Origin: Alphaproteobacteria bacterium
GTDB taxonomy: Bacteria; Pseudomonadota; Alphaproteobacteria; UBA9219
Direction of reading: 5' to 3'
Assembly (NCBI GenBank): GCA_028683655.1
Contig: JAQUHK010000004.1
Span: 1-47,446 of the forward strand
Length of the DNA stretch: 47,446 bases
In this document: positions 1 to 47,446 of the stretch, in pieces
Numbering within the stretch: the stretch's first letter is position 1
How the letters are laid out: each line of letters starts with the position of its first letter
The notes under the pieces: generated by a model
Told to the model about the DNA's origin: nothing
Databases searched by the model: none
The model's input: only the letters and a program-made list of their open reading frames with translations
Translations under genes and position numbers: made by a program

Positions 1-78
1 CCCCCGCTCCAGCAAAATCTAAGACTTGCCAAGAGGCAAGCCTAAGATTTTCCATCCTCTCCCGCCAGGGGAGAGGAG
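1..78. repeat. Core-A palindromic repeat, truncated by window edge
   Basis: It has an inner inverted repeat (CTAAGACTTGC facing GCAAGCCTAAG) followed by a short hairpin of the form CCTCTCCCGCC-AGGGGAGAGG. The same core sits inside the heptamer elements at 2005-2085 and 7405-7482, in variant form at 9652-9728, and alone at 24480-24573. The left part of the copy lies outside the window. Confidence 0.8.
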
Positions 79-123
79 CGGTAACGGGTAAGGCGGGTTC
101 GGTAGGGGAAGAGGGGGGGGCGG

Positions 124-771
124 GTGACATTGGGAAAAGAAAAAAAGCCTGCGCCGAGGCGCGATGCGCGGGGGCGGTTTGTGGCGGGGAGGAAGCATTT
201 AGCATTTGGCATTTCGCATTTAGGGGAAGGCGGGAGTGAGGAAGAGGGGTTGGGCGTGAGGGAGAAGGGCAGAGGTATTCAAAGAAGTGGGAAAAGTCGC
301 GGTTTAAAAGCTGGATCGCCACGGGCTGCAAGCAGCCCTCGCGATGACGAAGGGGGGAAGCCGCTCCGGAATGACAGGGAGGTTGGGGGGATGAAGCCTT
401 CCCCAAAGGCCAAAGGCCAGATGCCAGATGCTCCTTCGCAAAGGGCAGGTGGTAAGGGAAGGAAGAAGGCCTCCCCAAATGCCAAATGCCAAATGCCAGA
501 TGCTCCTTCACGTCTTCCCTCTCCTCGCCAGATCGAGCGGGAGGTGAAGGCGGTTTTGACGGAGCTGATGCGGGGCAGCGACAGCGACACGATACGGATC
601 GCTGCGGCGAAGGCTTTGATGGAGAAGATAGGGAAAAGGAATGACGAAGGAGACGCGCTTGCCAATGACAGTGAAGAGCGGCAAGCCGCGATCAACGAAG
701 CCAGAGAGCTTCTTGTCCGCCTTGCCTCTGCCCCATCTGGCGGCGTTCGTCGCGCGCGCCAAGTGGCTTGA
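124..771 (+). CDS. GTA gp1-like small terminase candidate with in-frame repeat insertion
   Basis: This is an open frame of 215 codons with a GTG start, placed just before the large terminase as gp1/TerS is in GTA clusters. The N-terminal 25 residues (basic, with DARGRFVAGRK) and the C-terminal 75 residues (helical, REVKAVLTELM and AAKALMEKIGK) look like normal coding sequence. The stretch between, about residues 24-138, is translated intergenic repeat: it contains HLAFGISHLG and two NAKCQMPDAPS-like segments, which are the two arms of the heptamer repeat, plus part of the CGTCATTGCGAG repeat. So the frame was either preserved through repeat insertion or is a decayed gene that happens to stay open. 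It overlaps the terminase frame by about 100 bp, longer than usual. The small-terminase role rests on position only. Confidence 0.5.
   Translation: MTLGKEKKPAPRRDARGRFVAGRKHLAFGISHLGEGGSEEEGLGVREKGRGIQRSGKSRGLKAGSPRAASSPRDDEGGKPLRNDREVGGMKPSPKAKGQMPDAPSQRAGGKGRKKASPNAKCQMPDAPSRLPSPRQIEREVKAVLTELMRGSDSDTIRIAAAKALMEKIGKRNDEGDALANDSEERQAAINEARELLVRLASAPSGGVRRARQVA
194..504. repeat. Heptamer inverted-repeat element inside gp1 (copy 1)
   Basis: The left arm at 194-227 is built of GCATTTR units and the right arm at 472-504 of YAAATGC units. A degenerate second right arm lies at 402-432. Nested between them at 309-349 is half of the CGTCATTGCGAG-type palindrome. This is the only copy lying inside an open reading frame. 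Confidence 0.8.
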
Positions 772-1960
772 GGCGTCGCGGGGCAGCCAGCTGACGCCGC
801 GCGGGGCGTGGCGCATTTGGTTGATTTTGGCAGGACGCGGCTGGGGCAAGACGCGCACAGGCGCAGAGGACATTGCGGACTATGCGCTGTGGAATCCGCT
901 CTCGCGGATCGGCGTGATCGCGCCGACCTTTGCGGATGCGCGGGATGTGTGTGTGGAGGGCGAGAGTGGTCTTTTGCGGGTACTGCCGCCGCGCTGTATC
1001 AGCGCATGGCATCGCAGCACGGGCGACTTGCTGTTGTTTAACGGCACGCGCATCAAGCTTTATTCCGCCGACCAGCCGGAGCGGCTGCGCGGCCCGCAAC
1101 ATCACCGCGTGTGGTGTGACGAGCTGTGCGCTTGGCCAAGCGCGGCGGGGTTCGATCAGATGTTGTTCGGGCTGCGCCTTGGGGATGATCCTAGGGCGAT
1201 TATCACGACGACGCCGCGCAACACGCCGCTGGTCAAGGATTTGATCGCACGCGACGGACGCGATGTGCGCGTGACGCGCGGCAAGACGGACGAGAACGCG
1301 GCGCATTTGCCCGCTTGCGTACTGACGCAGCTTAAGGCGCGCTATGGCGGCACGCGGCTGGGGCGGCAAGAGCTGGACGGCGAGATTTTGGAAGATGTGC
1401 AGGGCGCACTTTGGCTACGCGAGCAGGTTGAGGGCTGCCGCGTGGCGAAGGCTCCCGCCCTAGAGCGGATCGTGGTGGCGATTGATCCCGCGATGAGCAG
1501 CGGCAAGCACAGTGATGAAACAGGCATCGTTGCCGCCGGACTTGGCGAGGATGGGACGATTTACATTTTGGCAGACTGGTCATGCCGCGCTTCGCCCGAA
1601 GGGTGGGCGCGTCGCGCGATCAGGCTTTATGAGGAGAAGGAAGCAGACATGATCGTTGGTGAGGTGAATGCAGGCGGTGATCTGGTTGAGCGGGTGCTTA
1701 AACAGATTATGCCCAAGATATTCTTTAAGCCCGTGCGGGCCGTGCGCGGCAAGGTGGATCGCGCTTTGCCCGTCGCGGCTTTGTATGAGCAAGGACGCAT
1801 CAAGCATGTCGGCGCGATGACGAAACTTGAAGACCAGATGACGCGCTTTACGCCCGACATCGTGGCGACGAACTCTCCCGATCGCGTGGATGCGATGGTT
1901 TGGGCGGTTACGGAGCTGAGCGAGACCAAGCGCGGCGTGCCGAGGGTGAGGGGACTCTAA
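665..1960 (+). CDS. Phage/GTA terminase large subunit
   Basis: This is the DNA-packaging motor: an ATPase that pumps DNA through the portal and a nuclease that cuts it. The ATPase Walker A is AGRGWGKT at residues 56-63, the Walker B-like segment is RVWCDELC, and the C-terminal RNase H-like nuclease begins at VVAIDPAMS with a late acidic DRVDAMVWA motif. About 431 residues is the family's usual length. An in-frame ATG at 641 is also possible, but 665 has a better placed AAGGAGA upstream. It matches gp2 of Rhodobacter-type GTAs in position, followed by portal, protease and capsid. The frame overlaps gp1 at its 5' end. It ends in TAA a few bases before a heptamer repeat. Confidence 0.93.
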   Translation: MTVKSGKPRSTKPESFLSALPLPHLAAFVARAKWLEASRGSQLTPRGAWRIWLILAGRGWGKTRTGAEDIADYALWNPLSRIGVIAPTFADARDVCVEGESGLLRVLPPRCISAWHRSTGDLLLFNGTRIKLYSADQPERLRGPQHHRVWCDELCAWPSAAGFDQMLFGLRLGDDPRAIITTTPRNTPLVKDLIARDGRDVRVTRGKTDENAAHLPACVLTQLKARYGGTRLGRQELDGEILEDVQGALWLREQVEGCRVAKAPALERIVVAIDPAMSSGKHSDETGIVAAGLGEDGTIYILADWSCRASPEGWARRAIRLYEEKEADMIVGEVNAGGDLVERVLKQIMPKIFFKPVRAVRGKVDRALPVAALYEQGRIKHVGAMTKLEDQMTRFTPDIVATNSPDRVDAMVWAVTELSETKRGVPRVRGL

Positions 1961-1963
1961 GCA

Positions 1964-2121
1964 AGCATTTAGCATTTAGCATTTGGCATTTGGCATTTAG
2001 GGGGATTACCCCCGCTCCAGCAAAAGCTAAGACTTGCTATCGCAAGCCTAAGATTTTGCGTCCTCTCCCGCCAGGGGAGAGGAAGGGACGGCCCTTCCCT
2101 AAATGCTAAATGCCATATGCT
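1964..2121. repeat. Heptamer inverted-repeat element, terminase-portal junction (copy 2)
   Basis: The left arm at 1964-2004 has five GCATTTR units and ends in TTTAGGGGG. Core A fills 2005-2085, and the right arm at 2094-2121 starts at TTCCCTAAATGC. The element begins right after the terminase stop and ends about 20 bp before the portal ribosome-binding site. Confidence 0.92.
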
Positions 2122-2148
2122 TTTTTCTTCAACATACAGCGAGGAACA

Positions 2149-3339
2149 ATGAAACTACGCGATGTAATGGCGCGGCTGGTAAGGGCCGAGCATGTCAAGA
2201 TGAGTGCCGCTGGCCCGATGGTGGCGTGGAGCCATATCGGCAAACCGAAATGGACTCCGCGACGCTATGAGTCTTTGGTGGAAGAGGGCTATCGCAAAAA
2301 TGTGGTGGCCTATCGTTGCGTCAATTTGATTGCGAGCGCGGTCGCGGCGATCCCTTGGCTGCTTTATGACGAGCGCGGCGCGGAGATCGAGGCGCATCCG
2401 CTTTTGGATTTGCTGGCTCATCCCAATCCGGTGCAGGACGGCGCGAGCTTTATGGAAGCGGTGGTCGTCAATTTGATGACGGCGGGCAATGCCTATATCG
2501 AGGCCGTGTGCTCCAAAGAAGGCAAGCCGCCGCAAGAGCTTTACGCGCTGCGCCCCGACCGGATGAAGGTTGTCCCCGCAGCCAGCGGGTTGCCTCTCGG
2601 CTATGAATACACGGTTGGCAGCAAGGTTGCGCGGTGGGCCGCCGATCCGCTGACGGGTGAGAGCGGGATTTTGCATATCAAGCATTTTCATCCGCTGGAT
2701 GACTGGTACGGGATGGCGCCGCTTGAGGCCGCGATGCTGTCGATTGACCAGCACAACGCAGCGGGCGCGTGGAATCAGGCTCTCCTTAATCAAGGGGCGC
2801 GGCCTTCGGGTGCTTTGGTTTATGCGCCCAAGGATGGGCCGTCCAACCTGACCGACGAGCAGATGAGCCGCCTGCGCGACGAGTTCTCGCAGAACTATCA
2901 TGGGCGCGGCAATGCCGGTCGCCCCATGATCCTTGAAGGGGGCCTTGAGTGGAAGGAGATGAGCCTTTCGCCCAAGGATATGGATTGGCTGTCGGGACGT
3001 GATGCGGCGGCGCGTGATATTGCGCTGGCCTTCGGGGTGCCCGTGCAGTTGATCGGCATTCAGGGCGCACAGACTTACGCCAACATGCAGGAGGCGCGGC
3101 TGGCGTTTTATGAGGAGACGGTGCTGCCGCTCGCGGGGCGGATCGTCGCCGCTTTCGATCATTGGCTCGCGCCGCACTATGGCGGCGGGGTTTATCTGGA
3201 TGTCGATTGCGACGAGGTGAGTGCCCTGACCGCACGGCGTGATGCTCTGTGGGACAAGATCGAACGCGCCAGTTTCCTAAGCGTGAATGAGAAGAGAGAA
3301 GCGCTTGGGTATGGGGCGGTGGAGGAAGAGAGCATTTAG
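2149..3339 (+). CDS. Phage/GTA portal protein, HK97 family
   Basis: The portal forms the dodecameric DNA channel at one capsid vertex and docks the terminase and connector. At 396 residues it is the usual size for the family. The conserved block with VVAYRCVNLIASAVAAIPW and PLLDLLAHPNP near residues 45-95 is typical, and the C-terminal half carries LAFGVPVQLIGI. I start at ATG 2149, preceded by GAGGA at 2141-2145. The in-frame ATG at 2110 lies in the right arm of the repeat and would only add repeat-coded residues. The last two codons and the stop (AGC ATT TAG) are the first bases of the next heptamer element. Confidence 0.93.
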   Translation: MKLRDVMARLVRAEHVKMSAAGPMVAWSHIGKPKWTPRRYESLVEEGYRKNVVAYRCVNLIASAVAAIPWLLYDERGAEIEAHPLLDLLAHPNPVQDGASFMEAVVVNLMTAGNAYIEAVCSKEGKPPQELYALRPDRMKVVPAASGLPLGYEYTVGSKVARWAADPLTGESGILHIKHFHPLDDWYGMAPLEAAMLSIDQHNAAGAWNQALLNQGARPSGALVYAPKDGPSNLTDEQMSRLRDEFSQNYHGRGNAGRPMILEGGLEWKEMSLSPKDMDWLSGRDAAARDIALAFGVPVQLIGIQGAQTYANMQEARLAFYEETVLPLAGRIVAAFDHWLAPHYGGGVYLDVDCDEVSALTARRDALWDKIERASFLSVNEKREALGYGAVEEESI

Positions 3340-3413
3340 CATTTTGCATTTGGCATTTAGGGGGGGGCGAGCAGGGGGCCTTCCTTAAATGCTAAATGCC
3401 ATATGCCAGATGC
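3331..3413. repeat. Heptamer inverted-repeat element, portal-protease junction (copy 3)
   Basis: The left arm at 3331-3366 starts inside the portal gene and supplies its stop codon; the right arm is at 3381-3413. There is no inner core, only about 14 bp of G-rich loop. It is the shortest full copy, so it shows the minimal unit. Confidence 0.9.
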
Positions 3414-3462
3414 TTCTTGGCCGTATGCTTAAAAATAACAGTTAAACAAAGCAGGAACCAAA

Positions 3463-4092
3463 ATGACAATTCAACATTTATCACGGCCACTGGCGGTTAA
3501 ATCGCTGGCGGCTGACGGGACTTTTGTGGGCTATGCGTCCGTCTTTGACGAGGTGGATAGCCAAAATGAAGTCGTGATCTATGGCGCGTTTTCAAAGACG
3601 CTGGAGCTGTGGCAACGCAAGAACGCTGCGCCCGCTATGCTGTGGATGCATGACCCCAGCGTGCCTATCGGCCTGTGGCTGGCTTTGGCCGAGGACCGAA
3701 AGGGCCTGATCGTTCATGGCAAGCTGGCTTTGTCCACGCAAAAAGGGCGCGAGGCTTACGAGCTTTTGAAGATGAAGGCGGTGAGCGGTTTGTCAATCGG
3801 CTATCGCATCGTCACGAGCCGGATCGACACCAAACGCAAGGTGCGCATTCTGACGGAAGTCGATTTGTTCGAGATTTCGCTGGTCACGTTTCCCGCCAAT
3901 GATGCGGCGCGGATCAGCGAGGTGAAGGCGGGCGGCAAAGCTTTGCTGGCCCGTGGTGGAAAGACAGGGAACGCCAAGCGTCCCGTCAAAGGAAAAACGG
4001 ACGCGGCGGCCACCCGCGCCGTTGTCGCGCGGTTGCATCAAACAGCGCGAATTTTAAAAGAAGGCACAAGCAACAAGGAGAAAAGAGTATGA
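3463..4092 (+). CDS. HK97-type prohead protease (peptidase U35)
   Basis: This protease cleaves the capsid protein's scaffold-like N terminus during head maturation. The herpesvirus-assemblin-like fold is indicated by VGYASVFDEVDSQNEVV near residue 22, the catalytic His63 in MLWMHD, and the catalytic Ser111 in SGLSIGY. The EVDLFEISLVTFPAN block follows at about 140-155. After residue 165 there is a basic, low-complexity tail. At 209 residues it is a normal size. Its stop overlaps the capsid start in ATGA at 4089-4092, so the two are translationally coupled, as expected for protease and substrate. Confidence 0.93.
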   Translation: MTIQHLSRPLAVKSLAADGTFVGYASVFDEVDSQNEVVIYGAFSKTLELWQRKNAAPAMLWMHDPSVPIGLWLALAEDRKGLIVHGKLALSTQKGREAYELLKMKAVSGLSIGYRIVTSRIDTKRKVRILTEVDLFEISLVTFPANDAARISEVKAGGKALLARGGKTGNAKRPVKGKTDAAATRAVVARLHQTARILKEGTSNKEKRV

Positions 4093-5321
4093 TTGATATG
4101 AACGAAGTGCAGTCGGCCACAGAGACGCTGGCGCGCGCTTTTGAAGAATATAAATGCGTGAACGACATGCGCCTTGCCGAGATTGAAGGCAAGGGATCGG
4201 GCGACGTGCTGTTGTCCGACAAGCTGGGCCGACTGGATCACGCGATTGACACGCTGCAAGACGATCTTTCGCGCGTCAAGACCGCGATGCGTCGTCCCGC
4301 CATGGGACGCGGTGAGGAGCGCGGCAGTGATGATGGCGAAGAGAGTGCCTATAAGGGCGCGTTCATGCGCTATCTGACCAAAGGGCTTGAGCCGGACTAT
4401 GGCCTCTATGCCAAGGATATGAGCGTGATCTCTGACCCGCAGGGCGGGTTTAGTGTTCCGGCGGAAATCTCGGAGCGCATTGTCTCGCGCCAGTTTGACA
4501 CCACGCCGATGCGCCAGATTGCGACGGTGATGAACATTTCATCCGACGCTGTGGAAATGCTGCGCGACACAAGCGAAGCCGATGCCCAGTGGGTGTCAGA
4601 GCTTGGCACGCGCAGCGATACGGATCAGGGCGCGATTGGCCGCATTCGTATTCCCGTGCATGAGCTGTTCGCGCAGCCCAAAGCGACGCAAAAGCTGCTT
4701 GATGACTCGATTTTGAATGTCGAGGAATGGCTGGTCGGGCGCGTCGCTGATAAGTTCTCGCGCCGCGAGAATACAGCGTTCGTGAGTGGCGACGGCGTAG
4801 GGCAACCTCGCGGCTTCTTGAGCTATAGCACCGCGGCGACGTCGGATGCTTCGCGCAACTGGGGCGTTTTAGAGCATGTGCCGACAGGCGCGGACGCAGC
4901 CTTCACCTCAAGCAATCCTGCCGATGCGCTGATTAGCCTGATGAACAAGCTGAAGGCCGGTTATCTGCCCAAGGCGACGTGGCTGATGCCGCGCTCGGTC
5001 GTGGATATGGTGCGCAAGTTCAAGGAAAGTGGCACGGGGGCCTATATCTGGCAGCCCAGCTTGCAGGCGGGGACGCCTGCGACCTTGCTCGGCTATCCTG
5101 TCATTTTGGCGGAGGATATGCCGACGGTGGCTTCGGGCAGCTTGTCGGTTGCGTTCGGTAATTTCGAGGAAGGCTATACCATCGTGGACCGCAAAGGCTT
5201 GCAGAGCTTGCGCGATCCCTACACGTCGGCGCCTTTCGTGAAGTTCCGTTGTTCCAAGCGTGTTGGCGGCGATGTCGTCAATTTCGATGCGATCAAGGTC
5301 CTGCGCTTCGCGACAGCTTAA
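4089..5321 (+). CDS. Major capsid protein, HK97 fold
   Basis: This is the main shell protein, 410 residues. An N-terminal helical delta-domain (residues about 5-70, acidic and coiled-coil-like) precedes the mature shell domain. That domain begins near SDPQGGFSVPAEISERI (residues about 115-130) and includes WLMPRSVVDMV, LGYPVILAEDMP and FVKFRCSKRVGGDVVNFDA, all typical of HK97 phage and GTA gp5 capsids. The upstream protease presumably removes the delta-domain. AAGGAGA at 4076-4082 gives a good ribosome-binding site. Confidence 0.95.
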   Translation: MIDMNEVQSATETLARAFEEYKCVNDMRLAEIEGKGSGDVLLSDKLGRLDHAIDTLQDDLSRVKTAMRRPAMGRGEERGSDDGEESAYKGAFMRYLTKGLEPDYGLYAKDMSVISDPQGGFSVPAEISERIVSRQFDTTPMRQIATVMNISSDAVEMLRDTSEADAQWVSELGTRSDTDQGAIGRIRIPVHELFAQPKATQKLLDDSILNVEEWLVGRVADKFSRRENTAFVSGDGVGQPRGFLSYSTAATSDASRNWGVLEHVPTGADAAFTSSNPADALISLMNKLKAGYLPKATWLMPRSVVDMVRKFKESGTGAYIWQPSLQAGTPATLLGYPVILAEDMPTVASGSLSVAFGNFEEGYTIVDRKGLQSLRDPYTSAPFVKFRCSKRVGGDVVNFDAIKVLRFATA

Positions 5322-5328
5322 GGAATTG

Positions 5329-5430
5329 CGTCATCGCGAGCCAAGCTTGCTTGGCGTGGCGATCCAGTCCTTAGGCGTAAGGCTTGGGGACTGGATTGCT
5401 TCGTCGCGCTTTGCGCGCCTCGCAATGACG
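5329..5430. repeat. CGTCATTGCGAG-type palindromic repeat (family B)
   Basis: This is a long imperfect palindrome beginning CGTCATCGCGAG and ending CTCGCAATGACG, with inner arms GGCGATCCAGTCC and GGGGACTGGATTGC. Further copies lie at 13346-13444, 19122-19218 and 34987-35083, and a half copy at 309-349. It sits between the capsid gene and the next gene. Such GTCATTGCGAG palindromes are widespread in bacteria; their function is unknown. Confidence 0.9.
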
Positions 5431-5461
5431 ATAGGTTTGAAAAAAACAAGGAGAGAGAAAA

Positions 5462-5851
5462 ATGGCACTAAGAGATTTGGTATCGACGATGGCGGCGAAG
5501 TTGTCGCTTTCGCCTGCGGCGCGAGTCACAGGCACGTCAACAGGCACAGCGGTGGATTTGCGAGGCTATGACGCGGCGGTCGTTGTTGTCACGTTTGGGG
5601 CTTATACGGACGGCACGCATACGCCGTCATTGCAGCATTCGACCGATGGCTCGACCTATACGACTGTGACGGCGACTGACTTGCAGGGCAGCTTTGCGGT
5701 TGTCTCAAGCGTAGGCGGCGCAAACAGCGTGCAGAGCGTTGGCTATATCGGCAGCGCACGTTACGTGCGCGTCGTCATGACGGTGGCGAGCGCAACGACG
5801 GGGGCTTTGTCCTCGGCCAGCGTCATCGCGGGCATGCCACGCGTGGCGTGA
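5462..5851 (+). CDS. Hypothetical protein in head region, possible decoration or stopper protein
   Basis: A 129-residue protein rich in Thr, Ser, Val and Gly. Apart from a short amphipathic N terminus (MALRDLVSTMAAKL) it looks all-beta. The middle (VTFGAYTDGTHTPSLQHSTDGSTYTTV) and end (SARYVRVVMTVASATTGALSSASVIAG) resemble the beta-sandwich proteins encoded near phage capsid genes. Its position right after the capsid fits a decoration or accessory head protein, but I recognise no named family. GGAGAGAG lies 9 bp before the ATG. Confidence 0.7.
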   Translation: MALRDLVSTMAAKLSLSPAARVTGTSTGTAVDLRGYDAAVVVVTFGAYTDGTHTPSLQHSTDGSTYTTVTATDLQGSFAVVSSVGGANSVQSVGYIGSARYVRVVMTVASATTGALSSASVIAGMPRVA

Positions 5852-5910
5852 GGGGATAGGTAATACCAACAAGCGCATGAAAGGCGACACGTAAGCTAAC
5901 CATGCCCTTC

Positions 5911-6047
5911 GTCACCCCGCACTTGATGCGGGGTCCAGACCAATGCTGCGCAGGAGGCCTAACGCTGGTTCCTTGTGAGCAAGATCGGCTGGATCCCGCA
6001 TCACGCAGCCCGCGCTTCGCGCTGGCTGCTGTGCGGGAAGACGAGGG
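5911..6047. repeat. GTCACCCCGC-type palindromic repeat (family C)
   Basis: This fills most of the 308-bp gap between two head genes. It begins GTCACCCCGCACTTGATGCGGGG (a 7-bp hairpin of CCCCGCA and TGCGGGG) and contains CTGGATCCCGCATCACGC, then ends GTGCGGGAAGACGAGGG. The outer arms pair imperfectly. It is the only copy in the window. I see no gene in the rest of the gap. Confidence 0.75.
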
Positions 6048-6159
6048 AGGGTGAGTTTTGTGCGCCGGTGCATAGGTGGGTTGGTATAAGGCGGACCTTC
6101 CCGTCCCTTGGGGCGGGGAGGTTTTGTTTGTTGGGGGTTTAGATCAAGGAAGGATTGGC

Positions 6160-6429
6160 ATGATTGATACGTATTTGAAATCGACAAATAGAGAAGCGTT
6201 GGAGGCTTTACGCGCTGGCGCGGTGAATGTGATCGGGCCGGTGCAGGGCTGTGCGGCAATGGAGGCCGTGACGCTTGAGGATGGTTCTGTGATTCCTGCG
6301 CAGGAAGCCAAAGGCGACCCCGCTTATTGGTATGTGTGCGTGCGGCTTGTGGTGCCTGTCGGTGTCTCGGAAGAGATCGAGGCTTGTGACGCGGCGGAGG
6401 GGCAGGCTGTTTGCGGCCTGTGGTTATGA
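6160..6429 (+). CDS. Hypothetical protein upstream of connector
   Basis: An 89-residue protein of unknown family. I start at ATG 6160 because AAGGAAGG lies 6 bp upstream. A longer in-frame start at 6076 has no such signal and would run through repeat-flanking sequence. Residues 1-30 look helical (NREALEALRAGAVNVIG), and the end contains a strand-rich WYVCVRLVVPVGV segment. The stop overlaps the connector start in ATGA at 6426-6429, so it is co-translated with head-tail joining genes. Confidence 0.7.
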   Translation: MIDTYLKSTNREALEALRAGAVNVIGPVQGCAAMEAVTLEDGSVIPAQEAKGDPAYWYVCVRLVVPVGVSEEIEACDAAEGQAVCGLWL

Positions 6430-7034
6430 GTATGGGGGTTTTATTTTCATCGAATGTTCTGACCGTGTCTGCGGCTGTTGAACCTGTCAGCGTGGAGGAG
6501 TTGAAGGCTCAGGCGCGGATTGCGGGCGAGGGCGAGGATGCGCTGCTCACGCGGCTGATTGAAGCGGCGCGGCAGTGGGCCGAGCGGTTTATGGGCCGCG
6601 TGCTGATCGAGCAAACGTGGGTGGCGGGTTTTTCATCCGTCCCGCGCGGGCGTTTTGTGACGCTGCCAAGTGGCCCTTTGCTGAGCGTCGAGCAGGTCGA
6701 AGCCTATGACGAGCGCGACAATGCGACGCTGTGGGCCACCAGCAATTACTATGTGGACGATCAGCGTGTGCCCGCGCGGCTTGTGCTGCGCGACGGAGCT
6801 TGCTGGCCCGACATGACGCGCTGTGCCAACGGGATGACGGTGACCTATAAGGCTGGATACGGCGCGGCGGCTAGCGATGTGCCAGAGCTGATCCGCACCG
6901 CGATTTTGCAACTGGCGACGCACTGGTTCGAGAATAGAGGCGAGGCCTCGGCGGTTGATGAGCGCGGCGTGATGGCCCCGCTGATGGTTCAAGCGTTGTT
7001 GCAACCTTATAAAATCCTGCGAGCGGGGGCGTGA
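6426..7034 (+). CDS. Phage/GTA head-tail connector (gp6-like)
   Basis: This protein would form the ring below the portal. At 202 residues it has the helical N terminus typical of the gp6/phiE125 gp8 connector family: SVEELKAQARIAGEGEDALLTRLIEAARQWAERFMGR at residues about 20-60. The pattern VTYKAGYG with PELIRTAILQLATHWFENRGE is at about 140-170. I choose ATG 6426, which overlaps the previous stop; ATG 6432 is also possible. It overlaps the next gene by TGATG at 7032-7036. Confidence 0.88.
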   Translation: MSMGVLFSSNVLTVSAAVEPVSVEELKAQARIAGEGEDALLTRLIEAARQWAERFMGRVLIEQTWVAGFSSVPRGRFVTLPSGPLLSVEQVEAYDERDNATLWATSNYYVDDQRVPARLVLRDGACWPDMTRCANGMTVTYKAGYGAAASDVPELIRTAILQLATHWFENRGEASAVDERGVMAPLMVQALLQPYKILRAGA

Positions 7035-7366
7035 TGAAGATCGGGTCGATGAATGTGCCGCTGTTGCTTCAGGCGCAGAGCCTTGTTGATGATGGCGAGG
7101 GCGGGCAGATCGCACAGTGGGCGACGCTGGCCGCCCTGTGGGGCAAGATCGAGCGCACCTTTGATGGCAGTAGCGTGACAGCGGATTAAAACCGCATCAC
7201 GCACAAGATCACGGTGCGGCGGCGTGAAGATGTCGCTTTCGCGCCTGCTCAACGGCTTTCCTATGAAGAGGCGGAGAAGTTTTACATGATCCATCGTGTC
7301 GAGCTAGACGCGAAGGACAAGGGGTATCTCGCGCTGGGCGTTGGGGAAGTCGGGTATGTGAATTGA
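7034..7366 (+). pseudogene. Head-tail adaptor (gp7-like), interrupted by in-frame TAA
   Basis: The frame starts at ATG 7034, overlapping the connector stop, and runs 110 codons to TGA 7364-7366, but has a TAA at 7187-7189 (codon 52). Upstream the reading is normal (QSLVDDGEGGQIAQWATL...LWGKIERTFDG). Downstream the same frame continues as a typical adaptor C terminus: ITHKITVRRREDVAFAP, then LSYEEAEKFYMIHRVELDAKDKGYLALG. A single substitution creating the stop (for example CAA or GAA to TAA) explains it. Either the gene is dead, or the stop is read through or is a sequencing error. Truncated, it would yield 51 residues. Confidence 0.82.
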
Positions 7367-7369
7367 AGA

Positions 7370-7526
7370 AGCATATAGCATTTGGCATGTGGCATTTAGG
7401 GCAGAACCCCCGCTCCAGCAAAATCTAAGACTTGCTGACGCAAGCCTAAGATTTTGCGTCCTCTCCCGCGAGGGGAGAGGAAAGGAGGGCCCTTCCCTAA
7501 ATGCAAAATGCCAGATGCTAAATGCT
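7370..7526. repeat. Heptamer inverted-repeat element, adaptor-DUF2460 junction (copy 4)
   Basis: Left arm 7370-7401, core A 7405-7482, right arm 7493-7526. It occupies exactly the place where GTAs carry the tail terminator, tail tube, chaperones and tape measure (gp8-gp11). Confidence 0.92.
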
Positions 7527-7551
7527 TTACAAAGATTGGGAAGAACCACAA

Positions 7552-8181
7552 ATGTCATTTGACGAAATCGTTTTCCCGTTGTCCTTGAGCGCAGGGACAA
7601 GCGGCGGGCCGTGCTTTGCCACTGAGGTGGTGACAATCGACGGCGGGTTTGAGCGGCGCAACCAGAAATGGGCGCAGCCGCGCAGGCGGTATAATGCGCA
7701 GGCGGGTGTTGTCACGATGCGCGAGGCGGCCTTGCTGACGGCGTTTTTTCAAGCGCGGGCGGGGCGGGCTCGCGGGTTCCGGTTGCGTGATGCAAGCGAT
7801 TGCACGAGTGCAGCCGATGGGCTTAGTGCGCCCGATTGGCGCGATCAGGAAATCGGCATAGGAGATGGTGTGACGACGCAGTTCCAGCTTGTCAAAACCT
7901 ATGGCAATGCTTCGGTGTCGTTTGCGCGAGAGATCAAGAAGCCCGTCGCCGGATCGGTGCGCGTCGGCGTGGATGATACGGAATACACAAGCGGGTGGAG
8001 CGTGGATGTCACAAGGGGGATCGTGTCCTTTGCGCAGGCTCCCGCAAGTGGCGTGGTCATCAAGGCGGGCTATCGGTTCGATGTGCCTGTGCGCTTTGAT
8101 ACCGATACGCTGGATTTGAGCTTTGTCGGACAAAGTCGCGCTCAAGGCAACGTTCCGCTGATCGAGGTGCGCACGCCATGA
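7552..8181 (+). CDS. Distal tail protein, DUF2460 family (GTA gp12-like)
   Basis: This is the distal tail ring protein that joins tail tube to baseplate hub. It has 209 residues. Family features are the N-terminal MSFDEIVFPLSLSAGTSGGPCFATEVV, the RNQKWAQPRRRYNAQ segment near residue 40, AFFQARAGRARGFRLRD near 65-80, and a C terminus with VRFDTDTLDLSF. I start at ATG 7552, after GGGAAGAA; the in-frame ATG at 7522 is in the repeat's right arm. It overlaps the next gene by ATGA at 8178-8181. Confidence 0.92.
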   Translation: MSFDEIVFPLSLSAGTSGGPCFATEVVTIDGGFERRNQKWAQPRRRYNAQAGVVTMREAALLTAFFQARAGRARGFRLRDASDCTSAADGLSAPDWRDQEIGIGDGVTTQFQLVKTYGNASVSFAREIKKPVAGSVRVGVDDTEYTSGWSVDVTRGIVSFAQAPASGVVIKAGYRFDVPVRFDTDTLDLSFVGQSRAQGNVPLIEVRTP

Positions 8182-9029
8182 AGACGATAGGAAGCGCTTT
8201 AGGCGCGCATTTGGCTGGCGAGCTGACGACGCTGGCGGAGCTTGTGGCGATCACGCGCAAGGATGGCGTGGTGGTTGCTTTTACGACGCATGATGCGGAT
8301 TTGCTCGTCGATGGCGTGAGCTATCGCGCTGATGGAAGCTATAGCGACGGGGAAAGCTTGGCGCAGAAAAGCGAGCTGAAAGCCGATGATTATGACGTGA
8401 CGGGCGTGCTGGACTCCGCGCTGATTGATGCGGGGGATGTCGAGGCTGGGCTTTACGATCATGCGCGGGTGGATGTGTATCTGTGCAACTGGGCCGATCC
8501 GCAGATGGGTAAGGTGCATTTGCGGCGCGGGTGGCTGGGCGAGATTGCGCAAAGCGGCGGGCAGTATAAGGCGAGCTTGCGCGGGATGCAGGATTTGCTG
8601 ACGCGCCCCATTGGGGCGACTTACACGCCCGCTTGTCGCCATGATTTTTGTGACGGCGCGTGCGGGATCGCTGCGGCCAGTGTGACGGTGAGCGGCTCTG
8701 TGAGCTTTGTGACGGACAGGCGCCGTTTCACGGACAACAGCCGAGAGGAAGGCGCGGGCATCTTCACCGATGGCATTTTGACATGGACGAGCGGCGCGAA
8801 TGCGGGCTTGGCTTTCGAGATTGCGGCGTGGGACAGCGCGGCCAAGGCGTTCAAGCTGTGGCTTCCCGCGCCGAAGGAAATCGCTGTCGGGGATAGCTTT
8901 ACGGCACGCGCAGGGTGCGACAAGCATTTTTCAACATGCCGGACGCGCTTCGGGAATGGTGCCAATTATGGCGGGTTTCCGTATCTGCCCGGTGTTGGGA
9001 AGTTGCTGGATTATCCAGAGGGGAATTGA
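8178..9029 (+). CDS. Baseplate hub protein, DUF2163 family (GTA gp13-like)
   Basis: A 283-residue protein of the DUF2163/BR0599 type, the hub of the GTA tail tip. It has ELTTLAELVAITRKDGVVVAFTTHD near the N terminus and GLYDHARVDVYLCNWADPQ mid-protein. The cysteine-bearing C-terminal region has ACRHDFCDGACGI (residues about 152-164), and CDKHFSTCRTRFGNGANYGGFPYLPG closes the domain; these cysteines are typical of the family and hub proteins of this type may bind an Fe-S cluster. It is coupled to the DUF2460 gene by overlap. It ends in TGA just before a heptamer element. Confidence 0.92.
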   Translation: MKTIGSALGAHLAGELTTLAELVAITRKDGVVVAFTTHDADLLVDGVSYRADGSYSDGESLAQKSELKADDYDVTGVLDSALIDAGDVEAGLYDHARVDVYLCNWADPQMGKVHLRRGWLGEIAQSGGQYKASLRGMQDLLTRPIGATYTPACRHDFCDGACGIAAASVTVSGSVSFVTDRRRFTDNSREEGAGIFTDGILTWTSGANAGLAFEIAAWDSAAKAFKLWLPAPKEIAVGDSFTARAGCDKHFSTCRTRFGNGANYGGFPYLPGVGKLLDYPEGN

Positions 9030-9034
9030 AGGGG

Positions 9035-9164
9035 AGCATTTGGCATTTGGCATTTGGCATTTAGGGGAGCGGGTAAAAACCAGTCACTCTCCCGCAAGGG
9101 GAGGATGCTTGATGAGGGAAAGGATGGCTCTTCCCCAAATGCTAAATGCCAAATGCCAAATGCT
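9035..9164. repeat. Heptamer inverted-repeat element, DUF2163-NlpC junction (copy 5)
   Basis: The left arm at 9035-9068 and right arm at 9131-9164 are nearly perfect reverse complements over 33-34 bp, differing at about two positions. It is the cleanest copy. The interior is about 60 bp and includes a remnant CTCTCCCGC-AAGGGGAG hairpin of core A. Confidence 0.93.
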
Positions 9165-9185
9165 TTTAAAAAGGGTGAACAATGA

Positions 9186-9611
9186 ATGACAGACAAAACA
9201 GAAACAATGATAGCCGCCGCGCGCGGGTGTTTGGGAACGCCGTTTCATCATCAGGGACGCGTGGCGGGCGTGGGGCTCGATTGCATCGGGCTTATCGTTC
9301 TGGCGATGCGGGCGGCTGGGTTGAGTGTCGAGGACCAAACGGACTACGCGCCGCGTCCCGATGGAGCCTCGCTGATCGCCGCACTGATCGCGCACGGGTG
9401 GAGGCCGACAGAGACGGGGGGGATCCATGGAGGTGATGTGCTTGTTTTTCGTTATGACCATCAGCCTCAGCATGTGGCGTTAGCCACCTCGCCCACCACG
9501 CTGATCCACAGCTTCGCCCCCGTGGGCAAGGTCGTGGAGACAGAGATTGGCGCGTATTGGATGAGAAGGTTGGTGGGGGTTTATCGGTTAGAAGGGAGCA
9601 TTTGGCATTAG
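9186..9611 (+). CDS. NlpC/P60 cell-wall peptidase (GTA gp14-like)
   Basis: A cysteine peptidase that opens peptidoglycan at the tail tip during DNA delivery. It has 141 residues. The catalytic Cys33 is in GLDCIGL and His96 in QHVALA, with His108 in LIHSF; the start is GCLGTPFHHQGR, typical of the GTA-type NlpC/P60. The last codons, AGC ATT TGG CAT TAG (coding S-I-W-H-stop), lie in the left arm of the next heptamer repeat, so the native C terminus was probably replaced. A GGGTGAAC stretch precedes the ATG; an ATG at 9182 is in another frame. Confidence 0.92.
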   Translation: MTDKTETMIAAARGCLGTPFHHQGRVAGVGLDCIGLIVLAMRAAGLSVEDQTDYAPRPDGASLIAALIAHGWRPTETGGIHGGDVLVFRYDHQPQHVALATSPTTLIHSFAPVGKVVETEIGAYWMRRLVGVYRLEGSIWH

Positions 9612-9808
9612 CCAAGAAAGCATTTGGCATATGGCATTTGGCATTTAGGGGGTCCCCCTCACCAAGAAAAACTAAGGCCTTGCTGGCGCAAGACCAAGTT
9701 TTTCTATCCTCTCCCGCGAGGGGAGAGGAAAATGGGAGGAGCTTGTGCGTTTTGTTGAGCAAAAACGTTCTTCCCTCCCCAAATGCTAAATGCGATATGC
9801 CAAATGCT
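9598..9808. repeat. Heptamer inverted-repeat element, NlpC-megatron junction (copy 6)
   Basis: The left arm (9598-9652) is doubled, with GCATTTGGCATTAGCC before a second run of units. The core is a diverged core A at 9652-9728 (ACTAAGGCCTTGC facing GCAAGACCAAG). An extra 45 bp follows, then the right arm at 9775-9808. The stop of the upstream gene lies in the left arm. Confidence 0.9.
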
Positions 9809-9825
9809 TATTAAAAGGAAACAAC

Positions 9826-12800
9826 ATGGCTTCAATCGTTTTTGCAAGTGTCGGCGCGTCGGTCGGCAACATGATTTTGCCCGGCCTTGGTGGGCGGCTT
9901 TTGGGAAGTTTTGCGCGGCAGGCGGGTAAGCTTGTCGATGCAGAGCTGGGCCTGACGACCTCCGCCAAGGATGGGGCGCGGCTTGAGAACTTCAAGGTTC
10001 AGGACTCGCGCTATGGCGTTACGTTGCCCGTGCTTTTTGGCTGTGTGCGCGTGGCGGGGAATGTGATCTGGGCTTCGGATTTGATCGAGACAGCGCATGA
10101 GACAAGCGTTAGTGGCGGCAAGGGCGGCGTGATGTCCAGCGCCCTTGGCGCGACGCGCACGACGTATACTTACAGTTTGCATTGCGCGGTCGCCATCGGG
10201 CTGGGCCCTGTTGGCGGGGTGCAACGTATCTGGGCCGATAGCAAGGTGATCTATGAAAACGGCGTGTGTGCTTCGGGCGTTGTCGGCTCGGCTTCGTTTC
10301 ATCTGGGCGAAGAGGCGCAAGCCGTCGATGCGTTTATGGAATCGTGCCTCGGCAGCGGGATGAGTCCGGCCTATCGCGGGGTGGCTTATGTCGTGCTGGA
10401 GTCGCTGCAACTCTCGAAGTTCGGGAACAGGCTGCCTAACCTGACGTTCGAGCTGTTGCCCGCGACGAGTACAGGGAGCCCGACGCTGACGGGGAGCCTT
10501 AATCCGGCTTTGTCGGTGCCCGTGGTGAGCAACAGGCAGGGCGGGATGGAGCCACTGGTTGCCGAAGGTGGTGATGTGGCGCGGCGCAAGGTTTATGTCG
10601 ACGGCTATCTGTTGTCGGGTGGGCTCGCGCAGTTTGTGGTGACGACTTATGACGTGACGAGCGAGACTCCCGTCGAGCTGCGCCGTGATGTGAGTGCGAC
10701 GTTTGTATGCGCAGGCGTTTATGAGCAGAGCTGGGTCGCAAGCCCTAGCGGGCGTTATGTGGTGATGGGGCTGCAAGACACAGGTGTGGGCTATCCTTAT
10801 CGCACGATGATCTATGACACCGTGACGCACAGTTTCGGCGCGGCGCAAAGCACGTCTATGACCGCGTTAGAGCTGCGCCAGATGGCGTGGCTGGATGCTT
10901 ATCGCGTGATCGTGACGGATCAGCGCAGCGGGGCGCGGGGCGTGCGCGTTTATCTGCGCTCTGGCTCCTCGCTGGTCGATCAGGGATTCTTTGATGTGTG
11001 GGGAAGCGGGACAGCGAGCACGCGCTTGCCGCTGGCTTACGCGCAGTTTCGCCCCTATGGCGACGGGCTGCTGACCTATGCGGGGGATGCGTCGCTGAAG
11101 TTCAGCAATTTGTATGCGCGGGTGATCGCGTGGAACGGCACGGGCCTGAGCGTTGGCGCAGCGGTGACGGTTTCGAGTGGATATAATCTTGGAACGGGAA
11201 GCTCGCCGCAGGTTCATTTGATCGAGACGGGGGAGGGTGAATGGACGCTGTGTTATATGACGGTGTCGGACATGCAGGTGTTGTCGTTTGTGCCAAGCGC
11301 AAGCGGCGTGACGATCACGCGCCCGTGGCAGAAGATCAAAAGCGCGAAGTTTGTTTTGTCCAACACGAATTATCCCGTCTTGTATGGGGATCGTCTGTGC
11401 GTTTTGCATCGCTCTTATACCGAGAGCCAGTATCGCCTCAGCGAAATTAAGCTGGAGGCGGGGGCGTTTACGCTTGTGACGGATGCGGCGGTGGTGGCGA
11501 ACAGCTCGCCGCCCGCCAGTAATTTCAGCGCCTATAGCGTGAGCGCAACGCGCCTTGCGGTGCTGGGCAATTCGGGATCGACCGCGACGCTGGCGCAGGC
11601 GGCTTTGGTCAAGCGGCGCAATACGGGCGACACGCTCGCGCGGATCGTGGCGGCGATTTTAGAGCGGGCAGGCTATGCGGACAGTGATTATGACGTGAGC
11701 GCGTTGGATGCGATTGAGGTTGATGGCTATGCGCTGTCTGACCAAACGACGGCGGCGCGGGCGATTGAGCCGTTGCAGAACTTTGCGCGGTTTGATTTGG
11801 TCGAGCAGGATGGGATGCTCCGCGCCGTTTTGCATGGGCAGGGCGACGAGGTCAGCGTGGCGGCAAGCGAGACGGGGGCGAGCCTTGCGCCGGAGAAAGG
11901 CGAGGATGGGCTTGTGCGGACTTCGCGGGCGCAGCAGCTGGATATGCCTTTGGAGGTGTGCGTCGATTATCTGGATGCCTCGCTGGATTACGAGACGGGC
12001 AGCCAGCGCGCGCGGCGTAGCGTGTCGGGCGGCGCACGAAGCGTGGAGAAGATCACGCTGCCACTGGTGTGCAGCGCGACGCGTGCGCGGCGCGTGGCGG
12101 AAAACCAGCTTTATGCCGCTTGGGTGCAGCGCGAGCGATACAGGCTTTATCTGTCGCTTGCCTTTGTGGGGCTTAATCCATCCGATGTGGTGGTTTATGA
12201 GGGCAAGAGGCTGCGCGTGCTGGCGGTGACGCGAAAGCGTGGGATCGTGCAGGTGGATGCTCTGTCCGCCGTGCCGTCTGATATGGTGAGCGAGGCGACG
12301 GCAGAAAGCACTTCGGCCTCAAGCGCAAGCGCGAACGTGGCGGTGAGCAGTGAGGCTTATTTGATGGACGTGCCTTTGCTGCGCGAGCAGGACGATCAGG
12401 CTGGGCTTTATGTTGCCGTGAGTGGCGCGGACGGTTGGCGCGGGGCAAGCCTGTGGCGGGCAGCGGACGGGGTGAGCTTCACGCGCCTGACAAGTTTTGC
12501 GCAAGCGGCGAGCGCAGGTGTGGCGACGACGGCCCTTGGTACGGCCTCGCCTTTTTATAAGGACAAGGCGCGAAGCGTGCGCGTGCAAATGCTGCGCGGC
12601 CAGCTTGCGAGCTGTACGGAGAGCGAGCTTTTGAACGGGGCGAATGTCGCGCTGTTGGGCGAGGAGCTGATCCAGTTTCAGGCCGCGACGTTGATCGAGG
12701 CGGGGCTTTATGAGCTGTCGGGCCTGTTGCGCGGGCGGCGCGGGACGGAAGACAAAACGGGATCGCATGTCGTGGGCGAGCGGTTTGTTTTACTTACCGC

Positions 12801-13269
12801 CACGGCGATGCAGTTTGTGCCGACACCGCTCAGCGATAGGGGCATGAGCTATCACTTCCGCGCGGTGAGTGACGGCGGCTCGCTTGATTTCGCGTTGGAC
12901 CGCACGCTGGCTTACGGGATGAAGACGCTGGAGCCTTATGCGCCTGTGCATATCAAGGGGGTGCGCAGCGCGGGGACGGGCAGCGATGTGATGCTGCGCT
13001 GGAAGCGGCGCGCGCGGATGAATGCCGCTTGGGTCGATTATATCGACGTGCCACTTGATGAGGCGCAGGAGCTTTATGACGTCGAGATCATGAACGGCGG
13101 CGCGGTCGTGCGCACGTTCAGTGATGTGGCGCAGGCGAGCGTTGTTTACACCGCCGCAATGCAAACGACGGATTGGGGCGCGAGTATTCCTTCGACCTAC
13201 ACGGTGCGCGTTTATCAAAAGAGCGCACGCTATGGGCGGGGGAAGAAGGGGGAAGGAAGTAGCATTTAG
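9826..13269 (+). CDS. Megatron / host-specificity tail-tip protein (GTA gp15-like), variant middle
   Basis: This 1147-residue protein would form the tail-tip fibre and cell-wall contact. The N terminus (GASVGNMILPGLGGRLLGSFARQ), YGVTLPVLFGCVRVAGNVIWASDL and TYTYSLHCAVAIGLGPV are characteristic of GTA gp15. The phage-tail domain with AAILERAGYADSDYDVSALD and LQNFARFDLVEQDGMLRAVLHG at about 620-680 is also typical, as is LYELSGLLRGRRGTE further on. Residues about 240-610 do not look like the TIM-barrel hydrolase of the model GTA. They are repeated beta strands with YDVTS and YDTVTHSFG motifs, as in a beta-propeller. Start is ATG 9826 after AAAAGGA. The gene ends S-I-stop on AGC ATT TAG of the next repeat. 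Confidence 0.88.
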   Translation: MASIVFASVGASVGNMILPGLGGRLLGSFARQAGKLVDAELGLTTSAKDGARLENFKVQDSRYGVTLPVLFGCVRVAGNVIWASDLIETAHETSVSGGKGGVMSSALGATRTTYTYSLHCAVAIGLGPVGGVQRIWADSKVIYENGVCASGVVGSASFHLGEEAQAVDAFMESCLGSGMSPAYRGVAYVVLESLQLSKFGNRLPNLTFELLPATSTGSPTLTGSLNPALSVPVVSNRQGGMEPLVAEGGDVARRKVYVDGYLLSGGLAQFVVTTYDVTSETPVELRRDVSATFVCAGVYEQSWVASPSGRYVVMGLQDTGVGYPYRTMIYDTVTHSFGAAQSTSMTALELRQMAWLDAYRVIVTDQRSGARGVRVYLRSGSSLVDQGFFDVWGSGTASTRLPLAYAQFRPYGDGLLTYAGDASLKFSNLYARVIAWNGTGLSVGAAVTVSSGYNLGTGSSPQVHLIETGEGEWTLCYMTVSDMQVLSFVPSASGVTITRPWQKIKSAKFVLSNTNYPVLYGDRLCVLHRSYTESQYRLSEIKLEAGAFTLVTDAAVVANSSPPASNFSAYSVSATRLAVLGNSGSTATLAQAALVKRRNTGDTLARIVAAILERAGYADSDYDVSALDAIEVDGYALSDQTTAARAIEPLQNFARFDLVEQDGMLRAVLHGQGDEVSVAASETGASLAPEKGEDGLVRTSRAQQLDMPLEVCVDYLDASLDYETGSQRARRSVSGGARSVEKITLPLVCSATRARRVAENQLYAAWVQRERYRLYLSLAFVGLNPSDVVVYEGKRLRVLAVTRKRGIVQVDALSAVPSDMVSEATAESTSASSASANVAVSSEAYLMDVPLLREQDDQAGLYVAVSGADGWRGASLWRAADGVSFTRLTSFAQAASAGVATTALGTASPFYKDKARSVRVQMLRGQLASCTESELLNGANVALLGEELIQFQAATLIEAGLYELSGLLRGRRGTEDKTGSHVVGERFVLLTATAMQFVPTPLSDRGMSYHFRAVSDGGSLDFALDRTLAYGMKTLEPYAPVHIKGVRSAGTGSDVMLRWKRRARMNAAWVDYIDVPLDEAQELYDVEIMNGGAVVRTFSDVAQASVVYTAAMQTTDWGASIPSTYTVRVYQKSARYGRGKKGEGSSI

Positions 13270-13522
13270 CATTTGGCATTTGGCATTTGGCATTTAGGGG
13301 GGTGGAGCTAAATCTGTGACTAAACTTTCAATGAAATACCCCACGGCGTCATTGCGAGGAGGCCTTGGCCGACGAAGCAATCCAGTCCCGTTGCTTGAAA
13401 CTTGGGGACTGGATCGCCGCGTCGCTGCGCTCCTTGCGATGACGGTATGAGGAGAAAATAAGCGTTTTGTTGAACCGAAACACTGTCCTTTCCCCAAATG
13501 CTAAATGCCATATGCCAAATGC
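13261..13522. repeat. Heptamer inverted-repeat element, megatron-DUF2793 junction (copy 7)
   Basis: The left arm at 13261-13302 has five units and the right arm is at 13490-13522. The interior holds a complete family B palindrome (13346-13444) instead of core A, so different repeats can occupy the same heptamer frame. Confidence 0.92.
13346..13444. repeat. Family B palindromic repeat nested in heptamer element
   Basis: It begins CGTCATTGCGAGGAGGCC and ends CTTGCGATGACG, with inner arms AGCAATCCAGTCC and GGGGACTGGATCGCC around a short loop. It is most like the copies at 19122-19218 and 34987-35083. Confidence 0.9.
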
Positions 13523-13542
13523 TTTTTAAACAAGGAGAACAC

Positions 13543-13887
13543 ATGACAATAAGTCCGAATCTATCTTTAGGGTATCTGGCCTCTTCGCAGGCGCAGAAGG
13601 AAGTGACTCATAACGAGGCGCTTAATGATCTTGATGCGCTGGTGCAGCTTTCGGTCGCAAGCCGCACACTGACAACGCCGCCCGCCACTCCGGCAGAGGG
13701 CGATAGCTATATCGTCGGCGCGGCGGCGACGGGCGCATGGGCGGGGCATGATCTCGCTGTGGCGGCTTACTATGGCAGCTGGGTGTTCAAAACGCCCAAG
13801 GCGGGTTGGCTCGCTTTCGTGCGCGGCGAGACGAAGTTTTACGTTTTCAACGGCTCAAGCTGGGCCGCTTTGGGAGGTTTTCTATGA
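13543..13887 (+). CDS. DUF2793 family GTA-associated protein
   Basis: A 114-residue protein of the DUF2793 type commonly found at the end of alphaproteobacterial GTA/prophage tail clusters. It shows LGYLASSQAQKEVTHNEALNDLDALVQLSV at residues 8-37, PPATPAEGDSYIVG and the aromatic C terminus with WLAFVRGETKFYVFNGSSW. These proteins are thought to be tail-fibre or adhesin-related; the molecular role is not established. I start at ATG 13543 after AAGGAG; the in-frame ATG at 13498 is in the repeat arm. The stop overlaps the next gene in ATGA. Confidence 0.85.
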   Translation: MTISPNLSLGYLASSQAQKEVTHNEALNDLDALVQLSVASRTLTTPPATPAEGDSYIVGAAATGAWAGHDLAVAAYYGSWVFKTPKAGWLAFVRGETKFYVFNGSSWAALGGFL

Positions 13888-14162
13888 AGCTTGAAGTGAA
13901 TGACGGGATCGTGCGCGGTTTGCCGCTTGCCATCCTCGTCACTTTTTTGGTGCAGGGCAGCACGCTGGTCTGGTGGGTGTCGGCCAAGGCGCGGGACGGT
14001 TATTTCCTTGAACAGCGCGTCACGACTCTTGAGCTGGCGCAGGGCAAGGCGAGTGATCTGCAAAGCCAGACGATGCAACGCCTCGCGCGTATCGAGGAAC
14101 GTCTTGTCGCGCAAGGCGGGGTGTTGGAGAGGATTGAGAGGAATGTAGGGGGAGGAAGATAG
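13884..14162 (+). CDS. Small membrane protein with coiled coil, possible spanin/holin accessory
   Basis: A 92-residue protein with one transmembrane segment (LPLAILVTFLVQGSTLVWWV, about residues 12-31) followed by a coiled coil (YFLEQRVTTLELAQGKASD through LARIEERLVAQGGVLERIERN). That layout, placed just before the lysozyme, fits an inner-membrane spanin-like or lysis accessory protein. No family is recognised. GGGAGG lies 7 bp before the ATG, which overlaps the DUF2793 stop. Its TAG stop is shared with the first base of the next heptamer repeat. Confidence 0.75.
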   Translation: MKLEVNDGIVRGLPLAILVTFLVQGSTLVWWVSAKARDGYFLEQRVTTLELAQGKASDLQSQTMQRLARIEERLVAQGGVLERIERNVGGGR

Positions 14163-14250
14163 CATTTGGCATTTGGCATATCGCATTTAGGGAAGAAGTG
14201 GATAAAAGCGATCTGCCTCCCTAAATGCAAAATGCCATATGCTATATGCT
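14161..14250. repeat. Heptamer inverted-repeat element, lysis-region junction (copy 8)
   Basis: Left arm 14161-14192, right arm 14217-14250, about 24-bp loop, no core. The AAGGAGG ribosome-binding site of the lysozyme starts 3 bp after the right arm. Confidence 0.9.
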
Positions 14251-14263
14251 TTAAGGAGGAACC

Positions 14264-14755
14264 ATGTTTGAAGAAATTGATACAAGCCTCGACCCAATCA
14301 TCGACCACTCCAAAGGCTGGCGGCGGATTGGTGAGCGTGGGCTTGCGCTGATTAAAGAGTTCGAGGGGCTGCGGCTTAAGGCTTACAAATGTCCGGCGGG
14401 CGTGTGGACGATTGGCTATGGCCATACGGGTGGCGTGCAGCCGGACTGGGTGATCACGCAAGAGGTGGCCGAGCGGTTCTTGCGCGAAGACCTTTTCCAT
14501 GCGGAGCGATCCGTCGGCGCCTATGCCTGCATCAAGCTGAATGACAACCAGTTCGCGGCTCTGGTGTCGTTTGCGTTCAATGTCGGCGTGAAGAATTTCG
14601 AGAGGTCGCAGCTTCTCATGCTGCTGAACCGTGGCTGGTACGATCAGGTGCCTGCCCAGCTGATGCGCTGGACCAAGGTGCATGGGGTGGAGATGCAAGG
14701 ACTTGTGCGGCGAAGGGCGGCTGAGGCGGGGTTGTGGGGAGATAGAAGCATTTAG
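14264..14755 (+). CDS. Lysozyme/endolysin, GH24 family
   Basis: A muramidase that degrades peptidoglycan to release particles. It has 163 residues, with the phage lysozyme catalytic triad in the E-8aa-C-5aa-T spacing seen in P1/P21-type endolysins: Glu34 in EFEGLRL, Cys43 in YKCPAG and Thr49 in WTIGYGHT. The domain continues with LNDNQFAALVSFAFNVG near residue 105. There is no signal peptide or SAR segment, so export depends on the holin. The preceding AAGGAGG is strong. The final S-I-stop is coded by the next repeat's AGC ATT TAG. Confidence 0.93.
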   Translation: MFEEIDTSLDPIIDHSKGWRRIGERGLALIKEFEGLRLKAYKCPAGVWTIGYGHTGGVQPDWVITQEVAERFLREDLFHAERSVGAYACIKLNDNQFAALVSFAFNVGVKNFERSQLLMLLNRGWYDQVPAQLMRWTKVHGVEMQGLVRRRAAEAGLWGDRSI

Positions 14756-14840
14756 CATTTTGCATTTGGCATATAGGGGAAGGTGTTGTGGAGAGGAAGG
14801 ACGGCTCCCTCCAAATGCTAAATGCCATATGCCAAATGCT
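14748..14840. repeat. Heptamer inverted-repeat element, lysozyme-holin junction (copy 9)
   Basis: The left arm at 14748-14779 supplies the lysozyme stop; the right arm is at 14806-14840. The loop is about 26 bp and holds no core. Confidence 0.9.
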
Positions 14841-14863
14841 TTTTTAACAGAAAGGAACAAACT

Positions 14864-15274
14864 ATGTGGCAAGCACTCATTACGCCTGTCTGTGCGTTGA
14901 TTGATAAGTTAATCCCCGATCAAGCGGCGCGGGAGGAGGCTAAACTCAAACTTATGCAAGCCGATGGCCAGCAGGCGTTGCAGGAGATACAGGCGCAGCT
15001 CTCGCCCATTCTGGCCGAAGCGCAGAGCGCGGATCCGTGGACCTCGCGCGCGCGGCCTTCGTTTATGTATGTGATTTATGTGCTGCTTTTGGCTTCGATC
15101 CCCATGGGGGTCGTGTATGCCATCAATCCCGCTTTGGCCGCACATATCACCGAGGGGTTCAAGGCGTGGCTCGCCGCCATTCCTGAGTCGATCATCAATC
15201 TCTTCGGGATGGGCTATTTGGGCTATACCGGCGCACGGAGCTTTGAAAAATGGCGCGGAGGTGTTAAGAAATAG
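14864..15274 (+). CDS. GTA-type three-transmembrane holin
   Basis: A 136-residue membrane protein of the family described as holin of 3TMs for gene-transfer release. The N-terminal half is helical and soluble (DQAAREEAKLKLMQADGQQALQEIQAQL), followed by RPSFMYVIYVLLLASIPMGVVYAI and a second hydrophobic stretch around IINLFGMGYLGYTGARSFEKW. Such holins make inner-membrane holes that let the lysozyme reach the wall. I start at ATG 14864 after AAAGGA; the in-frame ATG at 14822 lies in the repeat arm. It closes the GTA-like cluster. Confidence 0.85.
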   Translation: MWQALITPVCALIDKLIPDQAAREEAKLKLMQADGQQALQEIQAQLSPILAEAQSADPWTSRARPSFMYVIYVLLLASIPMGVVYAINPALAAHITEGFKAWLAAIPESIINLFGMGYLGYTGARSFEKWRGGVKK

Positions 15275-15307
15275 GCTCCTTCCCAGAATCGGGTCTTTGG
15301 TTGCTTT

Positions 15308-16360
15308 ATGACTGCACCTGTTAAGAAATCCGGCTTTCTCAGCCCAGCGCTTCAGGCCAGACTTTTGCTCTGGCGGATCGTGCTGGAGGGGTTGGCGCGT
15401 GATTATTGGAAGGATGCTCCCTTCGTTTGGCCCCAATGGATTCAAAAGAGGATTCAGGCACTTAAAAAACCAAGGGATCCCCAACCGCCCAAGCCGCCCA
15501 AGGTGAAACCGACGCCAGCGGTGTCTGCCCATAAAGAAACAGGGGGGGGCAATAGCCCTGCCGAGCCAGCTTCGCGCAAGGCGAAGGATCGGCCCCATAC
15601 GACGACATGGACGGCTGACCGTGTGCAGGTGATGGAACAGCTTTGGGGGGAGGGACATGCGATCCCGGGGGGCGATGCCTATATCGAGGAGCTGTCCGCG
15701 CCGCTGGGCATTACGCAGGACATGAGTATCCTCGACCTTGGCGCGGGGCTTGGCGGGTTGCCGCGTTATCTGGCCGAGAAGTACAAGACTTATGTGACGG
15801 GGTTCGAGATGGACCCGACGCTGGCCTCGCGCGGGATGGTGATGTCCATTGCGGCGGGGCTGAGCAAGCAGGCCAGCATTGTGTCCCTCGATCCCGCAGC
15901 CTATACGGCGGCCCGGAAATATGACTGTATTTTCGCGCGCGAGGTTTTCTATAAGATCATCGGTAAAGAGAAATTCTTCAAGGCCATCGACAGCAGTTTG
16001 AAGGGCGGCGGGGGACAGTTTGTCTTTACCGACTTTATCCTTGATCCCGCCGTGCGCGAGAAGCCTGCGATTTTGCATTGGCTGGCTTCCGAGCGCGGGG
16101 CGGCCCCGCTGTCCAAGCTTGAGACGATCAAGTTGTGGAAGGGCATGGGCTATGACCTGCGGATCGCCGAGGACCATACCGAGAAATACAAAGATTTCAT
16201 CCTGACGGGCTTGCGCGATCTGGTTGTTTTTATGGCCCAGAATGTGCCCGACAGGGAAACCAAGTCTGTCATGCTGCGTGAGGTCGATCTGTGGTCCAAG
16301 CGGCTTGCTGCGCTTAATCAAGGGCTTAGCTATTGCCGCTTTTATGCGATCAAGTACTGA
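15308..16360 (+). CDS. Class I SAM-dependent methyltransferase, substrate unknown
   Basis: A 350-residue protein. The first 110 residues hold a helical segment (ALQARLLLWRIVLEGLARDYW) and a Pro/Lys-rich linker. The Rossmann methyltransferase domain follows, with the SAM-binding ILDLGAGLGGLPRYLA near residue 140 and YVTGFEMDPTLA after it. The layout VMEQLWGEGHAIPGGDAYIEELSAPLGI resembles small-molecule N-methyltransferases of the sarcosine/phosphoethanolamine type. It lies between the GTA cluster and shc in the same direction, but a 130-bp gap separates it from shc, so a hopanoid or lipid substrate is only a guess. Confidence 0.8.
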   Translation: MTAPVKKSGFLSPALQARLLLWRIVLEGLARDYWKDAPFVWPQWIQKRIQALKKPRDPQPPKPPKVKPTPAVSAHKETGGGNSPAEPASRKAKDRPHTTTWTADRVQVMEQLWGEGHAIPGGDAYIEELSAPLGITQDMSILDLGAGLGGLPRYLAEKYKTYVTGFEMDPTLASRGMVMSIAAGLSKQASIVSLDPAAYTAARKYDCIFAREVFYKIIGKEKFFKAIDSSLKGGGGQFVFTDFILDPAVREKPAILHWLASERGAAPLSKLETIKLWKGMGYDLRIAEDHTEKYKDFILTGLRDLVVFMAQNVPDRETKSVMLREVDLWSKRLAALNQGLSYCRFYAIKY

Positions 16361-16492
16361 GTCGGTGAGGCTGTGACTTTTTCGGCTAAGGTTGCCTAAA
16401 AAGAAACCATTTTGCACCGTTCTGCTTGAAAAACCTTTATTTTTTGCGCATTCTGGCCCTCATCCACAGCGTTCGTTTGGGGTTGGTGTTTT

Positions 16493-18445
16493 ATGGTTTC
16501 CGAAAATCTTTCTTTTTCCTGCTTGAGTGGGGGCAGCAAGGCTCTTGAGCGCGCTTTATCAGGCAGTGCCGAGGCCTTGGCTGCCTTACAGCGTCCCGAC
16601 GGGCACTGGGTGTTCGAGCTTGAGGCCGATGCGACGATTCCCGCCGAATATATTCTGCTCGATCACTTTCTTGATCGTCTGGATGACAAACAGGTAAAGC
16701 TGCACAAGCGGATGGCGGCTTATCTGCGGTCCATTCAGGAAGAGCATGATGGCTGGCCTTTGTTTCGTCATGGCGCGTTCGACATGAGCGCGAGCGTGAA
16801 GGCCTATTTCGCGTTGAAGTGCGCTGGTGATGATGTGCATGCGCCGCATATGGTGCGAGCCCGCCGCGCGATCCTGTTCCATGGGGGCGCAGAGAAGAGC
16901 AACGTCTTTACGCGCATTCAGATGGCTTTGTTTGGTGCGGTGCCGTGGAAGGCCGTGCCAGTCATGCCCGTTGAGATCATGATCCTGCCGCGCTGGTTCC
17001 CGTTCCATTTGAACAAGATTGCTTACTGGTCGCGCACGGTCATTGTGCCGCTGCTGGTTTTGGCGGCCCTGAAGCCCAAGGCCAAGAACCCGAGCGGCAT
17101 TACGATTGACGAGCTTTTTGTCACGCCCCCGTACAAGGTCAAGAACTGGCACAGCAACAAGTCGAAGTCGCCGTTCATTCCTTTCTTCCGCGTGGTGGAC
17201 GCTGTTTTACGCGCTGGCGAGCCGTTTTTCCCCAAGGGGCTGCGCGAAAAGTCGATTGCCAAGGCCGAGAAGTGGGTCAAGACACGTCTCAACGGCATTG
17301 ACGGGCTGGGCGCGATTTATCCGGCGATGGCCAATGCTGTGATGATGTTCGATGCGCTGGGCTATGAGCGGGACGATCCCTATTACGCCATGGCCCGCAA
17401 GTCGATTGATAATATGGTCGTTGATTTGCCAGAGCGGACCTATTGCCAGCCGTGCCTGTCGCCTGTGTGGGATACGGCTTTGTCAGCGCATGCGGTTTTG
17501 GAAGCGGGGCTGGATAAAGACATCGCCAAGAAAGCGTGTGACTGGCTGGTGTCGCGGCAGGTCACGGATGTGGTCGGCGACTGGGCTTTCTGGCGGCCCA
17601 AGGTTGCGCCCGGAGGTTGGGCGTTTCAGTACAACAATGCGTATTATCCCGATCTTGATGACACCGCTGTGGTTGTTATGGCCATGGATCGGCTCGATCC
17701 TTACAAGTATCGGGCGTCCATTGATCGGGCTGTGGCGTGGGTTCTGGGCTTGCAATCCAAGAATGGCGGCTGGGGCGCGTTTGATGCCGATAACACTTAT
17801 TATTATCTGAATCATATTCCGTTTGCCGATCATGGGGCCTTGCTTGATCCGCCCAGCGCGGACGTGACGGCGCGGTGCTTGTCGATGCTGGCGCAGCTTG
17901 GCTATAAGAAAGACCGTAACGTCGTGAAGAGGGCCCTTGAGTATCTGCGCAAGGAACAGGAGCCGGAAGGCTGCTGGTTCGGGCGGTGGGGCACCAACTA
18001 TATCTATGGGACTTGGTCCGTTTTGTGTGCGCTCAATGCGATTGGCGTGCCGTCCAGCGATCCGATGGTGGCCAAAGCTGTCGCGTGGCTGAAGGCCGTG
18101 CAGCAGGCGGATGGCGGCTGGGGCGAAAGCGGCGCGAGCTATTATGCCGGACAGCCCAAGGGGCAGGGCGTGCCCTCGACACCGACCCAGACGGCTTGGG
18201 CGTTGATGGGGCTTATGGCGGCGGGCGCGGTGGACGAGCCCGAGGTTGCGCGGGGCATCCAGCATCTGATGGACACCCAGAAAGAAGATGGGACGTGGGC
18301 CGAGGATACCTATACCGCCGTCGGGTTCCCGCGCGTGTTCTATCTGAGCTATCACGGCTATAAGGCGTTTTTCCCGCTTTGGGCCATGGCGCGGTACAAA
18401 AACCTGAAGCAAGGGAACGCGACCCGCGTTCTTTACGGGATGTGA
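16493..18445 (+). CDS. shc: Squalene-hopene cyclase
   Basis: This enzyme cyclises squalene to hopene/hopanol at the membrane, the founding step of hopanoid synthesis. At 650 residues it is a normal length. The catalytic DXDD motif is Asp387-Leu-Asp389-Asp390 in YPDLDDTAVV. QW-type repeats are visible: LQSKNGGWGAFD, VQQADGGWGES, QKEDGTWAED and LAALQRPDGHWVFEL at the N terminus. It is followed after 6 bp by hpnG, so the two form an operon. Squalene-forming genes (hpnCDE) are not in the window. The ATG lacks a strong ribosome-binding site, but upstream alternatives are not evident. Confidence 0.97.
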   Translation: MVSENLSFSCLSGGSKALERALSGSAEALAALQRPDGHWVFELEADATIPAEYILLDHFLDRLDDKQVKLHKRMAAYLRSIQEEHDGWPLFRHGAFDMSASVKAYFALKCAGDDVHAPHMVRARRAILFHGGAEKSNVFTRIQMALFGAVPWKAVPVMPVEIMILPRWFPFHLNKIAYWSRTVIVPLLVLAALKPKAKNPSGITIDELFVTPPYKVKNWHSNKSKSPFIPFFRVVDAVLRAGEPFFPKGLREKSIAKAEKWVKTRLNGIDGLGAIYPAMANAVMMFDALGYERDDPYYAMARKSIDNMVVDLPERTYCQPCLSPVWDTALSAHAVLEAGLDKDIAKKACDWLVSRQVTDVVGDWAFWRPKVAPGGWAFQYNNAYYPDLDDTAVVVMAMDRLDPYKYRASIDRAVAWVLGLQSKNGGWGAFDADNTYYYLNHIPFADHGALLDPPSADVTARCLSMLAQLGYKKDRNVVKRALEYLRKEQEPEGCWFGRWGTNYIYGTWSVLCALNAIGVPSSDPMVAKAVAWLKAVQQADGGWGESGASYYAGQPKGQGVPSTPTQTAWALMGLMAAGAVDEPEVARGIQHLMDTQKEDGTWAEDTYTAVGFPRVFYLSYHGYKAFFPLWAMARYKNLKQGNATRVLYGM

Positions 18446-18451
18446 GGCGCG

Positions 18452-19105
18452 ATGATCGGAATCCTCTGCGGCCTGAAAAGTGAAGCGAAGCTGGCGGACA
18501 GGATTCCAGATGTGCTGGTTGGCGTCTCAGCCGCGCGGCCCGAACGCGCCCGCGCCTTGGCCCAGCATATGGCCGAACAAGGCGCGACGCGGCTTGTCAG
18601 TTTCGGCCTCGCCGGAGCCGTCAGTCCCGATCTTGTGGCGGGAGATTTGTTGCTCGGCGCGACGGTGATGGCTGCGCGGGATGGCTGTTGGGAAGCTGAT
18701 GCGGCTTGGCAGGGCGAGATGGTCGAGCGGCTCCCCCACGCGCTGTGTGTTGCCTTTTGGGGCAGCGACCGGATGGCGACGCTGGCCAAGGACAAGGGGC
18801 TGATCTATCGCCGCACAGGCTGCATGGCCGTGGATATGGAAAGTCATATTGTCGCGGAGACGGCGGCTTCTTACAGGATACCGTTTAGCGTCGTGCGGGC
18901 TGTTTCTGATACGGCTTCTATGGATTTGCCGCCTGCCGCGCTGGTGCCGCTGAAGGAAGATGGCGGTGTGGATGCCCGCGCCGTTTGGGCCAGCCTGCGC
19001 CAAGACAAAGGCCAGCTCGCCGACCTTATGCAACTCGCCCTCGGTACTCGCAAAGCCATGAAAGCCCTGCGCCACGCCGTCGATGTGATGCGCGAGTTGG
19101 GGTAA
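18452..19105 (+). CDS. hpnG: Hopanoid-associated phosphorylase HpnG
   Basis: It belongs to the purine-nucleoside-phosphorylase fold and acts in hopanoid side-chain synthesis, removing adenine from adenosylhopane on the way to ribosylhopane. It has 217 residues. Motifs: GILCGLKSEA at the start, RLVSFGLAGAVSPDLVAGDLLLG near residues 47-70 (phosphate/nucleoside site), and AVDMESHIVAETA near 129. It starts 6 bp after the shc stop. The ring-forming cyclase and this enzyme are on one transcript, while hpnH, which makes its substrate, faces it on the other strand. Confidence 0.93.
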   Translation: MIGILCGLKSEAKLADRIPDVLVGVSAARPERARALAQHMAEQGATRLVSFGLAGAVSPDLVAGDLLLGATVMAARDGCWEADAAWQGEMVERLPHALCVAFWGSDRMATLAKDKGLIYRRTGCMAVDMESHIVAETAASYRIPFSVVRAVSDTASMDLPPAALVPLKEDGGVDARAVWASLRQDKGQLADLMQLALGTRKAMKALRHAVDVMRELG

Positions 19106-19121
19106 AAATATCTCAGTGTCT

Positions 19122-19218
19122 CGTCACTGCGAGGAGCCTTGCGACGAAGCAGTCCAGTCCTTTGTTTCGTGATTGGGGACTGGATCGCCACGCAGGGCAA
19201 GCCCTGCTCGCGATGACG
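19122..19218. repeat. Family B palindromic repeat between convergent hpnG and hpnH
   Basis: It begins CGTCACTGCGAGGAGCC and ends CTCGCGATGACG, with inner AGCAGTCCAGTCC and GGGGACTGGATCGCC arms. It fills nearly all of the space between two convergent genes and could act as a bidirectional terminator; no U-run is evident. Confidence 0.88.
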
Positions 19219-19229
19219 ATCTCCTTCCC

Positions 19230-20450
19230 TTAATGCTTGTGCCCGCAACAGCAGCCACAGCAGCCGTGGCTGTGATCGTGGTCGTCTTCGCACTCACTGT
19301 CGTCCGTCAGCGTGCGGGCGCGACCGGCTTTGATGGCTTCCATCGTTTCTTCGACGTGCTTGCCGAAGACATATTCGGCTGGACGCTGGTTTGAGGTGTC
19401 GAGCTCGGGGGCCATCGGGCCACTGGTGCGTGGGCCGCGCAGGGCGACCAGCATGGATTTAAGCGGATGCGCGATGGCATCTTCGGCAGCCGTAGGCTCA
19501 TAGCCGCAATGGACCATGCAGTCCGCGCATTTCTCATAACGGCCTGTGCCGTACTTGTCCCACGCCGTCGTTTCCATAAGCTCTTTATAGGTTTTGACGA
19601 AGCCCTCGCCGACCAGATAGCACGGACGCTGCCAGCCGAAGACGTTATAGGTCGGATTGCCCCACGGCGTGCATTCGTAAGTCTGGTTGCCGCACAGAAA
19701 ATCGAGGAACAGCGAGGACTGGCTGAACCGCCATTTCGGTAGGCCTTGCTTGACGCGATCCTTGCCAAGCTGAAGGAGCTTGCGGAAGATTTCCTTGGTC
19801 GTCTTGCGATTGAGGAAATGCTGTTGATCCGCTGCGCGTTCATAGGCATATCCGGGCGAGATGGTGATGGCGTTCAGGCCAATCGCCATCATGTGGTCGA
19901 AGAAATCGGCCATGCGTTCGGGCACCGCGTTGTTGAAGAGGGTGCAGTTGATATTGACCAGAAAGCCCCGCGCAATCGCGTTCTTGATGGCGCGTTCGGC
20001 AATGTCATAGACGCCTTCGCGGGCCACCGAGCGGTCATGGTCTTCGCGCAGCCCATCCAGATGCACGGAAAGAGTCAGGTAAGGCGATGGGGTGTAGTCG
20101 TTCAGTTTCTTGTCGAGCAACAGCGCGTTGGTGCAAAGATAGATATAGCGTTTTTGTTTGATAAGACCTTCGATGATCGCGGGCATGTCGCGGTGAACGA
20201 GCGGCTCGCCGCCCGGAATGGAGACAATCGGCGCGCCGCATTCGTTCGCGGCGTTCAGGCAGTCTTCAACAGACAGACGCTGATTAAGAATCTCCGCCGG
20301 ATAGTCGATCTTCCCGCAACCCGGACAAGACAGGTTACAGCGGAACAAGGGCTCCAGCATCAAAACGAGCGGGTAACGCTTGTTGCCTTTCAGCTTTTGC
20401 TTGAAGATATAAAGAGCAACATCGAATTGCTGGCGCAAGGGTACGGACAC
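19230..20450 (-). CDS. hpnH: Adenosyl-hopene transferase HpnH (radical SAM)
   Basis: A radical SAM enzyme that joins a 5'-deoxyadenosyl group to hopene, giving adenosylhopane, the precursor of extended hopanoids. The CxxxCxxC cluster motif is RCNLSCPGC (Cys38, 42, 45 with the start used here). GGEPLVHRDMP and CADCMVHCGYEPTA are also typical. I choose GTG 20450: GGAGAGG lies 5 bp upstream and the protein then begins VPLRQQFDVALYIFKQ. An ATG at 20492 would overlap the upstream gene. The last 20 residues form an unusual Asp/His/Cys-rich tail (DDHDHSHGCCGCCCGHKH). It is the last gene of an ispH-methyltransferase-hpnH operon. Confidence 0.95.
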   Translation of the reverse strand: MSVPLRQQFDVALYIFKQKLKGNKRYPLVLMLEPLFRCNLSCPGCGKIDYPAEILNQRLSVEDCLNAANECGAPIVSIPGGEPLVHRDMPAIIEGLIKQKRYIYLCTNALLLDKKLNDYTPSPYLTLSVHLDGLREDHDRSVAREGVYDIAERAIKNAIARGFLVNINCTLFNNAVPERMADFFDHMMAIGLNAITISPGYAYERAADQQHFLNRKTTKEIFRKLLQLGKDRVKQGLPKWRFSQSSLFLDFLCGNQTYECTPWGNPTYNVFGWQRPCYLVGEGFVKTYKELMETTAWDKYGTGRYEKCADCMVHCGYEPTAAEDAIAHPLKSMLVALRGPRTSGPMAPELDTSNQRPAEYVFGKHVEETMEAIKAGRARTLTDDSECEDDHDHSHGCCGCCCGHKH

Positions 20451-20461
20451 GGGAACCTCTC

Positions 20462-21157
20462 CTATTGTTTTTTTGCTGTGATGAGCATCCAAGGACTTCC
20501 TTGGTAGTGGGGAACGACATCTGGGTATTCGTGAATCTCTTCAATTACGAAACCTGTCGCCGCAAGTTGTTTTGATATAGAAGATAAGGAATAGTGATAG
20601 TTTGTAAGTTCCATTGTTTTTTCGTTATCTTTGATTTCTGCCTTGTAAGTAACGCTGTCCTTTAAGTAGTTATTCATGTCGAGATGCAAAATGTTTCCAG
20701 AAAACGCCCTGTCTCGGAAACATGGATGCGTTATGGCAGCATACATACGCCCAGATTCAGATAAAAGCGCGTGCATGGAACGAAGACATTCAAGACAATC
20801 TTGTTCTGATTTTAATACCATCCATAAGGCTATATGCGTGATGGCGTCAATCGTGTTCGCACCAATGGATCTAAGATTGCTGGTTATGTCGGTATTTGTG
20901 TGGTCAGTACATTTTTTTTGTGCCAGTGAGATCATTTCTGCATCTACGTCGTATCCAAATTGTTTTATTCCCAAAGATGATGAAAATTCGGATAAGAAAA
21001 TGCCGGATCCACACCCGAAATCGAGAAGGGATTTTGCTTGTTGTTTGCGTATGCGATCTACAAGATCGGGGTAAACGAGGGAAACCTTCGGGGATCGAAT
21101 TTGCGCATACAAATTTGATCCGCCTTTGGAATTCCATTCGGTTGCTTCGGTGGCCAT
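20462..21157 (-). CDS. Class I SAM-dependent methyltransferase inserted between ispH and hpnH
   Basis: A 231-residue methyltransferase with SLLDFGCGSGIFLSEF (SAM site, residues about 43-58), the acidic FGYDVDAEMI and a HPCFRD motif near 145. Substrate unknown. The gene is AT-richer than both neighbours, its Lys/Asn use is higher, and it starts 9 bp after ispH and ends 11 bp before hpnH. This looks like acquisition into a pre-existing ispH-hpnH operon. AGGAAAAA precedes the ATG. A role in modifying hopanoids is possible from context only. Confidence 0.85.
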   Translation of the reverse strand: MATEATEWNSKGGSNLYAQIRSPKVSLVYPDLVDRIRKQQAKSLLDFGCGSGIFLSEFSSSLGIKQFGYDVDAEMISLAQKKCTDHTNTDITSNLRSIGANTIDAITHIALWMVLKSEQDCLECLRSMHALLSESGRMYAAITHPCFRDRAFSGNILHLDMNNYLKDSVTYKAEIKDNEKTMELTNYHYSLSSISKQLAATGFVIEEIHEYPDVVPHYQGSPWMLITAKKQ

Positions 21158-21166
21158 TATTTTTTC

Positions 21167-22114
21167 CTATGCTTTTGCCGTTCCCTCGGTTTTGGTGAGC
21201 GAGAGGGGGAGGCGGAAATGGACGTTTTCTTCCACGCCCGAATGGATGGCAACTTCCTCAACGGGGGCTAGCTCCTTGATCCGGTCGATCAGGCCTTCAA
21301 TCAAATCTTCGGGGGCCGAGGCTCCGGCTGTGATGCCGACGGTTTGCTTGTCCTTGATCCATGCGGGATCAAGCTGGCTTGCGTCTTCGATCAGATAGGC
21401 AGGGACTCCAACTTCCTCGGCGCGTTCACGCAACCGCGAGGAGTTCGAGCTGTTATGCGCCCCGATGACCAGAACAACATCCACATGCTTGGCCAGCTCG
21501 CGCACCGCGCCTTGGCGGTTTTGTGTGGCATAGCAAATATCACGGATCGTCGGTCCGACGATATTGGGAAAGCGTGCTTTCAGCGCGTCGATCACGGCCT
21601 TCGTGTCGTCGACGCTAAGCGTCGTCTGGGTGATATAGGCCAGCTTGTCGGGGTTCTTGACATCAAGCTTGGCAACATCTTGTGCGGTTGAAATCAGGTG
21701 GACTTTGGCCGGTACGCGCCCAAGCGTGCCTTCAATTTCAGGGTGGCCTTCATGACCGACCATGATGATTTCATAGCCCGTGCGGGCGTAACGCTGGCCT
21801 TCTGTATGGACCTTCGAGACAAGCGGGCAGGTCGCGTCAATGACCGTCAGACCGCGTTCGCGGGCATGGCTTTCAACCGCTTCCGATACGCCATGGGCAC
21901 TGAAGATAATCACGGCACCTTCAGGCACTTCGTCGGTTTCTTCGACAAAGACAACGCCTTTGGCCGCCAGACGACTGACGACGTGACGGTTATGGACAAT
22001 TTCGTGCCGGACATAGATCGGAGGGCCGAACTTTTCCAAAGCCAACTCGACAATCTCGATGGCGCGCTCGACGCCTGCGCAAATACCTCTGGGCTGTGCC
22101 AAAAGAACCTTCAT
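21167..22114 (-). CDS. ispH: 4-hydroxy-3-methylbut-2-enyl diphosphate reductase
   Basis: This is the last enzyme of the MEP pathway, reducing HMBPP to IPP and DMAPP with an Fe-S cluster. It has 315 residues. The three cluster cysteines are Cys12 in PRGICAGV, Cys96 in DATCPLVSK and Cys194 in RDICYATQNRQ. The active-site EIVHNRHVV and GHEGHPEIEGT segments are intact, and AHNSSNSSRL and TAGASAPEDLIE are present. It opens the minus-strand operon that ends in hpnH. A co-transcribed ispH and hpnH pair is known in other hopanoid makers and links isoprenoid supply to hopanoid demand. AGAGG precedes the ATG. Confidence 0.97.
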   Translation of the reverse strand: MKVLLAQPRGICAGVERAIEIVELALEKFGPPIYVRHEIVHNRHVVSRLAAKGVVFVEETDEVPEGAVIIFSAHGVSEAVESHARERGLTVIDATCPLVSKVHTEGQRYARTGYEIIMVGHEGHPEIEGTLGRVPAKVHLISTAQDVAKLDVKNPDKLAYITQTTLSVDDTKAVIDALKARFPNIVGPTIRDICYATQNRQGAVRELAKHVDVVLVIGAHNSSNSSRLRERAEEVGVPAYLIEDASQLDPAWIKDKQTVGITAGASAPEDLIEGLIDRIKELAPVEEVAIHSGVEENVHFRLPLSLTKTEGTAKA

Positions 22115-22307
22115 CGTAGCCTCTTATTATTCTGAATGCAGGGCCGGACTGTAAAGTCCCAACAAGGCAAAGTAAAGGCGGGGGTGCAGCTTTTTGATTT
22201 ATAAGTCTCTTTCGCTCTCATGCCTCCCGTTTGTGCGCGTGCGAGACTGGGGGCTGGCTTCCTGTGGATAAATCGTGTAGAATGCGCCCAAGCAAGGAGG
22301 TCAAGTC

Positions 22308-22658
22308 ATGGCAATGGGTGGTTATTCAGAGACACTACAGCGTGAGGGCATGAAAAGTGCCGGTTGGTACATGCTGTTCGATTCCCTGATGTCGATGGAT
22401 AGACCCGACCTGACCGAGGCGATTGACTATGTGAAGGAGGACCCCTCCTTTGATGATCGTTTCCGTTATGACCTTGAGGGCCTCTATCATTATCGCGATT
22501 TTTATGGCGACCGGATGGGCGACTTCACCCCCGAGGAACAGGCCCGCATCGAAGCCTATGACGAGGAATGGTCCCTCCACCTCCTCGACCAGCTCCACAA
22601 AAAGCAATATGGCGACCCCGCTGGAACAGTTCTCGCACCTGAGTACGATATTTCTTAA
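22308..22658 (+). CDS. Conserved-looking acidic hypothetical protein
   Basis: A 116-residue acidic, helical protein of unknown family. It has MLFDSLMSMDRPDLTEAIDYVKEDPSFDDRF at residues about 23-53 and TPEEQARIEAYDEEW further on. There are no membrane segments or cysteines. AAGGAGG stands 7 bp before the ATG, a strong ribosome-binding site that supports it as a real gene. It is divergent from ispH, with about 190 bp of shared upstream region, and lies just before a glycosyltransferase. Confidence 0.75.
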   Translation: MAMGGYSETLQREGMKSAGWYMLFDSLMSMDRPDLTEAIDYVKEDPSFDDRFRYDLEGLYHYRDFYGDRMGDFTPEEQARIEAYDEEWSLHLLDQLHKKQYGDPAGTVLAPEYDIS

Positions 22659-22699
22659 TTTCGTAGGCCTTGGCCCGTTTTTTCCGTTATCATCCCCTT

Positions 22700-23860
22700 A
22701 TGTCCGATTCGCTGCCAGAGCTGTCGATTGTGATGCCGTGCCTGAACGAGGCGCGGACGTTGCCGCTTTGCCTTTATAAGGCGCGGGCGTTTTTGGAAGA
22801 GAACGGGATCGAGGGCGAGATTGTCGTCGCCGATAATGGCAGCGAGGATGGATCGGCCCGCCTTGCCGAAGGGTTCGGAGCGCGGGTCGTGCATGTGGCC
22901 GAGAAGGGTTATGGCGCGGCGTTGGCGGGCGGGATTTCGGCGTGTCGCGGTCGCTATGTCATTATGGGCGATGCGGATGACAGCTATGACTTCTCGGACC
23001 TGATGCCGTTTGTGCAGAAACTTCGCGAGGGCGTGCAGCTTGTCGTTGGCAACCGTTTCAAGGGCGGGATCAAGAAAGGCGCGATGCCTTTTCTCAATCG
23101 TTATCTCGGTAATCCGGTTTTGAGTTTCATCGGGCGGCTGTTTTTCAGGATTCCTTTGGGTGATTTTCATTGCGGGCTGCGCGGCTTTTCGCGGGAGGCG
23201 GTTTTGTCGCTGGGTCTGCGGACCGTCGGTATGGAATATGCCAGCGAGATGATCGTCCGCGCCTCGCTGATGGGCCTGAGGATGGAAGAGGTGTCTGTGA
23301 CCCTGTCGCCCGATGGCCGCGACCGCAGCCCGCATCTGCACCCGTGGCGTGACGGGTGGCGGCACCTGCGCTTTTTGCTTCTTTACTCGCCGCGCTGGTT
23401 GTTTCTTTATCCGGGCCTTGCGATGATCGTTGTCGGGGTTCTTATGTCGCTGTTGCTATTACCCGGCCCTGTGATGATCGCCGATGATGTCGGGCTGGAC
23501 GTTCATACCTTGCTTGTTGGCGCGATGAGTATTCTGGTCGGGATGCAAAGCCTGACCTTTGGCGTGCTGGCGCGCAGCTTTGCCAAGCGCAACGGGATGC
23601 TGCCGCGCTGTTCACCCTTTGACAAGTTTTTGACCGAGCTTCGGCTTGAGCATTTCCTTTTGGCTGCTCTTGTCCTTTTGGCACTTGGCGTGGGGACCGT
23701 GGGCTGGGCCATGCACCGTTGGTCGGCGGTTCATTTTGGCGCGCTGGATTACCGCGATGTCATGCGTATTCTGATTGTCGCTGTGACCTGTATTGTCGGC
23801 GGGCTTCAGTTGGGTTTCTCTGCCTTTCTCCTCGGCGTGATGCAGATCAGGCATAAATGA
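22700..23860 (+). CDS. GT2-family membrane glycosyltransferase
   Basis: A polyprenyl-phosphate-type glycosyltransferase of family 2. The N-terminal catalytic domain has LSIVMPCLNEARTLPLC, EIVVADNGSEDGSARLA, the metal-binding MGDADDSYDFSDL and RFKGGIKKGAMPFLNRYLGN. The QxxRW-like position is replaced by HPWRDGWRHL. The C-terminal third holds about four transmembrane helices (for example FLYPGLAMIVVGVLMSLLLL and FLLAALVLLALGVG). It resembles dolichol-phosphate mannosyl/glucosyl synthases. Start is ambiguous: ATG 22700 has no clear ribosome-binding site, and an in-frame TTG at 22670 exists. The donor and acceptor are unknown. Confidence 0.88.
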   Translation: MSDSLPELSIVMPCLNEARTLPLCLYKARAFLEENGIEGEIVVADNGSEDGSARLAEGFGARVVHVAEKGYGAALAGGISACRGRYVIMGDADDSYDFSDLMPFVQKLREGVQLVVGNRFKGGIKKGAMPFLNRYLGNPVLSFIGRLFFRIPLGDFHCGLRGFSREAVLSLGLRTVGMEYASEMIVRASLMGLRMEEVSVTLSPDGRDRSPHLHPWRDGWRHLRFLLLYSPRWLFLYPGLAMIVVGVLMSLLLLPGPVMIADDVGLDVHTLLVGAMSILVGMQSLTFGVLARSFAKRNGMLPRCSPFDKFLTELRLEHFLLAALVLLALGVGTVGWAMHRWSAVHFGALDYRDVMRILIVAVTCIVGGLQLGFSAFLLGVMQIRHK

Positions 23861-23932
23861 AGACCGACGGATATGAAATTTTAAGAAGTTGGCGATAGGC
23901 TGTCCAAGTATTTTTGAAAAAGGACTTCCTCC

Positions 23933-24457
23933 ATGGAACATGAAGTAACACAAGTCGGCTCTGGGCTTCCCTATCGCAACGGCGTTGGGATTTGCCTGAT
24001 CAACAACGATGGCCGCGTTTTCTGTGCCGAGCGGCGGGACAAGCGCGGCGCGTGGCAGATGCCGCAGGGCGGTATCCGCAAGGGCGAAGACCCCGCGCTC
24101 GCCGTCTTTCGCGAGATGAAGGAAGAGGTCGGCACCGATCAGGGCGAGATCGTCGCTCGCCATCCTGAGTTGCTGCGCTATGAGTTTCCCGATTATCTGC
24201 AATATAGGAATGGCGTGTTTCGCGGCAAATACAGAGGGCAGGAGCAAACGTGGTTTGCTGTCCGTTATCTGGGCAGCGACGGCGACATTAACCTGACCAG
24301 CGAGTATGAAAGCGAGCTCCCCGAATTCGTGAACTGGCGGTGGACCGAGCTTGCCGAAACGCCCTCCTTGATTGTTGATTTCAAGCGACCTGTTTACGAG
24401 AAGGTGGTCGAGGTGTTTATGCCAGTGATTGAGCAGGTACGGGGGACTAGGGGATAG
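23933..24457 (+). CDS. rppH: RNA pyrophosphohydrolase (Nudix)
   Basis: It removes pyrophosphate from 5'-triphosphate mRNA ends and can hydrolyse dinucleoside polyphosphates. It has 174 residues. The Nudix box is G-x5-E-x7-REMKEEVG starting at GGIRKGEDPALAV. The protein begins with YRNGVGICLINNDGRVFCAERRD and has AWQMPQGGI and the TWFAVRYLGSDGDINL block, as in RppH/InvA proteins. AGGACTTCC lies before the ATG. Downstream, a core-A repeat separates it from the convergent amidase gene. Confidence 0.93.
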   Translation: MEHEVTQVGSGLPYRNGVGICLINNDGRVFCAERRDKRGAWQMPQGGIRKGEDPALAVFREMKEEVGTDQGEIVARHPELLRYEFPDYLQYRNGVFRGKYRGQEQTWFAVRYLGSDGDINLTSEYESELPEFVNWRWTELAETPSLIVDFKRPVYEKVVEVFMPVIEQVRGTRG

Positions 24458-24479
24458 AGTTAGTTAGGGTAGGCTGTCC

Positions 24480-24573
24480 TTAGGTTTCTCCCCCCTGGAG
24501 GGGGAGAAAGCAAAATCTTAGGCTTGCGTCAGCAAGTCTTAGTTTTTCTATCCTCTCCCTCCAGGGGAGAGGA
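24480..24573. repeat. Core-A palindromic repeat, free-standing
   Basis: It holds CTCCCCCCTGGAGGGGGAG, then CAAAATCTTAGGCTTGC facing GCAAGTCTTAG, then CCTCTCCCTCC-AGGGGAGAGG. It lies between convergent rppH and the amidase gene and has no heptamer arms, so core A can exist alone. It could terminate transcription from both sides. Confidence 0.85.
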
Positions 24574-24607
24574 AAATACCTTGTAAACAGGAGTCAAAGG
24601 CCTTGAT

Positions 24608-25294
24608 CTAAGCTGTCAGCCTCGCGAGCGCGCGCAGGCACGCGGCAGAGTTGTTGGAAAAGCCTTCGGTCAGTTGTTCTGCATGAAAGTGGCGTAGGAA
24701 GGCGATTTGGCTGGCGGCCAAGACTTCTGGCGTGCGGACGTCATAGCCGACTTTTTGTAAAAGCGTTGCCACTTCTTTTTCATCCCATGGGCCGTTATCG
24801 GCGGGCGCAGGCTGTGGCCAAACGCCCATCCCCTCGGTGGCGAGGTCTTGCCATGGAAAGAGCTCGCCCGGATCTTCCTTGCGCAAGGGCGCAATGTCGC
24901 TGTGCCCCCAAAGGCAGCTTGCGGGCAGGTTGTGCGTTTTCATCAGGAAAGCGATTTGTGTTTTGATCGCTTCAATCTGCGCGGCAGGGAAGGGCGTATA
25001 ACCAAATTCGTGCCCCTTGTTCACAAGCTCGATCCCGATAGAGCGGCTGTTCAGGTCGTCTGCGCCGCGCCAAAAGCTTTGCCCTGCGTGCCATGCGCGA
25101 TGCTCGTCGGCGACGAGGCGATAGATTTCGCCCGTTTCGTCGATCATCAAATGCGCACTGACCTTGCTTTGCGGATCAAGCATCCGCGCCAAGGCGGTTT
25201 GCGCATCCTGCATGCCCGTATAATGCACGATGATAAAGTCGAGCTTGGTGCCATCGGCGCGAGCGTTAAAGTTGGGTGAGGGTGTGTGCTTCAT
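24608..25294 (-). CDS. N-acetylmuramoyl-L-alanine amidase, AmpD/AmiD type
   Basis: A zinc amidase (Amidase_2) that cuts between N-acetylmuramic acid and the stem peptide. Zinc ligand His24 is in FIIVHYTGM, with a later His in RAWHAGQSFW and GHSDIAPLRKEDPGELFPW completing the site. The C-terminal 70 residues (VATLLQKVGYDV and IAFLRHFH) look like a peptidoglycan-binding-type helical domain. There is no signal peptide, so it should act on recycled muropeptides in the cytoplasm; anmK at 32.5 kb belongs to the same pathway. Its ATG overlaps the preceding gene's stop in ATGA. Confidence 0.9.
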   Translation of the reverse strand: MKHTPSPNFNARADGTKLDFIIVHYTGMQDAQTALARMLDPQSKVSAHLMIDETGEIYRLVADEHRAWHAGQSFWRGADDLNSRSIGIELVNKGHEFGYTPFPAAQIEAIKTQIAFLMKTHNLPASCLWGHSDIAPLRKEDPGELFPWQDLATEGMGVWPQPAPADNGPWDEKEVATLLQKVGYDVRTPEVLAASQIAFLRHFHAEQLTEGFSNNSAACLRALARLTA

Positions 25295-26136
25295 TTAATA
25301 TCCCTCATCTTGCAAATCTCGGCATAGGCGGCGTTGATGATTTTCACTTTCTCGGTCGCCTCGGCGATTTTGTCGGCAGGAAGCCCCGCCGCCAGAAGCT
25401 TGTCGGGGTGGTGTTTGCGCAACAAGGCGCGATAGGTGCGTTTGATCACATCTTCGCTGGCCGTGGTTGGCAGGCCCAGAACGTCATAGGCCGAATCTTT
25501 TTTGGGCGGCGGTGGCGCACTGTTCATGTTGAGGCCTACGCGTCCGGCGATGCGGGCAAAGTCGGCCTCGGTAAAGCCGAAGATCACGCTCACGCGGCGC
25601 AGGAAGACAAGCTCGGCGCGGGTCAGGCGCGGGCTGTCGGCAATCGCGACATAGAAAAGTCCGGCCAGCACCTCTTCCAACAGAGCGTTGGCCCGCCCAA
25701 ATACCTGAGCCAGACGCGCGGCATAGGGTTCATAGCCCATCGACGTCTGTCGCGCCATGTCGAACCGTTCGCCGACTTCGGCGACCAGAGTCTCCGGCGT
25801 GCGGAAGATGCGGCGAAAGGCCAGTACTTCTTCGCGCGAGACCATGCCATCCGCTTTGGCCAGCTTCGCCCCAAGGACGATCAGGCAGGCGGAAAACAGC
25901 GTTTTGTGTTGGCGGCTCATGACAAAGTCGGGGAACAAATCGTCGCCGCGTGGGCGCGGAAAGCTTGATCGTTCTTGAATCCGCTCGTTTTTCCGGTCGT
26001 TCATATGGCCAATAAGCAAGCCAAGCGCACCACCCCAAGGGCCGCCAAGGGTCAGTCCCAGCACAGTGCCAACGAATTTTCCAACGAATCGAGCCATCAT
26101 ACGGTTATAGCCGCTTGCCTTTTCTTTTTCCCGCAT
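25291..26136 (-). CDS. DjlA-like membrane co-chaperone: TerB plus C-terminal J domain
   Basis: It has a glycine-rich N-terminal membrane segment (FVGKFVGTVLGLTLGGPWGGALGLLIG), a TerB-like helical domain (LFSACLIVLGAKLAKADGMVSREEV through LVFLRRVSVIFGFTEADF), and a C-terminal J domain with the essential HPD in RKHHPDKLLAAG. This is the order in DjlA, a DnaK co-chaperone at the inner membrane. The start is uncertain: ATG 26136 is used because longer forms (26190, 26208) overlap the divergent irr promoter; ATG 26100 is possible. It is coupled to the amidase downstream. Confidence 0.85.
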   Translation of the reverse strand: MREKEKASGYNRMMARFVGKFVGTVLGLTLGGPWGGALGLLIGHMNDRKNERIQERSSFPRPRGDDLFPDFVMSRQHKTLFSACLIVLGAKLAKADGMVSREEVLAFRRIFRTPETLVAEVGERFDMARQTSMGYEPYAARLAQVFGRANALLEEVLAGLFYVAIADSPRLTRAELVFLRRVSVIFGFTEADFARIAGRVGLNMNSAPPPPKKDSAYDVLGLPTTASEDVIKRTYRALLRKHHPDKLLAAGLPADKIAEATEKVKIINAAYAEICKMRDIK

Positions 26137-26188
26137 AATGTGTTTTTCAGGTTTTGAAAAAGGGTAAGGATCAAGTATAGTCCCCGCC

Positions 26189-26626
26189 ATGAAGACAGAA
26201 CATACCAATAAGATCCCCGAAGGGGACTGTCTCCCCTCTGTTTTGGCAGATCGAGGGATACGTCCGACGCGTCAAAGGCTGGCCCTGGCTTCGGTCCTTT
26301 TCGGTGGCGGCCACAAACATGTGACGGCTGAACAAATTGTCATGGCCTTACATAAACGCAAGGCGCGTGTCTCTCTGGCGACCGTTTATAACAATCTGCA
26401 TCATTTCACGCAGGTTGGGTTGTTGCGCGAGATCGCGGTGGACCAGACTTGCACCTATTTCGACACCAATACAACCATTCATGGCCATTATTTTGATGAG
26501 GTTAACGGGGCACTCTATGACATCCCCGATGAGGCCCTGACCATGATTAACTTGCCCCAGCCGCCACAAGGCCGCAAAATCAAGCGTGTTGATATTACAA
26601 TTCGGTTGAGTAAGGCCGAGGGATAG
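26189..26626 (+). CDS. irr: Iron response regulator, Fur family
   Basis: A 145-residue Fur-family regulator. The winged-helix domain has [28 protein letters not shown] and [25 protein letters not shown]. The dimerisation domain has [23 protein letters not shown]. The FDTN-xxxHGHYF arrangement, and the lack of the usual C-terminal CxxC pairs of Fur, match alphaproteobacterial Irr, which senses haem/iron status. It is divergent from the djlA-like gene with about 50 bp between starts, so their promoters overlap. The Irr assignment rather than Fur/Mur rests on this motif. Confidence 0.85.
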
Positions 26627-26672
26627 GGGTATAAGGCCCGCTATTCCATGCTTTTTGAACAGGTTTGGCCTT

Positions 26673-27179
26673 ATGAATGATGCAGCTTCACCAAAATTCT
26701 ATCCCGTCAGCTGGGACGAGCTTCACCGTAACGGCAAGGCTCTGGCTTGGCGTCTTTTGGATCAGGGCAATTGGAAAGGCATCGTCGCCGTGACTCGCGG
26801 CGGCCTTGTCCCCGCCGCCATTGTTGCCCGCGAGCTTGAAATCCGCGTGATCGAAACGGTGTCAGCGGTTGGTTATCATTGGGATGATAGTAATCCGCTA
26901 CAGGCCGAGGATATTCAGATCATTAAAGAGCCTGCCAATGTCGGGGACGGCGAGGGTTGGCTGGTTGTCGATGATCTGGTAGATTCGGGACGCACGTTTG
27001 AAGTGCTTCACAAGATGATGCCCAAGGCTCACTTCGCTACGATCTATGCCAAGCCTCAAGGTCGTCCGATGGTCCAGACCTTTATCACAGAGGTCAGTCA
27101 GGACACATGGATCTATTTCCCATGGGATATCGAACCGCAATTTAAACAGCCCATCGCTCTTATCGGCAAGAAGGATTGA
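26673..27179 (+). CDS. gpt: Xanthine/guanine phosphoribosyltransferase
   Basis: A purine salvage enzyme transferring phosphoribosyl from PRPP to xanthine or guanine. It has 168 residues. The PRPP-binding motif is [17 protein letters not shown], and [21 protein letters not shown] and the C-terminal [12 protein letters not shown] are typical of bacterial Gpt/XPRT. I start at ATG 26673; an in-frame TTG at 26655 would add six residues. It ends in TGA 9 bp before the rlmI-like gene, suggesting joint transcription. Confidence 0.92.
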
Positions 27180-27187
27180 CCCTCTCC

Positions 27188-28375
27188 ATGACAAAGCTCC
27201 CTGTTCTTCGGCTACAGCCTTCGCGGCATAAACGGGTACAGGGCGGGCATCCGTGGGTTTTCTCGAACGAGCTGGTCATGGACGGCGCGGCCAAAGCCTT
27301 GGAGGCGGGCGTGCTGGCGCGGTTTTTTGCGCATGATGGCTCCGCTTTGGGGATGGGGACGTTTAACAGCCATTCCCTGATTGCCGGACGCATCCTTTCG
27401 CGCAAGCCATTGGACGAGATCGACGCCGATTGGTTTGCTGCGCGTTTTAAAGCGGCGGCGGCGCGTCGTGATGCGCTGATCGGCGTTCCCTATTACCGTT
27501 TGATCCATGCCGAAGCCGATGGCATCGCGGGGCTGGTCATCGACCGCTTTGACCGCCATATCAGCGTCCAGCTGAACAGCGCGGGGATGGAGCGTCTTTG
27601 GCCCTTTATCGAGCACGCGTTGGAAAGCGTTTTCGAGCCTGAGAGCATCATTCTGCATAATGAAAGCCCCGTGCGAGCCCTTGAAGGCTTGCCGCGCGAA
27701 ACGCGCCTTGCCAAGGGGCAGAAGCATGAGCGCGTGAAGGTCATCGAAAACGGGCTGACCTTTTTCACCGACATTCAGGGTGGGCAGAAAACGGGCTGGT
27801 ATTTCGATCAGCGCGACAATCACGCGCTGGTGGCGCGCTTTGCCAAAGGCAGGTCTGTCCTTGATCTTTACACCCATGCGGGAGGTTTTGCTCTGTGCGC
27901 CGCTCAGGCGGGGGCTGCCTGCGTGATCGGTGTGGATTCTTCGGCTCCGGCTTTGGCACTGGCTGCCGAGGCCGCCGCGCATAACAAGCTGGACAGCCTG
28001 TGCAAGTGGGAGCGGGCGGACGTGTTCGATGATCTGGAAAAGCGCATCGCCGCCAAGGAAGCCTATGGCATCGTCATTGCCGATCCGCCCCCTTTCGTGA
28101 AAAGCCGCAAGGACATTAACGCAGGCGCGCGTGGCTATCGCAAACTCGCCACCATGGCTGCCAGTGTCACGGCGCGGGGAGGCCTGCTCTATATCGCGTC
28201 GTGCAGCTATAACATGGACCTGCCAACTTTTACGGCAGAGGTCGCAAGGGGCCTTCACGAAGCCAAGCGCGAGGGACAAATCCTCTTCACCACCTTCGCC
28301 GCGCCCGACCATCCCGTCCACCCGAACGTGCCAGAGAGCTCGTACCTGAAGGGTCTTTTGATCCGTCTGGATTGA
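27188..28375 (+). CDS. rlmI: 23S rRNA (cytosine-C5) methyltransferase, RlmI-like
   Basis: It methylates a cytosine in 23S rRNA (C1962 in E. coli). The 395-residue protein has an N-terminal PUA domain (SRHKRVQGGHPWVFSNEL), the RlmI-type middle domain with LIHAEADGIAGLVIDRF, and a SAM-dependent Rossmann domain. That domain has TGWYFDQRDNHALVARF, VLDLYTHAGGFALCAAQAG, VIADPPPFVKSRKD and the catalytic cysteine region YIASCSYNMD. AAGGA lies upstream of ATG 27188. It is the first of three RNA methyltransferase genes in 3.3 kb. Confidence 0.9.
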   Translation: MTKLPVLRLQPSRHKRVQGGHPWVFSNELVMDGAAKALEAGVLARFFAHDGSALGMGTFNSHSLIAGRILSRKPLDEIDADWFAARFKAAAARRDALIGVPYYRLIHAEADGIAGLVIDRFDRHISVQLNSAGMERLWPFIEHALESVFEPESIILHNESPVRALEGLPRETRLAKGQKHERVKVIENGLTFFTDIQGGQKTGWYFDQRDNHALVARFAKGRSVLDLYTHAGGFALCAAQAGAACVIGVDSSAPALALAAEAAAHNKLDSLCKWERADVFDDLEKRIAAKEAYGIVIADPPPFVKSRKDINAGARGYRKLATMAASVTARGGLLYIASCSYNMDLPTFTAEVARGLHEAKREGQILFTTFAAPDHPVHPNVPESSYLKGLLIRLD

Positions 28376-28600
28376 GGGCTAAATTAACCTTATTTCGATC
28401 TCAAAACAACATCGACGCTAGGCCGGTTTTAAGGGCCGTAGAGGGGTCTAAAATCTGGCCGCTAGGGGGGTACATGCCACCTTCTAAAGGTGCGCCTGAG
28501 GAGCTTCTATGACTTCATATGAGCATATTTGACTATTGAGTCTGGCCTTTTTCTCAAATCCGGCTTTCGAAAGGCTTTGACAAGGTTAATTTCTCTGCCC

Positions 28601-28622
28601 TCAATGCCATATGCTAAATGCT
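28601..28622. repeat. Solo heptamer arm near rlmD 3' end
   Basis: Three YAAATGC-type units (ATGCCATATGCTAAATGCT). Read on the minus strand this is a left arm starting 8 bp after the rlmD stop, the same relation to a gene end as in the GTA cluster. No partner arm is seen within 250 bp. The rest of the 255-bp gap holds nothing I recognise. Confidence 0.7.
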
Positions 28623-28630
28623 CTCTTCCC

Positions 28631-29887
28631 CTACTTCACAAACAAGGCCGCCAGCTCCATATGCGTGGACCAAAGGAACTGGTCCACGGGCTGGATATTC
28701 TCGAGGCGATAGCCGCCCTCGACCAGAATCTTGGCATCGCGCACGAAGCTGGGGGGATCACAGCTGATGGCCACCACGGACGGGACGCTGCTTTTGGCAA
28801 GCTTCTCCGCTTGGGCCTTCGCCCCGCCGCGTGGGGGATCGAAGATGACGAGGTCATAGGTCGAGCATTCCTCAGCGGTGAATGGATTGGTCATGAGGTT
28901 ACGCAGACTGGTTTCCATCGTTTTGTGTTTTTGAATAGCCTTAGCCAAGGCCTTGATCGCGGGCCCGTCCAGATCGCAGAAATGAACCTTCTTGGCTTGC
29001 GTTAACGACAAACCGAAAAGCCCGAGGCCGCAAAAAAGGTCGAGCACTTTCCCCTCGCCCAGCGGCGCGGCCAACACAAAATCGACCAGAGCTTCCGCGC
29101 CGGCATCGGTGGCCTGAAGGAACGAAGCGGGCGGAAAGGCGAGGACGGTTTCGCCGAACTGGACGGCCAGTGGGGCGCGGTGCGAGACAGGCTCCACAGG
29201 GCTGCGATCCCACTTGCGCCACGACAGATGCGCAACGTCAAGCCGCTCGGCCAGCTCGGCCAGATTTTGCCGCGCATTCACATCCAGCTTGGGCCCGCCG
29301 ATCAGGGTGACATCCATTCCGCTTGGCAGGGCGGTGATCTGGATATCGCAGCTTTCCCCCTGTCCCAGCCAGTGGGGGAGGTAGGCCCGCAGCTTGTCGA
29401 TCAGGTCGGTGATTTCGGGCTTCATAACCTCGCACGAGCGCAGGTCAACAATCTCATGGCTGCGCCATGCGTTAAAGCCGAGGATCAGGCCAGCCTCGCC
29501 ATAATGCGCCGCGACCCGCGCCCGCCGCCGCGTCTGCGTCGCCGTGGTCACGGTGGGCATAAGATGCGGCGCGGCAAGCCCCTCGCGCTCGAACAGATAC
29601 ACAAGCTCGCTTCGTTTGAACGCCTCATAGGCCGAGTCGTTCATGTGCTGCAACCGGCACCCGCCGCATTGCGGATAGTGCGGGCAGGGTGGCTTCATTC
29701 GTTCACGGACGGGGACCAGCACCTCCACAAGCTCACCCCTTTTGACGGCATTGGTGCTGTCGGAAAGCTCGATGCGGACTTTCTCGCCTTTCAAAGCCCC
29801 CGAAACGAAGATCGTCGCCCCGTTTTCATGAGCGATTCCATCGCCTTGCGCGCCTAAATCATCAATTGTGATCTCAAGGGTAGCCAT
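28631..29887 (-). CDS. rlmD: 23S rRNA (uracil-C5) methyltransferase, RlmD/RumA family
   Basis: It methylates a uracil (U1939 in E. coli 23S rRNA). The 418-residue protein has an N-terminal TRAM domain (residues 1-60), an Fe-S cluster motif CPHYPQCGGC (Cys68, 74, 77), and a SAM domain with KVLDLFCGLGLFGLSLTQ and FDPPRGGAKAQ. The catalytic cysteine is in VVAISCDPPSFVRD. Family members in alphaproteobacteria vary in target, so the exact uracil is not certain. It is divergent from the SPOUT methyltransferase gene. Confidence 0.9.
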   Translation of the reverse strand: MATLEITIDDLGAQGDGIAHENGATIFVSGALKGEKVRIELSDSTNAVKRGELVEVLVPVRERMKPPCPHYPQCGGCRLQHMNDSAYEAFKRSELVYLFEREGLAAPHLMPTVTTATQTRRRARVAAHYGEAGLILGFNAWRSHEIVDLRSCEVMKPEITDLIDKLRAYLPHWLGQGESCDIQITALPSGMDVTLIGGPKLDVNARQNLAELAERLDVAHLSWRKWDRSPVEPVSHRAPLAVQFGETVLAFPPASFLQATDAGAEALVDFVLAAPLGEGKVLDLFCGLGLFGLSLTQAKKVHFCDLDGPAIKALAKAIQKHKTMETSLRNLMTNPFTAEECSTYDLVIFDPPRGGAKAQAEKLAKSSVPSVVAISCDPPSFVRDAKILVEGGYRLENIQPVDQFLWSTHMELAALFVK

Positions 29888-29948
29888 AAGATGCCCGTTT
29901 CCTTATAAAGAGCCTCGAATTGCAACGATAAAAGAAGGTTTAGGAGAG

Positions 29949-30434
29949 ATGCGAGGCTATTTCGCCATAGGCGTAGAAGGTATAAGCAAAAGTTTCAATC
30001 TTGGCAATCTGGTGCGCACGACGCATGCCTTCGGGGGCAGTTTTTTCTTCACGATCAATTCCGAGCTGGATTACCAGAATATCCGCGCCTCCGACACCTC
30101 GCACGCCGCGATCCATATGCCGTTTTATGCCTATGACAGCGTCGAAAACTTTTCGCTGCCCAACGATTGTTCGCTGGTTGGCGTTGAGCTGATGGACGAG
30201 GCCGTGGATCTGCCGCAATTCAAACACCCACTCCGCGCCGCCTATGTGCTGGGGCCGGAGAAGGGAAGCCTGTCCCCTCAGCTTGTTGCACGCTGTGATC
30301 ACATCGTGAAAATCCCGATGAAGTTCTGCGTCAATGTCGGCGTCGCCGGAGCCCTGTGCATCTATGACCGCATGATCGCCCTCGGCTCCTCCGCCGAACG
30401 CATCGCCCATCGCGGCGTTAAGGTGGCGCGGTAG
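29949..30434 (+). CDS. SPOUT RNA methyltransferase, TrmH/SpoU family
   Basis: A knot-fold 2'-O-methyltransferase of about 161 residues. The C-terminal SAM/knot motifs are AAYVLGPEKGSLSPQLVARCD and IVKIPMKFCVNVGVAGALCIYDR. The N-terminal motif 1 is KSFNLGNLVRTTHAFG with the conserved Asn-x-Gly-x-x-x-Arg. This is a single-domain form like TrmL; tRNA is the likely substrate but not shown. I start at ATG 29949 because AGGAGA lies 3 bp before it; an in-frame upstream ATG at 29868 would overlap rlmD. A GANTC array begins on the next base after its stop. Confidence 0.9.
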   Translation: MRGYFAIGVEGISKSFNLGNLVRTTHAFGGSFFFTINSELDYQNIRASDTSHAAIHMPFYAYDSVENFSLPNDCSLVGVELMDEAVDLPQFKHPLRAAYVLGPEKGSLSPQLVARCDHIVKIPMKFCVNVGVAGALCIYDRMIALGSSAERIAHRGVKVAR

Positions 30435-30466
30435 AATCGATTCGGGAATCGAGTCGATTCGAGTCG
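30435..30466. repeat. Tandem GANTC array, 6 sites in 32 bp
   Basis: Sites begin at 30435, 30440, 30447, 30452, 30457 and 30462 (GAATC, GATTC, GAATC, GAGTC, GATTC, GAGTC). They are mostly directly abutting pentamers. GANTC is the target of the alphaproteobacterial cell-cycle methylase CcrM. The array lies between convergent genes. Confidence 0.9.
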
Positions 30467-30496
30467 TTCGCGGCAGAACAGGTTCAAAAGGCCGTT

Positions 30497-31339
30497 TTAA
30501 ATCTTCAATTTAAACTGAAAGGCCACGTCTTGTGAGGCTTGGTCGCACAGAGTGTCTGCTTGTTGCTTGGTAAGCGGCAAGTCTGTAACCGCAGGGTTTT
30601 GTCCGACGTTGATTTGTGAAAGACCAGAGTCCATGCCGTTTCCAGCGACTCTGTTGACCAATGAGGCGCAGCTCTTCTTGGGCGTTTTTGTAAAGGTGAT
30701 CACAAACGCTTCGCGATCCCAAGGTTTGGGGGCATTGCGGATTGTTACGGGCTCACCCCATGGGCTTTCAATCCGTGTCGGATTCTTCCAGTCGTCACTC
30801 ATATCGATTGGGATTGCCCCATCTTTTGCTAAAGCAATTTCATTAAGTCCCTGCTCAAGGGCCTCTCTTCTGGCATGAAGAGAACGTATATTTTGAACGA
30901 TCTGAAGCAGTTGGTTGGAAGGGGAACCCGTGTTTATCTTTATGTCGGGAAGCTGAAAATAGGCGGCGTAATATAAAGCACTGAAAACCAGAAACAAAAA
31001 AGTGGGTGTGCATGATTTGATAAGGTTGCACCCTTTTCCTTTTTTTGCTGTCTCACAATCATTTGTTATTTGGCATGAAGGGCTGTCTGGTTGAGCTTCT
31101 TTTTCTTTACGGATTATGCGCCGCCAAACGGCAAAAAAGAAAAGGGGTTGAAGAAAAAGGACGGCCCACATGGTTTGAATTATGGTCATATATGAAAATG
31201 TCTCGTGGTCGAGTGCGCCGTCAACAACGGCCATAGACATGCCTCCAAGGGCTCCAAGGAAGACGTAAAGGATTGCTGTCGAGATCAAATTGAGGATGAG
31301 ATAAGGCACAATACCGTGGATGAGAATGCTGCGTTTCAT
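30497..31339 (-). CDS. Membrane protein with C-terminal PilS-pilin-like domain
   Basis: A 280-residue protein. It begins with two transmembrane helices (ILIHGIVPYLILNLISTAILYVFLGALGG and MWAVLFLQPLFFFAVW), then a Cys-containing cytoplasmic-looking loop, and a third helix (FLFLVFSALYYAAYF). The rest resembles the PilS type IV pilin globular domain: NQLLQIVQNIRSLHARREALEQGLNEIALAKDGAIP, IESPWGEPVTIR, FVITFTKTPKKSCASLV and the late Cys in ADTLCDQAS. The resemblance is by eye. It is AT-richer than its neighbours. I start at ATG 31339; ATG 31372 is in frame. Function unknown. Confidence 0.7.
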   Translation of the reverse strand: MKRSILIHGIVPYLILNLISTAILYVFLGALGGMSMAVVDGALDHETFSYMTIIQTMWAVLFLQPLFFFAVWRRIIRKEKEAQPDSPSCQITNDCETAKKGKGCNLIKSCTPTFLFLVFSALYYAAYFQLPDIKINTGSPSNQLLQIVQNIRSLHARREALEQGLNEIALAKDGAIPIDMSDDWKNPTRIESPWGEPVTIRNAPKPWDREAFVITFTKTPKKSCASLVNRVAGNGMDSGLSQINVGQNPAVTDLPLTKQQADTLCDQASQDVAFQFKLKI

Positions 31340-31440
31340 GGTGAGCCTCAAATGAAAGACCGGATTGGTCAAAGAAGCCTACTTGCATTTCGTAAAGATA
31401 AGGTAGCCATATTCGTCCCTCGATTCCAACTTATCCACAG

Positions 31441-31486
31441 ACTCGATTCGGCGAATCGGGGGAATCGGTGAGTCGTTTCGGATTCG
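31441..31486. repeat. GANTC cluster in divergent promoter region, 6 sites in 46 bp
   Basis: Sites begin at 31441, 31446, 31454, 31463, 31471 and 31482, with one more outlier at 31423. It lies between the starts of two divergent genes (31339 on - and 31593 on +), so it is placed to affect promoters. The spacing is looser than in the other two arrays. TTATCCACAG, a DnaA-box-like sequence, adjoins it at 31432-31441. Confidence 0.88.
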
Positions 31487-31592
31487 TCTGTGAATAACAA
31501 AGTGTGGGTCATCCTGTGGATATTTACGCTAGATGTTGCGTTATAAACCCCAAGGCGTATAGTAGCGTTAACGTCTCGTTAGGAAATGTCTC

Positions 31593-32525
31593 ATGCGCTC
31601 CACCAGTGAAAAATTCGTCGATCTTGCTTCTCCGCGTCGCCTTTGGGTTGTTGCTGCGATTAACGGCAATCTGGAAAGGCTGGCGACCCTTCATGACCAT
31701 CTGGCCCTGCGCTTTTCGATCCGCGATCGGCTGGTCTATACGGGGAACTATATCGGAACGGGTGCGTTCGACAATCACGCGGTGCTGGAGGAGCTTCTGG
31801 CTTTTCGCTCCGCGCTGCTCTCCAAGCCGGGCATGGAAATTCACGACATCGTGCACTTGCGCGGTCCCACCGAAGAGGCGTGGCAGCGTTTGCTGCGCTT
31901 GCAGTTCGCGCCGTCGGCCTCGATGGCGGTGGAGCGTTGCCTTCAGGCCGGAGCCGAAGCCTATCTGCGCCTTTATGGCGTCAGCGTGAATGACACCAAG
32001 TCGATTGCACGAGCGGGCAGTGTGGCGATCACGCGTTGGACCAACCAGCTCCGTGGCCTTCAACGTCAGGTGCCGGGTCATGAGCCGTTTGTATGTAGCC
32101 TGCGCCGCGCAGCGATCACCTTTGGCCAGCCCGATGGCCGTGGCCGCGTGTTGGTTGTGCCAGCGGGTTACGATTTCCGCCGCACGCTGGACGAGCAGGG
32201 CGACAATTTGTGGTTCCCGCGCACGTCCTTCCATGTGGATGTTGAGGAAACGCGCTATGCCCGTGTGATCCGTGGGGCTGATCCGATGCAGGCGGGTGTC
32301 AGCACCGACCGTCTGGCCGTGACGCTTGATGGCGGCTGTGGCCGTGGCGGGCCGCTCATGTGCGGTTGTTTTGACGGGGCGGGCAATTTGCTTGAACTCG
32401 TAACCGTTGGAGGCCGTGGCGCGGTTGAATCCTCGCGCTTTGAAAGCGTCGCCCGCAGTGCCTTGCCTGAATCCCGTGCCGCGAATGTGCAAGACATTCT
32501 GGCCCCCGCCGAACAATGGGTGTGA
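31593..32525 (+). CDS. Metallophosphoesterase-like protein with degenerate active site
   Basis: A 310-residue protein whose first 100 residues follow the PPP-type phosphatase pattern, but the metal-binding motifs are altered. The usual DIHG is AING (VVAAINGNLERL), the usual GDYIDRG is GNYIGTG (LVYTGNYIGTGAFDNHAVLEELL), and the usual GNHE is RGPTE (LRGPTEEAW). Length and spacing are kept, so it is likely a stable, catalytically inactive protein. The remaining 200 residues (ITFGQPDGRGRVLVVPAGYDFRRTL, then LDGGCGRGGPLMCGCFDGAGNL) are C-terminal phosphatase-like and appear intact. AGGAAA precedes the ATG. It overlaps anmK by 10 bp. Confidence 0.8.
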   Translation: MRSTSEKFVDLASPRRLWVVAAINGNLERLATLHDHLALRFSIRDRLVYTGNYIGTGAFDNHAVLEELLAFRSALLSKPGMEIHDIVHLRGPTEEAWQRLLRLQFAPSASMAVERCLQAGAEAYLRLYGVSVNDTKSIARAGSVAITRWTNQLRGLQRQVPGHEPFVCSLRRAAITFGQPDGRGRVLVVPAGYDFRRTLDEQGDNLWFPRTSFHVDVEETRYARVIRGADPMQAGVSTDRLAVTLDGGCGRGGPLMCGCFDGAGNLLELVTVGGRGAVESSRFESVARSALPESRAANVQDILAPAEQWV

Positions 32526-33613
32526 GCAAGACTTACCGTGCCCTCGGCCTGATGAGCGGCACATCGCTGGATGCGATTGATGTTGCGCTCATCGAAACAG
32601 ACGGGCAGGCATCGGTTTCGTTTATCGGCGCGGACGCTTTTCCCTATGACAAAATCTTTCGCACGCAGCTTCGCGCTTGCCTGGGCAAAAAGACGGGCCG
32701 CAGTGACCCGGAGGTCGCGTGGGTTGAAGACGTGCTGACCAAACAGCATGCACTCGCAGTTAAAACCTTTCTGCACAATCAAAAGATTGAGGCCACGGAA
32801 ATCGACTTGATTGGCTTCCACGGTCACACGCTGTGGCACAATCCGGCGGCGGGCGAGACGATCCAGATCGGCGATGGCGCGGCCCTTGCCGCGATGACGG
32901 GCATTGATGTCGTGAATGATCTACGCAGCGCGGACGTGAAAGCGGGCGGGCAGGGCGCACCGTTGGTGCCGCTCTATCACCGCGCCTTGGCGCAAGCCTT
33001 GCCCAAGCCTCTTGCGATCCTGAATATCGGCGGCGTGTCGAACATCACATGGATCGGCGGCGAGAGTGAAGAGGATTTGCTGGCCTTCGATACGGGGCCG
33101 GGAAACGCGCTGCTTGACGATTGGGTGCTGGACAAAGCAGGCAAACCCTATGACGCAGGTGGAGCCCTTGCAGCGAAAGGCCGTATTGACGAGTCTTTTA
33201 TCGAGTTGTTCCTGCATCATCCCTATTTCACCAAACAGCCACCCAAATCGCTGGATCGCGATGCTTTTATGAACTTCGTGCCCCGCCATCTGGAGCTCGA
33301 GGACGGTGCGGCGACGCTGGCGATGATGAGCGTACGCGCTATCCATCGCGGCCTCGCCGATGCCAACCTGACGCCGCGCACGATCTATCTGACCGGCGGT
33401 GGGCGGCATAATGTCACGATCCGTCGCTGGCTCAGCGAGGCACTCGGCTGCGTCATCGAAAGCGTCGATGATCTGGGCTGGCACGGCGACAGCATGGAGG
33501 CCGAGGCCTTCGCCTATCTCGCCGTTCGCAGCGTCCTGGGCCTTCCCCTCACACTTCCCCGCACCACCCGCGCGCCCCAGCCGATGACGGGCGGGACGCT
33601 GCATCGGAAGTAA
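32516..33613 (+). CDS. anmK: Anhydro-N-acetylmuramic acid kinase
   Basis: It phosphorylates and opens 1,6-anhydro-MurNAc released from the cell wall, giving MurNAc-6-phosphate for recycling. It has 365 residues. The ATP/sugar-kinase fold motifs are present: LGLMSGTSLDAIDVALIETDG at the start, IGFHGHTLWHNP, LAILNIGGVSNITWIG, FDTGPGNALLDDW and YLTGGGRHNVTIRR. It overlaps the phosphatase-like gene by 10 bp, so the two are probably co-translated. The AmpD-type amidase at 24.6 kb acts in the same recycling pathway. Confidence 0.95.
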   Translation: MGVSKTYRALGLMSGTSLDAIDVALIETDGQASVSFIGADAFPYDKIFRTQLRACLGKKTGRSDPEVAWVEDVLTKQHALAVKTFLHNQKIEATEIDLIGFHGHTLWHNPAAGETIQIGDGAALAAMTGIDVVNDLRSADVKAGGQGAPLVPLYHRALAQALPKPLAILNIGGVSNITWIGGESEEDLLAFDTGPGNALLDDWVLDKAGKPYDAGGALAAKGRIDESFIELFLHHPYFTKQPPKSLDRDAFMNFVPRHLELEDGAATLAMMSVRAIHRGLADANLTPRTIYLTGGGRHNVTIRRWLSEALGCVIESVDDLGWHGDSMEAEAFAYLAVRSVLGLPLTLPRTTRAPQPMTGGTLHRK

Positions 33614-33618
33614 GCCTT

Positions 33619-34860
33619 TCACTCCCGCTCGGCGAGGATTTGTTTTTCGGTGCTTAGAATTTGCTCGGTGATGGCTTTGACGCTGTGGCGTGGCCGTTTG
33701 CCTTTTTGCGTCAGAAGGACGAACTCGACATTCATCGGCTTGGCCGAGAACCGCTGGCTGCTGACGCGATAGCGTTTATAGCCACGCAGAAAGACCGAGC
33801 AATCCCCGCAAGCATGGTTTGCCGCCACAAGATCGCGCAGGGCGATCATCCCGTCGGTGCTATAGCTTGTGGCGATCCACGTGGCGGGCAAGGTGGTAAG
33901 CAGCGTGGCGTAGGCTTCGCTGGCTTCCCGCACATAATTATACGCGCTGCGCCTTTGCGTGCGCCAGTCGGTGCGGATGGCGGCCTTGTTCCCGCGCCCC
34001 TCGATCTTGTGCGAGAGAGCCGGTTTGTCCCACAGCGTTACGCTGTTAAGAACATGATAGTTCGCGCCATAGGGATGCTGGTTGTAAGGTGGGTCCAGAT
34101 AAGCGAAGACCGGCCCCTCGACCGTTTCCTTCAGGTTCGCCGCCATTTCCTGTGCATCTTGCCGGAAGACGTGGCTTTGTTTGCCGTTGCAGATAAAGCT
34201 GGCGGGCCGCAATTCAAGATCGCCCATGATCCGGTAAAGTGCCGTTCCTGTCTGCCCGCCCCAACCATTATGAAAGCCTTTGAACACACCGCTCGTGTTA
34301 CTGGTGTAGCAGCACTGGTAGAGCAGTGGTGCCAAAAGTGCAGCGCGCTGGTGCGGATCAAGCAGCCCTTTCGTTTCCCAAAGCGCAATCTGCTCACGGA
34401 TCGCGTCGATCCGCATGCCGTTTTTGCGCATGTAGAACAGGCGGTCTTTGTCGGGATTGATCTGCTCGTCATCATCGGGGCACAGATGCTCCGTGACCCA
34501 TCCGGCCACAGGGGGCAAGGCGTTGAGTTCGTCAAGAACCGCCTGATAGCTTTGCTCCCCGTCAAATACAGGTGGCGTCTCAATCTCCAGATAGCAGCGG
34601 TTGATTGCCTCGCTATATGGCTCCCAGTCGTTGGTGACGACGGCATAGCCCAGCGAGCGGGCATAGCGGCTGACCACCCCCGTTCCGGCAAACAGGTCAA
34701 GGAAAGTCGTCGCCTCTGGTGTGATTTGGGCCGCTTGTATCGCCTCATACACAAGGCCAAGCAATTTCCTTTTGTTCCCGATATAGGGAATCAGCTGGTG
34801 GAAGACATATTCCTCCGTGAAGTGCGCGGAGTGCGCCGTTCTGTCCCAAGCCGTGACCAA
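33619..34860 (-). CDS. DNA adenine methyltransferase, D12 class, orphan
   Basis: It transfers a methyl group to adenine N6 in DNA. Family motifs: LIPYIGNKRKLLGLV near the start, FLDLFAGTGVVSRYA (SAM site), and FAYLDPPYNQHPYGANYHVLNSV (motif IV, DPPY). It has about 413 residues. No restriction endonuclease is adjacent, so it is an orphan; its specificity cannot be read from sequence. It is not CcrM, which belongs to another class with a different domain order. The start is unclear: only TTG 34860 gives the full frame, with ATG 34873 in another frame. It runs convergent with anmK. Confidence 0.85.
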   Translation of the reverse strand: MVTAWDRTAHSAHFTEEYVFHQLIPYIGNKRKLLGLVYEAIQAAQITPEATTFLDLFAGTGVVSRYARSLGYAVVTNDWEPYSEAINRCYLEIETPPVFDGEQSYQAVLDELNALPPVAGWVTEHLCPDDDEQINPDKDRLFYMRKNGMRIDAIREQIALWETKGLLDPHQRAALLAPLLYQCCYTSNTSGVFKGFHNGWGGQTGTALYRIMGDLELRPASFICNGKQSHVFRQDAQEMAANLKETVEGPVFAYLDPPYNQHPYGANYHVLNSVTLWDKPALSHKIEGRGNKAAIRTDWRTQRRSAYNYVREASEAYATLLTTLPATWIATSYSTDGMIALRDLVAANHACGDCSVFLRGYKRYRVSSQRFSAKPMNVEFVLLTQKGKRPRHSVKAITEQILSTEKQILAERE

Positions 34861-34986
34861 GATTGACCCCCATATTTTCGTTCTTATAGCGGGTCATAAC
34901 AGTATACAACGAAAAGGGTTATTCTGGCAATAGTCGTAAAGAGATTATTGTTTCTTATGCCAACGGCCCAATAAAACCACCCGCGT

Positions 34987-35083
34987 CGTCATTGCGAGCG
35001 ACCGAAGGGGGCGCGGCAATCCAGTCCTCCTGCTGGAAACTTGGGGACCGGATCGCCACGTCGCTGCGCTCCTCGCGATGACG
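34987..35083. repeat. Family B palindromic repeat
   Basis: It begins CGTCATTGCGAGCGACC and ends CTCGCGATGACG, with AATCCAGTCC and GGGGACCGGATCGCC arms. Together with the GANTC array it fills the 347-bp gap between the D12 methylase start and dnaB's end; I see no gene there. Confidence 0.9.
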
Positions 35084-35133
35084 TAGCGGCGCGACTCGTG
35101 AGGTATTTCATCAAGCCGTGCTATAAGTCACCC

Positions 35134-35193
35134 GATTCGAGTCACGACTCGAATCGCGACTCGATTCTGGACTCGATTCCCGAATCGCGAGTC
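35134..35193. repeat. Tandem GANTC array, 10 sites in 60 bp with 12-bp period
   Basis: Sites begin at 35134, 35139, 35146, 35151, 35158, 35163, 35170, 35175, 35182 and 35189. Successive spacings are 5,7,5,7,5,7,5,7,7, so the unit is GANTCGANTC plus two bases. The central base varies (T, G, C, A). All ten are CcrM-type sites. The array lies 14 bp past the dnaB stop, near the orphan adenine methylase. Confidence 0.93.
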
Positions 35194-35207
35194 GAGCCGT
35201 AGGCCTC

Positions 35208-36710
35208 TTACGCCTCAATGGCGTTGAACTGGCGTTCAAGGTTGCTAAAGCGCGTGAACTGGCCGTCGAAGTGCAGGGGCACGGTACCGATGGGGCCGTG
35301 GCGTTGTTTGGCGATCAGGACTTCGGCGACGTTGCGCACTTCCTCGCCGCGTTCCATCCAGTGCTGGTAGCGCTGGTTGAACTTGTCCTCGCCTTCGTCT
35401 GCGCGGCGGGTCGGCTCGCTGCGGGCGTGATAGTATTCCTCGCGGTAAACGAACATGACCACGTCGGCATCTTGTTCGATAGATCCCGATTCGCGCAAGT
35501 CGGAGAGCTGCGGATGCTTGTCCTCGCGCGATTCAACGGCACGTGACAACTGGGACAGGGCGACGACGGGAAGCTCAAGCTCCTTGGCAAGGCCTTTAAG
35601 GCCGCGTGTGATTTCCGAGACTTCCTGTACGCGGTTATCGCCATTCTTGCTGGAGCCGTGAAGGAGTTGCAAATAGTCGATGACGACCATCCCCAGTGTC
35701 GGGACAAGCCGTTTCAGCCGTCGCGCCCGCGTGCGCAGCGAGGCGACCGACAGACCGGGCGTGTCGTCGATGTAAAGTGGCGCGCGCGAGAGTAACTTGC
35801 TGGCTTCAACGAACTTGGTGAAGTCTTCCTGCTTAATCTCGCCGCGCCGGATCTTGTCGGAGGGAACGCTGGAATAATCACCTAGCAGACGGGTGGAGAG
35901 CTGTTCGCTCGACATTTCAAGCGAGAAGAACGCGACGGCGGAGCCTTCCTTGCCTGTTGTTTCGGCAAAGGCTTTGGCGGCGTTCATCGCGATATTGGTG
36001 GCCAAAGCGGTTTTACCCATGGAAGGGCGTCCCGCCAGAATGATGAGGTCCGATTTCTGGAAACCACCCAGCTTGCGGTCAAGATCGCGCAGGCCCGTGG
36101 TCACGCCTGTCACATGGCTGTCGCGCTTGAACGCTTCATCCGCCATTTTCAGCGAGTAGGTCAGCGACTTGTCGAGGCGGATAAAGCCCCTGTCAATCTC
36201 GCCCGTTTGCGCCAGCTCGAACAGGCAATGTTCGGCGCGTTCAATTTGCTTGGGCGCAGGGTTTTCAAGATTTTGCTGATAGGCATCGTTGACGATGTCT
36301 TCGCCAAGCCCAATCAACTGGCGGCGCAGGTGCAGATCGTGGATCAGCTGCGCGTAATCATGCGCGTTGATGACCGTGATGACATTGGACGCAAGATCCG
36401 CCAAATACTGCGCCCCGCCGACATGGGACAAAGCGGGATCGTCTTGAAACAACCCGCGCAGCGTCTTGGGATCGGCAATCTGGCCGCGCTGGACCAGCGT
36501 ATTGATCGCTTCATAGATGCGTTGGTGGACGGGATCATAGAAATGGTCCGGCTCAAGCAGGTCGCCGACCTTCTCAAAGATATTGTTGTTGACCAGAACC
36601 GCGCCAAGCAAAGCTTGCTCAGCTTCGATGTTATGCGGCAAAACGCGAGGCTGGACCAAGTCGGTCGATACAGTGCGAAGGGCAGGGAGGTTTTGGGCGG
36701 CGTTGGTCAT
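35208..36710 (-). CDS. dnaB: Replicative DNA helicase
   Basis: The hexameric helicase that unwinds DNA at the replication fork. At 500 residues it is the usual length. The N-terminal domain has PHNIEAEQALLGAVLVNN, and the RecA-like domain has Walker A ILAGRPSMGKTALATNIA. Further motifs are FFSLEMSSEQLSTRLL, MVVIDYLQLLHG and LSDLRESGSIEQDADVVMFVYREEYY. GAAAGAAG precedes the ATG. The stop is followed closely by the GANTC array. No intein is present. Confidence 0.97.
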   Translation of the reverse strand: MTNAAQNLPALRTVSTDLVQPRVLPHNIEAEQALLGAVLVNNNIFEKVGDLLEPDHFYDPVHQRIYEAINTLVQRGQIADPKTLRGLFQDDPALSHVGGAQYLADLASNVITVINAHDYAQLIHDLHLRRQLIGLGEDIVNDAYQQNLENPAPKQIERAEHCLFELAQTGEIDRGFIRLDKSLTYSLKMADEAFKRDSHVTGVTTGLRDLDRKLGGFQKSDLIILAGRPSMGKTALATNIAMNAAKAFAETTGKEGSAVAFFSLEMSSEQLSTRLLGDYSSVPSDKIRRGEIKQEDFTKFVEASKLLSRAPLYIDDTPGLSVASLRTRARRLKRLVPTLGMVVIDYLQLLHGSSKNGDNRVQEVSEITRGLKGLAKELELPVVALSQLSRAVESREDKHPQLSDLRESGSIEQDADVVMFVYREEYYHARSEPTRRADEGEDKFNQRYQHWMERGEEVRNVAEVLIAKQRHGPIGTVPLHFDGQFTRFSNLERQFNAIEA

Positions 36711-36817
36711 GACTTCTTTCTACCAACCCGCCAGCCAATTCTAAACAGAAAACCTCTGTGGATAAAATGCCTGTGAATAACGGGGGTAATTCGTCTTAGA
36801 CAGTGATATATTTTTGA

Positions 36818-37666
36818 CTATTCTTCATAATGTTTGGCTGCGCGCAAGGTTTTGATTGTTCCTTCGTGTTTTTTTATAGTTTTGTCAAAAAAACCGCTAT
36901 CTTGAAGATAGATGACTGTCGTGGCTAACATATTTTTAAAGGCAGGTTCATTGGATGGAACCGGAAAACCTATGGCGGCAACGCGCAAAGGACTGCCAAG
37001 AACAAGACGTAAGGAGTCATCATTCTTCGTTGTAAAGTTGGCGTAGGAATAGGGATCAGAAATAATGACATCTGCTTTATTTGTTCCGACCATGACATAT
37101 AAGTCCTCTCCGCCAGTGAGTTGAGGTATAGAAACCTTTGTGGCGTTTGGAAACATTTCGTTAGCTACGACACCTGTAAACTGGCCGTCTTGTGCCGCAA
37201 ACTTTACTTCGGCAACATTAGCTGCCTCATAGTTATTGTCAAAACGTGTGTCACCTTTGCGTGCGTAAAGATTGATGGGGGCATAAAAAAGAGGGGAAAT
37301 AAAATCCGCCTCACGGGCTCTTGCAGGATTGACAAAAGCTGGGACGCAAGCCATGTCGAAACGGTTCATGGACAGATCCGTAAGCATTTGCCCCCATGTG
37401 GTTTCAGTCGTCCATTCAATTTTTAATTTAAGCTGTCTGCCTATTTCTTCTATCAAGTCATAAAGTAGTCCATCAAGGGCTCCTGTGCGCATGTCTTTTT
37501 TAAGAAAAGGTGGCCATACCATATAACCACACCGAATAACGCCAGTGCGTTTAACTTGTTCTAGGCGTGTCTCGTGGTATGTTTTGTTTTGTGACGGTTG
37601 CTTCATAAAAACGGTAGTTAAAGCAATAAATGCCAGAATGAGTGCCAAGACAGACGTTTTATTCAT
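36818..37666 (-). CDS. Extracellular solute-binding protein, family 3 type, without permease genes
   Basis: A 282-residue protein of the amino-acid-binding (SBP_bac_3) type: VIRCGYMVWPPFLKKDMRTGALDGLLYDLIEEIGRQL, then WGQMLTDLSMNRFDMACVPAF, then DVIISDPYSYANF. A hydrophobic N-terminal segment (SVLALILAFIALTTVF) acts as signal or anchor; a clear cleavage site is not evident. I start at ATG 37666 after AAAGGGC. It is AT-rich compared with dnaB. No ABC permease or ATPase gene is near, so it may be a sensor or orphan binding protein. Confidence 0.85.
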   Translation of the reverse strand: MNKTSVLALILAFIALTTVFMKQPSQNKTYHETRLEQVKRTGVIRCGYMVWPPFLKKDMRTGALDGLLYDLIEEIGRQLKLKIEWTTETTWGQMLTDLSMNRFDMACVPAFVNPARAREADFISPLFYAPINLYARKGDTRFDNNYEAANVAEVKFAAQDGQFTGVVANEMFPNATKVSIPQLTGGEDLYVMVGTNKADVIISDPYSYANFTTKNDDSLRLVLGSPLRVAAIGFPVPSNEPAFKNMLATTVIYLQDSGFFDKTIKKHEGTIKTLRAAKHYEE

Positions 37667-37756
37667 TGTAGAGCCCTTTTGGATGACCAGAATAGTATCT
37701 CTGATCCAAAAGTTTATTACAATAAAAAAGACAGAATTGAGAAGTTGTCGATCCAA

Positions 37757-38386
37757 TCAAATAATCGCGCCGCTGGCGTCGCTGATGAGCCAGCGGGAGC
37801 GCAGGTCGGTGTGGTTGAGGGCGAACCACTGCATCGCGATCAAGGTTGCGGCGTCGCGCAGTTTGCCTTCGTACAGAAGGTTGATGGCTTTCATGGCATC
37901 CATCACCAGTACGCGGGTGAACTCGCCTTCTTCGGGCAGACCCCGAACGCTGCCTTCTTCAGGAGCCTTGGTGCGGCCCACGAAAAGCGTCGCATGCTCG
38001 CCAAGACAACCGGGGGAGGGGTAATAGGCGAAGATTTTCCTGATCTCCGTGACCTCACAGCCCGCCTCTTCGATGGCCTCGCGCCGCGCGGTGGCCTCGG
38101 CTGTCTCGCCCGCGTCGATGACTCCGGCGACGGTCTGGATCAAAAAAGGCTCATCCCCCTTGGACATGGGGCCAGCGCGAAATTCTTCGATCAGGACGAC
38201 TTTATCTTTCTGGGGGTCGAAGAGCAGGATGACGGCGGCGTTTTTGTTGCCTTCAAAGACTTCGCGCGAGAAAACGTCGCTCCACGCGCCACTGTCCAGC
38301 CTTTGCCGGATATGGAAACGGTCCACGCGGTAATAGCCCTGAAACAGGGCCTCGCGATGGATGATTTCATATTTCTTGTCGGTCAT
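37757..38386 (-). CDS. Nudix hydrolase, ADP-ribose pyrophosphatase type
   Basis: It hydrolyses a nucleoside diphosphate linked to another moiety, most likely ADP-ribose. The Nudix box is GVIDAGETAEATARREAIEEAG, written here as G-x5-E-x7-REAIEEAG. The upstream EEFRAGPMSKGDEPFLIQTVAG block and the residue run YYPSPGCLGEHATLFVG match NudF/TrgB-like enzymes. It has about 209 residues with start ATG 38386; ATG 38419 or 38446 would extend it. No strong ribosome-binding site distinguishes these. Upstream, 160 bp separate it from the accessory region. Confidence 0.9.
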   Translation of the reverse strand: MTDKKYEIIHREALFQGYYRVDRFHIRQRLDSGAWSDVFSREVFEGNKNAAVILLFDPQKDKVVLIEEFRAGPMSKGDEPFLIQTVAGVIDAGETAEATARREAIEEAGCEVTEIRKIFAYYPSPGCLGEHATLFVGRTKAPEEGSVRGLPEEGEFTRVLVMDAMKAINLLYEGKLRDAATLIAMQWFALNHTDLRSRWLISDASGAII

Positions 38387-38545
38387 GTGGGGAGAAAATG
38401 AAAAATGGCTCCCCTTCATAGGGGAATACCGAACGCTATGTATCACACCAAATCGTGAAATGCAGCAGATTTTTCTGGCTGCACGGGCGCAGGAGGCCTT
38501 TGTATGAAAGTAGGTACGGACGTCATTTCCAGATTATTTGGTTAA

Positions 38546-38565
38546 TGTACAGTTTTTACTGTACA
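38546..38565. promoter_or_regulatory. Palindromic operator candidate upstream of XRE regulator
   Basis: A perfect inverted repeat, TGTACAGT-N4-ACTGTACA, 45 bp before the regulator ATG. An 8-bp half-site on each side with a 4-bp spacer is typical of a dimeric HTH repressor. It is probably autoregulatory for the gene at 38610; no second copy was noticed nearby. Confidence 0.65.
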
Positions 38566-38609
38566 CAATGGAAGCTCATCCCCCATATTTGGCCCAAGGG
38601 GGATTTGCT

Positions 38610-39614
38610 ATGAGTGAACACGACGAGTTTTCGAGAAGACTTCAATCAAGGCGCATAGAGAAAAAGCTCTCGCAGCGTTCCTTTGCCAAGGCGGTGGGGA
38701 TCAGTTCGACATATCTTTCGCAAATCGAACGAGGCGTGTTGCCCCCTCCTGCAAACGACAAGATCATGGCAATAGCAAAACTGCTGGACGAGAACGCGGA
38801 TGAGCTGATGCTCCTCGCTGGACGGGTTCCGCCTGATATACAGGCAATCATTTTGAAGAACCCTGCGGAGGTCTGTGGTTTCTTGCGGGGTGGTACAAAA
38901 GATTTTTCGCGAGAGGATTGGTGGAGCTTTAATAAGGGATTTTATCAAGCATATATGCAGCCGCGCACGACAGCCAAGAAGGATGGTTTTCTAAAGGGAA
39001 CTTGGCGGTTGGAAATTAAAGTCACAGAAGAGCAGTTCTGCGCGTTTGAGAGGGCTGGCGGTATCGACCTTGATCTTGCTGCGAGGGAAGGCCTTGAACA
39101 ACTGCTAAACGACAACGACTTTGAGCGGAAATGTTATGAGGCTGGGGTGACCGTGCGCGACGTTATCGAACGTGCCAAGAAAATGGAGAATATGGCAGCC
39201 GATATGGGGCAGACATTCACCTGCCAAACCGCGCTTGATAAAGCGATTGCTTTACGTCTTACGAAACACCCGCATTGGAAAGAAATGTGCGGGTTCGATA
39301 GTGTCAAGTTTGCGTCGTTGAGATACTTTTTGAAACAAATCAGTTCAAACCTTATGCATGTTCATGTCAATAGAGATGGTCGTGATAAAGACGTAGCTTT
39401 GGATGCCCTGTTTAGAGGACTTAGTCGTATTTACGATGATGCAACTAAGAGGGGGCGCACCGGAAGACGTATGGGAAAGTCAAATTTCGTTGAGGCAATT
39501 CTATTGGCATTTCCCAAAGCAAGTCCCTTCATTCTTTCCCGTGATGCCATTACAAGACGGTTATCAAGGTTGAAAGAGAAGTTGGTAGAACCAACGGACG
39601 AAACCTCGACGTAA
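38610..39614 (+). CDS. XRE-family transcriptional regulator with large C-terminal domain
   Basis: A 334-residue protein. Residues about 9-65 form an XRE HTH: RRLQSRRIEKKLSQRSFAKAVGISSTYLSQIERGVLPPP. The remaining 270 residues are unrecognised but helical (FCAFERAGGIDLDLAAREGLEQLLND, then ALDKAIALRLTKHP). I start at ATG 38610 after GGGGGA; an in-frame ATG at 38538 would overlap the operator. It is first in the accessory region and likely controls it. Confidence 0.85.
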   Translation: MSEHDEFSRRLQSRRIEKKLSQRSFAKAVGISSTYLSQIERGVLPPPANDKIMAIAKLLDENADELMLLAGRVPPDIQAIILKNPAEVCGFLRGGTKDFSREDWWSFNKGFYQAYMQPRTTAKKDGFLKGTWRLEIKVTEEQFCAFERAGGIDLDLAAREGLEQLLNDNDFERKCYEAGVTVRDVIERAKKMENMAADMGQTFTCQTALDKAIALRLTKHPHWKEMCGFDSVKFASLRYFLKQISSNLMHVHVNRDGRDKDVALDALFRGLSRIYDDATKRGRTGRRMGKSNFVEAILLAFPKASPFILSRDAITRRLSRLKEKLVEPTDETST

Positions 39615-39690
39615 ACGGTTATTTTCGTCCTTTGCTCCACACCCCATCCTTGTGTTTCTCCTGTGTCTCAACAACACACGGAGAAAGATC

Positions 39691-39891
39691 ATGACACCTG
39701 AAACCTTCCGACACGTCCCCGCAGCCCATTATATTGGCATCGCCCCTTCAACATTGGGGAAGATGCGTAGTCGCGGTGATGGCCCTGCCTATATAAAAGC
39801 TGGAAAGGCGGTTGTGTACCGCAAGACGGACTTGGATGCGTGGCTGGAACAAAACCGCCGCCGCTCTACGTCCCAGCGCATGTGCGCCTAA
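39691..39891 (+). CDS. AlpA/excisionase-like helix-turn-helix protein
   Basis: A 66-residue protein of the small MerR-like HTH (AlpA/excisionase) type: PAAHYIGIAPSTLGKMRSRGDGPAYIKAGKAVVYRKTDLDAWLEQNR. The GPAY-x-K-x-GKAVVYR-x-DLDAWL signature is typical. Such proteins direct excision or regulate integrase genes of mobile elements. I start at ATG 39691, with GAGAAAG upstream. It precedes the primase gene, as is common in integrated elements. Confidence 0.88.
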   Translation: MTPETFRHVPAAHYIGIAPSTLGKMRSRGDGPAYIKAGKAVVYRKTDLDAWLEQNRRRSTSQRMCA

Positions 39892-39921
39892 ACCTGTTGG
39901 CTGTGACGATAGGCGCATCGC

Positions 39922-40110
39922 GTGACAAGTGTTTCTTCTTCCCCTCTTGAACATGTTTGGCAGACACGCGCTCAGCGTGAGCTGAACGGGGAAGATTATC
40001 GACAAATCCGTGAAAACGTCACGGGGTTCTTTAATGTCCTGCGCGATTGGCAGAGGACGGAAAGAGCCAAGCAAAGCCAACAGAATAAAGAAAAAGAGAT
40101 AGAAATGTAG
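39922..40110 (+). CDS. Small hypothetical protein upstream of primase-helicase
   Basis: A 62-residue, charged, helical protein (VWQTRAQRELNGEDYRQIRENVTGFFNVLRDWQRTE) ending in a basic Gln/Lys-rich tail. The only in-frame start is GTG 39922, and no strong ribosome-binding site is evident. Codon use looks coding and the frame ends 9 bp before the primase ATG. Function unknown. Confidence 0.5.
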   Translation: MTSVSSSPLEHVWQTRAQRELNGEDYRQIRENVTGFFNVLRDWQRTERAKQSQQNKEKEIEM

Positions 40111-40119
40111 GAGAAGAAA

Positions 40120-42621
40120 ATGACAGATGAAAAAAATGCCGCCGAGCTTTTGCAGGGCTATCCGGCGGCAGTCCAAAAGAACCAAGAGCATGTTGCCTCA
40201 CCACATGGATCATTTCAAGAAAAATCGGGTGACCATTTCGAGCCTGCGTGTCGTGGCTCGATGTTTGATGCCATGATTGCATCCGGGATCGGATGCCCGA
40301 AGGGCGGGGTGATTGCGGATGGGAACCTTCATCGCTTTAATCCAAACGGACGGCATGATGCGTCGGGCTGGTACGTTTCTTATGGCGACTATGCAGCCTT
40401 CGGGGACTGGGCAAGCGGGATAAAAGAAACATGGTGCGCTCGGAAGTCGGAGCTGACCGATTTTGAGCGGCGCAAGCTCTATGAAGAAATTGAGGTCGAA
40501 CGCAAAAAACGAGAAGCAGAGGGTCGTGCGCGGCATGAAGCCATCGCTGCGAGAATATCTGCGGCCTGTAAAGACCATCCCGATGCGACGGATGCCCCCT
40601 ATCTAACGCGCAAGTGTGTGCAGGCTTTCAATATCAAATGCGACGTTGCAAAACCAGACGTTTTGATCCTGCCGATGCGGGATGTTGAAGGACGGCTTTG
40701 GAATTATCAGGCCATCTATCCCGATGGGACAAAACGCCTTCAAAAAGGAGCGCGAAAGAAGGGGTGTTTTCTTTTGATCGGGGCAACCGATTTGAGCAAA
40801 GTTGCTTTTTCCTATGTCGTCGAGGGGTATGCCACGGGGGCGAGCGTTCATATGGCATCAGGAAAGCCTGTGATCGTTGCGTTTGACGCTGGAAACCTTG
40901 ATCCTGTTGTTGCTGCGGTGCGATCACACTTTTCTTCCATGGTGCTTGTCATCGCGGGAGATGATGACCGATGGAAGCCGGAAGTCGGCAACACCGGACG
41001 CGCCACGGCGGAGGCCGTTGCACAGAAGTATGGATGTCGTGCCGTATTTCCGGTTTTCAAAGTTGATGACACCGCGCCTACGGACTTCAATGATCTGCAT
41101 GTTCTTGAAGGGCTGGGTGCTGTGTTGGAGGTTTTGGAAGGGAGTGAGCGGACGATGCAGTCATTTCAAGAAACCCCACAAGTTTCTACTGAAACTTTGT
41201 CCGATGCTGTAACGCGCCTCGCAGCACTTCCCCCACTTGACTATGAACAGGTGCGGGAGGCCGAAGCTAAACGCTTTGGGGTGCGCGTGTCGGTTTTAGA
41301 TGGCGAAGTCATGGCCGTCCGAGGAACAGGGGGCGACAAAAACATCATGATCTTTCCGCCTGTCAGGCCATGGCCAGAACCCGTCAACGGCGCGGCCTTG
41401 TTGCATGAGATAGAGCAAACCGTGCATCGCTTCATCGTATGTGAACCTGAAACAGCGCGAGCAGCAGCCCTGTGGATTGCGTTTAGCTGGAGTGTCGAGT
41501 TTGTCGATGTCGCGCCATTGGTCGTCATTACTGCGCCGGAAAAGCGGTGTGGCAAAAGCCAGCTTCTCAATCTGATAGCCCGCCTTGCCAAGCGGCCCCT
41601 TGTCGCTAGCAATATCAGCCCTGCCGCCATCTATCGCGTGATTGAGGCCCATTGTCCGACGCTCCTGATTGATGAGGCCGACAGTTTCTTCAAGGACAAC
41701 GAAGAGCTGCGCGGCGTTATCAATTCAGGCCACACGCGACAGAGCGCGTATGTCTGGCGCATTGAGGGCGACAAGCTTGAGCCCAAACAGTTTTCCACAT
41801 GGGGAGCCAAAGCGATTTCCGGCATTGGTTCTTTGTCCGAAACCATTATGGATCGGGCCGTCGTCCTTGAACTGCGCCGCAAGTTACCGCATGAGAGTGT
41901 CGGAAGGCTACGGCATGCCGAGGAGGGACTTTTTGAGCGGCTCGCCTCGATGCTGGCGCGTTGGTCAACAGATCACGGCCCCGCAATCAAACGGGCGAGG
42001 CCCTCGCTACCGGATGCCTTGAACGACAGGGCGCAGGACAATTGGGAGCCGCTTCTTGCGATTGCCGATTGCGCTGGCGGCGACTGGCCCCAACTTGCGC
42101 GTGAGGCGGCCTTGAAGCTGTCAGGCAAAGAGCAAGATACCGTTTCCCTGTCCGCTGAGTTGCTGGCCGATATTCAGGAGGTGTTCGAGAGCAAGCGCGT
42201 GGATCGTATTGGGTCCCATGACCTGTTGGCCGCCTTGATGGAGGACGATCAAAAGCCTTGGGCAACGTACAATCGGGGCAAACCCATGAACCCGCGCCAA
42301 CTGGCAAAACGTCTTGGCGAGTACGGGATCAAATCGTCAAATGTGCGGATTGGTTTAGAGGTGCGGAAAAAGTTTAGGCTTGATGATTTTAAAGATGTAT
42401 TTGCCCGATATCTTACCCCCTCTCTCGCCCCCTCGCCAAAAGCCGCTACAACGCTACAAATAGGGGATATGCCTTGTATTACAAGAAGTTCACCCGTAGC
42501 GGATAATCCGCCACGTAGCGGGTGTGAAATACCTTGCGCTACGCCTAACATATTGGAAGAAAACACTTGTAGCGGTGTAGCGGATAATAACACCCTCCCA
42601 TGGATAGAAGAGGTTGTATGA
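40120..42621 (+). CDS. Toprim primase and DUF3631 helicase fusion of a mobile element
   Basis: An 833-residue replication protein. The N-terminal region (residues about 60-110, LHRFNPNGRHDASGWYVSYGDYAAFGDW) is primase-like. The Toprim-type part at about 175-330 has LILPMRDVEGRLWNYQAI, SYVVEGYATGASVHMAS and VIAGDDDRW. The middle and end carry a DUF3631-type ATPase with APEKRCGKSQLLNLIA (Walker A, about 470-485) and CPTLLIDEADSFFKDNEELRG (Walker B, about 515). It would prime and unwind element DNA. GGAGAAGA lies before the ATG. It overlaps the next gene in ATGA. Confidence 0.9.
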   Translation: MTDEKNAAELLQGYPAAVQKNQEHVASPHGSFQEKSGDHFEPACRGSMFDAMIASGIGCPKGGVIADGNLHRFNPNGRHDASGWYVSYGDYAAFGDWASGIKETWCARKSELTDFERRKLYEEIEVERKKREAEGRARHEAIAARISAACKDHPDATDAPYLTRKCVQAFNIKCDVAKPDVLILPMRDVEGRLWNYQAIYPDGTKRLQKGARKKGCFLLIGATDLSKVAFSYVVEGYATGASVHMASGKPVIVAFDAGNLDPVVAAVRSHFSSMVLVIAGDDDRWKPEVGNTGRATAEAVAQKYGCRAVFPVFKVDDTAPTDFNDLHVLEGLGAVLEVLEGSERTMQSFQETPQVSTETLSDAVTRLAALPPLDYEQVREAEAKRFGVRVSVLDGEVMAVRGTGGDKNIMIFPPVRPWPEPVNGAALLHEIEQTVHRFIVCEPETARAAALWIAFSWSVEFVDVAPLVVITAPEKRCGKSQLLNLIARLAKRPLVASNISPAAIYRVIEAHCPTLLIDEADSFFKDNEELRGVINSGHTRQSAYVWRIEGDKLEPKQFSTWGAKAISGIGSLSETIMDRAVVLELRRKLPHESVGRLRHAEEGLFERLASMLARWSTDHGPAIKRARPSLPDALNDRAQDNWEPLLAIADCAGGDWPQLAREAALKLSGKEQDTVSLSAELLADIQEVFESKRVDRIGSHDLLAALMEDDQKPWATYNRGKPMNPRQLAKRLGEYGIKSSNVRIGLEVRKKFRLDDFKDVFARYLTPSLAPSPKAATTLQIGDMPCITRSSPVADNPPRSGCEIPCATPNILEENTCSGVADNNTLPWIEEVV

Positions 42622-43229
42622 CCCACGCCCTTCACCTCATCATGGAAATCAAAGCGGCTGGCGGCAGGGTCGAGATTATACAGCCTGACAAGCTGCGCGT
42701 CTTCGGGCCCGCTGATCTTGTCAAACGGGTCAGGGACAACAAACCCGCTGTCATCGAAGCTTTGCAACAGCTGCGCCCTGTTTCAATCGACCCCGACACT
42801 TACACCTTCGATGAACGCGCTGCGATTATCGAGGCTGATGGTGTTGATCGCGCATGGGCGGAGGGCTTCGCCACGCTCTGCACGATGCCGCGCCCGTCTG
42901 CGTATTCGCAATCACGCTGGGATCAAATCCTGAACGACGGCGGCTTGTTTCTGGATCGCTGGAAGGGGACTGTCCTTGCGCTGGGCTGGTTGCCAGTGGA
43001 CGTTTTTGGTGTTTGCCTCGACGCGCCTGTGTGGCGGCTTGACCAAATGGGGTTGGTTCCGCTTCTGGAAGGGCGGCGCGTCATAGACATAACGGCTGAT
43101 ACGGCACGGATAGATTGTGGACAGGGGGTGATCCATACCTATCGGCGTTTGCCCCGTGATCTGCGCGGTTTTTGTTTGTGGGAATTGGGGCAGAAAGTGA
43201 AGCAGTTACAAAAGGATGATGGCAAATGA
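42618..43229 (+). CDS. TubC_N-like domain protein of mobile element
   Basis: A 203-residue protein coupled to the primase gene by ATGA overlap. Residues 1-50 (ALHLIMEIKAAGGRVEIIQPDKLRVFGP, then LVKRVRDNKPAVIEAL) match the TubC_N docking-type domain often found in element genes after a primase. The rest is unrecognised: WAEGFATLCTMPRPSAYSQSRWDQILNDGG and an aromatic segment VFGVCLDAPVWRLDQMGL. The longer in-frame ATG at 42600 lies inside the primase gene. Function unknown. Confidence 0.8.
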   Translation: MTHALHLIMEIKAAGGRVEIIQPDKLRVFGPADLVKRVRDNKPAVIEALQQLRPVSIDPDTYTFDERAAIIEADGVDRAWAEGFATLCTMPRPSAYSQSRWDQILNDGGLFLDRWKGTVLALGWLPVDVFGVCLDAPVWRLDQMGLVPLLEGRRVIDITADTARIDCGQGVIHTYRRLPRDLRGFCLWELGQKVKQLQKDDGK

Positions 43230-43315
43230 TTGAAAAAGACCTCAAAAATCTTCCAAATGATTTCGATAAATCACGGGGGTCACCATGTGCAAGCCGACAT
43301 GCGAAGACACAATAG
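43226..43315 (+). CDS. Possible 29-codon coupled small ORF
   Basis: ATG 43226 overlaps the stop of the preceding gene, and the frame runs to TAG 43313-43315 (MIEKDLKNLPNDFDKSR...). It overlaps the zinc-ribbon gene start by 31 bp. It may only serve translational coupling, or be an artefact. Confidence 0.3.
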   Translation: MIEKDLKNLPNDFDKSRGSPCASRHAKTQ

Positions 43316-43845
43316 ACCTCAACGTCAACCGCTTGCGGCAATATGGCTCTTTTGAGAAAGACGCGGCGCACGGTATTACGTGGACAAGGAACGGGGAACT
43401 GTGGGCGCAAATCGCAGTGCAGAACATTGGCTCTTCGACGATACGGCTCTTTTATTGGTCGGACGGAAAGAAGCAGGATTATCATGTTCACCTGACATTC
43501 ACCCCCTGTCACTATGGCGGACAGCGGCCTTGGTTTGTCTGCCCCTGTTGCCATCGGCGCGTGGGGGTTCTCCTTCTGTCGTGGGGACGCTTTGTCTGTC
43601 GGCATTGCGGCGGGTTCTGCTATCAGACCCAGCTTGAGCAGTTTATGGGGCGTTCCCTCATTCGTGGGGAGAGGCTGATGAACCGGATCGGTGGAAACGA
43701 AGACCCTGATGACCCGCCAAAGCCCAAAGGGATGCATTGGAAAACCTACTGGCGGATTTTCGAACGGGCTAATAAGGCGTTTGATAGATCATGGGCAAAG
43801 GAGCTTGCCGCCATCGAAATGGCATATCCCGACGCTTCGTGGTAA
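43285..43845 (+). CDS. Zinc-ribbon protein of mobile element
   Basis: A 186-residue protein. Two zinc-knuckle pairs are visible: WFVCPCCHRRVGVLLL and GRFVCRHCGGFCYQTQLE (CxxC and CxxC), which would bind one zinc. The N-terminal half is beta-rich (LWAQIAVQNIGSSTIRLFYWS), and the C-terminal part has WKTYWRIFERANKAFDRSWAKEL. Similar short zinc proteins recur in integrated elements, but I recognise no named family. The start context is GGGGGTCACC-ATG. Confidence 0.75.
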   Translation: MCKPTCEDTIDLNVNRLRQYGSFEKDAAHGITWTRNGELWAQIAVQNIGSSTIRLFYWSDGKKQDYHVHLTFTPCHYGGQRPWFVCPCCHRRVGVLLLSWGRFVCRHCGGFCYQTQLEQFMGRSLIRGERLMNRIGGNEDPDDPPKPKGMHWKTYWRIFERANKAFDRSWAKELAAIEMAYPDASW

Positions 43846-43857
43846 GAAAAATATAGC

Positions 43858-44819
43858 CTATGGTGCCACGACACCAGCAAGACACTTTGGAACGATAATT
43901 CGTGGACGTGCCGCTGGCGGCATCAAGGCAAGCTCGGCTTCCACGGTTTTCCAAACCATTGTACCAAAAGTATCAAGCCTATCTGCGCGTTTTATTCTTC
44001 TCTCATCCGGTGTAGTCGGCGCACTTTTTCTCGGTCGTGGTGTTGTCGCTTTCATCATCAAATCACGAGCAATGCGATAGCTGTCATGCACTTCAAGAAA
44101 ATACTGGAAGGCTTCAACGGGATTTGAAAGAACCTCTTTACTGGCCGCAGCAAGAGCCTTGCGGATTTCGCTGGGCTTTGCCCCCTCAATCGCTTCATGA
44201 TATGCTGACCTGATTTCGCCGAGGCATACCAACCTCTGGGCAGGACGCCAATTCGTAGGCGTGTATCCTGTCTCAATGCGTGAGAATGGTACGAGGTTAA
44301 CAAACTCAACAGGCAACTTGCGCGGATTAAGAAGGTCGCGAACAAAATCTGCGGATGTATAGCCCCCATGGCTGGGGTTGATCGTATGTGTGAGTTCTTT
44401 TTGATTATGACGCCAAACTCGCTTGCGCCGCACACCGTTGTTGACACATAGCCCCACATGGACAGCGCGTAGTAGCGCGAGAGGTGCCTCCATGGTGTCA
44501 AGGCCGCTTCCGCATAAGCCGATTTTGGGACGAGCGGGTTTCTCTGAAAATATGAGAAAAGACCTGTCCCGTCGAAGTGATTAAGAAACTGCCCAAGGGG
44601 GGTGTCATCAATGACCATCGCGCCATGCTTTTTTGCCCAAGCAAGACCGCGCACATAATTGGAAGCATAAGGGAGGCCGACGAGAGCCATCACGTCATTA
44701 TTCGGGCCAGAATAATAGTGGCCGCGCCCGTTATGAGGGAAAGCACGTTCCCCGAGTTCATCGACCCGTTCATCAATGCGATAGACAAAATGGTCTGGCA
44801 GGAGCCAAATCCGTGACAT
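43858..44819 (-). pseudogene. Frameshifted gene of unknown function
   Basis: Two overlapping minus-strand frames form one protein if a -1 shift is allowed. The first (ATG 44819, with GGAGAAGG before it) reads normally through NNDVMALVGLPYASNYVRGLAWAKKHGAM to about FDGTGLFSYF near 44540. The second is open from a TAA at about 44580 down to 43858 and reads KPARPKIGLCGSGLDTMEAPLALLRAVHVGLC, then HTINPSHGGYTSADFVRDLL, then SNPVEAFQYFLEVHDSYRIARDLM. The switch probably falls within 44535-44575, near a T-rich run. No programmed-slippage signal is evident, so a recent deletion or sequencing error is likely. No family recognised. Confidence 0.65.
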
Positions 44820-44840
44820 AACCTTCTCCGTTAGAAAGAG

Positions 44841-45338
44841 TTATGCCAAAGAATTGTGAGCCAAGCTTTTTGGCGGCAGAACCTTTTTTAGTTCGGTTTT
44901 GCCAAAATAGCATGATGCAGCCCATGTTGTGTCTTGTTCCAAAGCGGGAACACGCGGGGCGGCTAAAACTTCTTCAAATAAGGTGTAAGCGGAAATATAG
45001 GTTTTTCCGTGAATGGTGCGTTTGTCTTGGTGAACCGTTAGCGCATCTGGGGCAAGGTTCAATCGCTCTGCTTTCTGAAACGCATACGCACCGTCTTCTG
45101 CAAGCGGAATGAAGATGAGTGCTTTTCCATCATGGGAAGGATTGATGAAGCCAACGGGCATTCTGTGCCGCTCTTGTTCGCTCTGATAAACCCACGCCAA
45201 AGGCTCTCCACCTTTCTCGGGGTCAACAGGGCGTGTGGGGGCGGTAGGCGTCACGGTGAACCAGCTCCAAATCTTTCCCAGATTGATGCTCCGAGGAAGA
45301 AAAACATAATCATTCAAAAGAGTAACTGCTTGCAGCAT
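44841..45338 (-). CDS. Hypothetical protein upstream of frameshifted gene
   Basis: A 165-residue protein starting after GGAGGGCG. It reads VTLLNDYVFLPRSINLGKIWSWF, then PVGFINPSHDGKALIFIPLAEDG and YISAYTLFEEVLAAPRVPALEQDTTWAASCYFGKTELKKVL. It ends 22 bp before the frameshifted gene on the same strand, so the pair is one transcript. No family or motif is recognised. Confidence 0.65.
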   Translation of the reverse strand: MLQAVTLLNDYVFLPRSINLGKIWSWFTVTPTAPTRPVDPEKGGEPLAWVYQSEQERHRMPVGFINPSHDGKALIFIPLAEDGAYAFQKAERLNLAPDALTVHQDKRTIHGKTYISAYTLFEEVLAAPRVPALEQDTTWAASCYFGKTELKKVLPPKSLAHNSLA

Positions 45339-45626
45339 AACGCCCTCCTATGGATTATCAAAATGGTTTCATCTTTTGTCAATAATTTCACCGCTGTGCG
45401 GTGTGCCAAATCCTGTGCACGTATCATAACCCGAAAACGGCGAAAGTAATAGAAAAATACAAGCATATCAATTGCTTAACGGATCGTTAATGCGAGATAG
45501 AAAAGCCTGTAAAGTTAACAGGTTAAGGGGGGCGGCAAAAAAGCGTAAGAAAAAGTGACCATTATTTTTGGCTCAAAATGTCAAACGGTTAGCTATTTTG
45601 TCGGTTAAACAATGATGTGTCCTAGC
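45339..45626. other. AT-rich intergenic region
   Basis: Between two minus-strand genes. It is AT-rich, with several TTAAC and GTTAA elements (GTAAAGTTAACAGGTTAAG, CGGTTAGC, CGGTTAAAC). It could hold a promoter for the leftward operon, an element replication region or an attachment region, but no long repeat or tRNA end is visible. Confidence 0.4.
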
Positions 45627-46337
45627 CTACCAAACCAGCTCGACCTTGCCCTCGCTCAGGGACGCAAACGACGCCAGCGCAGCCACCAACGGCTCGATCT
45701 GCTCAGGAGGAGCAAGGAAGAGAAATAGGATGTTGGGGGCAACCCGCGCACGGATCACAGGAAGCTCGTAGGCATAGCCAGCGCGGTCATAGAGGGCGTG
45801 CCTGACCTTCTGCGCCCGAACCTCCGGCTTGCATTGTCGTGCAAATTGTATGGCCACCACGATCTTTCCTGCCCGATGGTACGCGATGGCCTCTTCATAA
45901 AGGGCATATTTGGCAAGGGTTCTTGCGCTCGTAGATTTGACCTCAAACCCGTTATCGGGGTCAAGAAAAACGAGGTCGGCGTTATGAAGAGTTTTCAGGC
46001 TTCGTTCATGCCATTCTGCGCGGCGCATGGCAGTAACATTTTCTTCGAAATACAATGTGTTATCGGGTAAGAGGCCGTGGGTTCGCACGGACTGAATGAC
46101 GCGTTGGGCTTCGTTTTCAAACACCTTGCAGCGGTTGAATAACTCACTGTCCCATCGCGCCCAAATGCCGCCTTTCAGATGGTGCCTTTTCTGCCCATCA
46201 TTGTTTGAGGGATGATCGACCGAGGGCGCAACAAGATACCAGTTGACCCCGATGCGAACGCCAAGCTGACGATGTAGGTGGCGCAACAGCGCGTATTTCA
46301 CATAATCGTGGCTGTCACCAAGATATTTCTCCTGCAT
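45627..46337 (-). CDS. Hypothetical protein with DPDN motif
   Basis: A 236-residue protein beginning MQEKYLGDSHDYVKYALLRHLH. It has ADLVFLDPDNGFEVKS near the middle (about residues 133-148), which looks like a methyltransferase-type motif IV or nuclease-like site, then ALYEEAIAYHRAGKIVVAIQFAR and ANILFLFLAPPEQIEPLV. I believe it is a conserved family, but no function is known to me. I start at ATG 46337 because upstream in-frame ATGs lie inside the preceding gene. It is last in a four-gene minus-strand operon. Confidence 0.7.
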   Translation of the reverse strand: MQEKYLGDSHDYVKYALLRHLHRQLGVRIGVNWYLVAPSVDHPSNNDGQKRHHLKGGIWARWDSELFNRCKVFENEAQRVIQSVRTHGLLPDNTLYFEENVTAMRRAEWHERSLKTLHNADLVFLDPDNGFEVKSTSARTLAKYALYEEAIAYHRAGKIVVAIQFARQCKPEVRAQKVRHALYDRAGYAYELPVIRARVAPNILFLFLAPPEQIEPLVAALASFASLSEGKVELVW

Positions 46338-46350
46338 CGCGCCGCCTGTT

Positions 46351-46770
46351 CTATGCCCGTTGTGCCGCCAAGGGTACGGAACGACCGCCACCCCTGCAAG
46401 CCCGTTTCTTGTCACCCTCGATCCTGTTGAACCGCGCACAGCTCCCGCCGCATCTGAGTATCAGGGAGTTGTCATCATAAGCCAAAGTGACTACGGCGTC
46501 GGGCTGGAAGGTCGCCAAGAGCCGCGCGAGCAGGACGCCATCAACCGTGACCTCTTGCGTCCAGCACCCCGCAGTGTCGAGCCGGATGGTGGTCAGGAAA
46601 CGGCTGTGTGCCGCCTCTGCTACGATTAGGGTCTGGGTGAGCCTTTCATAGGTGAGGATCACTGGCACTGGTCTGTGCGTCCGGCTCTTGCGCCGTGGCA
46701 GCGCGGGGCGTGTGGCCTCTACCAAGGCTCCGGCGGGAGCGGTCAAGAGGGGCGCGGTCACTTTCCCCAT
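46351..46770 (-). CDS. Hypothetical protein with sliding-clamp-like segment
   Basis: A 139-residue protein. After a basic N terminus, residues about 35-120 (TYERLTQTLIVAEAAHSRFLTTIRL, then VTVDGVLLARLLATFQPDAVVTLAYDDNSLILRCGGSCARF) show the alternating pattern of a DNA polymerase beta-clamp subdomain. This is weak, by-eye similarity. It overlaps the upstream nuclease gene by 13 bp and ends 13 bp before the next gene. Confidence 0.6.
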   Translation of the reverse strand: MGKVTAPLLTAPAGALVEATRPALPRRKSRTHRPVPVILTYERLTQTLIVAEAAHSRFLTTIRLDTAGCWTQEVTVDGVLLARLLATFQPDAVVTLAYDDNSLILRCGGSCARFNRIEGDKKRACRGGGRSVPLAAQRA

Positions 46771-47303
46771 GTTGGGTACGTCGTGCCTTCTGTCACGCCG
46801 TCCTCTTGGTCAGCCTCCTCCCAGAGCTTACGGCACTGGTCGGCATAGCTGCGGATCACCTTTTTGTTACGGCGCACGACGAGAACATTTTCGGCATTCC
46901 GTTTCTCAGCGGCCTTTGTGTAATTGAAACTGCCAAGCTGCAAGACCTTCTCGTCGATCACCATAAACTTGTTGTGCATGATGGCATAGTTGTCGTTGAT
47001 GCGCGTCGGGATGCCGCGCTCTTTCAGGCGATGGTACAGGCTGCGTTTTTGCTTGCGCTGGCTCTTATCTAAAACGACCGTAACATCCACGCCCTTGCCA
47101 TGCGCGTCGATCAACGCTTGCGCGATGGGTTCTGATGTGAAGGAATAAGCAGCGACACACACGGATCGCTCGGCCTCGCCAATCGTCTTGACAACAAGCT
47201 CTGTCGCGCCCTGACGTGGGGAGAAGGCGTTTTGTTTTTCATCAGCCCAAGCGGTCGAGGCCGATATGAGCAAAAGCAAAAATATGTATGAGGTGATTTT
47301 CAT
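46758..47303 (-). CDS. Secreted PLD-superfamily nuclease, Nuc type
   Basis: A 181-residue protein with a signal peptide (MKITSYIFLLLLISASTAWA, cleavage after AWA) and one phospholipase D HKD motif: MHNKFMVIDEKVLQLGSFNYTKAAEKRNAEN. It has PIAQALIDAHGKGVDVTVVLDKSQ upstream of the motif, as in the pKM101/EndA-type Nuc nuclease. The single HKD motif means it should dimerise. Such nucleases are common in conjugative element gene sets. Its start overlaps the stop of a small membrane protein gene in ATGA. Confidence 0.9.
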   Translation of the reverse strand: MKITSYIFLLLLISASTAWADEKQNAFSPRQGATELVVKTIGEAERSVCVAAYSFTSEPIAQALIDAHGKGVDVTVVLDKSQRKQKRSLYHRLKERGIPTRINDNYAIMHNKFMVIDEKVLQLGSFNYTKAAEKRNAENVLVVRRNKKVIRSYADQCRKLWEEADQEDGVTEGTTYPTWGK

Positions 47304-47428
47304 GCGCGGTCGGTGGGGACTTCGTCATCTATATGGCGTTCTTTCCGCACCCTATATGCCATGTATCCGACATAGGCAAAAAACAGTCCAGAGATGGCGT
47401 CAACAACCATCCATATTTCCTTGCTCAT
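47300..47428 (-). CDS. Small membrane protein at window edge
   Basis: A 42-residue protein with one transmembrane helix (IWMVVDAISGLFFAYVGYMAY) and a charged tail (RVRKERHIDDEVPTDRA). ATG 47428 has no clear ribosome-binding site, and the frame is open to the window edge, so the true start may lie outside. The stop overlaps the nuclease start, so they are translationally coupled. Confidence 0.55.
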   Translation of the reverse strand: MSKEIWMVVDAISGLFFAYVGYMAYRVRKERHIDDEVPTDRA

Positions 47429-47446
47429 ATGGATTGTCACTACAGG

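Follow-up and report, generated by a model that had tools for sequence, protein, structure and literature searches.

Heptameric repeats whose function is not known have been described from several groups of bacteria; the leading idea, that they form G-quadruplexes, rests on G-rich words. The closest known systems are the GGGAATC heptamers of Xanthomonas and the GGGGA(C/T)T heptamers of Nostoc (Rehm et al. 2015, PMC4692102). In Xanthomonas four units are preferred and 70-75 inverted convergent pairs are found, mostly between aligned ORFs (PMC4692102). The heptamers described by Rehm et al. lie within 50 bp after the stop codon on the sense strand and within 50 bp before the next ORF on the antisense strand, are rare between divergent ORFs, overlap stop codons and have no known function (PMC4692102). 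In this genus, transcript starts or ends are more frequent at heptamer repeats capable of forming G4 than at control repeats, and 83% of the Xanthomonas repeats keep their place with the same word type (PMC4692102). REPs, or CGTC-tagged palindromes, are single palindromes of 20-40 bp with a GTAG or CGTC tag, the CGTC type being reported from alphaproteobacteria including Micavibrio; they lie 3' of genes, between unidirectional and convergent ORFs, and sometimes supply the stop codon (Di Nocera et al. 2013, PMC3733652). The Correia repeat enclosed elements of Neisseria can bind RNase III and be cleaved by it (PMC2649163). The TAACTGA heptamers of Beggiatoaceae are mostly direct repeats just 5' of start codons, with one word and only a single indirect repeat in the genome (MacGregor 2015, PMC4679880).

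The window analysed here (the whole stretch of 47,446 nucleotides) comes from a Micavibrio-like bacterium and carries potential hairpins between most genes of a virus-like gene-transfer (GTA-like) cluster. These elements share with the Xanthomonas and Nostoc heptamers the 7-bp unit, the preference for four units, the placement after stop codons and the avoidance of divergent regions, and the word GGGACTM of one relative (G001) is close to that of Nostoc. However, the word GCATTTR of the present genome (G000) cannot form G-quadruplexes, and the elements are more tightly anchored to stop codons, may hold REP-like cores in their loops and are strongly enriched in the GTA-like cluster; unlike in Xanthomonas, sister species differ in the word at the same junction. 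Like REPs, the elements are short, dispersed, located 3' of genes and sometimes the source of a stop codon, but their arms are 28-bp heptamer arrays, and CGTC-like ends occur only in an optional core, family B, which by its sequence looks like the CGTC-type REPs. With the Correia elements they have in common dispersed inverted repeats round a core and near genes, whereas their own arms consist of tandem heptamers; any action of RNase III on them would be by analogy only. The Beggiatoaceae repeats resemble them as intergenic tandem heptamers near genes.

Heptamer elements in the GTA-like cluster

The head and hub genes of the cluster are conserved in GTA order and vertically inherited, as expected of an RcGTA-type cluster. 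The following genes were called with a simple model:

641-15274, + strand, GTA-like cluster
641-1960, +, TerL
2149-3339, +, portal
3463-4092, +, protease
4089-5321, +, capsid
5462-5851, +, small orf
6160-6429, +, small orf
6411-7034, +, connector
7034-7366, +, g8, interrupted by TAA
7552-8181, +, gp12/DUF2460
8178-9029, +, gp13
9186-9611, +, gp14/NlpC
9826-13269, +, gp15
13543-13887, +, DUF2793
13884-14162, +, orf x14
14264-14755, +, lysozyme
14864-15274, +, holin

No major tail or tape-measure gene lies between the connector and gp12, where only 276-517 bp are present in G000, G001, G003, G010 and G013. A loss of the tail genes g9-g11 through recombination between repeats at 7370 was considered and rejected, as relatives without repeats there already have a short gap.

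The repeats located in the window are:

195-503, element 1, 5' of the small and large terminase genes; left arm 195-222, right arm 476-503, four units each
1965-2120, element 2, between TerL and portal; left arm 1965-1999 (five units), right arm 2100-2120 (three units), core A in the loop
3332-3413, element 3, between portal and protease; arms 3332-3359 and 3386-3413, coreless, portal stop codon supplied by the arm
5328-5431, family B (CGTC-REP-like) palindrome without heptamer arms, between capsid and the next gene
7371-7525, element 4, between g8 and gp12; arms 7371-7398 and 7498-7525, core A in the loop
9036-9163, element 5, between gp13 and gp14; arms 9036-9063 and 9136-9163, best pairing of all copies
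9598-9807, element 6, between gp14 and gp15; main arms 9620-9647 and 9780-9807, extra partial array 9598-9611, core A-like loop
13262-13522, element 7, between gp15 and DUF2793; left arm 13262-13296 (five units), right arm 13495-13522, family B palindrome (CGTC-REP-like) in the loop, gp15 stop codon supplied by the arm
14162-14249, element 8, between orf x14 and lysozyme; arms 14162-14189 and 14222-14249, coreless
14748-14839, element 9, between lysozyme and holin; arms 14748-14775 and 14812-14839, coreless, lysozyme stop codon supplied by the arm
28601-28621, lone degenerate right arm of three units, beyond the cluster

The preliminary description had reported inverted heptamer repeats at eight junctions, with loops holding nothing, core A or a family B palindrome. 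All eight were found in place with loops as described, and the copy at 195-503 is a ninth GCATTTR inverted repeat of the cluster. The window has 28 occurrences of the two-unit signature, and 100 second-order Markov shuffles gave none. Four cluster genes (portal, gp15, lysozyme and orf x14) have their stop codon wholly or partly inside an element. Every non-overlapping junction from TerL to holin is occupied by a dispersed repeat, and a transcript of the cluster would therefore be split into about eleven cistron units.

Distribution, anatomy and placement

A three-unit pattern gave 137 matches in the whole genome, 43 of them in positions 1-15,000 of the window and 94 outside, these figures being pattern counts and not a full census, and none with the reversed pattern as control. 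The preliminary statement that only one extra arm (at 28601) lies outside the cluster is thus right within the window but wrong genome-wide. Nor are the elements specific to the cluster, as they also occur 3' of rpsB, pgk, uvrB, purH, proS and nuo genes. Their enrichment there is nevertheless real: rather than being equal genome-wide, the density of the heptamer pattern is ~70-fold higher in the cluster than in the rest of the genome. A scan of G000 that presupposed no word detected 15 arrays in the 15.3 kb of the cluster and 0 in 223 kb of other sequence, and the heptamer density in the cluster also exceeds that of arbitrarily taken stretches in G000, G005 and G026.

Arms of three to six units had been described. 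Such a spread is not typical, the usual number being exactly four, both in G000 (16 of 22 left and 17 of 22 right arms) and in 65 of the 94 arms of 47 paired elements from the related genomes. The period was 7 in 38 of 39 short tandem arrays from 19 orthologous clusters or GTA loci, and a few very long arrays were present in G005 and G001. As stated in the earlier description, the left arm adjoins the upstream stop codon, the stop-side edge lying no more than 10 bp from it in 30 of the 37 elements between co-directional genes. Between convergent genes, three of five elements span from stop to stop, and none of 42 elements lies between divergent genes, as against 50 of 371 background pairs. Terminal inverted repeats, a criterion for MITEs, are present; no clear target-site duplication was seen when occupied and empty junctions were set side by side, the relatives being too diverged.

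In the predicted fold of the copy at 9036-9163, 27 of 28 arm bases are paired, and the folding z-scores of the window elements range from about -5 to -13. The GCATTTR family of G000 is T-rich 3' of the arms (4.7 of 8) and A-rich 5' of them (4.05 of 8), and thereby resembles a bidirectional terminator; the T-tract of the GGGACTM family is weaker (3.3 of 8). A standard terminator scan did not pick the heptamer elements, because their stems and loops are long. Within the one word family of G000, an arm resembles its partner no more closely than it resembles the arms of other elements (permutation p 0.97), which indicates no base-by-base compensatory change. A three-frame stop cassette, in which a TAG-containing 7-bp unit closes all frames, was rejected, since only 6 of 47 left arms qualify, and so was membership in a known RNA family, the only two matches being to microRNA hairpins, far below the gathering score.

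Different words at the same junctions

The dominant word differs by species (GCATTTR, RGGTTAG, GGGACTM, AGRGTTC and others), and sister species carry the same hairpin form with a different 7-letter word, sometimes at identical gene junctions. Between rpsB and tsf, a heptamer hairpin was found in five of six species of the genus with four different words, two of the five carriers being sisters with rpsB 92% identical. Between nuoE and nuoF, the sisters G004 and G005 carry heptamer arrays of different words, and one array on contig C115 of G004 mixes two words. Both arms change together between species. The form (seven letters, four times, mirrored, right after the stop codon) thus persists under a changing spelling. 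Sites are not generally shared, as the element at the 3' end of uvrB occurs only in G000 among the genomes in which this end is readable. Orthologous junctions are short in relatives without elements, some of which have 5-50 bp where G000 has 100-270 bp, and more distant relatives have long unrelated inserts. The suggestion that the elements have spread is supported by these short junctions, by the same word at dozens of loci and by the stop codons within elements.

Possible explanations and their meaning

To the best explanation we give an even chance: judging from the sequences, the elements would be non-autonomous intergenic heptameric repeats acting as transcribed 3'-end hairpins that delimit mRNAs. 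Such an element is an inverted repeat whose arms normally have four 7-bp units and are joined either directly or by a REP-like core; it sits on the stop codon and ends 5' of the next ribosome-binding site or, if the genes converge, at the opposing stop. Once transcribed, it would form a hairpin of 28-37 bp at the 3' end of the coding sequence, and this hairpin would be what is kept, bounding the upstream message and separating it from the downstream one as a 3' barrier, a partial terminator or a processing site for a double-strand RNase. The spelling of the heptamer would be free provided that both arms share the word, so that a junction could exchange one word family for another. Acting as hairpins at the 3' ends of mRNAs would be in keeping with the stop anchoring, the lack of elements between divergent gene pairs, the strong folding predicted and the joint change of the arms. 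The T-rich and A-rich flanks of the GCATTTR family, the word differences at the rpsB-tsf and nuoE-nuoF junctions, the short junctions of relatives without elements and the transcript ends of Xanthomonas also favour this reading; the lack of compensatory change between arms, the weaker T-tract of the GGGACTM family, the negative terminator scan and the uvrB element confined to G000 speak against it. Such hairpins might also, as the preliminary description suggested, set ratios of structural proteins. We infer that the elements are transcribed, that they act in processing or termination, and that a mechanism copies them.

Purely selfish or neutral dispersed repeats are a possible, if rather doubtful, alternative. 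They would be copied by transposition or gene conversion of some kind and persist only where harmless, in the few bases that separate a stop codon from the ribosome-binding site of the following gene; the high density in the GTA cluster would reflect rare expression and weak selection. The recurrence of one word at dozens of loci, the gains over junctions that are short and look ancestral, the capture of stop codons, the other dispersed palindromes in the cluster and the long inserts in more distant relatives all speak for such an origin, but tolerance alone does not predict the anchoring of convergent elements to both stops, and the occupancy of the rpsB-tsf junction under four words and arms too regular for free slippage argue against it. 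Replication slippage at hairpins would expand heptamers locally if 7 bp were the easiest step for the polymerase to slip, a view that Rehm et al. cite to explain why heptamers are so common (PMC4692102). It would account for the nearly constant period at the GTA loci, the few very long arrays and the two-word array of G004. It is unlikely, however, as the same word at many unlinked loci is beyond the reach of local slippage and the arms favour four units instead of a broad spread.

Mobility of the REP/RAYT type, in which a Y1 tyrosine transposase would move the heptamer arms as a REP-like element, would agree with the shared placement, with REPs often supplying a TAG stop codon (PMC3733652) and with the REP-like cores within some elements. 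We consider it very improbable: no Y1 transposase match was obtained in G000, G001, G005 or G026, all of them heptamer carriers, although absence from draft genomes is not final. The domain PF01797 (Y1 transposase) is present in 4 of 15 genomes and absent from the G000 draft, which also lacks a reverse transcriptase match, and RAYT or reverse-transcriptase mobility was rejected for G000 on these grounds. G-quadruplex elements, as discussed for Xanthomonas and Nostoc, would suit the preference for four units and the G-rich words of the genus (GGGACTM, GGGTTAG), such as those of G001 and G005, but can hardly be the explanation, since the GCATTTR arms, for which a quadruplex is excluded by the absence of any run of three G, show the same four-unit preference, pairing and placement.

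A further proposal, which we put forward as speculative and doubtful, is a repeat system with a fixed form and a changing spelling. Some activity would exchange or rewrite the 7-bp word in the two arms of many dispersed hairpins, at sites that are orthologous between species, always by units of 7 bp and mostly by four such units; each species would then have a word of its own and inherit the sites and the architecture. If true, these alphaproteobacteria would possess a machinery able to measure 7 bp and to count to four, which might also underlie the heptamers of Xanthomonas and cyanobacteria.

GTA-like clusters in this bacterial order can be hotspots for heptamer elements. The genus constitutes a natural word-swap experiment, in which junctions, four-times-seven architecture and stop anchoring stay the same but the words differ, one word lacking G-runs. 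As the architecture is the same under different words, the effect of structure can be separated from that of sequence. The word swap suggests that what is conserved is the hairpin or a 7-bp copying mechanism, and the question of why seven and why four thereby becomes directly testable.

Form of the heptamer elements

All eight junction inverted repeats claimed in the preliminary description are present in the window, and a ninth was found at 195-503. Their arms are indeed made of heptamers, but the form is more regular than the three to six units per arm initially described: exactly four units were counted in 65 of 94 arms (47 paired elements in fetched loci of related genomes), a rule that leans towards the searched words, as the non-GTA loci were found by word pattern. 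Two-unit signatures occur 28 times in the window and never in 100 second-order Markov shuffles. Folding predictions for the nine window elements gave 20 to 27 paired arm bases and z-scores ranging from about -5 to -13. The palindrome extends inward past the arms (GGGGAAG...CTTCCCC) and, in the GCATTTR family, also outward, with purine-rich bases before (e.g. GAAGAA) and T-rich bases after it. From TerL to holin, every non-overlapping junction of the window carries a dispersed repeat, eight of them a heptamer element and two another palindromic stretch. The non-heptamer features are as follows.

5328-5431: palindromic stretch without heptamers, a CGTC-REP-like palindrome pair
about 5905-6035: palindromic stretch, non-heptamer
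1-77, 2009-2083, 7407-7481 and 9654-9729, and the portal-protease junction of locus L089: copies of core A

CGTC-REP-like pairs (CGTCATTGCGAGG ... GATCCAGTC ... CCTCGCAATGACG) were found at 5329-5430, 13347-13444, 19122-19218 and 34987-35083, thus both within and beyond the GTA-like cluster. Core A (CCCCCGCTCCAGCAAAATCTAAGACTTGC...CCTCTCCCGCGAGGGGAGAGG), a dispersed palindromic repeat, also exists without heptamer arms, for instance in the relative G003. A tandem array of a 12-bp unit (CGACTCGATTCA) at 35133-35179 is unrelated to the heptamers.

The GTA-like cluster

The studied genome, G000, is a 2.28-Mb draft of 207 contigs, of which the window is contig C38; the relatives compared are MAGs with records labelled Micavibrio sp., Rhodospirillaceae or Alphaproteobacteria bacterium. 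The cluster occupies the first 15 kb of the window, with genes for Terminase_6, Phage_portal, Peptidase_S78, Phage_capsid, connector, DUF2460, phiJL001_Gp84/BR0599 hub, NlpC/P60, Phage-tail_3 with Rcc01698_C, DUF2793, lysozyme and GTA holin. As the relatives keep this gene order, and the squalene-hopene cyclase gene downstream is common to G000, G001, G004 and G005, the cluster is vertically inherited.

The connector-gp12 stretch (window 7034-7552; loci L088, L089, L091 and L099) has space for g8 alone, and no major tail or tape-measure gene was found there in G000, G001, G003, G010 or G013; in the longer relative L189 it holds a head closure gene, a tail terminator gene and an unnamed orf of 112 aa. 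A normal tail tube may be missing from such clusters. An in-frame TAA at 7187-7189, either a nonsense change or a sequence error, breaks the g8 frame, the remainder of both halves being open. The portal of G004 (L145, 10087-11043) is cut off after residue 319 and fused directly to gp15 from residue 72, by deletion of the intervening cluster or by draft misassembly. In G009 (L095, 4440-6140), an RVPAGNSDGGQWTSG stretch extends the portal orf; small orfs come next, and a portion of the stretch recurs ahead of the protease gene, a pattern resembling a cassette insertion at the portal-protease junction.

Words and distribution of the elements

Within a single genus, the dominant word varies by species: G000 and G004 have GCATTTR, G005 has RGGTTAG and AGAGTTC, and G001 has GGGACTM, with AGGRTTC present in G003; TCAGAAR and GTGAARA dominate in G026, which belongs to a different family of the same order. 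Between rpsB and tsf, five of the six species of the genus have a heptamer hairpin (GCATTTR in G000, GCATTTA in G004, GGGACTN in G001, GGGTTCA in G003, AGAGTTC in G005), and none was found at this site in G002. G004 and G005 differ in word at rpsB-tsf and nuoE-nuoF despite their close identity (92% for rpsB, 90% for nuoF); GCATTTR is common to both ahead of one downstream gene, interpreted as the gene gap (L147, L152). Within the GTA clusters, the TerL-portal, g14-g15, g15-DUF2793, x14-lysozyme and lysozyme-holin junctions (x14 being the orf between the DUF2793 and lysozyme genes) carry elements in two to four species, and the words mostly differ. At these distances, the pattern fits either inherited sites whose word was replaced or re-invasion of the sites by new families. 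Words may also change stepwise, since one G004 array combines AGGGTTC and AGCATTC units. The small orf directly 3' of nuoF in G005, G003 and G010 (L253, L256, L257) reads, by eye, like a GIY-YIG endonuclease (WVYIVTDKPYGTLYTGVTNDLARR).

A three-unit degenerate pattern (up to three mismatches) matched the G000 genome 137 times, 43 of them in window 1-15,000, and the reversed control pattern gave no match. The elements are thus not peculiar to the cluster, as had been proposed, but also sit after ordinary genes (DUF484, uvrB, pgk, rpsB, proS, purH, an ABC transporter and others); what stands is an enrichment. A word-free scan for tandem arrays of periods 4-15 yielded 15 arrays in the 15.3-kb cluster of G000, whereas arbitrarily chosen stretches totalling 192 kb and the other 31 kb of the window had none. 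The corresponding counts were 9 in 9.2 kb versus 4 in 200 kb elsewhere for G005, and 9 in 20 kb versus 7 in 147 kb for G026. By these counts, three genomes with different words have a hotspot in the cluster; most other GTA clusters examined are not hotspots, 12 of 19 having no period-7 array or just one. Element counts are lower bounds, as repeats limit assembly and G005 contigs C10 (L090, 1-34) and C7 (L151, 1-281) both end within a heptamer array, apparently at one g8-gp12 junction.

Placement, gain and possible role

The period was 7 in 38 of 39 arrays from 19 GTA loci (23 of 24 with G000 left out); shuffles of these loci gave three arrays in total over five rounds, and random stretches hold arrays of other periods too. 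With genes called by a simple dicodon model, the only gene finder used, 30 of 37 elements in co-directional pairs had their stop-side edge no more than 10 bp from the stop (median 4 bp); the start-side edge came before the ribosome-binding site, at a median distance of 28 bp. Three of five elements between convergent genes span stop to stop, and none of 42 fell between divergent genes, versus 50 of 371 background neighbour pairs.

Many orthologous junctions in G013 and G003 are just 0-50 bp long (stop, few bases, ribosome-binding site). In G000 the element is placed between stop and ribosome-binding site, and four cluster genes take all or part of their stop codon from it: the portal, gp15 and lysozyme proteins end in SI, encoded by xGC ATT TAG, and x14 terminates on the arm's first base. 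Judging from these positions, the elements are later arrivals than the genes themselves.

A role at mRNA 3' ends, or at the least a tolerance there, is suggested by stop anchoring, by avoidance of divergent promoters and by strong predicted hairpins; the function is an inference. That both arms change together from species to species favours structure rather than sequence as the thing kept; against a strict structural constraint, the arms of an element match each other no better than they match those of other elements. Bidirectional termination through T-tracts would be possible in the GCATTTR family and is not convincingly predicted for GGGACTM. Stems this long and double-stranded would be suitable substrates for RNase III, whose action has been reported on Correia elements (PMC2649163). 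A G-quadruplex reading is excluded for GCATTTR, a word without G-runs. Searches for a Y1 transposase gave no match in G000, G001, G005 or G026, nor did a reverse transcriptase turn up in G000.

The GGGAATC heptamers of Xanthomonas likewise prefer four units, form 70-75 convergent pairs, are placed in the same way around stop and start codons, and are rare between divergent ORFs; transcript starts or stops are commoner at G4-capable repeats, their function being left open (Rehm et al. 2015, PMC4692102). The present elements are of one kind with them; their placement is also common with that of REP elements (PMC3733652). Among the open-licence papers searched, none was found to describe such elements in this clade. 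The observation as a whole is real and more regular than first described. It represents a kind already known yet unexplained, plus a new testable feature. Compared with the Xanthomonas repeats, the novelties are a word (GCATTTR) lacking G-runs, the different words of sister species at one site, the enrichment in a GTA-like cluster, and the REP-like cores within the arms.

Follow-up and report, generated by a model that had tools for sequence, protein, structure and literature searches.

GcrA is a methylation-dependent cofactor of sigma70, and the reading of CcrM methylation is known mainly from single GANTC sites or small groups of them. In Escherichia coli, a cluster of GATC sites at oriC is read by SeqA. 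GcrA binds methylated GANTC and, at ctrA P1 of Caulobacter, covers ~12 nt of hemimethylated and >40 nt of fully methylated DNA (PMC3667746). By analogy, this coverage makes a multi-site patch plausible, without being proof for the arrays described here. The mipZ promoter contains two juxtaposed GANTC sites (PMC3667746). The motif of GcrA-activated promoters in Caulobacter is YGAKTCG, and the GcrA of B. subvibrioides shows no extended-motif preference (PMC7987155).

Here we analysed a stretch of 47,446 nt (the window) from an alphaproteobacterial draft assembly of 2,275,951 bases in 207 contigs. The window contains three dense GANTC arrays, one of them past the end of dnaB.

GANTC array at the 3' end of dnaB

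The dnaB gene (35208-36710, minus strand) encodes a replicative DNA helicase with DnaB_C and DnaB N-terminal matches of 350 and 108 bits. Array 3 (35134-35193) begins 15 bp past the dnaB stop codon and consists of ten GANTC sites starting at 35134, 35139, 35146, 35151, 35158, 35163, 35170, 35175, 35182 and 35189. The site-to-site spacing of 5,7,5,7,5,7,5,7,7 bp, the count of ten in 60 bp and the position at the end of dnaB agree with the preliminary description of this locus. The window as a whole is depleted in GANTC, with 82 sites compared with 185 ± 13 in dinucleotide shuffles. Outside the arrays, the density is 1.27 per kb in coding and 1.26 per kb in intergenic DNA of the window, by a hand-made gene list. 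A simple Poisson estimate that ignores duplication gives ~1e-9 expected clusters of ten sites in 60 bp per 2.28 Mb at 2.42 GANTC per kb, a background taken from 259 kb of fetched stretches of the same genome, partly picked around DnaA boxes.

TRF describes array 3 as a 12-bp unit in 4.6 copies with 79% matches; the middle base and the linkers vary and GA..TC does not. The middle base reads TGCACTCTAG in the dnaB array of the window's genome (G000) and ATTAGGAGT in that of the sister species (G003). All four bases are present at this position of the arrays, the linkers differ and GA..TC is intact. The preliminary description took the constant frame around a variable base as a sign that the methylation site itself is selected. 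The observation stands, but the argument is weaker within one array than was stated, because some of the units can be read as inverted copies of others. Stronger evidence comes from comparing the sister species.

Distribution of GANTC arrays

The genome-wide scan for dense GANTC that the preliminary description had proposed showed only three dense arrays in 2.28 Mb, all within the window and within 5 kb of one another on one contig (C38). Together they hold 23 of the 82 GANTC sites of the window (6 + 7 + 10). The two further arrays (30434-30465 and 31440-31485) had been missed in that description. Array 1 (30434-30465) has six sites, starts from the stop codon of a SpoU-family RNA methylase gene (29868-30434, plus strand) and lies between convergent genes. 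Array 2 (31422-31485) has a lone site at 31422 followed by six sites at 31440-31485, and is located between DnaA boxes upstream of a gene for a 310-aa protein. In G003, and apparently also in G001 and G002, the 310-aa gene has the SpoU gene as its syntenic upstream neighbour. The assembly has 24 places where three GANTC follow one another with gaps no larger than 7 bp, of which 16 are overlapping matches inside the three arrays; the remaining eight are isolated triplets, and none elsewhere in the assembly reaches four sites.

Four-site GANTC clusters were found in 2 of 24 family genomes, only in G000 and G003. Across the class, a doublet-gap-doublet cluster is present in 4 of 385 sampled genomes, including that of the window. 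Judged by eye, two of the three other matches look coding (L269 and L271) and one looks intergenic (L270). The last is a five-site cluster in the distant alphaproteobacterium G364 (C9:277239-277259), apparently located between convergent gene ends.

Comparison with the sister species

Of the genomes compared, G003 is the closest (DnaB 91% identical). Past its dnaB, nine GANTC sites lie within 57 bp (L148:9377-9433), between dnaB and a convergent glycosyltransferase gene. At the position that corresponds to array 2, flanked by the SpoU gene and the 310-aa orthologue, G003 has an eight-site array (L149:9495-9557), which is followed by a DnaA box, two more GANTC sites (to about 9593) and further DnaA boxes. 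In the same genome, five GANTC sites and a DnaA box are located upstream of a ybjN-family gene (L150:7935-7984).

Gapless comparison of four-fold degenerate sites between G000 and G003 showed 40% identity in dnaB and 36% in the 310-aa gene, which is near saturation. Therefore, unconstrained DNA would not keep nine GANTC sites, indicating either selection or regeneration of the array. Regeneration by duplication should leave the units alike; the actual middle bases and linkers vary. This comparison is based on one draft genome and one close sister. Other members of the genus have 0-1 GANTC after dnaB (G005, G004 and G002), and their 310-aa genes have 1-2 within 300 bp. The dnaB array is thus dispensable, since it is present in only two of the family genomes searched.

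CcrM, GcrA and the neighbouring methylase

A genome lacking CcrM would have refuted the preliminary description; both CcrM and GcrA are encoded in this one. The CcrM candidate is a 386-aa ORF (L130) on contig C51 with matches to N6_N4_Mtase (225 bits) and RAMA (55 bits). It scores 597 bits against the CcrM model NF050803, below the curated cut-off of 830 for that model, and has close homologues in most relatives searched. GcrA (PF07750, 142 bits) is encoded on contig C44 (L236:3977-4558). Two DnaA boxes lie between gcrA and divergent genes including a gyrB-type gene (L236:3587-3977), as if gcrA were under the control of DnaA. In the same-genus genomes G005 (C34:113709-117049) and G004 (C47:417-3939), ccrM adjoins dnaB at a distance of ~0.7-0.9 kb. 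The two genes are on different contigs in the window's genome.

The orphan adenine methylase noticed earlier near the array is a D12-class DNA adenine methyltransferase gene (33619-34860, minus strand), which is not the GANTC methylase. Its presence was confirmed, but a link to the array is unsupported because the neighbour is not conserved: the G003 array sits between dnaB and the convergent glycosyltransferase gene.

Array 2 and the 310-aa gene

Array 2 is set in a divergent intergenic region with DnaA boxes and a promoter-like element. One DnaA box, TTATCCACA (31431-31439, plus strand), lies between the first and second GANTC sites of the array, and another, TTATTCACA (31489-31497, minus strand), lies just downstream of it. 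A box-like TGTG(A/G)ATAAC is kept at the position of the latter in G003, G002, G001 and G005. A candidate promoter of the 310-aa gene, TTGCGT-N16-TATAGT, was read by eye at 31536-31563 (plus strand); its first hexamer is kept as TTGCG(T/C) in four relatives.

The gene itself (31593-32525, plus strand) encodes a phosphatase-like protein for which Pfam gave no match at E 0.001. Structure prediction (mean pLDDT 85) gave a calcineurin-like (PPP-like) fold that resembles lambda Ser/Thr phosphatase and further PPP phosphatases of the PDB, with a Foldseek E-value of 1.5e-9 and moderate TM-scores of 0.38-0.50 on the query. In the alignment, judged by eye, the metal-binding signatures look incomplete.

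In each of the 19 family genomes examined, the 150 bp preceding the 310-aa gene contain GANTC. When G000 and G003 are left aside, 41 sites are observed in this region compared with 9.1 expected from the density of the whole locus, an excess that is expected in part because intergenic GANTC is generally over-represented in species with CcrM (PMC3973325). Such conservation of promoter GANTC holds for array 2 and the 310-aa gene and not for dnaB, whose array is found only in G000 and G003. Upstream of dnaB, two DnaA boxes (36757-36765 and 36772-36780, minus strand) are present here; many family genomes also have boxes there, which suggests that DnaA controls dnaB.

Sequence context of the array sites

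The Caulobacter motif YGAKTCG is found at 13 of 23 array sites compared with 60 of 604 background sites (10%) in G000 (Fisher, p 1e-7), and at 14 of 24 compared with 28 of 208 (13.5%) in G003 (p 3e-6), with p-values that are optimistic because the array sites are tandem or inverted copies and not independent. The doublets GANTCGANTC by themselves generate part of this context. Free flanking bases, which belong to no other site, are C in 17 of 28 cases compared with 25% in G000 (p 1e-4) and in 13 of 32 cases in G003, where the enrichment is marginal (p 0.05); these values are too small for the same reason.

Possible explanations of the arrays

The explanation that we favour, and consider about equally likely to be right or wrong, is that the arrays are multiplied CcrM target sites kept by selection on GANTC, which form multivalent patches for a methylation reader, most likely GcrA. 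The persistence of the arrays at the same place in the sister species and the avoidance of GANTC elsewhere suggest a selected docking patch for methylation-reading cell-cycle proteins. The earlier proposal of a selected on/off patch of CcrM methylation is partly supported, by the encoded CcrM and GcrA, the depleted background, the persistence in the sister and the fit to the extended GcrA motif.

The most serious alternative is a neutral minisatellite, in which a GANTC-bearing unit of 10-12 bp was duplicated in tandem or inverted orientation and has no function. We regard this as doubtful. The TRF call and the possible inverted copies among the units are what such a process would leave, the sister arrays could be independent expansions, and the genome also has a pentamer microsatellite, (CTAAG)n, on contig C198. 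However, the middle base of (CTAAG)n is constant, in contrast to the four middle bases and the differing linkers of the arrays. Moreover, two species with nearly saturated synonymous sites share arrays at two same places. The other 15 palindromic pentamers have no comparable array in 259 kb of this genome, where their clusters are GC-rich or chance runs of 4-5 sites. The control pattern CTNAG (GANTC reversed) is over-represented in G000 owing to the one perfect (CTAAG)n microsatellite. A dispersed repeat family (REP- or MITE-like) was rejected, as pattern searches gave only the three arrays on C38; the ordinary repeat family that the preliminary description had weighed against its own reading does not account for the arrays.

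It is quite unlikely that the GANTC patch serves a different reader, such as MucR shielding it from CcrM, CcrM itself being loaded or titrated, or a SeqA-like protein. We know of no SeqA-like reader of GANTC. The density of the sites would suit an avidity-based reader of any kind, and in Caulobacter MucR keeps clustered GANTC hypomethylated, one such promoter having four sites (PMC5172544). However, the context of the array sites matches the motif reported for GcrA.

An RNA element, in which the palindromic sites fold into hairpins at gene 3' ends and thereby terminate transcription or shield the mRNA, appears very unlikely. The dnaB and SpoU arrays fold with z ~ -3.3 compared with dinucleotide shuffles, the arrays outside promoters (dnaB and SpoU in G000, dnaB in G003) are at gene 3' ends, and the five-site array of G364 is apparently between convergent genes. 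However, when the middle bases and linkers are shuffled and the frame is kept, 66%, 81%, 62% and 45% of the shuffles fold as well as the dnaB arrays, and array 2 is in a promoter region. An intrinsic terminator is disfavoured, since the terminator scan gave no terminator-like site at the arrays and the dnaB hairpin is no stronger than with shuffled middle bases and linkers.

The hemE side is the kind of place where the oriC of Caulobacter lies. A replication origin or DnaA-controlled replication locus, with GANTC in the role that GATC plays with SeqA at the oriC of E. coli, was suspected from the DnaA boxes around array 2 but is hardly tenable. It was dropped because the most likely oriC lies on another contig (C75), where DnaA boxes, each with a single GANTC within 100 bp, are also found between the Kinase-PPPase gene (ppsR) and hemE, and because the window has no GC-skew switch. 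G003 also has dnaB and the 310-aa gene on separate contigs. In G016, a local GC-skew minimum coincides with the 310-aa gene, but it is one of several minima on contig C1 and did not decide the matter.

Inverted heptamer arrays elsewhere

Repeats of another kind were also observed. The region 185-14850 of the window is a gene-transfer-agent (GTA) cluster with genes for terminase, portal, prohead protease, capsid, DUF2460, gp84-like, NlpC/P60 and Rcc01698-like tail proteins. Most of its gene junctions carry four copies of GCATTT(A/G), a loop and four inverted copies of AAATGC(T/C), mostly with a T run, and four folded examples gave RNA z-scores of -5.9 to -8.5. These junction arrays resemble terminators. 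In the GTA cluster of Caulobacter, a repeat-borne terminator is bypassed by GafZ anti-termination (PMC11150451). Most clusters in the same-genus genomes G001 and G004 are likewise heptamer repeats; similar inverted arrays of GATTCAG/GATTCGG lie between ABC-transporter genes (L154:1406-1452 and 1849-1874; L155:4032-4071 and 4445-4478). They suggest that the genus has a common heptamer hairpin element with a unit that varies between loci.

Proposed mechanism and comparison with known systems

If the arrays are selected CcrM sites read by GcrA, CcrM would fully methylate the patch late in the cell cycle, and passage of the replication fork would render all of its sites hemimethylated in one step. 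Across the 30-60 bp, occupancy by GcrA or a competitor would then change in concert and not site by site. Array 2, next to DnaA boxes and the conserved promoter-like element, probably times the expression of the 310-aa gene. For the array past dnaB, guesses at the output are a local reservoir of GcrA and RNA polymerase or the control of antisense or read-through transcription. The G003 dnaB array lies between convergent genes, where the action of a sigma70 cofactor would be unusual, and this counts against the GcrA reading.

A more specific form of the same idea, which we consider unlikely, is that the arrays are dedicated methylation-state platforms, in which several to ten CcrM sites flip together at the fork and collect or release a GANTC reader by avidity. 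If true, CcrM would have its own version of the GATC/SeqA principle, sited next to dnaB and to a locus with DnaA boxes and not at oriC. The arrays may point to a multivalent reader of GANTC methylation. Packed at the same two loci in two species, in a genome that otherwise avoids GANTC, they would be natural high-gain targets for testing whether the timing of alphaproteobacterial cell-cycle genes depends on the number of sites and on hemimethylation.

The arrays resemble the MucR-shielded hypomethylated clusters in that GANTC is clustered at regulated intergenic sites, whereas the shielded examples compared here have at most four sites (PMC5172544). The GANTC-rich origins of repABC plasmids and chromids and the repE promoters are a further case of CcrM sites concentrated at replication-related loci (PMC6090056). 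Unlike these, the arrays are on a chromosomal contig with no repABC genes seen near them and with the oriC candidate elsewhere. What the arrays share with E. coli oriC is a dense set of methylation sites, all of which would become hemimethylated when a fork passes; the motif and the methylase are different and the arrays are not at oriC. The arrays also resemble the GcrA/CcrM promoters of Caulobacter (mipZ, ctrA P1 and podJ), where GANTC is near the promoters of cell-cycle genes; CcrM and GcrA are encoded here and the arrays fit YGAKTCG (PMC7987155). However, the array at dnaB follows its gene and is not in a promoter as in Caulobacter. The arrays have ten, nine or eight sites in ~60 bp, compared with one to four at the Caulobacter promoters.
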